Part shown: positions 1-32,179 of the stretch, in pieces
Layout of the letters: every line of letters starts with the position of its first letter
Position numbering within the stretch: position 1 is the stretch's first letter
Source of the DNA: a virus
DNA: 32,179 nt
IMG/VR virus record: IMGVR_UViG_3300026484_000010
Coordinates: 1-32,179 of that record
Direction: 5' to 3' (one strand)
Translations under genes and position numbers: made by a program
Notes under the pieces: generated by a model
The model's database searches: none
Told to the model about the DNA's origin: nothing
What the model saw: the letters and a program-made list of their open reading frames with translations, nothing else

Positions 1-2
1 TA

Positions 3-293
3 TTAACTATAGAAAAACTATATAGTGAAATCGATAAAGCTGGATACAGTAATGATATATTCATTACATCTACAATTTATGATGCTATATATTTTATAGT
101 TAAAAAAGATGCTAAAGTTATAAAGTGGTTAAATGATACTTTAGTACCTATTATGGAAAAAGATTTCTTAGAAAATCAAATAGTACATAATGAAGCTAAT
201 CTAGAAATAGGTAACAGTTGGGCTAAAGTATTTGAGTTAAAACACAATATATCTGAAGAAGAAATATCAGATATTATAAAAGGAGAATTATGA
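3..293 (+). CDS. DNA polymerase, family A, C-terminal fragment (partial at window edge)
   Basis: Open reading frame entering from outside the window and ending at TGA 291-293; 96 residues are visible. The segment STIYDAIYF followed by a KWLND block and an LEIGNSW block near the end is the arrangement of the extreme C-terminus of family A polymerases of N4-like phages, where motif C (usually HD, here YD) supplies a catalytic aspartate of the palm. It would replicate the phage genome. The next gene starts inside its stop codon (ATG 290), so translation is coupled. The usual His of motif C is Tyr here. Identification rests only on this short tail; the upstream polymerase and exonuclease motifs lie outside the window. 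Confidence 0.75.
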   Translation, partial: LTIEKLYSEIDKAGYSNDIFITSTIYDAIYFIVKKDAKVIKWLNDTLVPIMEKDFLENQIVHNEANLEIGNSWAKVFELKHNISEEEISDIIKGEL

Positions 294-523
294 AAGAATC
301 GTTAAGAGAAGTATCCACTTCGATAGGAGCATTCCTGTTACTTGTATTGATATTCGGAGTAATGGTAATACTTAGATTTGGTGTAGGATATTTAATGGGT
401 TGGATGATAGAATGGTTTACAGGACCATTATACTTTACTAATGGACATGTAGAATTACCTGTAATTACAGGTATAACATTTATGATATTGACATTCGTAG
501 TTAGATCAGGTAAAGGAGATTAA
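290..523 (+). CDS. Small membrane protein, unknown function
   Basis: 77 residues. Two hydrophobic stretches are visible, about residues 12-37 and 57-71, separated by a short polar loop, with a basic tail (RSGKGD). A good SD (AAAGGAG) lies six bases ahead of the ATG and the start overlaps the polymerase stop. It sits between DNA polymerase and recombination genes, so a membrane-anchoring role near replication is conceivable, but nothing in the sequence shows a function. I do not recognise the family. Confidence 0.7.
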   Translation: MKESLREVSTSIGAFLLLVLIFGVMVILRFGVGYLMGWMIEWFTGPLYFTNGHVELPVITGITFMILTFVVRSGKGD

Positions 524-524
524 T

Positions 525-797
525 ATGGAGATAGGTTTAATAGATAAATATGGAGATCCTATAACTAATGGGAGTCTAGTAAAAGTAGTACTAGGGGATT
601 TAGATACTGAAACAGGTAAAATAAATCCTACAACAGTTAGAGAAAAGATCTATAATATTACATATAACAAATCTAAAGCAGCATTCGCTTTTACTACTGA
701 TTCAGTAAATAGTACAGAAAATTCTATTCCTATCTGTGAATTTTTAGATGGTATGACAAGAATTGTAAGTATTGAGATATTAGCTCATGCAGTTTGA
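525..797 (+). CDS. Hypothetical protein, weakly YopX-like beta-rich
   Basis: 90 residues, starting two bases after the previous stop with SD AAAGGAGATTAAT before ATG. The opening IDKYGDPITNGSLVKV resembles the 'D-x-x-G-x-x-I-x-x-G-D-x-V' start of YopX-type small beta-barrel phage proteins, but the rest is not convincing. Its end overlaps the nuclease gene by 11 bases, indicating one transcript. Function unknown. Confidence 0.6.
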   Translation: MEIGLIDKYGDPITNGSLVKVVLGDLDTETGKINPTTVREKIYNITYNKSKAAFAFTTDSVNSTENSIPICEFLDGMTRIVSIEILAHAV

Positions 798-1536
798 TTA
801 TAATGATATTCAGATAGAAGGATGTGGATTTAGAATTAGTCCATCTCAAATAGATAAATTCTTTTCTTATCCTTCTGTTTGGTACAGAGAAAACTTTTTA
901 GGAGAGAAGAACTTTATAGGTAGTACTAGTACAGTATTAGGAACTATTGTACATAAAGTTGCAGAGTTATTTGCATTAAACGAATCTATAACTAAAGATG
1001 AGATTGACAGGTATATCGATGAACAAGCAGAAATTATAGGTGAAGATTTTGATGAAGTTAAAGTTAAAGGATTATATCCTGAAATGGCTGAAGCTGTAGT
1101 AAATCAATATCTTATTCAGAAGGGTAAACCTGATGAAGTAGAGAAAGCAGTATGGCATAAAGTTAAAGAAGATATCTATGTAGGTGGAACTATTGATGCT
1201 ATTAAAGGTGATATGATCATTGATTATAAAACAGCAAGTAAAAAACCTAGAGATGCTATACCTTTTAACTATTTAATCCAACTTATGGCTTATGCTTGGA
1301 TTTTAAGAAAACAAGGTAAAGATATAAATTGGTTAAGATTAGTTTATGTTGTACAACCTACTAAAACTATGGGAGTAAGAACTTTTATAGTAGATAAACA
1401 GATTCAGGCAGATGATTGGGAAATGATTGACAATACTTTAGAATTAATAGCAGAAACAGTATTAGTTCAAAGAGAACAACCAGAACTTATACCGTTATTG
1501 TATAAGTCAATGAAACTAAAGGAGGAAATTAAATGA
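787..1536 (+). CDS. PD-(D/E)XK nuclease, RecB/Cas4-like exonuclease
   Basis: 249 residues. Visible nuclease elements in order: SPSQIDKFFSYPS near residue 18 (the typical 'SxSxxxxFxxCP' opening), H56 in LGTIVH, D137 in GGTID, D146 and K148 in IIDYKT, and Q165/Y169 in the YLIQLMAYAW helix. This is the full RecB-type PD-(D/E)XK set: H, D, D-x-K, and the QxxxY helix. Such enzymes resect DNA ends for recombination or replication; in N4-type phages a gene of this kind lies between DNA polymerase and SSB, as here. There is no Cys cluster of the Cas4 iron-sulfur type. The start is supported by overlap with the previous gene; its ribosome binding site is weak, which suggests coupled translation. Confidence 0.85.
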   Translation: MQFDYNDIQIEGCGFRISPSQIDKFFSYPSVWYRENFLGEKNFIGSTSTVLGTIVHKVAELFALNESITKDEIDRYIDEQAEIIGEDFDEVKVKGLYPEMAEAVVNQYLIQKGKPDEVEKAVWHKVKEDIYVGGTIDAIKGDMIIDYKTASKKPRDAIPFNYLIQLMAYAWILRKQGKDINWLRLVYVVQPTKTMGVRTFIVDKQIQADDWEMIDNTLELIAETVLVQREQPELIPLLYKSMKLKEEIK

Positions 1537-2198
1537 GTAAAGGTATTAAATTTGCTGTAGTAGGATTTGAAAGATCAGGTAAAACTAGACTTATTAGTCA
1601 TATTAATGATGTATTAGTTGTAAGTACAGATAATAAAGCATTTACAGGTAAAGTACCTCATTATAGATATAGTGAATATAATGGAATGGATGACTTTGTA
1701 AGTACTCTTGAGGAAAAAGTAGGAGCATATGAAGCTAAGATGGGTAAACCTCCTAAAACTATTGTAATTGATTCTATTACACACTTAACTAATAATATGG
1801 AAAAGTATTGTAATGAGAAGTTTAGAGGTTTTGATGTTTATAAGAATTTAGGTAAGGATATATTAGAATTAAACTCTTTCTTAGAGAGTATTGCAGAATC
1901 AGGTATCAATGTAGTATTTACAGCACATACTCAGTATGATGCAGATACTATGACTTATAAGATACATAGCTCAGGTTCATTTGGTAAAAACGGTAGTTGG
2001 TTATCAGTAGTAGATGAAGCAGTTTATATAGAACTTAAAGGTTCTAAAAGAATTGTACATTTTAAAACAGCTAAGTTTTCATGTAGAACATTACACGATG
2101 AACTACCAGATCATATTGAAATTGATAAATTTGATATAAATGAACATATTGCATTATTAGAAAAGTCTAACGAAGAAGCAGAAGAGTGGAGTTTATAA
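1533..2198 (+). CDS. Sak4-like RecA-fold ATPase (recombination/annealing)
   Basis: 221 residues. Walker A is GFERSGKT at residues 11-18 with K17 and T18; Walker B is TIVID ending at D80. A later FTAHTQYD segment fits the sensor region of RecA-like phage ATPases. The size and single-domain layout match the Sak4/AAA_24 group of short phage recombinases, which promote strand annealing and work with the partner SSB. The SSB gene follows directly, and a nuclease precedes it by a four-base overlap (ATGA), giving a nuclease-ATPase-SSB recombination module. SD AAAGGAGG is strong. The C-terminal tail is acidic (EEAEEW). The exact subfamily needs a profile search. Confidence 0.8.
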   Translation: MSKGIKFAVVGFERSGKTRLISHINDVLVVSTDNKAFTGKVPHYRYSEYNGMDDFVSTLEEKVGAYEAKMGKPPKTIVIDSITHLTNNMEKYCNEKFRGFDVYKNLGKDILELNSFLESIAESGINVVFTAHTQYDADTMTYKIHSSGSFGKNGSWLSVVDEAVYIELKGSKRIVHFKTAKFSCRTLHDELPDHIEIDKFDINEHIALLEKSNEEAEEWSL

Positions 2199-2280
2199 TA
2201 TACGCTTATAGGACCTGAATAAGTCCTTATAAACTGTTCAGTTGTATTTATAAATAAAACAAAGTAAAAAGGAATTTAAC
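2199..2280 (+). promoter_or_regulatory. Intergenic leader of the SSB gene: hairpin plus AT-rich promoter-like motif
   Basis: One of the few gene-free stretches on the rightward strand. GGAC 2211-2214 can pair with GTCC 2223-2226, extended on both sides by TATA/TTATA with one bulged T, giving a hairpin. Downstream, TATAAATAAAA at 2249-2259 lies exactly 11 bases before the GGA of the SSB ribosome binding site (2271-2273). The same 11-mer with the same spacing occurs on the other strand ahead of the gene at 24647. I read this as a possible phage promoter or conserved mRNA leader for a highly expressed gene; no good -35 box is present. Confidence 0.4.
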
Positions 2281-2949
2281 ATGGCATTTTTTAAAGCAAA
2301 AAGAACAGAAGAAGCAGTAAAAGACAGAGCAGAGAGTAAAGTAATTAACAAATCAGGTATTTACGATATTAACATTTTAGCAGCATTTCTAAGTGGAGAC
2401 CCTAAAGGTTCAATGGTAGTAGATTTCTATATTGACCATGAGGGTAAAAAACAAGTATTATATGGTAACTTAAGATTAACAAATAAAGATGGTAGTGAAA
2501 ACTTCGCAGCTAAGTACTTTAATCAATTATTAGTAGTAGCAGATATCGAAGAAGTAGGAGAACCAGTTGATGGTGAATTACCTATCGGTAAAGAAAGTGC
2601 ATTAAAAGATGTAGCACTATTAGAAGATTTATCAGATATTGAATGTAAAGTAAAAATTGTTATGGAGTATGGTATTTATCAAGGTTCAATTACTGAGAAA
2701 AAAGTAATTAGAGGGTTTTACAATACTGAAGGATTTACAGCAGAAGAAATCCTTAAAGGTGCAGAAAAACCAGAACAAATTGAGAAAGATAAAAACTATG
2801 TAAAAGATGTTTATAAAGATGGTCTAACTAAAGAAGTAGTAGAAGCATGGATTGCTAATGGTAGAAAGAAAGGTGATATTCCTGGGGGATCATCTAAAGC
2901 AGAAAAAGCTAAACCTTCATTTGGTGCTAAAAAGTTTGGAGCTAAATAA
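2281..2949 (+). CDS. Single-stranded DNA-binding protein, N4SSB-like
   Basis: 222 residues. The N-terminal ~150 residues are beta-rich (for example KGSMVVDFYI, KQVLYGNLRL, ECKVKIVMEYG), as expected for an OB fold; the C-terminal ~70 residues are charged and end in a basic repeat, SFGAKKFGAK. Position after the Sak4-like ATPase matches N4 gene order, where gp45 is N4SSB. In N4 that protein also activates host sigma70 polymerase at late promoters through its C-terminal region, and the basic tail here would fit such a job; that part is inference. Unusually for an SSB, there is no acidic C-terminal tip. It has its own leader, suggesting separate, strong expression. The fold assignment is from context and composition, not from a diagnostic motif. 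Confidence 0.7.
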   Translation: MAFFKAKRTEEAVKDRAESKVINKSGIYDINILAAFLSGDPKGSMVVDFYIDHEGKKQVLYGNLRLTNKDGSENFAAKYFNQLLVVADIEEVGEPVDGELPIGKESALKDVALLEDLSDIECKVKIVMEYGIYQGSITEKKVIRGFYNTEGFTAEEILKGAEKPEQIEKDKNYVKDVYKDGLTKEVVEAWIANGRKKGDIPGGSSKAEKAKPSFGAKKFGAK

Positions 2950-3233
2950 TGACTGTTAACAAGGAATTAACAAGATTAGAAGATTATTCTTCTATCTTAC
3001 AGGAACAATTAAATGAAGTTAATAAACTTATTGAGTTATCTAAAAAAGGTAAGTATAATAAAGAAATGTCTAAAAGAATCAGATTTAGATCTTTTGGTAT
3101 GCAAAAAGATGGTGTAAGTTTTAGAAGACATCTTAAAGCTATTGAAAATAGCTCTAGATGTACAGATAAAAGAGCTAATAATAAGATTACAGTTAGACCT
3201 AAAAGAGAGCAGAAGAATGGTAAGCTTAACTAA
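2949..3233 (+). CDS. Small basic protein, unknown
   Basis: 94 residues, starting at the SSB stop (TAATG overlap) with SD TTTGGAG eight bases upstream. The first 40 residues are a likely coiled coil (LEDYSSILQEQLNEVNKLIELSKK); the second half is rich in Arg and Lys and could touch nucleic acid. No family recognised. Overlap with SSB suggests co-translation with it. Confidence 0.6.
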   Translation: MTVNKELTRLEDYSSILQEQLNEVNKLIELSKKGKYNKEMSKRIRFRSFGMQKDGVSFRRHLKAIENSSRCTDKRANNKITVRPKREQKNGKLN

Positions 3234-3471
3234 AGAACTTGTAGTCTATCCTGTATCTAAAACTACTCGTATAGAGTTGATACTCTTACGAGATAGTTTA
3301 AGTATGAGTAGAATAGAAGAATTAAATAAATGGTCTGATATACCAGATAAATATAGCTTTATAGCAATTTACCATCAAGCTACCATTAAGGAATTGGAAG
3401 AGAATATAAAAAGTTTAGATACAATTATAAACTTATTACCAGAAGGATATGATAATGAGGATAACGATTAA
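3217..3471 (+). CDS. Hypothetical protein, helical
   Basis: 84 residues from ATG 3217, chosen because AGAGAG lies just upstream and because the open frame further upstream (to 3142) would overlap the preceding gene by 92 bases. It starts MVSLTKELVVYPVSKT and has a helical C-terminus (IKELEENIKSLDTIINLL). No recognised family. Confidence 0.55.
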   Translation: MVSLTKELVVYPVSKTTRIELILLRDSLSMSRIEELNKWSDIPDKYSFIAIYHQATIKELEENIKSLDTIINLLPEGYDNEDND

Positions 3472-3688
3472 CCATAAATTTATTTATGAATGGTTAGGAG
3501 TACTCACAGGTATAATAGCTTCTTTTATGTTAGCTAGTGGTACTACTAATGTTATACCGTTTATTGTTTATGCTATTAGTTGTACTTCTTTTATATTATA
3601 CGGAATGAGTATAAAAGGTAAAGGACTAATAGTATTAAATAGTATTTGGTTATTGATAAATTTATATGGAATTACAATAAGGATTTAG
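3455..3688 (+). CDS. Small integral membrane protein, three predicted helices
   Basis: 77 residues from ATG 3455. An ATG six bases earlier (3449) is too close to the SD AAGGA, so 3455 is preferred. Hydrophobic segments lie at about residues 12-29, 32-48 and 55-73 (EWLGVLTGIIASFMLASG, FIVYAISCTSFILYG, LNSIWLLINLYG). The pattern recalls small PnuC- or SWEET-like half transporters found in phages, but with no binding residue to support it. It directly precedes the ribonucleotide reductase genes. Confidence 0.6.
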   Translation: MRITINHKFIYEWLGVLTGIIASFMLASGTTNVIPFIVYAISCTSFILYGMSIKGKGLIVLNSIWLLINLYGITIRI

Positions 3689-3692
3689 AAAA

Positions 3693-5900
3693 ATGAAAGT
3701 GATAAAGAGAGATGGTTCAATAGAGAAATTGAATATTCATAAGATCTCAGATTCTATTAGTTGGGCATGTGAAGGTCTTAATGTTAGTCCATCTGATATA
3801 GAAGTTAATTTAAAGTTACATTTATTTGATGGTATTAAAACAGAAAGCATTCACCAAAAAGTAATTAAAACGGTAGTTGATATGGTTTCAGCTAGAACTC
3901 CAGATTACGATAAAGTAGCTGCAAGATTGTTAATGTCTGATATATATAAAAATGTATATAAAGGACATGAACCTAATACTTTAATAAGTACGTTAAAGGA
4001 TTTTGTAAATAGAGGAGTATATAAAAGGTCTTTAATTACTAATTACTCAATAGATGACTTACTTATTTTAGAGTCTGAAATGGATTATGAAAATAACTTT
4101 AATTTTAGCTATATAGGTCTTAAGTACTTAAAAGATAAGTATATGATTAAAAGTGTAACAGAAGATCCTCAAGTTATGTTTATGGCTATTGCTATGGATA
4201 TGTTTTTGGATATGGAACCTAGAGCATTAAGGTTACAGTATGTAGTAGAAATGTATAAAGCATTAAGTAATTTTAAAGTATCTTTACCTACTCCTATGAT
4301 GAAAGCTTTAAGAACTACTAATACAAATTATGCAAGTTGTGTAGCCTTAAATATAGGAGATAGTATATCTAGTTGGACTACAGGATTTAAAGCTGTTGTA
4401 AAGCATACAGTAGCTAATGCAGGTATAGGTGTAGATATATCTAGTATTTCAAGTATAGGGGATATAGTTAAAAAAGGACAAATTACTCATGGAGGTAAAA
4501 TTCCATTATTAAAAGCATTAGATGCTTTAATTCAAACTTCTACTCAGAACGGAAGAAGAGGACAAGCAGTAGCATATGTAAACTTCTTTGATCCAGAAAT
4601 AGAGAACATCTTAGCTTTAAAGTCTCCTAGAACAGATGTAGCTAAGAGAATTAACGATCTTAAATATGCTATTAAATTTAATCAATTATTCTATGACAGA
4701 GTTTTAGAAGATGGCTATATTACTTTACTTAGTGTAAGAAAGTACCCTGAATTACAAGAAGCTTTCAATAGTAGTGATTATGAAAACTTTAAAAGAATTT
4801 ATGAGAACATTGAAGCTAATACTCAAGAAGAACATAAAACAATTAAAGCATTAGATTTACTTACAATGTTCTTAACTGAAAGATTTGAGAATGGAGTATA
4901 CTATGTGTTTAATGTAGATGAAGCTAATAGAAGAACTCCTTATACAGAACCTATTACTCAATCTAATATCTGTATGGAATTCATTAGTCCTACTAAACCT
5001 ATTACTGAAAGTAGTGAGGAATTTAAAGAACCTAATGTAGGTATTTGTATATTAGCTAATATTAACCAAGCTAATGTAAGTACTGCAGAATTACCTGCAA
5101 TAACTAAACTTTTAGTTTACGGATTAAACGAAATTATGCACAGACAAAAACAACCTACTGCAGGAGGACAAGCTTTCGTAGATGCTTATGCGTCATTAGG
5201 TATTGGTTTTGCAAATCATGCTTATTGGGTAGCTAAACATGGATGGAAGTATGGAGATAAAGAAGCATTAGAAGCTTTAGATGAGTGGATGGAGTACTTT
5301 CAATATGGTTTAGTAGATGCTTCTATTGAGTATGCTAAAGAGTTTAACAAATCTTGTAAACTGGCTAATAAAACTAAGATAGTTAGTGAGGGTGAAGTAC
5401 CTTATCCTATTGAAGGATCTAGATTATCTTGGGATAGACTTATCTCTAAAGCTAAAGAATTTGGTATAGCTAATGCTGCACTATCAATGATACCTCCTAG
5501 TGAGACTAGTAGTGTAATATCTAATAGTACTAGTGGTATAGAACCTATCAGAGACATTATTACTGTAAAAGGTAGTAAGAAAGACCCTATTGTTCAATTT
5601 GCTCCAGAAGGTCTTAAATTAGCAGATAAGTATGATTATGCCTTTAGTAGAAAAGATATGACTAAAGACTTCTTAAAGCATGTAGCAGTTGTACAAAGTT
5701 GGATTGATCAAGGAATTAGTGCTAATACGTTTTATAACCCTGAGTTATATGAAGATGGTAAAGTACCTATCGTAACTCTAATGGAAGATATGTTTTTAGC
5801 TAAAAAGTTAGGTATAAAAACTTTATATTATAATAATACTTATGTGAAAGACAATATGACAGAACAAGTTAGTTGTTCTGGTGGAGGATGTGAAGTATGA
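3693..5900 (+). CDS. nrdA: Ribonucleoside-diphosphate reductase, class I, large (alpha) subunit
   Basis: 735 residues, full length for class Ia. An ATP-cone lies at about 1-90 (MKVIKRDGSIEKLNIHKIS), so the enzyme probably keeps overall activity control by ATP/dATP. Catalytic residues are in place: C216 and C452 (redox pair), N425-x-C427-x-E429 (radical Cys and helpers), Y712-Y713 (radical transfer), and the C-terminal pair C728/C733 in CSGGGC, the swinging disulfide arm. PPSETSSVISNSTSGIEP is the conserved phosphate-binding loop region. It reduces ribonucleoside diphosphates for phage DNA synthesis, together with NrdB, whose start overlaps its stop (ATGA). No thioredoxin or glutaredoxin gene is visible nearby, so the host reductant is presumably used. 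Confidence 0.97.
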   Translation: MKVIKRDGSIEKLNIHKISDSISWACEGLNVSPSDIEVNLKLHLFDGIKTESIHQKVIKTVVDMVSARTPDYDKVAARLLMSDIYKNVYKGHEPNTLISTLKDFVNRGVYKRSLITNYSIDDLLILESEMDYENNFNFSYIGLKYLKDKYMIKSVTEDPQVMFMAIAMDMFLDMEPRALRLQYVVEMYKALSNFKVSLPTPMMKALRTTNTNYASCVALNIGDSISSWTTGFKAVVKHTVANAGIGVDISSISSIGDIVKKGQITHGGKIPLLKALDALIQTSTQNGRRGQAVAYVNFFDPEIENILALKSPRTDVAKRINDLKYAIKFNQLFYDRVLEDGYITLLSVRKYPELQEAFNSSDYENFKRIYENIEANTQEEHKTIKALDLLTMFLTERFENGVYYVFNVDEANRRTPYTEPITQSNICMEFISPTKPITESSEEFKEPNVGICILANINQANVSTAELPAITKLLVYGLNEIMHRQKQPTAGGQAFVDAYASLGIGFANHAYWVAKHGWKYGDKEALEALDEWMEYFQYGLVDASIEYAKEFNKSCKLANKTKIVSEGEVPYPIEGSRLSWDRLISKAKEFGIANAALSMIPPSETSSVISNSTSGIEPIRDIITVKGSKKDPIVQFAPEGLKLADKYDYAFSRKDMTKDFLKHVAVVQSWIDQGISANTFYNPELYEDGKVPIVTLMEDMFLAKKLGIKTLYYNNTYVKDNMTEQVSCSGGGCEV

Positions 5901-6997
5901 TATTTGATAGTAATATAATAGATTTTACTAAAGAACCTTTGTTCTTTGGTAAAGGTAGGAATATAGTTAGACTCGATCTAGCTATCGAACAATGGATTTT
6001 AAAGACAACAGATAGAGCTTTAGGACTTACTTGGTTTAAACACGATTTTAGTTATACACAAGATGCTGTAGATTACTATACTATGGAACCTGAATTACAA
6101 GAGTTATTTGTCAAGAATCTTAAATTTCAAACTCTATTAGATTCAGTAGCAGAAAGAAGTGTTAGTGAAGTATTTAAACCTATTACGACTAATCCACAGT
6201 TAGAGAGTTGGTGGGCAGTACATGCTTTCCAGGAAGATATCCATACTCAATCATATGCAGAAATCATTAAAGCATTACCTTTAAATTCTACTAATGAGTT
6301 TGATGATATTATGGTGAATGATAATATCCTTAAAAGAGGTAGAATGCTTACTGATATGTTTAATGAGATTTATGAATACAATGCAAGAAGAGTATTAGCA
6401 GGTCTTGTAAGGTATGATGAAGAATACCATAAAATATTATTAGTTAAAGCATTATACATTTTAAATATATTAGAAGGTGGAATGTTTCAATCATCATTCG
6501 TAACTACTTATGCATTTAGTGAAAACGGTATGATGGAATCTTCAGCTAAAACTATAGGTAAAATTCATATGGATGAATCTAATCATTTAGCTATGACAGT
6601 TTACTTACTTAATAGGCTTAGAAAAGATCCTGAATATATTCAGATATTTAAAGATTTAGAACCTTGGATTTACGAAGCTTATAGTTTAGCTAGAGAGTTA
6701 GATTATATGTGGGTTGATTACTTATTCCCTAAAGATAAAGTAATTAATTTATTAGGTTTAAATGATAAGATACTAAAAAGGTATATTGACTATAATATGT
6801 ATAAACTAATGAATTCTTTAGGTTTAAACCCTTTTACTGATAAGATAAACAATCCTTGTACTTGGGTTAGTAAGTACGTAAATACATCTAATTTACAAGT
6901 AGCTTTAAACGAATCAGATGGTGTAAATTACTTATTAGGTAAACTAAATAAAGATATTCCTGAAGATTTTAAAGAAAGGTTGAAATATGGAGAATAG
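5897..6997 (+). CDS. nrdB: Ribonucleoside-diphosphate reductase, class I, small (beta) subunit
   Basis: 366 residues. Metal ligands of the di-iron site match E. coli NrdB: D82 (QTLLDS), E113 and H116 (QEDIH), E193 (ILEGGMF), E227 and H230 (DESNH). Y120, four residues after H116 in HTQSY, is the radical tyrosine, so this is a Tyr-radical class Ia/Ib enzyme needing oxygen for assembly. The SD (GGAGG) lies inside the codons for the CSGGGC tail of NrdA and the start overlaps the NrdA stop, so the two subunits are translationally coupled. Confidence 0.96.
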   Translation: MIFDSNIIDFTKEPLFFGKGRNIVRLDLAIEQWILKTTDRALGLTWFKHDFSYTQDAVDYYTMEPELQELFVKNLKFQTLLDSVAERSVSEVFKPITTNPQLESWWAVHAFQEDIHTQSYAEIIKALPLNSTNEFDDIMVNDNILKRGRMLTDMFNEIYEYNARRVLAGLVRYDEEYHKILLVKALYILNILEGGMFQSSFVTTYAFSENGMMESSAKTIGKIHMDESNHLAMTVYLLNRLRKDPEYIQIFKDLEPWIYEAYSLARELDYMWVDYLFPKDKVINLLGLNDKILKRYIDYNMYKLMNSLGLNPFTDKINNPCTWVSKYVNTSNLQVALNESDGVNYLLGKLNKDIPEDFKERLKYGE

Positions 6998-7193
6998 TAT
7001 ATATGTAGTAGCTTTATCAGGATTAGGTGAAGTAAGATTGTATAGAACAGAAAGTAAATATTTAGATGCTCTATTAGAAGAGTTAGAGTATAACGGTTTA
7101 GTATTTATGGTAATTGATAAAGAAAAGTATATTAAAGATGATATGCTATGTTTAAATGTATATGAAGTATACGAAGGAGATGAAAATGAGTAG
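6987..7193 (+). CDS. Small hypothetical protein
   Basis: 68 residues, overlapping the end of nrdB by 11 bases and the next gene by 8, with SD AAAGG. Short beta-alpha pattern: YVVALSGLGEVRLYRTE, then a helix DALLEELEYN, then LVFMVIDKEKY. Acidic tail. It resembles many tiny phage proteins with one split ferredoxin-like unit, but no family is recognised. Confidence 0.6.
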   Translation: MENSIYVVALSGLGEVRLYRTESKYLDALLEELEYNGLVFMVIDKEKYIKDDMLCLNVYEVYEGDENE

Positions 7194-7494
7194 TAAAACT
7201 ACAGAAGAACTGTTAGAAGAAAGAGGAAAAAGATATGGTTCTTTCTCTTCATTTGCAGAGATAAGCCAAGAAATTAAAAGTAAAGTTTATACAGATTTAA
7301 AATTAGATAAAGAAAAAAGAGAAACTAATATGGTTATTATGGAAGGATTAGATATGATTATTCATAAACTAGCTAGGATTATAAATGGAGATCCGTATTA
7401 TGACGACTCGTGGAAAGATATAGCAGGTTATGCAAAATTAGTAGCAGATCATTTAGAAAAAAGTGATAACAGTGAAAGTTTACATAACGATTGA
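7186..7494 (+). CDS. DUF6378-like phage protein
   Basis: 102 residues from ATG 7186, chosen because AAGGAG lies five to six bases upstream; an ATG 30 bases earlier has no SD. The pattern LEERGKRYGSF at the N-terminus and GLDMIIHKLARIINGDP, DSWKDIAGYAKLV further on is that of the short helical phage family DUF6378, often near nucleotide metabolism genes such as MazG and ThyX, as here. Biochemical role unknown to me. Confidence 0.7.
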   Translation: MSSKTTEELLEERGKRYGSFSSFAEISQEIKSKVYTDLKLDKEKRETNMVIMEGLDMIIHKLARIINGDPYYDDSWKDIAGYAKLVADHLEKSDNSESLHND

Positions 7495-7514
7495 AACATT
7501 TAAAAGGGTTGTAA

Positions 7515-8222
7515 ATGAATGAACTAAAAAGATATAGATCTATTAAAACAGTCTTAGCAAAACCAATGAAATACCATGAAGCAGGTCATTGGGGATATGT
7601 TAGAGATTATGATGTAGAGAAAGATGAACAAGAAGGATACTATGTTGAGTATGAAGATGGTTATAAAAGTTGGAGTCCAAAAGAAACCTTTGAAAAAGGG
7701 TATATAGAAATAGAGGAAAATACTATGAATAAACAAGAAATGATTGACCAATTAAGAAATATAGCAAACACTATGGAAGAGAATGATTATATTTGTCATG
7801 CAGTAGATTTAAGACAAATTGTAGGTAATCTACAAGCTAAACCAGATCCTATTCAGGACATAGTTAAGTTAAACGAAGAAAGATATGGTTTAAGTTTTAA
7901 CCCTACTCAAGCATATAGTAAGTTATATGAAGAATTAGAAGAGTTTAAAGAGGCTGAATTAAATAACGATACTATAGAAATGTTAGATGCATTAAACGAT
8001 ATCATTGTTATTGCTGTAGGAGAAATTAGGAAAATGAGCTATAATCCAGAGTACACTCTAAACGAAGTAGTTAAAGAGATTAGCTCAAGAAAACAAGATC
8101 CAACACAAGAAAGAAGATGGTTAAAAGGAGATAAACAGCCAGGAGAAAAATGGTTAAAAGATAAATCTCAAGATCCTAATAGTTTATATAAAGCAGATTT
8201 CAATAAAGCAAGGATAAAGTAA
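7515..8222 (+). CDS. MazG-like nucleoside triphosphate pyrophosphohydrolase with N-terminal phage domain
   Basis: 235 residues, two parts. Residues ~8-65 (KTVLAKPM, GYYVEYEDGYKSWSPKETFE) form a small beta-rich domain seen alone in many phages. Residues ~115-205 carry an all-alpha NTP pyrophosphatase signature: E139-E140-x-x-E143 (YEELEEF), then E155-x-x-D158 and D162 (EMLDALNDII), the Mg-binding acidic set of MazG/HisE/dimeric dUTPase enzymes. It likely hydrolyses an unwanted (d)NTP or a signal nucleotide to a monophosphate. Downstream ThyX needs dUMP, so dUTP cleavage is one possible role, but substrate cannot be read from the motif. A small helical linker (~70-108) joins the parts. Confidence 0.75.
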   Translation: MNELKRYRSIKTVLAKPMKYHEAGHWGYVRDYDVEKDEQEGYYVEYEDGYKSWSPKETFEKGYIEIEENTMNKQEMIDQLRNIANTMEENDYICHAVDLRQIVGNLQAKPDPIQDIVKLNEERYGLSFNPTQAYSKLYEELEEFKEAELNNDTIEMLDALNDIIVIAVGEIRKMSYNPEYTLNEVVKEISSRKQDPTQERRWLKGDKQPGEKWLKDKSQDPNSLYKADFNKARIK

Positions 8223-8464
8223 TGGAAACTAAAACTATAGCAGAAGAGTTATTAGGTAAAGTGTTTGCTTTATTTGAAGCTCCTGCAGCTCCTAATGGAG
8301 TAAATGTATCTAGTGATATGATTGCTGGAGTATTTTTACAAGGATTATTATCTTCTAAAGTTTATAAGTTTAAGGATTTAGAGACTAAGAAAGAAGATAT
8401 AGTAAAAGTATTAGAAGATATAAAGAAATGTAGTGAAGATACATTAAAGGAGTTACATGCTTAG
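8222..8464 (+). CDS. Small helical protein, unknown
   Basis: 80 residues, start overlapping the preceding stop (TAATG) with SD AAGGA. It is predicted mostly helical; a Pro/Ala segment (EAPAAPNGVNV) separates an N-terminal helix from the rest. The C-terminus is a Lys/Glu-rich helix (EDIVKVLEDIKKC). No family recognised. Confidence 0.6.
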   Translation: METKTIAEELLGKVFALFEAPAAPNGVNVSSDMIAGVFLQGLLSSKVYKFKDLETKKEDIVKVLEDIKKCSEDTLKELHA

Positions 8465-8714
8465 TATTAGACAAGGATTAGCTATAGATGCTAGGAAATT
8501 TGTAAATAATACAATTCCTACTCCTTTCTATGATGTAGAAGGCAATAAACATTTATTATTTAAGAATAAGGATTTTACAGGATATAAACAAACTGATAGT
8601 AATTCAGTATATGTTATTTGGAAACGTGTTAAAGGTTTATCAGTTACAGTACAGATACATCATAGAACTGTACGTAAATTAGAGGAATTGGGTTTAATAG
8701 AACCTAAAGGATAA
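8457..8714 (+). CDS. Small hypothetical protein, possible winged-helix end
   Basis: 85 residues, overlapping the previous gene by 8 bases; SD AAAGGAG. The end reads HHRTVRKLEELGLIEPKG, which looks like the recognition helix and wing of a winged-helix domain, but the earlier part does not support a complete one. Function unknown. Confidence 0.6.
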   Translation: MLSIRQGLAIDARKFVNNTIPTPFYDVEGNKHLLFKNKDFTGYKQTDSNSVYVIWKRVKGLSVTVQIHHRTVRKLEELGLIEPKG

Positions 8715-8717
8715 GAT

Positions 8718-9164
8718 ATGCTTTCAGATTTAAAACTGTTTAACGTAAGGTTTACAGCACAACAATTGGATACTGTAAATAAATTTGTACATAAGGTAAA
8801 TAAAGCTATACCCTTTAATCCTGATGTAGTAATGCTAAAGTTAGTAGAACTTCAAATCCCTATCGATAAGTATAATACATATGATCAGTATGTTTTTACT
8901 TTATCGTTAATACTCAAGAATGTATTTAAAGATGTTACTATAGGTAGAATTAAAGGTACGATAGTAGAAGGTAAAAGTTTATATCAACCTGGACTTTATA
9001 ACAGATGGTTAAAATCTTTAGAATTAGATTTAATTGAATATACTAATACTTTTATTAAAGTACCTACAATCTTAACTAAGAGTGCTAAAGAACCTGATCC
9101 TGTGGATTACTTAGTCAAAGATTATTTGAGGTTTATAGAAAATGATAATACAATCAACTCTTGA
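8718..9164 (+). CDS. Hypothetical protein
   Basis: 148 residues; SD AAAGGA eight bases upstream of the ATG. Mixed helices and strands with many Leu, Ile and Val; no Cys, no membrane segment and no recognised motif. It overlaps the next gene by 23 bases in another frame. Not recognised. Confidence 0.6.
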   Translation: MLSDLKLFNVRFTAQQLDTVNKFVHKVNKAIPFNPDVVMLKLVELQIPIDKYNTYDQYVFTLSLILKNVFKDVTIGRIKGTIVEGKSLYQPGLYNRWLKSLELDLIEYTNTFIKVPTILTKSAKEPDPVDYLVKDYLRFIENDNTINS

Positions 9165-9534
9165 AAATTATCAAAGTACTAGAGGTAAATTAGATTATTG
9201 GATACATTACAATTGTGGAGTATTCAAAACTAAGAGTAAATCTTGTCCGTTAAATGTCTTCAATAAAGAAGATCTTATATGGACATCTAAAGATGTACTT
9301 CCAGAACCTTTAAATAGTGAAATATTTTTAAATGATAAAGTAATTCATATTAAAGCTACTGATGAGTACTTTTTATTTCTTAATGGTTTCAATAAAGAAA
9401 TTGTAAGAAAATGGATAAAAACTCAAGTTAAAAATAAAGAATATTTAGATGATTATATAAAACACAATTATCAAACTACTTTAAATAGGTTAAGTAAATA
9501 TGACTTATTTGAATTAATAATGTATTATATATAA
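9142..9534 (+). CDS. Hypothetical protein
   Basis: 130 residues; start inside the end of the preceding gene, with only a weak SD (GAGG). Aromatic and lysine rich (LDYWIHYNCGVFKTKSKS). No recognised domain. The gene is followed by a short gap with a small hairpin, so it may be the last gene of its translational run. Confidence 0.55.
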   Translation: MIIQSTLENYQSTRGKLDYWIHYNCGVFKTKSKSCPLNVFNKEDLIWTSKDVLPEPLNSEIFLNDKVIHIKATDEYFLFLNGFNKEIVRKWIKTQVKNKEYLDDYIKHNYQTTLNRLSKYDLFELIMYYI

Positions 9535-9565
9535 GTAAATACTAACGAAAAAATTAAAGATTAGA

Positions 9566-9581
9566 TTTCCTAGTAAGGAAG
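9566..9581 (+). other. Small hairpin between two genes
   Basis: TTCCT-AGTA-AGGAA (9567-9580) is a perfect 5-bp inverted repeat with a four-base loop, extendable by one T-G pair. It lies between the stop at 9534 and the start at 9594, and the ribosome binding site AAAAGG follows it. No T-run follows, so it is not a typical intrinsic terminator; an mRNA-stability or processing element is possible. The 59-base gap holds nothing else I can name. Confidence 0.35.
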
Positions 9582-9593
9582 AAAAGGTGAAAA

Positions 9594-9977
9594 ATGAAAG
9601 AAATAAAAATTAAATATTACTATAAAAATATTTTCAGAGAGGAAATGAAAATTAAAATACTAGATATAGAATCAATAGAAGATTTAGATTTTAGCATTAC
9701 TAAACTTGAAAATTACCATTTAAAGTTACTCGGTAGATGTTTGTATACAGGTTTAAAAGATAAGAATGGAACTGAGATTTACGAGGGGGATATTGTTAAA
9801 ACAAATCAAATGCATGATAATTATTGCAAAATAGAGTTTTATGCAAATTCTTGGTGTTTTGATGTCCCTAATTCAGGAAGAGAAGGTTGGTGTGAAAGTA
9901 TTAGAACAGATGCTGAAATCGAAGTTATAGGAAATATATACGAAAATCCAGAATTATTAGGAGATAACGATGAATAA
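9594..9977 (+). CDS. YopX family protein
   Basis: 127 residues. The central block RCLYTGLKDKNGTEIYEGDI and the closing IEVIGNIYENPELL are the hallmark of YopX family phage/prophage proteins, small beta-barrels of unknown biochemical role. Here an N-terminal extension of about 45 residues (KIKYYYKNIFREEMKIKI) precedes the core. The start follows SD AAAAGGTG. It overlaps the next small gene by eight bases. Confidence 0.8.
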   Translation: MKEIKIKYYYKNIFREEMKIKILDIESIEDLDFSITKLENYHLKLLGRCLYTGLKDKNGTEIYEGDIVKTNQMHDNYCKIEFYANSWCFDVPNSGREGWCESIRTDAEIEVIGNIYENPELLGDNDE

Positions 9978-10131
9978 TGAATATGCAAACTGTAAATGGT
10001 GTGAACACTTAATGGGCGAAGAATGTGGTTATGACGGTAGAGAGATTTATACAGGAGAAGAAGCTATTGAGTGTAGTAACTTTTCTTTAAAAGAAGAGTT
10101 TGAAAAAGAATATGCAGAATGTGATAAATAA
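9970..10131 (+). CDS. Cysteine-rich mini-protein, likely zinc binding
   Basis: 53 residues, easily missed because of its size. SD AGGAG lies six bases ahead of ATG 9970 and the start overlaps the YopX gene. Cysteines: C8-x-x-C11 (CKWC), C19, C35, C51. The CxxC plus two spaced cysteines (C19, C35) is typical of a small zinc finger; the last part is acidic. It sits immediately upstream of thyX and ends ten bases before it, so the two are likely cotranslated. Function unknown. Confidence 0.65.
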   Translation: MNNEYANCKWCEHLMGEECGYDGREIYTGEEAIECSNFSLKEEFEKEYAECDK

Positions 10132-10141
10132 AGGAAAAAGA

Positions 10142-10579
10142 ATGAGTGTAAACTTATTATATGCAAGTCCTCTGTGGCTTATTAGTAACGGTATTAGACA
10201 AAGTCATGATACTACTGATAAAAATGATAGTTATTGGTTAGATGCAAGTATAACAGATTGTCCTTATTGTGGTTCTGATAATATAAAATTATCATCATTA
10301 AGTACATCTGGAAGTACTATGACAGGTTTATGTTTAGATTGTAAAGCTAATCTGCAAATGCATGTAGGAGAAAAGGATTATAACCTAATTAAAAGAGTAG
10401 GTTTTAAATTTAAACATGAAAGTGTTTTAGAGCATAGTCTTATTGTTTATGAATTTGAAGCAAGTAGAGCTTTACTACAAGAATTGAGTCGTTCAAGAAT
10501 AGGTGTATCATTAACAATAAAGAGTAGTCGTTATACTATTAAGAAAGATTTAATGAACGAGAAAAGTTTTCTTACTTGA
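10142..10579 (+). CDS. thyX: Flavin-dependent thymidylate synthase ThyX, N-terminal part (split gene)
   Basis: 145 residues from ATG 10142, preferred over ATG 10100 because AAAGGA lies six to seven bases upstream and orthologs start close to this point. Blocks present: NLLYASPLWLISNGIRQ, FKFKHESVLEH (H98) and the signature region R117-S-R119 followed by SSRYT (R130). ThyX methylates dUMP using FAD, NADPH and methylene-tetrahydrofolate. Two oddities: the usual His of RHR is Ser and I count eight rather than seven residues before the next Ser; and residues ~38-70 contain an extra CPYC...CLDC set (C40, C43, C64, C67), a probable zinc ribbon. The frame stops at TGA 10577 right after NEKSFLT; the C-terminal half continues after an HNH gene. 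Confidence 0.85.
   Translation: MSVNLLYASPLWLISNGIRQSHDTTDKNDSYWLDASITDCPYCGSDNIKLSSLSTSGSTMTGLCLDCKANLQMHVGEKDYNLIKRVGFKFKHESVLEHSLIVYEFEASRALLQELSRSRIGVSLTIKSSRYTIKKDLMNEKSFLT
10513..10528 (+). repeat. Direct repeat, copy 1 (copy 2 at 11232-11247)
   Basis: AACAATAAAGAGTAGT here and AACAATAAAAAGTAGT at 11232-11247 match at 15 of 16 bases. Both are in the ThyX reading frame and encode TIKSS, part of the ThyX signature region. They bracket the stop of the N-terminal part and the whole HNH gene. A duplication made when the endonuclease gene entered is the simplest explanation; chance in AT-rich DNA is possible but less likely given the shared frame and meaning. Confidence 0.55.
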
Positions 10580-10604
10580 TTTATGTATCCTATTCTGTTA
10601 TAAT
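10576..10604 (+). promoter_or_regulatory. Near-consensus sigma70 promoter for the HNH gene
   Basis: TTGATT (10576-10581), a 17-base spacer, then TATAAT (10599-10604): the -10 is perfect, the -35 matches four of six and the spacing is ideal. Transcription would start near 10611, downstream of the left arm of the hairpin at 10588-10599, and 30-40 bases before the HNH ATG. The -35 overlaps the stop codon of the ThyX N-terminal part. Confidence 0.65.
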
Positions 10605-10641
10605 CAGTTCTTGATTTACAAGAAAATAAAACAGAATAGGA
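10588..10641 (+). promoter_or_regulatory. RNA hairpin that can hide the HNH ribosome binding site
   Basis: TCCTATTCTGTT (10588-10599) is a perfect 12-bp complement of AACAGAATAGGA (10630-10641). The right arm contains the AGGA of the SD AGGAG (10638-10642) for ATG 10649. Inside the loop is a second hairpin, TTCTTG/CAAGAA (10608-10613 with 10619-10624). mRNA coming from upstream would fold and block the SD; mRNA from the internal promoter lacks the left arm and would leave it free. This is the logic known for intron endonuclease genes of T4. Confidence 0.6.
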
Positions 10642-10648
10642 GTATAAA

Positions 10649-11239
10649 ATGGTTAAATGTTTATGTAGATTAAACTATCTTGGTTATAACTTTAATTGCA
10701 GGTACTACACTAACGAGAAAGGTGAAGTATTTATTGCTGTTAATTCAAAAAACGGGAGAGTAAAGAAACATCAAAGAATTAAATCTTTTATAAATAAATA
10801 CGGCTATATTGAATACGTATTATTAGACAAATACAAGAAAAGGCAACATATTCAGGCACACAGAATAGTTGCTGGTATTTTTTTAAAAAAGTTATATTCA
10901 GAAAAAAGATGGCAAGTTAACCATATAGACGGAAATAAAACTAATAATAAGATATCTAATTTAGAATGGGTAACACCTTCAGAAAATGAAAAACATTCAT
11001 ATAAACAATTAGGTAAACAATCTTGGAATAAAAATAAAAAATTACCGTCATTATATAAGTATAGAGGAAAAATAAGAAAAGTCGCACAGTACGATATATA
11101 TGGAAATTTAATTAAAATTTGGTTTAACCCAAAAGAAGCTGAAATTGTTGGAGGGTTCAATGTAAAACAAATAAGTGCTGTGTGTAATAAAAGACAAAAA
11201 ACTCATAAAGGATATGTATGGAGTTATGTAGAACAATAA
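10649..11239 (+). CDS. HNH homing endonuclease (NUMOD-type)
   Basis: 196 residues. Core: H71 in AHRIVAGIFL, N91-H92-I-D in VNHIDGNKTNN, N104 in SNLEWVTP, and H116 in SENEKHSY, the HNH_3 type nuclease signature. An N-terminal part (~19-60) has the NUMOD4-like Y-x-x-N-x-x-G-x-V pattern, and the C-terminal ~144-196 (VAQYDIYGNLIKIW, then a helix, then KGYVWSY) is a NUMOD1-like DNA-binding unit. It would cut a specific site, most likely the uninterrupted thyX gene, and spread by repair. The end overlaps the next ThyX part by 22 bases. Only 69 bases separate it from the N-terminal ThyX frame. Confidence 0.9.
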   Translation: MVKCLCRLNYLGYNFNCRYYTNEKGEVFIAVNSKNGRVKKHQRIKSFINKYGYIEYVLLDKYKKRQHIQAHRIVAGIFLKKLYSEKRWQVNHIDGNKTNNKISNLEWVTPSENEKHSYKQLGKQSWNKNKKLPSLYKYRGKIRKVAQYDIYGNLIKIWFNPKEAEIVGGFNVKQISAVCNKRQKTHKGYVWSYVEQ

Positions 11240-11670
11240 AAAGTAGTTATGGAGTAATACCAAAAGAAAATGTTAAAAAGGCTATGAAATACGTTTACTT
11301 AACAGGAAATGATAATGTTGATTATAAAATTATAGAATCGCTTGAAAATTTAAGACAACTTGTTCAAGAAGGTACGTCTAATGATATAGCTAAGTATGCT
11401 TTACCTGAAGCTTTTAAATTTAAAGGACAAGTTAGTTTTAACTTAAGAAGTCTTATGCATTTATTAACATTAAGATTACCTAAAGATGCATTACTAGAAT
11501 TTAGACTTTTAGCGTTAGAGATGTTATCAGTATTACCAGAAGATTATAAAAACCTACTTAGACAGAATGAACAAATAAAAGAATTAGAAACTTCACTACG
11601 TATGCAATTAGCAGGTTTGATAGACAATCTACCTAAAATACATACTACAGAAACAGATAGAATTAACTAA
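11218..11670 (+). CDS. thyX: Flavin-dependent thymidylate synthase ThyX, C-terminal part (split gene)
   Basis: 150 residues. KAMKYVYLTGNDNVDYKIIESLENL and FNLRSLMHLLTLRLP, then E94-x-R96 (LLEFRLLALEML), form the C-terminal half of ThyX, including the region that binds dUMP and flavin in the tetramer. The match begins about where the N-terminal part stops (…NEKSFLT then …PKENVKKAM), so little or nothing is lost. ATG 11218 lies inside the HNH gene with AAAGGA five bases upstream, so it can be made as a separate chain; its first ten residues (MELCRTIKSS) would be extra. A functional two-chain ThyX or a spliced mRNA are both possible; two chains seem likelier. Confidence 0.8.
   Translation: MELCRTIKSSYGVIPKENVKKAMKYVYLTGNDNVDYKIIESLENLRQLVQEGTSNDIAKYALPEAFKFKGQVSFNLRSLMHLLTLRLPKDALLEFRLLALEMLSVLPEDYKNLLRQNEQIKELETSLRMQLAGLIDNLPKIHTTETDRIN
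11232..11247 (+). repeat. Direct repeat, copy 2 (copy 1 at 10513-10528)
   Basis: Second copy of the 16-base TIKSS-coding repeat, differing at one base. It spans the stop codon of the HNH gene (11237-11239) and lies in frame with the C-terminal ThyX part. It marks the probable right edge of the inserted endonuclease segment. Confidence 0.5.
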
Positions 11671-11680
11671 AGGAGGTTAT

Positions 11681-12046
11681 ATGAAGTTAAAACATTTTAA
11701 ACTAGAAGAGTTTATTTGTCCTTGTTGTGGACAATGTGATATGAATGAAGAGTTTTTGAAAAGATTAGATAAAGCTAGAGAAATTGCAGGAGTACCTTTC
11801 CATATCAATAGTGGATATAGATGTAAAGAACATAATAAGTCTGTAGGAGGTTCTCCTAACTCATCACATCTAAAAGGTTTAGCTGTAGATGTTAGAACTA
11901 CTACTATAAAAAATAGATATGCTATTTTAAAAGCTTTATTGTCTGTAGGGTTTAGTAGGTTTGGTATTGGAAAAAGCTTTATCCATGTAGATATCGATAA
12001 AGATAAAACACAAAACATTATATGGGATTATTATGAAAAACATTGA
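11681..12046 (+). CDS. M15 family peptidase, probable endolysin
   Basis: 121 residues. Zinc ligands and catalytic residues of the M15A family are visible: SGYRCKEHNKSVGG, then SSH63LKGLAVD70V (H-x6-D) and FIH102VD104. Such enzymes cut peptide bonds in the peptidoglycan stem or cross-bridge and serve as phage endolysins; alternatively a virion peptidase. No signal peptide or membrane anchor is present, so a holin is needed to reach the wall. Four N-terminal cysteines (CPCCGQC) are unusual additions, perhaps a second metal site. It has the strongest ribosome binding site in the region, AAAGGAGG. Confidence 0.88.
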   Translation: MKLKHFKLEEFICPCCGQCDMNEEFLKRLDKAREIAGVPFHINSGYRCKEHNKSVGGSPNSSHLKGLAVDVRTTTIKNRYAILKALLSVGFSRFGIGKSFIHVDIDKDKTQNIIWDYYEKH

Positions 12047-12320
12047 TTTTGAATACCATTATGCTACCTCTGATGAGGTGTATGATGCTATATATCAAAC
12101 AGATGAAGCATATGAAATATTCTCATATATGCTTTTAAAAGGATTAGAAACAGTTACTGTAGAATATGGTATACCTAAATTCTATGATAATGGATCTGAT
12201 TATGTACTTGAAACTAAAGGTATACTATACATTAGTTTAGATGATATTGCTGAAGAATGTGATATTGTTGAATTACTTAGACAGTTTATTAAAGATAAAC
12301 GTTGTAAATTAAAGGAGTAA
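12033..12320 (+). CDS. Hypothetical acidic protein in lysis block
   Basis: 95 residues, overlapping the peptidase end by 14 bases, with weak SD, so probably coupled. Highly acidic N-terminal part (DEVYDAIYQTDEAYEIF) and basic tail (KDKRCKLKE). No membrane segment or signal peptide, so it is not an obvious spanin. Not recognised. Confidence 0.6.
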   Translation: MKNIDFEYHYATSDEVYDAIYQTDEAYEIFSYMLLKGLETVTVEYGIPKFYDNGSDYVLETKGILYISLDDIAEECDIVELLRQFIKDKRCKLKE

Positions 12321-12321
12321 T

Positions 12322-12519
12322 ATGAAACTAAAAGAATTACAGAATAAGATTACAGAGATCTCTAATTACATTATGAAATTAGAAGATAAACTTAAAAATA
12401 AATATGCTCATACACCAGCTATAGCTTATGAGATTAGGTTAGATATTGATAACTGTACTAAAGAGCTAGTAAAACTAAGAGGGGAATTTGAGGAGTTAAT
12501 GGAGAAAAGTAGTGAGTAA
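12322..12519 (+). CDS. Small coiled-coil protein
   Basis: 65 residues, SD AAAGGAG, starting one base after the previous stop. Nearly all of it reads as two amphipathic helices (LKELQNKITEISNYIMKLE and CTKELVKLRGEFEELMEK). No membrane segment. It overlaps the start of the small membrane protein that follows. Role unknown; location suggests a link to lysis. Confidence 0.6.
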   Translation: MKLKELQNKITEISNYIMKLEDKLKNKYAHTPAIAYEIRLDIDNCTKELVKLRGEFEELMEKSSE

Positions 12520-12676
12520 ATTATTTACATTACTCAAAGCTATATTTATTACCGTATTTATAATGGTAGTACTTATAGTTACATTTTATTCTTCTTATCT
12601 ACTTCTACCTATTTCTATAGCAGCAATCATATTTACAGTTACTTATATATCACTAAAAGAATCCTCTTACTATTAA
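12512..12676 (+). CDS. 54-residue two-helix membrane protein from a GTG start, candidate holin
   Basis: GTG 12512 has GGAG seven bases upstream and overlaps the previous gene by eight bases. The product has two hydrophobic helices, about residues 8-26 (LKAIFITVFIMVVLIVTF) and 29-48, with a short turn and a hydrophilic end (KESSYY). Two-helix small proteins just downstream of an endolysin are often holins, so this is my inference. The last codons run into the hairpin that ends both convergent operons, and its stop overlaps that of the polymerase gene on the other strand. Confidence 0.55.
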   Translation: MSKLFTLLKAIFITVFIMVVLIVTFYSSYLLLPISIAAIIFTVTYISLKESSYY

Positions 12677-12684
12677 AGAGGGTT
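12660..12684. terminator. Hairpin between convergent gene blocks
   Basis: AATCCTCTT (12660-12668) pairs with AAGAGGGTT (12676-12684): nine pairs including one T-G, loop of seven bases. On the leftward strand it is followed by CTTTT, so it can end the late transcript just after the 2140-residue gene; on the rightward strand the following bases are only mildly T-rich. Both stop codons of the facing genes lie in the loop or at its edge. Confidence 0.6.
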
Positions 12685-15600
12685 CAATTTAGTTGGTATA
12701 ACTGCATTTATATTTACTAAATCGAATGGATTATTTATAAGTTCGTATTTACTAAATATATTACTATTAAATATAGATTGATCTTCTATATCTAAAGCGT
12801 TATAAGCAATCTCTCCTATACCAAACGATAATAATCTACTTTTTACCATATTATAAACTACTTTTTGTATTCTCATCCAGTAAGCTGGAAACATTAAAAT
12901 ACCATAGTCAGATAAAACTTTTATTTCTATAGGCATCTCTTCTTTATAGTCAGGAAATGCTTGTATAACTTTAACTACTGCTTCTTTATGACTTACTCCT
13001 ATATCTCTTAAATGTCTATAGTAAGTTTCTTTAGCTACGATATCTGATAAGTCATTCATCATTACACCTGTTTTTACAATCTCTGATTTAGGAGACAATA
13101 AGAATTGTTGTACATAAGATACTACATCATCTTCTTTCTTATACTTAGCTATATGTTCCATAGCAGTTTTTAATCTCTCTTCAAATACTTTAGTATTTTC
13201 AAATTTACCTAAAGGTTTAGCTATTCCTCCTAATACTTTCTCTAAATCATAACCAAGCTTAGCTAATTTCATTATACCTTTAGCAACTAAAGTATTATTA
13301 CCATTCTTATCTAATAATAACTTTTGTAGTACTGTTTCAATATCTGCTTGTAATCCTGATATAGTTTCTGTATATGAGTTATTGATTACATCTGAACTAA
13401 TAGAGTTAATAAACCCATTCTTAACTGCATTAGCCATAGGATGATTATCAAATCTATCTCTAGCTTCTAAATATTCTTTTTCTGCTTTTCTAATCTCTTC
13501 TGTAGTAAATCCACTAGACTCTTTTAATATATTATACTTATATCTTTTAAGTACCATATCTAACCTTACTTCATCTAATGTTCCCATCTCTTTCATAATT
13601 CTATGACCATATTGAGCTATCTTAGTTACAGGTACTCCCATAGTCGCTAAATACTCATTATTAGAAATAATATCAGCTCCAATCTTTTTAGGATTAGCTA
13701 TAACCATACCTAACTTAGCACTAGATACTATATGTTTAAATACTTTACTAGCAATTCTTAATTTCTCAGATTTAAAAATACTATCTTGTCTTTCTCCTAA
13801 CAACCAATAACTTACATCTTTTCTAACTAACGTTACATTTTCATTAAAGTTCTGTACATTAGATAGTACTTTAGGTTTAAGAATATATTTTTGTTTTACT
13901 TCTTTAGGTAAATCCTCATAATGTAAATCTGTACCTAATTTTATAAAGTATGGATGATCTACATCTTGTGCTTTAATTAGATTTAATAAAGTATTAAGTT
14001 TAGGATCACTAAGAGAATCTATCTTCATAGTTAAAGATTCCTCTAATAGCCTATCCCTGATAACTATAGTGTCATTAGCTACTGCCATATGTTGTGTAGA
14101 TCTAATAACTACATCTTTAGCATCAGTCATATAACCTAAAGTATTCTCTTCCTCTTCTGTTAGTACTATCTTGAATTTTCTTTCTTTTTTAGATTCTCTA
14201 TTTATCGTAACTACATTATTAGCTTCTAGATTATGTTTATATTTCATTATGATATGATCTGGTACATAAATATCTTGTTGATTATACCTAACATCTGTTC
14301 CAATACCTTTAGTAGTTACATCATCATAAACTTTTCTGTATATAATCCCTATAGTAGTATCTGTAGGTTTTCTTAACACCTTCCATCCATTCTCTTCAAT
14401 TAAATCATAATTACTTAATTCATCTTTAGTTATAACTTTAGTTTCTATTTTCTCTTTAGCTATTTTTCTGTTAAATGTCTGATGTACATATCTTAACGAT
14501 TTAGTATTACCTTTATTGTTATGCACTTTATGTGTATAAGATCTTAAAGCTAATACATTATCAGATAATATATTTTTTAAATCTTTATGTTCTAATAACT
14601 GTTTTACGTTATCAGTAGTAATTTTCTCTTTCTCTGCTAATTTCTTAATACTTAATAGTGTAACTACTGCTTCTGCATTATGGTTATCACCAAATATTTC
14701 ATATGTGTTATATACTAAGTTTTTACCTACTTTCTTATTTACTACTACCTCAGCTATTTCATCTAATAATCCAAATTCTCTTTTACTAAAGTCGTTAGAG
14801 TACATATTTAAAGCTTTCTCTATAGACTTATTTCTAACATTTACAGGTAAATCGTAGTAACTATGTAAAGGTACTTTACTAACTACTTTATCTAATAAAC
14901 TCTTTTCTTCTTTAGTTAAGTTTTTAGTAGCTTCTTCAAACCTAACCATACCTTCATCAATCATTCTACTACTATCTTCTATAATATTCTGATATAGAGA
15001 TAATAGTTCATTTTTAGTTTTGCTATCAGCTAAAGGTTTGATATTAGTATAATGTAATATTTTTTGTAAAGGAGTATTTTCTTCATACAACTCCATTACC
15101 TTATCGAAAGCTGTAGCATATACAGGAAACTTACTTTTAAGTTTCTTATGTATCTCTTTTAAAACTTTAACACTTAGTGCTTCTCCTTTATCTACAAAAG
15201 CAGCTCTAATAGCTTCATTTGCTCTAATAAGAGTAGCTTGTTCTATTCTATCATCTACCCTCTTTTCTGGTGTGTAGTTCTGATGATCATCCTTATAGAT
15301 TTCATCTACTTTCTTGTTTTTATACATAACATTACCATTAGATGTTTTAGAGTTTATAGCTCTATGTAGAAACCCTTTATTTATAGTAGATGATATAGAT
15401 TTAGCTAATAAATCAGGATCAAGATTAAATACTACTTCTCCATCTTTAGTTTTAAATGTTATATCTTTTTTGTACTTACTACTTTCAGTATAGTTTTTAA
15501 AATCTCCTCTCATAAAAGCTTTTAATACTGCTTTTAATCTAAATGCAATATTAGCTAAATGGGCTATAAGTCTATCTCCTAATCTTTTCTTATTACTCTT

Positions 15601-18600
15601 TTCTGTATGTTTAGTTAAATGATTATTTACTTTATCCCTAAAATCTTTATCTGTTGTATATAAAGTAACAAACTCATTAATCTGATCTTGTAATTTCTCA
15701 TAAGACTTAATGTGTTGCATTCCACTATCATCACTCATTGTTTTAGATAGTAAATCTAAAGCAGCTGTAATGTGGTTTAAGTTTATATCTTTACTGTCTT
15801 TAATATCACTCGTTTCGTAGAAATTAGTTTTAGTAGCTCTTTCATTTATATACCCACTTACTATTGCATGTGTAATCTCATGCTCTATTACTTCTTTAGT
15901 CAATAGTCTCTCATCTTTTACATATACAGTATCTGTTGTAGGATCGTATTTAGCATCCTCTTTCATATTAGGATCTATCTTAATGTTAGGTAATAAATTA
16001 TTATTCATTACTTGTTTTATTAAAGGAGATGTACTTGCTAACTTTTTAACAAGTTCAGTAGGTTTACCTTTACTATCTACTGTTTGTTCTGTCTTAGCTT
16101 CTTTAGGTTCTGTTTTTACTTCAAATCCAAATAAGTAACTACTACTCTCATCAAACATAGAATCAATTAATGTTTGTTTTTGTACTTTACCTTCTGCTAT
16201 CTCTTGTTTAATACTTTCAATAAAAGTCTTAGCTGCTTTTAAGTTTTCTTTATCTTTCTCATCTAATTTTCTACTCTCTATTTCAGCTACCATTAATTCC
16301 ATAGATCTAAGTAATTCTTCTTTAGTGTCATAATTTAATAGTACTTCTTTAGTAGCTTTTATATATTCTTCTTGAAATATAGCTGCTATCTTAGGATCAG
16401 CAATTACTGCATCTTGAATACCGTATATATTAAAATCTTTACCTACTCTTTTCTTAGTAGCTATTGTTGCTTTAGCTAGTATAGCCTCATCTGTACTGTG
16501 AGTAGTTAATGTACCGAATGTAGTAAATAGAGGTACTTCTTCTACTCTCATTACTTGATATGGATTACTGTTCTCATCAGTAACTTCTTCTATAACATTA
16601 TTTCTTTTCATTAAAGGAATACCATATTGCATTAAGTCTTTAAAGTCTGTTTTTCTTCTTGTATTATTAAACTCTATTGCTGTTAAAGCAGGTAGTATTT
16701 TTAAAGGTATATTGAATTTAGTAGATAAGTTTTTAGCTACATCAAACATAGCTTTAGTTCTTTCATCGAATGATTCAAAGTATTTCCCTTTAGCTTCTTC
16801 TTCAATAATAGAGTATAGGATTTCAGGAATATGACCTTTAGATTTTAAAACTTTAATAAGTTTACGTTTTAGTGCTGAGTCTTCTAAAGGAATATAGTTT
16901 TCAGGTAGATGCTCATCCTCTAATAGTTTAGCTACATATTTATTTGCTTTCTTTCTACTTTCTGCATCTCCTCTATCTAAAACTGTAATTAAAGCATCTG
17001 CTATATCTTTAGCTATTGAACTTCTAGCTCCTGATTTCGATTGTTGATATATAAGAGATACTGTAGGTATTTTAGCTATATCTCTTAGATTTCTAAATAT
17101 ACCACTATCTAATAAGTCTTTTAGCTTCTCTTTCTTACTTTCAATATCTGTATCTTCATTAAGATCATTATCTATTTCATCTAAGAAATCTAATTCTGTA
17201 TCTGATTTAACTTCATTGTTTAGTATCTTTTTAATACCTTCTTCTGCTAATTGATAAGGATCTCTTACTGTTTTAGTATCTTTATCTCTTTTAAATATAC
17301 CTAAACCTTTAGCTAGTTCTATTAATGCTGCTCTCTGTTCTGGGTTAGCTGTATTTAATTTCTGCATAATCATAATAGAGAATCCACTAGCTGTAGCATC
17401 TGGTTCTACATTAAATGTTGTATTAATTACACTTTTATCTTTAGCTTTTACTAAGTCTGCTATACCTACAAGTGCTTTATACACTTCAGTAGGTACTTGT
17501 CCTTTAAATGCTTTACCTGTATTTATTAATCTAGCTATCTTATCTAATAAAGCTCTCTCTGTAGCTTTCTCTTCTACTATAGCATTAACAAAACCTTTGG
17601 TATAAAATATATCATCTTTATTATTCTTATCTAAGTTTTTAATAGTGTTTACTAAATCTGTTACAGCTTGTTCTGTAGTTTGATCATCTTTAGTTATACC
17701 TAATATCTCTTCTATACCTGCATACATAACTTGTTCTGCAATACTTCCTTTTTCTATTGTTACAGGATCTCCTAATCTAATAGCTCCTCTAATAAACTTT
17801 TCTAGCTGAGCATTAAGAAAACTGTTTAAGTCGTGTAGTCTAGCATTTCTTACAAATGCATATGTAGGAAACCATTTAATCTCTTCAGGATAACTACCTT
17901 CTTCTAATTTTTGGTCTATTAACCAATTAACTGCTGATTCTACAGGACTCATCATAGACACATTCTGACCTAATGTAGATACCTTATTAGCTTTACTGTA
18001 TGTATCGTGTAAACCTAATACTTCGGCTATATTAGCTACTTCAGGTAAATTAGACTCTCTAATGAATGTACTAAAAGGTTTATCCATATTATTTTCATAT
18101 TCTCTAGCTAATGTTAATAGCATATCAGTAAAAGATTTATCTAATTTAAGATCTACTGTCTCCATAATGTCTCTAAACAATTTATTAAGATCTGTTACTC
18201 TCATATAGTCTCCCTTAGCTAATTCTTTAGCTGAAGGTTTTTCTTTAGGAGGATAAGTAACTAAAGTCTCTCTAACTAATCTACTTAATGGGTTTATAGT
18301 ACTATTAAGTGCAGTATATAATTTATTACTCATTAATTCATTATAACCTTTAAATAAGGCTTTTTTAAAATCTGCTATTTCTCCAGCATTAAACATTGAT
18401 CTATCTAATACTAAAGATACTGAAGGCATATTAGTTACACTTATCCTTCCTTTAGTTTCTTCAGAATAGAAATCATTTACTGCAGGCAATTCTCCAGTTT
18501 TTAATATTCCCTGTCTTTCTAATCTTTCTATCTGTTCTATACCCATCTTATAATATAACATCTCTCTATAAGCAGCTTCTTCTTTACTTAGTTTACCATT

Positions 18601-19095
18601 CTCTTTAGCTGCTATTCCTTGAGCATATGCTATCTCTCTACCTATTACAGTAGCTAATCTAGCTAAAGGAATATTTACAGTACCTGTTTCTTTATTTATA
18701 ATACTATTTACATCTAAACCTTCATTATCTATTTTAGCTAATTCACTACTTATACTGTCTATTATATGTTTCATAGTAATAATGTTTTCTTTTACGTTAA
18801 TATCATTACTAAATATATCATAAAAACTTTCATTTAAAGCTTCTCTATTACCTTCCCAGAATAGTCTTTTCATTCTAACTTTAGTCATATTATCTAATAC
18901 AGTAGGTATAGAAGCTATTTCATATCCTACTTTATTTTTTATATCTTTAACTAATGTTGTAATGTCTTCTGCTTTTATATCCCATATAGAGAACTTAGGT
19001 CTTCTATGCAACATTTCAGCTAACATCTCTTTAGTAGCTTCTTTGTCGATTGTAGTAAAGTATTTCTCAAACTCTTCTTTAGTTATACAACTCAT
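12673..19095 (-). CDS. Virion-encapsidated RNA polymerase, T7-like single subunit, with zincin motif
   Basis: 2140 residues; SD GGAG five bases before ATG. Polymerase motifs read in order: a possible T/DxxGR site, VRNAR at 415-419 (Ala for Gly); motif A D566 in PDATASGF (compare T7 DGSCSG); motif B R671-x3-K675-x7-Y683 (RDIAKIPTVSLIYQ), same spacing as T7 R627/K631/Y639; motif C D895 in YGIQDAV (Gln where T7 has His). Spacings between motifs fit a single-subunit RNAP with small insertions. In N4 such an enzyme travels in the virion, is injected and transcribes early genes. Downstream, H1072-E-x-x-H1076 (EHEITHAIV) marks a zincin-like domain. The last ~1000 residues are helical, ending with a FPAYWMRIQK block. 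N4's enzyme is about 3500 residues with a central polymerase domain; here it lies in the N-terminal half. Confidence 0.78.
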   Translation of the reverse strand: MSCITKEEFEKYFTTIDKEATKEMLAEMLHRRPKFSIWDIKAEDITTLVKDIKNKVGYEIASIPTVLDNMTKVRMKRLFWEGNREALNESFYDIFSNDINVKENIITMKHIIDSISSELAKIDNEGLDVNSIINKETGTVNIPLARLATVIGREIAYAQGIAAKENGKLSKEEAAYREMLYYKMGIEQIERLERQGILKTGELPAVNDFYSEETKGRISVTNMPSVSLVLDRSMFNAGEIADFKKALFKGYNELMSNKLYTALNSTINPLSRLVRETLVTYPPKEKPSAKELAKGDYMRVTDLNKLFRDIMETVDLKLDKSFTDMLLTLAREYENNMDKPFSTFIRESNLPEVANIAEVLGLHDTYSKANKVSTLGQNVSMMSPVESAVNWLIDQKLEEGSYPEEIKWFPTYAFVRNARLHDLNSFLNAQLEKFIRGAIRLGDPVTIEKGSIAEQVMYAGIEEILGITKDDQTTEQAVTDLVNTIKNLDKNNKDDIFYTKGFVNAIVEEKATERALLDKIARLINTGKAFKGQVPTEVYKALVGIADLVKAKDKSVINTTFNVEPDATASGFSIMIMQKLNTANPEQRAALIELAKGLGIFKRDKDTKTVRDPYQLAEEGIKKILNNEVKSDTELDFLDEIDNDLNEDTDIESKKEKLKDLLDSGIFRNLRDIAKIPTVSLIYQQSKSGARSSIAKDIADALITVLDRGDAESRKKANKYVAKLLEDEHLPENYIPLEDSALKRKLIKVLKSKGHIPEILYSIIEEEAKGKYFESFDERTKAMFDVAKNLSTKFNIPLKILPALTAIEFNNTRRKTDFKDLMQYGIPLMKRNNVIEEVTDENSNPYQVMRVEEVPLFTTFGTLTTHSTDEAILAKATIATKKRVGKDFNIYGIQDAVIADPKIAAIFQEEYIKATKEVLLNYDTKEELLRSMELMVAEIESRKLDEKDKENLKAAKTFIESIKQEIAEGKVQKQTLIDSMFDESSSYLFGFEVKTEPKEAKTEQTVDSKGKPTELVKKLASTSPLIKQVMNNNLLPNIKIDPNMKEDAKYDPTTDTVYVKDERLLTKEVIEHEITHAIVSGYINERATKTNFYETSDIKDSKDINLNHITAALDLLSKTMSDDSGMQHIKSYEKLQDQINEFVTLYTTDKDFRDKVNNHLTKHTEKSNKKRLGDRLIAHLANIAFRLKAVLKAFMRGDFKNYTESSKYKKDITFKTKDGEVVFNLDPDLLAKSISSTINKGFLHRAINSKTSNGNVMYKNKKVDEIYKDDHQNYTPEKRVDDRIEQATLIRANEAIRAAFVDKGEALSVKVLKEIHKKLKSKFPVYATAFDKVMELYEENTPLQKILHYTNIKPLADSKTKNELLSLYQNIIEDSSRMIDEGMVRFEEATKNLTKEEKSLLDKVVSKVPLHSYYDLPVNVRNKSIEKALNMYSNDFSKREFGLLDEIAEVVVNKKVGKNLVYNTYEIFGDNHNAEAVVTLLSIKKLAEKEKITTDNVKQLLEHKDLKNILSDNVLALRSYTHKVHNNKGNTKSLRYVHQTFNRKIAKEKIETKVITKDELSNYDLIEENGWKVLRKPTDTTIGIIYRKVYDDVTTKGIGTDVRYNQQDIYVPDHIIMKYKHNLEANNVVTINRESKKERKFKIVLTEEEENTLGYMTDAKDVVIRSTQHMAVANDTIVIRDRLLEESLTMKIDSLSDPKLNTLLNLIKAQDVDHPYFIKLGTDLHYEDLPKEVKQKYILKPKVLSNVQNFNENVTLVRKDVSYWLLGERQDSIFKSEKLRIASKVFKHIVSSAKLGMVIANPKKIGADIISNNEYLATMGVPVTKIAQYGHRIMKEMGTLDEVRLDMVLKRYKYNILKESSGFTTEEIRKAEKEYLEARDRFDNHPMANAVKNGFINSISSDVINNSYTETISGLQADIETVLQKLLLDKNGNNTLVAKGIMKLAKLGYDLEKVLGGIAKPLGKFENTKVFEERLKTAMEHIAKYKKEDDVVSYVQQFLLSPKSEIVKTGVMMNDLSDIVAKETYYRHLRDIGVSHKEAVVKVIQAFPDYKEEMPIEIKVLSDYGILMFPAYWMRIQKVVYNMVKSRLLSFGIGEIAYNALDIEDQSIFNSNIFSKYELINNPFDLVNINAVIPTKLNPL

Positions 19096-19104
19096 TTAAT
19101 CTCC

Positions 19105-22100
19105 TTAACAGATCATACCTGCTTTATCTAGTCTTTTAAAAATTTCTGCTAATGTTTTCTTATCTGCTTTCTCATCTAATATTGTATATTCCATTGCAGT
19201 ACCTTTATCTTCTTCTGTCTTAGTGCTATTTTCAACTGCATATTTAATAGTCTTAGCAATCTCTTTAGCTTGTCTAATTATATCATTTAAACCTACTTGA
19301 GTATTTCTACTACTTAAGTCTAATAATTTAATATTAGAATCTAATAGTGATAACTCTTTTTCTGTAGGTAGTTTTAAGTTCGGAATATCTTTATCTTTTA
19401 AAAAATTAACTAACGACTTAAGACTCTTTAATTGTCCTTTAACAGCTTTTAATACTTCTGCATCTACTACATGTGTTTTATTAGTATTGTTCAATAGAGC
19501 CTGATATTGTCTATTTACATGACTAGTAAGTTTTGTGTAGAAATCTTTACTGTTCTTAAACTTAGTCTCTCCTATAAAAGCAGATAATAAAGGATCAGAT
19601 ATCAAGTTATTTAACATACTAGGCTTATTAGCTATTAAATCTGTTATATAATCTGTTAATAAATCTATTTCTTTATCTGTTAGATTATTTTGTTTTTTAG
19701 TTAATGTATCTCTAATATTATCTCTAGTTAATGATTTATCTATCTCACCTCTACCTGTTAATTTATCATAAAGTTTTTCTATGTTATCTATATTAGACCC
19801 TATTGCTTTTTCTTTTTCAGGTAATACATTACTTAAGTTTTCAAGTGCTTCACCTGTAAAGTAGGCTTTCCTATTTTGTTCAGGTTCTTTATTTGCAACT
19901 TCTAAAGCCTTCTTCAGAACATCAATGACTTCTTTAGCTTTCTTACCATCTAAGCTTATATCTCCATTAATAACAGTCTTTACTGCTTCTTGTGCAGTTT
20001 GTTGAATATCTGGAGTATTTTCTAAATCTATTTCTGATTTTGAAGTATCTGCATAAGCTTCTATAGTACTTTCAAATACTTCTTTATTAGGTACTTCTTT
20101 ACTACTACCTTCTGCTATTTTAGCGAATGTCTGTTTAACGATAGTCTGCTTTAAAGGATTAGTTTCTTCTTGTAATGCATTCTCTCCTTTAAACACTTCA
20201 GGACTAATTTTAATATCACCAAAATCAATATTCTCATCTGTTAATGTTTCATTCTTTTTACCAAATAAAGTATTATATGCATCTACTTTAGTTTCTAAAG
20301 CTTTATTTACTACACCTTTTACTCTCTTTAATTGCTCTTCATTAGCCTCATTTACTTTAGTATTATCTAAAGACTCTTTTAAAGCTATTAACTTATCTAA
20401 AGAAAGATTACTAGCTAACTCTTTAGTTTTATCTTTAGCTTCTTTCATTAAGTTATGTACTATAGTAGTGTTAGGTGTATTGTTATGTACTCTTACACCA
20501 TTTACTGTAACTGGTCCAGTCTTAGTTCTACCTAAACGTATAGGTCTATTTAGACCATTAATTTGTACTATGGCTTGGTTATTGTCAAATACAGCTTTAT
20601 CTAATAAACTTGCTATATGAGTTTTAACTTCATTTTGTTCTTTTTCTGTAAGAGGAGTATTTATAATAGACTCTATTTGTTTAGATGTTATTATGTCATT
20701 GTATTTAATAGCTGCTTGTTCTAATGTATCTAAAAATGAATATGTTAAATCTTCATTATTAGTTAGACTATCTATATCTTTAGCATAAGTATCTATAGTG
20801 TTCTTGATAAGGTTTATACTACTCTCAGATACTTTCTCTTTAAGTAATTCTTCCATATTTACTTTACTATTACTTTTCTTTATTATATGTTCTAGTAACT
20901 GTTTAGTATCAGGACTTATTACTTCTCCTAAAGTCTTATCACTATTATCTTCTATATTAAACTCTTCAAGTTTACTTTTTAATTCATTAGTAAATGTTTT
21001 AGTTTCTTCTATAGTTTTACCTTCAAGGTTTATGTGGTTTAATAAAGACTGTTTTAGAGTTGCTACTTTTCCTTCATCTAAATTAGATGCTTTTACAGCT
21101 TTTACAGTGTCTTGGAAAAGAGCTGACTTATCAGGATGTTCTTTACTTAACTCGTCTAATGTTTTAGTTAAGTCTTTAGATCTTAATATCCTATCATAAA
21201 TTGCTCTATTCTGCTTATTAGTTTCTCTTAAAGCTTCAACAGCTATCTTATTATGTTCATCTTTAACATTAAGATGATCGTTATCTACAATTCTAGCTGC
21301 ATTAGTCATTTGATGTTTTCTTATAGTATAGTTTGTTACATCTTTAATTAAAGACATAGTACCTAATACAGATTTTACTGTAGTACTTGGTGCTATACCT
21401 GTTGCATGCAATGCACCTGCTCCAGCTGCTGCTGAACCTGCATTTCCAGCTATTTCTTTTAACGCTTCTCCTGTAAGTAGAGCAAATGAATCATTACCAT
21501 TTTTTACATTGTAATCATGCCATTCTTGTAAAAACTCTTGAGTATACTCTCCTGCTGCTGAAGCAGTCATCTTTGTAAAAGGTTTTACTATATTAGTAGC
21601 TGCTATACCAGTCAATCCTATTGCTTTTACTATAGCAGGTTGTTTACTAGCTAGAACATTTAATTGTTTAAATAAAGTATCTTTACTACCAGTAAACATA
21701 GCACTTTTTAAAACATCTTTAGTACCTGCTTTTAATAGATCGAAGTCAGCTCCACTAATAACAGAGTCAATAGCAAAGTATTGCAATTTAGTTTTCATAT
21801 CTAAATCTTTACCTGTTATCTTCTTATATTCTTCATTAACTTCATTAGTATGCATAAATCCTAAAATCCAACCTTTAGAAGCTGCACTATCAACTAATTT
21901 AACTCCTCCTTTAACACCGTTTAAACTAAAACTAGCTGCATCTTTAGCTATTTTATTTATTACACTATCTGTAGTAGCTTTCTTTAATAAAGCCTTACTA
22001 GCAAGGTTATCTACAAGTTTAGTACCTTTAGCTAATTGAGTAGCATAACTAGCTAACTTTACTTCTGGAGTAAGTATCATTGTAGCTATCTCACCTGCAC

Positions 22101-22815
22101 TTTCAGCCATAGCAGTAAAAGGACTTTTTATACCGTGAGTAAACCCTTTTACAGAACTGTCTATAAATCCTGTAGAGTTCTTACTTAATTCAGCACTTTC
22201 TTTATTGTATTTGTTTATCCAGAAGTTATCTACATTCCATCTTTCATTTAAAGTTTTCTCTAATTTGTCATTTTTATCTAAGATATAGTCTCCAGCAATA
22301 TCAAAATGTTCTTCTATATCTTTAGATAAAGTTAAAGCACCAGCTAAAGCACCTAAACCTTTCTCTACATATCCTGCCAATGCTCCTGGAACTTTAGCTA
22401 CTGATATAGCAGCTCTTTTACCTACGTTAGACCAATCTTCTTTTTTAGCGTCTTTATAGTTAGTTTCTCTAGTATTAATACCTTCTATTTCTTGGTCTAG
22501 TATTCCTTCATTTATCTTATAAGGATTTACATTAGCTGCATTAATTTGTTCTAAGTTATTCTTTTCTCTGGCTATAATACTATATTCACGATAAGCATTA
22601 GCTAAATCTAAATGCTTTTTTGCTTCTTCTGGATTGTTTTCATAAGCTTTAGTTATATCTCTTACATCTTTCTTATAAGCTTCTTCAATAGGATCTATAA
22701 CCTTTACACTATCATTTAGCTTATTCATATAAGCTATAGCTTGTTTATCCATTTTTTCTTTTAACTTAGATACCGTTGTAGGTTGTATTCCGTTTAAATC
22801 GATTGTTTCATCCAT
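19105..22815 (-). CDS. Large internal virion/ejection protein
   Basis: 1236 residues, SD GGAG six bases upstream. Mostly helical and charged. Ala/Gly-rich hydrophobic stretches occur near residues 135-162 (VPGALAGYVEKGLGALAGAL) and again near 460-480 (AGNAGSAAAGAGAL), the kind of membrane-seeking segments found in proteins ejected to build a channel across the cell envelope. The following gene is the virion RNA polymerase, nine bases downstream. Together the two are 3376 residues, close to N4's single 3500-residue polymerase, so this protein may do the job of that enzyme's N-terminal domain; this is inference. No enzymatic motif seen. Confidence 0.65.
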   Translation of the reverse strand: MDETIDLNGIQPTTVSKLKEKMDKQAIAYMNKLNDSVKVIDPIEEAYKKDVRDITKAYENNPEEAKKHLDLANAYREYSIIAREKNNLEQINAANVNPYKINEGILDQEIEGINTRETNYKDAKKEDWSNVGKRAAISVAKVPGALAGYVEKGLGALAGALTLSKDIEEHFDIAGDYILDKNDKLEKTLNERWNVDNFWINKYNKESAELSKNSTGFIDSSVKGFTHGIKSPFTAMAESAGEIATMILTPEVKLASYATQLAKGTKLVDNLASKALLKKATTDSVINKIAKDAASFSLNGVKGGVKLVDSAASKGWILGFMHTNEVNEEYKKITGKDLDMKTKLQYFAIDSVISGADFDLLKAGTKDVLKSAMFTGSKDTLFKQLNVLASKQPAIVKAIGLTGIAATNIVKPFTKMTASAAGEYTQEFLQEWHDYNVKNGNDSFALLTGEALKEIAGNAGSAAAGAGALHATGIAPSTTVKSVLGTMSLIKDVTNYTIRKHQMTNAARIVDNDHLNVKDEHNKIAVEALRETNKQNRAIYDRILRSKDLTKTLDELSKEHPDKSALFQDTVKAVKASNLDEGKVATLKQSLLNHINLEGKTIEETKTFTNELKSKLEEFNIEDNSDKTLGEVISPDTKQLLEHIIKKSNSKVNMEELLKEKVSESSINLIKNTIDTYAKDIDSLTNNEDLTYSFLDTLEQAAIKYNDIITSKQIESIINTPLTEKEQNEVKTHIASLLDKAVFDNNQAIVQINGLNRPIRLGRTKTGPVTVNGVRVHNNTPNTTIVHNLMKEAKDKTKELASNLSLDKLIALKESLDNTKVNEANEEQLKRVKGVVNKALETKVDAYNTLFGKKNETLTDENIDFGDIKISPEVFKGENALQEETNPLKQTIVKQTFAKIAEGSSKEVPNKEVFESTIEAYADTSKSEIDLENTPDIQQTAQEAVKTVINGDISLDGKKAKEVIDVLKKALEVANKEPEQNRKAYFTGEALENLSNVLPEKEKAIGSNIDNIEKLYDKLTGRGEIDKSLTRDNIRDTLTKKQNNLTDKEIDLLTDYITDLIANKPSMLNNLISDPLLSAFIGETKFKNSKDFYTKLTSHVNRQYQALLNNTNKTHVVDAEVLKAVKGQLKSLKSLVNFLKDKDIPNLKLPTEKELSLLDSNIKLLDLSSRNTQVGLNDIIRQAKEIAKTIKYAVENSTKTEEDKGTAMEYTILDEKADKKTLAEIFKRLDKAGMIC

Positions 22816-22827
22816 ATCATTCTCCAG

Positions 22828-22853
22828 AACGTTTATTTAAAACGTTTATTTAA
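22828..22853 (-). repeat. 13-base tandem duplication at a gene end
   Basis: AACGTTTATTTAA occurs twice in direct succession (22828-22840 and 22841-22853). It covers the last codons and the stop of the 388-residue gene; being 13 bases long, the second copy is read out of frame. Probably a slippage duplication. Confidence 0.7.
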
Positions 22854-23999
22854 AATATTTAATATATTCTTTCTTTTATTTTTATCTTTAATACCTAAAA
22901 CGCTAAGTCCATTATTGATATACTTATACTTAGTAGTAGGATCTTTTAAGTTACCCCCATTAGCTTTAACATATGATTCTACCAAAAATGCATCTCTATG
23001 TATAGTAGATACGAAATTACCATTTGTTTTTACATACTCTTTAGGAACTCCTACACCTCCTGTATCAGGGTCATATACTAACCCATTAGTTACTATAAGT
23101 TTAATATTTTGTATATCTCCTTTAAACTTAGAAGTTAATGTACCTATCACGTTTTTATAGGCTTTACTATTGATATAGTAATTATCTCCTTTACCAAGTC
23201 CTTTATTGAAAAAATCGTTATTATGGTTTACTGCTTTATCTATTGTTTTAGGATCAACACCTATATCTTTATTTATAATATTAAAAGCATCTTCATTTGC
23301 TTTTGCTATTTTCTTTGTAGTGTTTAAGTTTACTTCAGTCTTATATGCATCTTTATCTATCATTTCTCCGTTAAGCCATACTTTACCTGGTACCATTTCC
23401 ATAATAGTTGTTCCATCAACTTTCCTTATAACCCAAGCAGGACTACCATCAGATTTAAGCTCATCATACTGTTGCTTTTGTCTTTTAAGATCTCTGTTTA
23501 AGATTCTATCTTCTTCTTGTTTTTTTAATAATTTTTCATACTCTTCTTGCTTCTTTTTAGCTATATCTGTATCTGTTTTAACTTTATTTGTTTGAGCCGA
23601 GTAAAGCCCTGATAAAGTATTAAGTTCTTTTGCTTGAGCATTCTTTGCATTTGCTTCTGCATCTTTCACTTTTAGTTCTGCTGCTGTCGTATTATCGTCA
23701 TTGACAATTTTGTGTTTTATCTGGTTTATATTAGCATCATTTAAGTTAATCGTAGAGTCATTCACTCTTTCAGTTTCAGCAAATTTCTCATTCTCTAACT
23801 CTAAAGTTTTATCAGCTATAAGCATTCTATGTCTTCTTTCTAACTCTGCTAATTTATCTTGTTCAGCTTGTCTAAATAACTCAGCAGTAGTAGTTAATGT
23901 GTCAGTTGCTGTAGTTATACCTTGATTAACTTGATTAGCTGCTATAGCTCTTAATTGGTTAGAATCACTAAAATCAGCTCTTATATTATTCCATTGCAT
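22833..23999 (-). CDS. Internal virion protein, coiled-coil N-terminal half
   Basis: 388 residues, SD AAGGA six bases before ATG. The start (MQWNNIRADFSDSNQLRAIA) is typical of podovirus internal virion proteins. Residues ~30-180 form a long charged helix rich in Lys, Glu and Gln (DLKRQKQQYDEL near its end); the rest is a mixed globular domain with a Gly-rich GGVGVPKEYV segment. It probably joins the ejected protein set with its neighbours. The C-terminus is very basic (KNKRKNILNILNKRFK). Confidence 0.65.
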   Translation of the reverse strand: MQWNNIRADFSDSNQLRAIAANQVNQGITTATDTLTTTAELFRQAEQDKLAELERRHRMLIADKTLELENEKFAETERVNDSTINLNDANINQIKHKIVNDDNTTAAELKVKDAEANAKNAQAKELNTLSGLYSAQTNKVKTDTDIAKKKQEEYEKLLKKQEEDRILNRDLKRQKQQYDELKSDGSPAWVIRKVDGTTIMEMVPGKVWLNGEMIDKDAYKTEVNLNTTKKIAKANEDAFNIINKDIGVDPKTIDKAVNHNNDFFNKGLGKGDNYYINSKAYKNVIGTLTSKFKGDIQNIKLIVTNGLVYDPDTGGVGVPKEYVKTNGNFVSTIHRDAFLVESYVKANGGNLKDPTTKYKYINNGLSVLGIKDKNKRKNILNILNKRFK

Positions 24000-24011
24000 A
24001 TCATATCCTTA

Positions 24012-24647
24012 TTAAATACTAGAACCATCTACATGGTTTCTAGCTGCTCTATCTAATCTTGCTGCTTTCTCTTCAGCTGTTAAAGTATTACCTGCTAAAG
24101 CATTACCTACTCTAGCTCTCCTATCTAATTGTTCATTTATTAACAATGCTTGGTTAGCTAAGTTTCTATTAGTTATCTTTTTCTGGAATGCGTATTGCTT
24201 CTTAGCTAAGCCGTAGTTCTTAAAACCTAAATATGCATTAGCTATACCTGCTGTTGCTCCTATTACACTTGCTCCTGCTTGTAAATTCTTAGCCCAATCA
24301 GTTTTAGGTGTAGGAGAAGGAGTAGAAGAAGAAAGATTATCTGTACTACTATATCCTCCATTTTGGTAAGCTTCTTGTGGATTTATTCCATAACCTCCAA
24401 AATCTTTATTTAACCATCTATTCTCTTGTATAGTCGTAGCCTGTTCAGGATTATAAGTAAAACCGTAATCCTTATTAATTCCGTTAATCATATCAGCATG
24501 TGCTAGATCAGGGTTATTAAACAAAGTATTAGAAACAGGTACTCCTGTATCTACGACTACTCCATCTGTATTACTTGTATCAGGTAATACATATCCATAT
24601 AAAGCTTCATCACTTGTAGGGTCTATTATACTGCTTCTATTTCCCAT
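24012..24647 (-). CDS. Small internal virion protein
   Basis: 211 residues, SD AAAAGGA. Low-complexity N-terminal half with a Ser/Pro linker (SSSTPSPTPKTDW), one hydrophobic helix (GASVIGATAGIANAYLGF, about 128-145), then a basic amphipathic helix with NRNLANQALLINEQLDRR, and the end NHVDGSSI. This layout, one membrane helix plus an Asn/Gln/Arg helix, is common in podovirus ejection proteins of the T7 gp14 kind. A promoter-like sequence lies upstream. Confidence 0.65.
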   Translation of the reverse strand: MGNRSSIIDPTSDEALYGYVLPDTSNTDGVVVDTGVPVSNTLFNNPDLAHADMINGINKDYGFTYNPEQATTIQENRWLNKDFGGYGINPQEAYQNGGYSSTDNLSSSTPSPTPKTDWAKNLQAGASVIGATAGIANAYLGFKNYGLAKKQYAFQKKITNRNLANQALLINEQLDRRARVGNALAGNTLTAEEKAARLDRAARNHVDGSSI

Positions 24648-24667
24648 TATTCATCCTTTTATTTTAC

Positions 24668-24707
24668 TTTTATTTATAATTATACTCTAACTTAGTATCG
24701 AGGTAAA
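24668..24707 (-). promoter_or_regulatory. Possible promoter for the ejection-protein genes
   Basis: Reading leftward: TTTACC (24707-24702), 17-base spacer, TATAAT (24684-24679), which is a full -10 with a four-of-six -35. It is followed at once by TATAAATAAAA (24678-24668), then 11 bases, then the GGA of the next gene's SD. The 11-mer and its spacing are identical to the leader of the SSB gene. It would let the ejection proteins and polymerase be expressed apart from the capsid genes. Confidence 0.45.
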
Positions 24708-27370
24708 TCTACTTGTACTTTACTTGTAGTATCGAACAATAAAGCATAGTCAGTTTGCATAGATATAGCTTTATATCTTTGACTATCTAAAGGAGTATAC
24801 TCAGGTACTATTTTAGCTATACCGTTTGTTTGTTCTAACCAAGCTAAGAAGTCAGTAGTTAGATAACTATCATTTAACTCTTCGAACTTGTTATACATTT
24901 CTTCGAATCGTTTTTCTGCTTTTTCTAAGAAGTCTTCTTGTTCTTCTTGTTTTATCTCTGTCTTAGCTTGATAATAAGTCTGTACTCCATAAGCTGTAAT
25001 AGCAGCAGTAGTAGTAATAGCATATATTATATCACTCCAATCTCCTGCCATAGAAGCTAAAGTTAATACCAATACATCTAAAGCTGCTCTAAGCCAAGGT
25101 ACTTTGACATTCTTATTTATATACTTTATAGTCTTCTTTACTGCTATCATAAGCAATAAAGCTTCTCCTATAGCTATAGCTGCTTGAGTACCTGCACCAA
25201 ATGTAAAAATACTAACAGCTACTATAATAACTATTGTTAATACCTCTAAAAATACAGCAAACTCTTCTGTCTGATACCAAGCTAAATGCTGTACATCTAA
25301 TGCATTAGTGCAAAGCTTTAATGACTTATACATTATTTGATTTCTTTCTATAGGAGTAAATTCAGATATAATACTATAAGCTATAGGGAAAGGAAAGTTA
25401 TCAGATGTAGGGCTACCATTAACCATACCTTTATATTCCCCATTAGTTATAAATACCATACTACATATAGCATTAAATGTATATTCAAAATAAGAAGTAT
25501 CATTTACCCATTTACGTACTTTAAGGTAATCATCAGTTATTTCATGCTCATAAATTCTACCACCTTTATTAGCATTATCCACATAGCTTTTATCTAAAGT
25601 ATCCCATACCAATACACAATCTATATTCTTATATCTATAAGGTAGTAACTGTTTATCCGTAATAGTTAAATCTTCATTACTCCATGAAATATCTTGATTA
25701 TGAATAAATTCAGTCATAACATATAAGTATTTACTTACTATTTCATCTGGATCATTAGGTTGTATGTAAAACCATATATAAGCATCTAACACCTTATCAA
25801 TATCTTCATTATTTTTTAGGTTATCCATAAGATCATCGTAATCAGTACCTAATAGTTTACAAGCCTTAACTTGTGAGTTATATACATTTTCATCATAATC
25901 CTTATCCCAGAACTCTCCATTATTTCTTATAATGATTACAGGCATAGTATCTAGTACCTTTATACTGTTTCTAGTTAGAGCTAGGTCTTCTTCATCGTTA
26001 GCTGTAAGGTTATATAAAGATATATTAAATTTATCTTTAGAGTCTTCATCTTCACTAAATTCAAAGTATAAATATAAGTCATCTTCATTAAACGTATAAT
26101 TCTCTATTATAGTAGTACTATCTGTATAAGTTATCTCTTCTACAGTATTATCATATACTACATCTACATTCTCATTTAGAGTCTCATCACTTGCAATTAT
26201 GTCGATATTAGTTAATCTAGTATATTTACTAGTTGTACTAGTAGGATCATCAGGATATTCCCATTTCTCATTAGCTATATATTCTTTTATTTTTATACCT
26301 GTAAAAGTAGCATTTCCTTTATTATCATCTTCTGAATCCATCAATAAGGTTGTACCATAAATAGAGAAACTATCATCATCTTGTTGTTGTATAGTAAAAG
26401 AATCATCAGTTAGATCATTTATATCTTCATTCTTGTTTACAGATATTAAAAATAATTTTACGTAATCAATATCATCTTCTGTATCTTCATATGCTACCCA
26501 TATATCAAAAGTTCTATCTGATTGATCGTTATATTGCTCTATCCAATCTAACATAATTTCTAATCTAGTATTAGCATCTGGATCTATATCAATATCTATA
26601 CCATCAAAACTAATAGATAAGTTAGTACCTTCTTCGTACTTAGAACCTTTGAATTTTATATAGTAAATTTCATGACCTTTTTCTATTTCTGCTTGAGTTT
26701 TAGTTAGATTATAATATTTATACTTAGTTAGATGTTTACGTCTAATATCAATATCCATACTGTTAGAGTTTACAGTAATAGCTTCTATTTCGTAATCCTC
26801 ATGATCATTATAAGTAAAGCCATCTCTATAACCTTCATAGCTATAGCTATCTCTCATCTTAAATCTACATAAAGTAAAAGCATCTATCTGTTTAGCTTGA
26901 TAGAACCTAATGTATTGTCCATCTGGATCTTCTACGCTATCTAATTTTTCTTGTATAACATCACTATTAGCTCCAGAGCTAGAAAAGTCTAATTGAGGTG
27001 TACCTATATCAGTATTATCTATACAGTAGTTAAAAAACTTCTTTAATCTACCAGAAGGTATTTTTATATTAGCTAGAAATTCATCTTTAAAAGCATCTAC
27101 TCTATCAGGATTTCTAATCTCTATTGTTTTAGCTCTTACTACGTCTTTACTTATGCTGTAATCATCTTTAAAAATTCTATTTACACCTAATGCTACAGAT
27201 ACTACGTCTTCATCCTCAATACCGAATAACCCTATTACTACTTCTACTGAAGCAGATATTACATCTTGCCATACAAAAACTGCAGCATCTTTTACTGCAT
27301 CATACGCTTCTTGAGTTGCTTTATTAACAGCGTGATAAGTATCTTCTATTACATTAACTACTGCAGCCAT
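24692..27370 (-). CDS. Large virion structural protein with C-terminal membrane segments
   Basis: 892 residues. Residues ~90-690 are acidic and beta-rich with many Asp/Glu pairs (FDGIDIDIDPDANT, SEDEDSKDKFN). Near the end come hydrophobic helices at about 705-743 and 758-795 (EVLTIVIIVAVSIFTFGAG and ALDVLVLTLASMAG), then a charged helix (QEDFLEKAEKRFEEMYNKFEEL). The position between head genes and ejection proteins fits a tail-tube/needle or ejected protein. The SD is weak and the start overlaps the preceding gene by 13 bases, so translation may be coupled. No enzymatic motif found; I cannot name the N4 counterpart with confidence. Confidence 0.65.
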   Translation of the reverse strand: MAAVVNVIEDTYHAVNKATQEAYDAVKDAAVFVWQDVISASVEVVIGLFGIEDEDVVSVALGVNRIFKDDYSISKDVVRAKTIEIRNPDRVDAFKDEFLANIKIPSGRLKKFFNYCIDNTDIGTPQLDFSSSGANSDVIQEKLDSVEDPDGQYIRFYQAKQIDAFTLCRFKMRDSYSYEGYRDGFTYNDHEDYEIEAITVNSNSMDIDIRRKHLTKYKYYNLTKTQAEIEKGHEIYYIKFKGSKYEEGTNLSISFDGIDIDIDPDANTRLEIMLDWIEQYNDQSDRTFDIWVAYEDTEDDIDYVKLFLISVNKNEDINDLTDDSFTIQQQDDDSFSIYGTTLLMDSEDDNKGNATFTGIKIKEYIANEKWEYPDDPTSTTSKYTRLTNIDIIASDETLNENVDVVYDNTVEEITYTDSTTIIENYTFNEDDLYLYFEFSEDEDSKDKFNISLYNLTANDEEDLALTRNSIKVLDTMPVIIIRNNGEFWDKDYDENVYNSQVKACKLLGTDYDDLMDNLKNNEDIDKVLDAYIWFYIQPNDPDEIVSKYLYVMTEFIHNQDISWSNEDLTITDKQLLPYRYKNIDCVLVWDTLDKSYVDNANKGGRIYEHEITDDYLKVRKWVNDTSYFEYTFNAICSMVFITNGEYKGMVNGSPTSDNFPFPIAYSIISEFTPIERNQIMYKSLKLCTNALDVQHLAWYQTEEFAVFLEVLTIVIIVAVSIFTFGAGTQAAIAIGEALLLMIAVKKTIKYINKNVKVPWLRAALDVLVLTLASMAGDWSDIIYAITTTAAITAYGVQTYYQAKTEIKQEEQEDFLEKAEKRFEEMYNKFEELNDSYLTTDFLAWLEQTNGIAKIVPEYTPLDSQRYKAISMQTDYALLFDTTSKVQVDLPRY

Positions 27371-27840
27371 TCTATAACTTTACTTAAATTATTTATTGCT
27401 TTTATCGAGTACTCTTTTACTTTAGGTATATCTATAATAGCTTTATTAGTATACCTTTTACTAAAACTAGAGAAATATATTATATTATCATGATCTTTTA
27501 CTAGCATATTTTTAATAGTGGTGTCTTTAATAGTTGCATAAAAGAAAAGTACTATAGCTAATTTATCTAACTTCTTAGTTATACCTATGAATACCATATC
27601 AGCTGTATGTCCTTTAATTATATAGCTAATAACTCCTAATACTTTATTGTTTTCATCTAACAGTTTAAAACACGTATTAGAAGCTATTGATAGTAATAGT
27701 CTTGGAATATATAATTCACTATCTTCTCTTATAGAGTAAGTAGGTAGAAAAGTATGTATTAGTTTAGTAGTATCTTCTTTACTTGTACATGTTTCTACTC
27801 TATATAGTTTATGTGTAATCTTGAATTGTGAAACTACCAT
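27358..27840 (-). CDS. Unassigned protein downstream of ketosynthase, possibly acyltransferase-like
   Basis: 160 residues from ATG 27840, preceded by GGGAGGATTTT, a strong SD; a longer frame from 27864 has none. The start lies inside the ketosynthase gene, indicating one functional unit. The middle (CFKLLDENNKVLGVISYII, then DMVFIGITKK and a helix) has a strand-strand-strand-helix order reminiscent of GNAT acyltransferases, but the acyl-CoA binding loop R/Q-x-x-G-x-G/A is not visible. If it uses the ACP-bound product of its neighbours that loop would not be needed. Treat as unknown. Confidence 0.55.
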   Translation of the reverse strand: MVVSQFKITHKLYRVETCTSKEDTTKLIHTFLPTYSIREDSELYIPRLLLSIASNTCFKLLDENNKVLGVISYIIKGHTADMVFIGITKKLDKLAIVLFFYATIKDTTIKNMLVKDHDNIIYFSSFSKRYTNKAIIDIPKVKEYSIKAINNLSKVIEWLQ

Positions 27841-28666
27841 AAAATCCTCCCATACCAGATGCAATAACTATTGCTTTCTTATTTACTAAATGATTGTCTT
27901 CTAATAACATACCTGTTTCTAATAAACTAGATATACCTAAAGTATGTCCTATATCTTGTTTATAGGTAATAACAGTATCATACTTATCTAAAAAGTCTTC
28001 TGCTCTAGTATTTACTTCTGTAAATGTACTATGAGGTTTAACTATATCTGCAGGACTTAATACTTTAGCATACTCTTTAGCCGATACATAGAATGGATTA
28101 GTATGAAAAGCATAATGTGTTTTGATATCCTCTATATAGTATCCTTTTTGTTTATTAGATAACCTAAACACTACTGCACCTTCACCTAAAACTAAAGGTA
28201 TTCTATGTTCTTTAAATAGTCTCATAACATTATAATGTATTTTAGTTTCACCTACTATCACTACCTCATCTACTTTATTAGCTTCTAACAAGAATTTAGC
28301 TTGTTCTATAGCATATACTCCAGTAGCACAAGTATTAGAAACTAAACTTGTATATACAATATTACCTTTAATGTTATTAACCCATTTACCTAAATTCTTT
28401 ATTATAGATTTCTTATACACTAAAGTATCAGGTATGCATTTCCTATCAAAGTTTAACTTACTTTCATCAGTTAGGTATGTTTCATTGTCATCTAAAGGAT
28501 ATCCTCCACTTAGATAAAGTAAAGCTACTCTAGTACCTTCTGTAGTTATCTCACCTAATTTATTTATAGTATATTTAGTTATATCTTTACCATCAAAATC
28601 TTTAATAGCCATATACCCATCTTTTAGTATACTAGGAGTTATTATTTTGTATTCATTAAGAAACAT
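27809..28666 (-). CDS. Compact beta-ketoacyl-ACP synthase-like protein (thiolase fold)
   Basis: 285 residues. All three active-site residues of FabF/FabB-type enzymes can be read: C113 in SNTCATGVYAIEQA (nucleophile), H212 in VKPHSTFTEVNTRAED (the 'KPHGTGT-x-x-ND' block) and H241 in IGHTLGISSLLETG (the 'GHT/KxxxGAAG' block). GEGAVVFRL at 161-169 also fits. It would condense malonyl units with an acyl chain on the ACP coded just upstream, whose stop it overlaps. It is about 130 residues shorter than FabF, mainly in the N-terminal and cap regions, so it may lack chain elongation and do only transfer or decarboxylation. Its place in a late virion operon is unusual. Confidence 0.85.
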   Translation of the reverse strand: MFLNEYKIITPSILKDGYMAIKDFDGKDITKYTINKLGEITTEGTRVALLYLSGGYPLDDNETYLTDESKLNFDRKCIPDTLVYKKSIIKNLGKWVNNIKGNIVYTSLVSNTCATGVYAIEQAKFLLEANKVDEVVIVGETKIHYNVMRLFKEHRIPLVLGEGAVVFRLSNKQKGYYIEDIKTHYAFHTNPFYVSAKEYAKVLSPADIVKPHSTFTEVNTRAEDFLDKYDTVITYKQDIGHTLGISSLLETGMLLEDNHLVNKKAIVIASGMGGFYGSFTIQDYT

Positions 28667-28902
28667 TTATCAATTACCTCTTTTAACGTTATATTGTTTA
28701 TATCGATAGTAGAGAAAGGATCAGTACCTTCTTCTACATCTCTAAATATATGAAATTCATTATCTACAAGTAGAAAAAAACTTACTATACTAAAACTATC
28801 CATACCCATATCTACTATTTTTTTAGATTCATCTAAAGAGGGAGTACCATACTCCTCCTCTATAAATTGTAATATAGTTTTCTTAATTCCTACTCTAGTC
28901 AT
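28642..28902 (-). CDS. Acyl carrier protein
   Basis: 86 residues from ATG 28902, chosen because AAAAGGA lies six bases upstream; an ATG 21 bases earlier lacks an SD. The motif VDMGMD35-S36-F37 is the 4'-phosphopantetheine attachment site (usually DSL), followed by a helix VSFFLLVDNEFHI and an acidic stretch DVEEGTDPF, as in ACPs of fatty acid or polyketide synthesis. A host phosphopantetheinyl transferase would be required. The next gene is a ketosynthase overlapping by 25 bases, the obvious partner. Phe for Leu after the Ser suggests a specialised partner set. Confidence 0.88.
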   Translation of the reverse strand: MTRVGIKKTILQFIEEEYGTPSLDESKKIVDMGMDSFSIVSFFLLVDNEFHIFRDVEEGTDPFSTIDINNITLKEVIDKCFLMNTK

Positions 28903-28912
28903 AATTTTCCTT

Positions 28913-31108
28913 TTAACTTTCACCTAATGGATCATTTTGTTTTTCAACACCTAAACTATCGAATAAGTTCTTAGTAACACTATCTATTGGGTTTGCTTTA
29001 ACTGAATCTGGTATAACTTCATCTTGTGCTACTGAATAAGCTACTGACCAGTTACCTAAAACTTCTTTAAGTAATCTAAGTTTGGCATCATCATCAAACC
29101 CTTTAGTTTGTCTTTCTATTAAGTTCTGTTGCTTTTCAGTTACTTTTGCTTGTTTAGTTAATAATACATTTTGATAATCAGCTGATCTAATTTTAGCATA
29201 ATTATGTAAAGTATTAGAATGGATATTGTTATTCTTATAGTTTACTATACTATCAATCTCTGCTTTAGTATGATCTATTTTAGCTCCTACTTCATTTACT
29301 CTTGCTTTAGTTAAGATCTCTTCTGTTTGAGTTCTTGTTATCTGAGCATTAGTTAAAGCATCTTGATAATCCATAGATTCTATTCTTCTAGTTATCTCTT
29401 CACTATCTTTATTCACCTTAGCTGTTTGAGCTTCTGTTAATTGTTTTCTCTCATTAAGTAAAGAATTAGTTTCTGCAACATATTTAGATATTCTACTATC
29501 TAACTCTTCTTTTTGTTTTTCTGTTAGAGTTATACTCTTATCTACTAAAGCTGTATCTGATAATGTTTTATTTACTTCCATTTTAGTTAATTCAGTTTTC
29601 TGATCTTCAGTATTTATCTGACTAGTAACTAGTGCTGCTCTCCTACTCTCTACAGATTTCTGTGCTTTAAGTAAATCAGTATGGGATTTAACATTATCTC
29701 TCTTAGCTAATTCATTACTTGTTTGAGCATATATTAGAGCTTTCTTACTTTCTTCTGTATCTTTTGATACTAACTCAGTATCTGTCTGTGCAGTAATCAG
29801 TTTAATTTTACTATTGCTTTCTCCTACTTGAGATAGTAACAATTCACTTCTATTTTTAACTTCATTAACTTTTTCAGTCTCTACTTCTATTTGTTTAGTG
29901 ATTAGATTAGCTCTAGCTGTTAATTCATCTACTCTAACATTCTCAGTAGCTATCTGTGCAGTAAGTAAATGATCTTGTACTTCAATAGAATTTGTTTGAG
30001 CTGTTTTGTACTCTATATCTACTCTAGTAAGGTCATCTCTTACTTTTATACTATCCATCTGTACTTTAGTATAATCAATTTTACTATCTATTTCATTAGC
30101 TTGTTTATCAAGTAAGTGTATAGATGCTATTACTTTATCTGTATCTGCTTTTACATTTTCTACTTGTTCTAAAGTTAATGCTGCTTTAGCTGCTTCAGCA
30201 TCACTTTGTACATTAAGTAGTCTAACTCTACTTAGTTCTGTATCTACTTGTTTAGCTTTAAGAGCATCTTCTATATCTAGACTAGCTAAATGTCTTTGAT
30301 TTAGGTTAGTTTGACTATCTGTAAATAAGATCTTATGATCTACATCTTCAATCTCTTTTCTAGTTAAATCATTCTTAGTTTTAATCTCTTCTATAGACTC
30401 TAATGTATGTGCTACTCTAGCTTCATACTCTTTACTCTTATAGTTTCTAAGTTCTTCTACTTGAGCTTCTATTAAATCTATAGATGCTGATTCTCTATCT
30501 AACTGTCTAGCTGTAAGTATACTTTTACTATCAGTTAATTTAACATTTGCTGCTTCTAATGCTGATTGATTATCTGTAAGTATTTTTCTACTTTTAACTA
30601 ATTCTGTATTCTCTACTTCAGTATTGATTTGACTATCTGTAAGCAATTTCTTGCTTTTAATCCATTTTGCATTTTCTGCTTCTGCATTAGTCTGATTCTC
30701 AACAAGTAATCTATTACTTTTAACTAGTTCTGTGTTTTCCATTTCAGTAGCAGTTTGACTATCAGTAAGTAACTTTCTACTACCTGCAAGTTTAGTATTC
30801 TCTACTATCTCTTGTATTTGGTAATTCTTAACTTTAGATTCTAGTACAAACATATTAGCTACATCTAACACTTTAACTAAACTGTTTAAATATACTTCAG
30901 CATAAGCTTCTGTAGTTATTTTTCCATCATCTACTTGTTTTGCTATATGCTTCTCTACTGTCTCCATTAACTTATCAAATGAACCATCTCCGATAAGGTT
31001 ACCGTCATTGTTTACTTGTACGTTTGATGTTAAGTCATTGATTGATATATCAACAGTAGAGGGTATTTCTGTACTCTCTAATTCCCTATCTACTGTGTAG
31101 GCTTCCAT
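28913..31108 (-). CDS. Long helical repeat virion protein
   Basis: 731 residues, SD AAGGA. Residues ~20-95 form a short conserved-looking head domain (ISINDLTSNVQVNNDG, AEVYLNSLVKVLDVANMF). From ~105 to ~650 the chain is a continuous chain of helical repeats built on an L-[LIV]-x-x-Q core spaced 21 (sometimes 14) residues apart, i.e. three or two heptads. The end (~665-731) is globular. It lies between capsid-proximal and acyl-carrier genes, and similar repeat proteins stand near the capsid gene of N4-type phages. A rod or internal scaffold is likely; not proven. Confidence 0.7.
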   Translation of the reverse strand: MEAYTVDRELESTEIPSTVDISINDLTSNVQVNNDGNLIGDGSFDKLMETVEKHIAKQVDDGKITTEAYAEVYLNSLVKVLDVANMFVLESKVKNYQIQEIVENTKLAGSRKLLTDSQTATEMENTELVKSNRLLVENQTNAEAENAKWIKSKKLLTDSQINTEVENTELVKSRKILTDNQSALEAANVKLTDSKSILTARQLDRESASIDLIEAQVEELRNYKSKEYEARVAHTLESIEEIKTKNDLTRKEIEDVDHKILFTDSQTNLNQRHLASLDIEDALKAKQVDTELSRVRLLNVQSDAEAAKAALTLEQVENVKADTDKVIASIHLLDKQANEIDSKIDYTKVQMDSIKVRDDLTRVDIEYKTAQTNSIEVQDHLLTAQIATENVRVDELTARANLITKQIEVETEKVNEVKNRSELLLSQVGESNSKIKLITAQTDTELVSKDTEESKKALIYAQTSNELAKRDNVKSHTDLLKAQKSVESRRAALVTSQINTEDQKTELTKMEVNKTLSDTALVDKSITLTEKQKEELDSRISKYVAETNSLLNERKQLTEAQTAKVNKDSEEITRRIESMDYQDALTNAQITRTQTEEILTKARVNEVGAKIDHTKAEIDSIVNYKNNNIHSNTLHNYAKIRSADYQNVLLTKQAKVTEKQQNLIERQTKGFDDDAKLRLLKEVLGNWSVAYSVAQDEVIPDSVKANPIDSVTKNLFDSLGVEKQNDPLGES
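30467..30781 (-). repeat. Five 21-residue (63-base) tandem repeats in the helical protein
   Basis: Residues 110-214 divide without gaps into five 21-residue units starting at S110, S131, S152, S173 and S194. Shared positions: S1, L/I4, L5, Q9, E13 and a basic or acidic end; units 1 and 3 are the most alike (both with KLLTDSQ and ENTELVK). The corresponding DNA units are 63 bases and diverged. Confidence 0.8.
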
Positions 31109-31116
31109 AGTAGTCC

Positions 31117-31590
31117 TTATTTAAGTTTAGGATTTTCGTTGATAATTTCGATTGAAAATCTTTTTGAAGTTTTAGCTACTTTATTTCCTGTAGGTCTTTT
31201 AGTTACTGGATGGATCTGTTCTTCCCATGTAACCATAGTCTTAGCTCTTAAGGCTTTAATTATTGCTTGTGGAATAATTTGTTCTGTACCTTTCTTAACA
31301 ATACATCCTACTTTACTGAATGCATTACCTACTGTAATTAAAATAGTAGGTTCTCCACTATATAAAGGATCTAAATCTGTAACTTTAGCTAAGATAGGTT
31401 TATGCATCTCATCATGTACTTGTTTACTGATATCTGCATTCTTCTCTTTTACTGTTTCAGTTTCCTTTAACCTTTCCTCTACTCTTTCTTTTAGTTTCTC
31501 AAATCCAATATTAGGTGCATATTCAATACCTAACATATCTGCTTTTTTCTTTAAATCTTCTAGTAATTCTTCTTGTGTTCTTTTTGCCAT
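31117..31590 (-). CDS. Virion-associated protein with HeH/LEM-like N-terminus
   Basis: 157 residues from ATG 31590 (AAAGG eight bases upstream); a frame from 31641 is longer but its ATG abuts a hairpin. Residues ~4-40 (EELLEDLKKKADMLGIEY…GFEKLKERVEERL) look like a helix-extension-helix (HeH/LEM/SAP) fold seen in phage transcription or capsid-linked proteins. The rest is a beta-rich domain (TILITVGNAFSKVGCIVKKG) resembling a small virion protein commonly encoded next to the major capsid protein in N4-type phages. Exact function unknown. Confidence 0.6.
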   Translation of the reverse strand: MAKRTQEELLEDLKKKADMLGIEYAPNIGFEKLKERVEERLKETETVKEKNADISKQVHDEMHKPILAKVTDLDPLYSGEPTILITVGNAFSKVGCIVKKGTEQIIPQAIIKALRAKTMVTWEEQIHPVTKRPTGNKVAKTSKRFSIEIINENPKLK

Positions 31591-31640
31591 ATTATCTGCC
31601 TTTAGTTGAATTGTTAAAACATCTAGTGATGTCTTAATCA

Positions 31641-31655
31641 TTCCCCTAAGGGGAA
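31641..31655 (-). promoter_or_regulatory. GC-rich hairpin after the major capsid gene
   Basis: TTCCCC-TAA-GGGGAA is a perfect six-pair hairpin with a three-base loop, striking in this AT-rich genome. It lies nine bases downstream of the capsid stop in the leftward direction. No T-run follows directly, though a weak hairpin ACATC/GATGT followed by TTTT occurs about 8 bases later. It may protect the end of the capsid mRNA or mark partial termination. A second inverted pair, CTAGAT/ATCTAG, spans the capsid stop. Confidence 0.5.
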
Positions 31656-31663
31656 GCTAGATA

Positions 31664-32179
31664 TTAGAATCTAGTTGCATGTACAATTCTACACATTTTT
31701 TCAGGTTCTAATGCAATTGATCCTGCAAAGAAATTGAATGAGTAAATACCTTGTAAGCTGTACGGATCTTGTTGATCTGGTGTACCTCCTGGTTTTCTAC
31801 TTAAGAATTTAATCTTACCTTTACCTTCTAAACCGATAGTAGCAAATGCTCCTTTAGTTACATAGATGATTGGTAATCCATCATAGTAATCTGCTTCTTC
31901 TGCTGCATGTCCTCTTCTCTCAGCCTGTGTTGCTGTTAGGTGAGTATACTTCCATCCTCCTGTAGGGTTAGCTCCTACTTTCTTACCTGCACCGTCATAT
32001 TTCATCATTCTTTCAGCTTGGATAAATCTTGTACTATGTACTGCTCCTACTTCACCTTTAGCTAAGTTTCCTGTAGCTGCATACATTCTAGCTGGTACGA
32101 ATGCTTTTTGATCAAAGTCATCTTTAAGTAGGTTAAGTTCTCTTACTGTATTTCTACCACAATATGCAAAGTATGATGC
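31664..32179 (-). CDS. Major capsid protein, N4-gp56 type, C-terminal part (partial at window edge)
   Basis: The leftward frame is open through the end of the window; 171 residues are visible. Blocks such as RELNLLKDDFDQKAFVPARM, FATIGLEGKGKIKF, PGGTPDQQDPYSLQGIYS and a closing CRIVHATRF match the pattern of N4-gp56 family major capsid proteins, which build the icosahedral head. An internal Met at 32086 is not the start; the chain continues upstream of it beyond 32179. It is the promoter-proximal visible gene of the late leftward block. Confidence 0.85.
   Translation of the reverse strand, partial: ASYFAYCGRNTVRELNLLKDDFDQKAFVPARMYAATGNLAKGEVGAVHSTRFIQAERMMKYDGAGKKVGANPTGGWKYTHLTATQAERRGHAAEEADYYDGLPIIYVTKGAFATIGLEGKGKIKFLSRKPGGTPDQQDPYSLQGIYSFNFFAGSIALEPEKMCRIVHATRF

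Follow-up and report, generated by a model that had tools for sequence, protein, structure and literature searches.

In two phage groups, an acyl carrier protein (ACP), a shortened FabF-type beta-ketoacyl-ACP synthase (KS) that retains its complete set of catalytic residues, and a third gene are encoded at a fixed place in front of a virion or ejection gene, an arrangement that is well supported by our analysis. We regard it as evenly balanced whether these three genes constitute an acylation cassette linked to virion assembly, the chemistry and target of which we infer. GNAT transferases that accompany ejection genes have probably gained a dedicated source of acyl-ACP in these phages, with which a virion or ejection protein would be acylated.

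The window, i.e., the whole 32-kb virus record that was analysed, is an N4-like, Schitoviridae-type fragment with N4-type head, gp54-like and gp53-like genes in order. Comparison with PHROGs identified a minus-strand operon with the genes for an N4-like head protein, a phrog_2130 protein and gp54-like and gp53-like proteins, and the features discussed here are the following:

31664..32179, minus strand: major head protein, 3' part (phrog_1357)
31117..31641, minus strand: phrog_2130 virion-operon protein
28913..31108, minus strand: gp54-like virion structural protein (phrog_2050), the upstream neighbour, with coiled-coil-like repeats
28642..28902, minus strand: ACP, 86 aa, with the phosphopantetheine Ser36 in DMGMDS
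27809..28666, minus strand: miniature FabF-type KS, 285 aa, with C113, H212 (HSTFTEVN..AE), K236 and H241 (YKQDIGHT)
27358..27840, minus strand: third protein, 160 aa, a probable GNAT-like transferase judging by position, size and analogy
24692..27370, minus strand: N4 gp53-like virion protein (phrog_2220), whose N-terminal extension is a candidate acylation target
12673..24647, minus strand: remaining virion/ejection operon, with proteins of 211, 388, 1236 and 2140 aa

The frames of the ACP, the KS and the third protein are all open at these coordinates and overlap by 25 and 32 bases, as an earlier note on this DNA had stated, and the third gene in turn overlaps the gp53-like gene by 13 bases. 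The compact unit that the note had placed beside ejection-type genes indeed has the gp54-like virion gene directly on one side and the gp53-like virion gene directly on the other. In cultured Vibrio schitoviruses nothing was found between these two genes. The ACP may alternatively start at a GTG at 28923, but 28902 corresponds to the ACP start in the relative L010; the third frame measures 160 aa from its ATG and 168 aa from a TTG. Purifying selection acts on each of the three genes: in comparison with the nearest relative, dN/dS is 0.08 for the KS, 0.16 for the ACP and 0.11 for the third gene, and the neighbouring virion gene is similar in this respect. The 2140-aa ORF occupies the position of the N4-like virion RNA polymerase, and PHROGs gave no clear match for it. 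The gp54-like protein is 731, 528, 303 and 230 aa long in the window, L001, L010 and L014, respectively, the differences arising by expansion of the coiled-coil-like repeats. On the opposite strand the window also holds a complete class I ribonucleotide reductase pair, i.e., large and small subunit (3693-6997, plus strand).

As a single sequence the window KS is weakly recognised: Pfam ACP_syn_III was matched at E 4e-4 (below the cut-off), NCBIfam KS models were matched at 1e-5, and PF00109 and PF02801 were not matched over their cut-offs. A window-clade profile, built with the relatives L001, L010 and L014, matches FabF at E 5e-7 and the large phage KS family at E 1e-19; for the podovirus-type family the FabF profile E is 4e-21. 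The match of the 285-residue protein to FabF is thus secure when its relatives are included, whereas the single sequence is recognised weakly. The catalytic residues picked out in the earlier note hold as well, since C113, H212 (HxTxT..N..AE) and H241 (K...GH), together with K236, are in register with FabF and do not vary in either the window clade or the podovirus-like family. This Cys-His-Lys-His set and both motifs are shared with FabF/FabB (KAS I/II), whereas the window-clade KS are 285-300 aa long, compared with about 410 in FabF/FabB, and the phage KS form a phage-only clade: in the KS tree the window-clade and podovirus-type proteins group together against FabF/FabB/FabH with a support of 99/100, albeit on long branches. 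Since the window KS stays below the Pfam cut-off while the KS of L014, L171 and L097 exceed that of PF02801, we describe it as FabF-type (homologous, divergent) and not as a standard FabF. Its predicted structure is of low confidence (pLDDT 46), and the best Foldseek matches, nearly all to the FabH/thiolase superfamily, reach an E of only 3e-3. The podovirus-type KS match phrog_35856, a phage family with no assigned function (E 5e-37 and 8e-31), as does the KS of L171 (1.5e-13); this family is absent among the PHROGs matches listed for the window KS. Full-length FabF/FabB occurs in many unannotated "phage" records, such as OR849884.1, OR846591.1, OR846827.1 and NC_049343.1, and was rejected as host-like sequence, and full-length FabF from host-like phage records was used solely as FabF reference set. 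Host-like sequence in phage collections is also seen in Escherichia phage 500465-2, with the chromosomal genes mnmC, fabB and flk.

The ACP is below the Pfam cut-off as a single sequence. Its family profile matches ACPs in the PDB with a best E of 3e-5 (NodF), the others among the matches listed being almost all carrier proteins. D35-S36 is part of an Asp-Ser site that is invariant as far as E. coli AcpP, in agreement with the phosphopantetheine serine that had been proposed at position 36. A phage-coded phosphopantetheinyl transferase (PF01648) was found in none of the 8 records examined and, therefore, a host enzyme would be needed for the phage ACP.

The same trio occurs at the same place in L001, L010 and L014, with KS identities to the window of 94%, 62% and 33%, respectively. 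When the window KS or third protein was used alone as query, no relatives among phages and hardly any viral contigs were retrieved. The podovirus-like cassette was found by comparing E. coli FabF with phage records, which led to MW202545 (L097), where a stabilisation protein is followed by a 93-aa ACP-like protein, the KS, a 146-aa protein and then long virion-type genes. The virion-type proteins beside this cassette (L097:9251-12412) contain unusually many cysteines and do not clearly belong to any family. With the MW202545 KS as query, 66 viral contigs were obtained, and the 59 with a recognisable KS are those counted here as podovirus-like loci. The ACP lies directly upstream of the KS in 58 of these 59, and in the remaining locus the contig is truncated. 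Downstream of the KS, the third gene was recognised in 53 loci; the order is fixed, this gene being followed by a long virion-type protein. The whole cassette is also present on a contig from a Balneolaceae MAG (L170). The place before a virion gene is constant in both phage groups, the virion gene sets of which are dissimilar. An accidental juxtaposition of unrelated small proteins, or of misassembled host genes, might be suspected from the weak single-sequence scores of the window KS, but it is already contradicted by the recurrence of this gene order across numerous independent contigs and phage genome records and by the purifying selection, so that we consider its probability negligible. 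The statement in the earlier note that phage virion modules are not known to include fatty-acid enzymes in this arrangement agrees with the open-licence literature, in which we found nothing on phage, ketosynthase, ACP and ejection together and no paper describing the trio; with 59 podovirus-like loci and the window clade, however, it is no single oddity. New is the recurrent virion-linked arrangement of known kinds of enzymes, whereas the ACP of Alteromonas phage R22Y was already known.

The composition of the cassette varies. On the phage-like contig L171, from a Sulfurospirillum sp. UBA1314 MAG, a window-type ACP adjoins a 151-aa ORF resembling the third gene and a virion gene, and a window-type KS is located 8 kb downstream, between virion genes; tight linkage is, therefore, not required, a point that weighs against an acylation cassette. 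Outside the window clade, the sequences closest to the window KS and ACP are those on this contig (A4 E 5e-46, A6 E 6e-16), and their occurrence in a Campylobacterota MAG hints that the window phage infects Campylobacterota. The cultured Alteromonas phages PT11-V19 and R22Y carry the ACP and the third gene at the window's position, and no KS was found anywhere in either complete genome. The ACP and third gene are, therefore, the core and the KS an option. The "miniature acyl-assembly unit" of the earlier note holds with respect to the ACP and the KS but is less apt as an assembly line, the KS being dispensable in these two phages; a core of ACP and transferase, to which a KS may be added, describes the unit better.

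The ACP of R22Y (gp30) is reported as an auxiliary metabolic gene (PMC11705849), which bears out the tentative mention in the earlier note of ACP-like annotations in N4-like phages. It has the same genome position as in the window and both it and the third gene are homologous to the window's, but R22Y differs from the window in lacking the KS, and the available sections of that paper do not discuss the neighbouring transferase. Following its interpretation, with which the clear relationship of the KS to FabF is in line, phage ACP and KS would alter host fatty-acid flux or the composition of the host membrane late in the infection, and their place in the virion operon would only set the timing. 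This seems unlikely to us, as in both phage groups the genes always precede a virion gene and do not keep company with other metabolic genes, phages without the KS retain the third protein and not another fatty-acid enzyme as partner of the ACP, and no FabG/FabZ/FabI-like gene was seen beside the cassette.

The third proteins of the window, L010 and L014 are homologous, and homology to those of the Alteromonas phages has modest support: the L014 and R22Y third proteins are related (0 of 300 shuffles scored as high), and for the window against that group 1 of 300 shuffles did so. No significant GNAT or other family match was obtained for it in Pfam and NCBIfam; the L014 protein has a weak near-full-length match (E 0.24) to LPG_synthase_C, which we take to be a GNAT-fold family. 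From its position, size, analogy and these weak signals, the window third protein is most likely a GNAT-like transferase. For the podovirus-type third protein, a GNAT fold lacking the first strand is confidently predicted by AlphaFold (pLDDT 93, pTM 0.86), and all 50 Foldseek matches listed from the PDB are GNAT-type acyltransferases (E from 1.5e-5). Sequence homology between window-type and podovirus-type third proteins was considered and rejected, no similarity being detectable. In relatives without ACP and KS, the corresponding position is taken by a 120-aa homologue of the podovirus-type GNAT (hhalign 95%, E 3e-8). The probable GNAT-like identity of the third gene fits the acylation of a virion protein suggested in the earlier note. 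Alternatively, the GNAT-like protein could, like FeeM or LuxI, transfer the acyl group of acyl-ACP to an amino acid or amine and so form a signal or membrane-active lipid; N-acyl amino acid synthases do use long-chain acyl-ACP, and the ACP-binding structure of FeeM is known (PMC8762209). The constant adjacency to ejection or virion genes and the GNATs present there in relatives without ACP and KS point instead to a virion client, which makes a small-molecule product very improbable.

T7 gp13 (PF11090) and P22 gp14 (PF11039, DUF2824) are, like the third protein, short proteins encoded directly before ejection genes, in P22 directly before ejection gene 7. The Foldseek matches of the podovirus-type third protein include a DUF2824 protein, with which it has the GNAT fold in common. 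Unlike the cassette phages, T7 and P22 have no ACP or KS with these genes, and T7 gp13 and P22 gp14 were rejected as sequence homologues of the third proteins, as no similarity was found. That GNATs adjoin internal virion proteins has been noted before, and a role in virion morphogenesis was suggested for T7 gp13 (PMC6775973); its Pfam name denotes a probable scaffold, and P22 gene 14 is annotated as head morphogenesis. The KS, ACP and GNAT-like protein might thus have been reused without catalysis, to chaperone or scaffold the assembly of ejection proteins. We consider this quite unlikely, however, because the catalytic Cys/His/Lys/His and the serine of the ACP remain unchanged even between very divergent sequences, for which a scaffold would have no need.

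If the cassette acylates a virion protein, a candidate is encoded next to it, as the gene after the third gene always encodes a long virion-type protein. All six cassette-bearing gp53-like proteins (6/6) possess an amphipathic N-terminal extension of 40-48 aa, compared with a genuine N-terminal extension in only 1 of 41 cassette-lacking homologues, i.e., L023. The gp53-like protein concerned (L023:5342-8053) has an amphipathic extension, although both the ACP and the third gene are missing from their usual position. The extensions of L042 and L087, also cassette-lacking, were discarded as they resemble miscalled starts. Among podovirus-like proteins the start M[SGA][AGV][VI] occurs in 11 of 11 with cassette versus 8 of 54 cassette-lacking homologues (our own count). 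The N-terminus is not a clean predictor of the cassette in view of L023, the 8 cassette-lacking podovirus-like proteins and the single ancestry of the N4-like phages; the N4-like cassette phages form one clade in the head-protein tree, so that these correlations are confounded by ancestry. The N-terminal patterns are suggestive of this virion-type protein as acylation target but no proof.

We prefer acylation because the catalytic residues of the KS are invariant, the gene order is fixed, the podovirus-type third protein has a predicted GNAT fold and the genes are under purifying selection, because the ACP and third gene survive without the KS in two complete phages, and because there are precedents. 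HlyC/RtxC have a GNAT fold and use acyl-ACP (PMC8339906), and CdiC lipidates a delivered protein, raising the activity of that protein in target cells (PMC8510554). In these acyl-ACP-dependent lysine acyltransferases, as there described, a small GNAT-fold enzyme acylates a delivered protein encoded alongside, although the available sections of both papers mention no dedicated ACP or KS beside their genes. The likeness is in working only, without a sequence match to the cassette, and the HlyC/CdiC family signature was not matched by the cassette proteins in Pfam or NCBIfam. In the phages, a host phosphopantetheinyl transferase would activate the phage ACP, on which the KS would build or select an acyl chain; in the Alteromonas phages, which lack a KS, the ACP would receive its acyl chain from host fatty-acid synthesis. 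The GNAT-like protein would then move the acyl chain to an amine of a virion protein, and the acyl group may help the ejected protein to enter the host envelope.

Ejection proteins of short-tailed phages must pass from water into membranes, and to our knowledge it is poorly understood how they do so. A conserved acyl-making kit beside ejection genes suggests lipidation as an answer to this problem of membrane entry. Tentatively, and with rather less than even confidence, we propose that in tailed phages of at least two lineages a dedicated acyl-ACP-dependent system of ACP, phage-specific KS and GNAT lipidates an ejection protein during assembly for insertion into the host envelope and, by extension, that T7 gp13 and P22 gp14 would be ejection-protein transferases. 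If true, this would provide the first enzymatic role for the GNAT-like genes that precede the ejection genes of T7- and P22-like phages.
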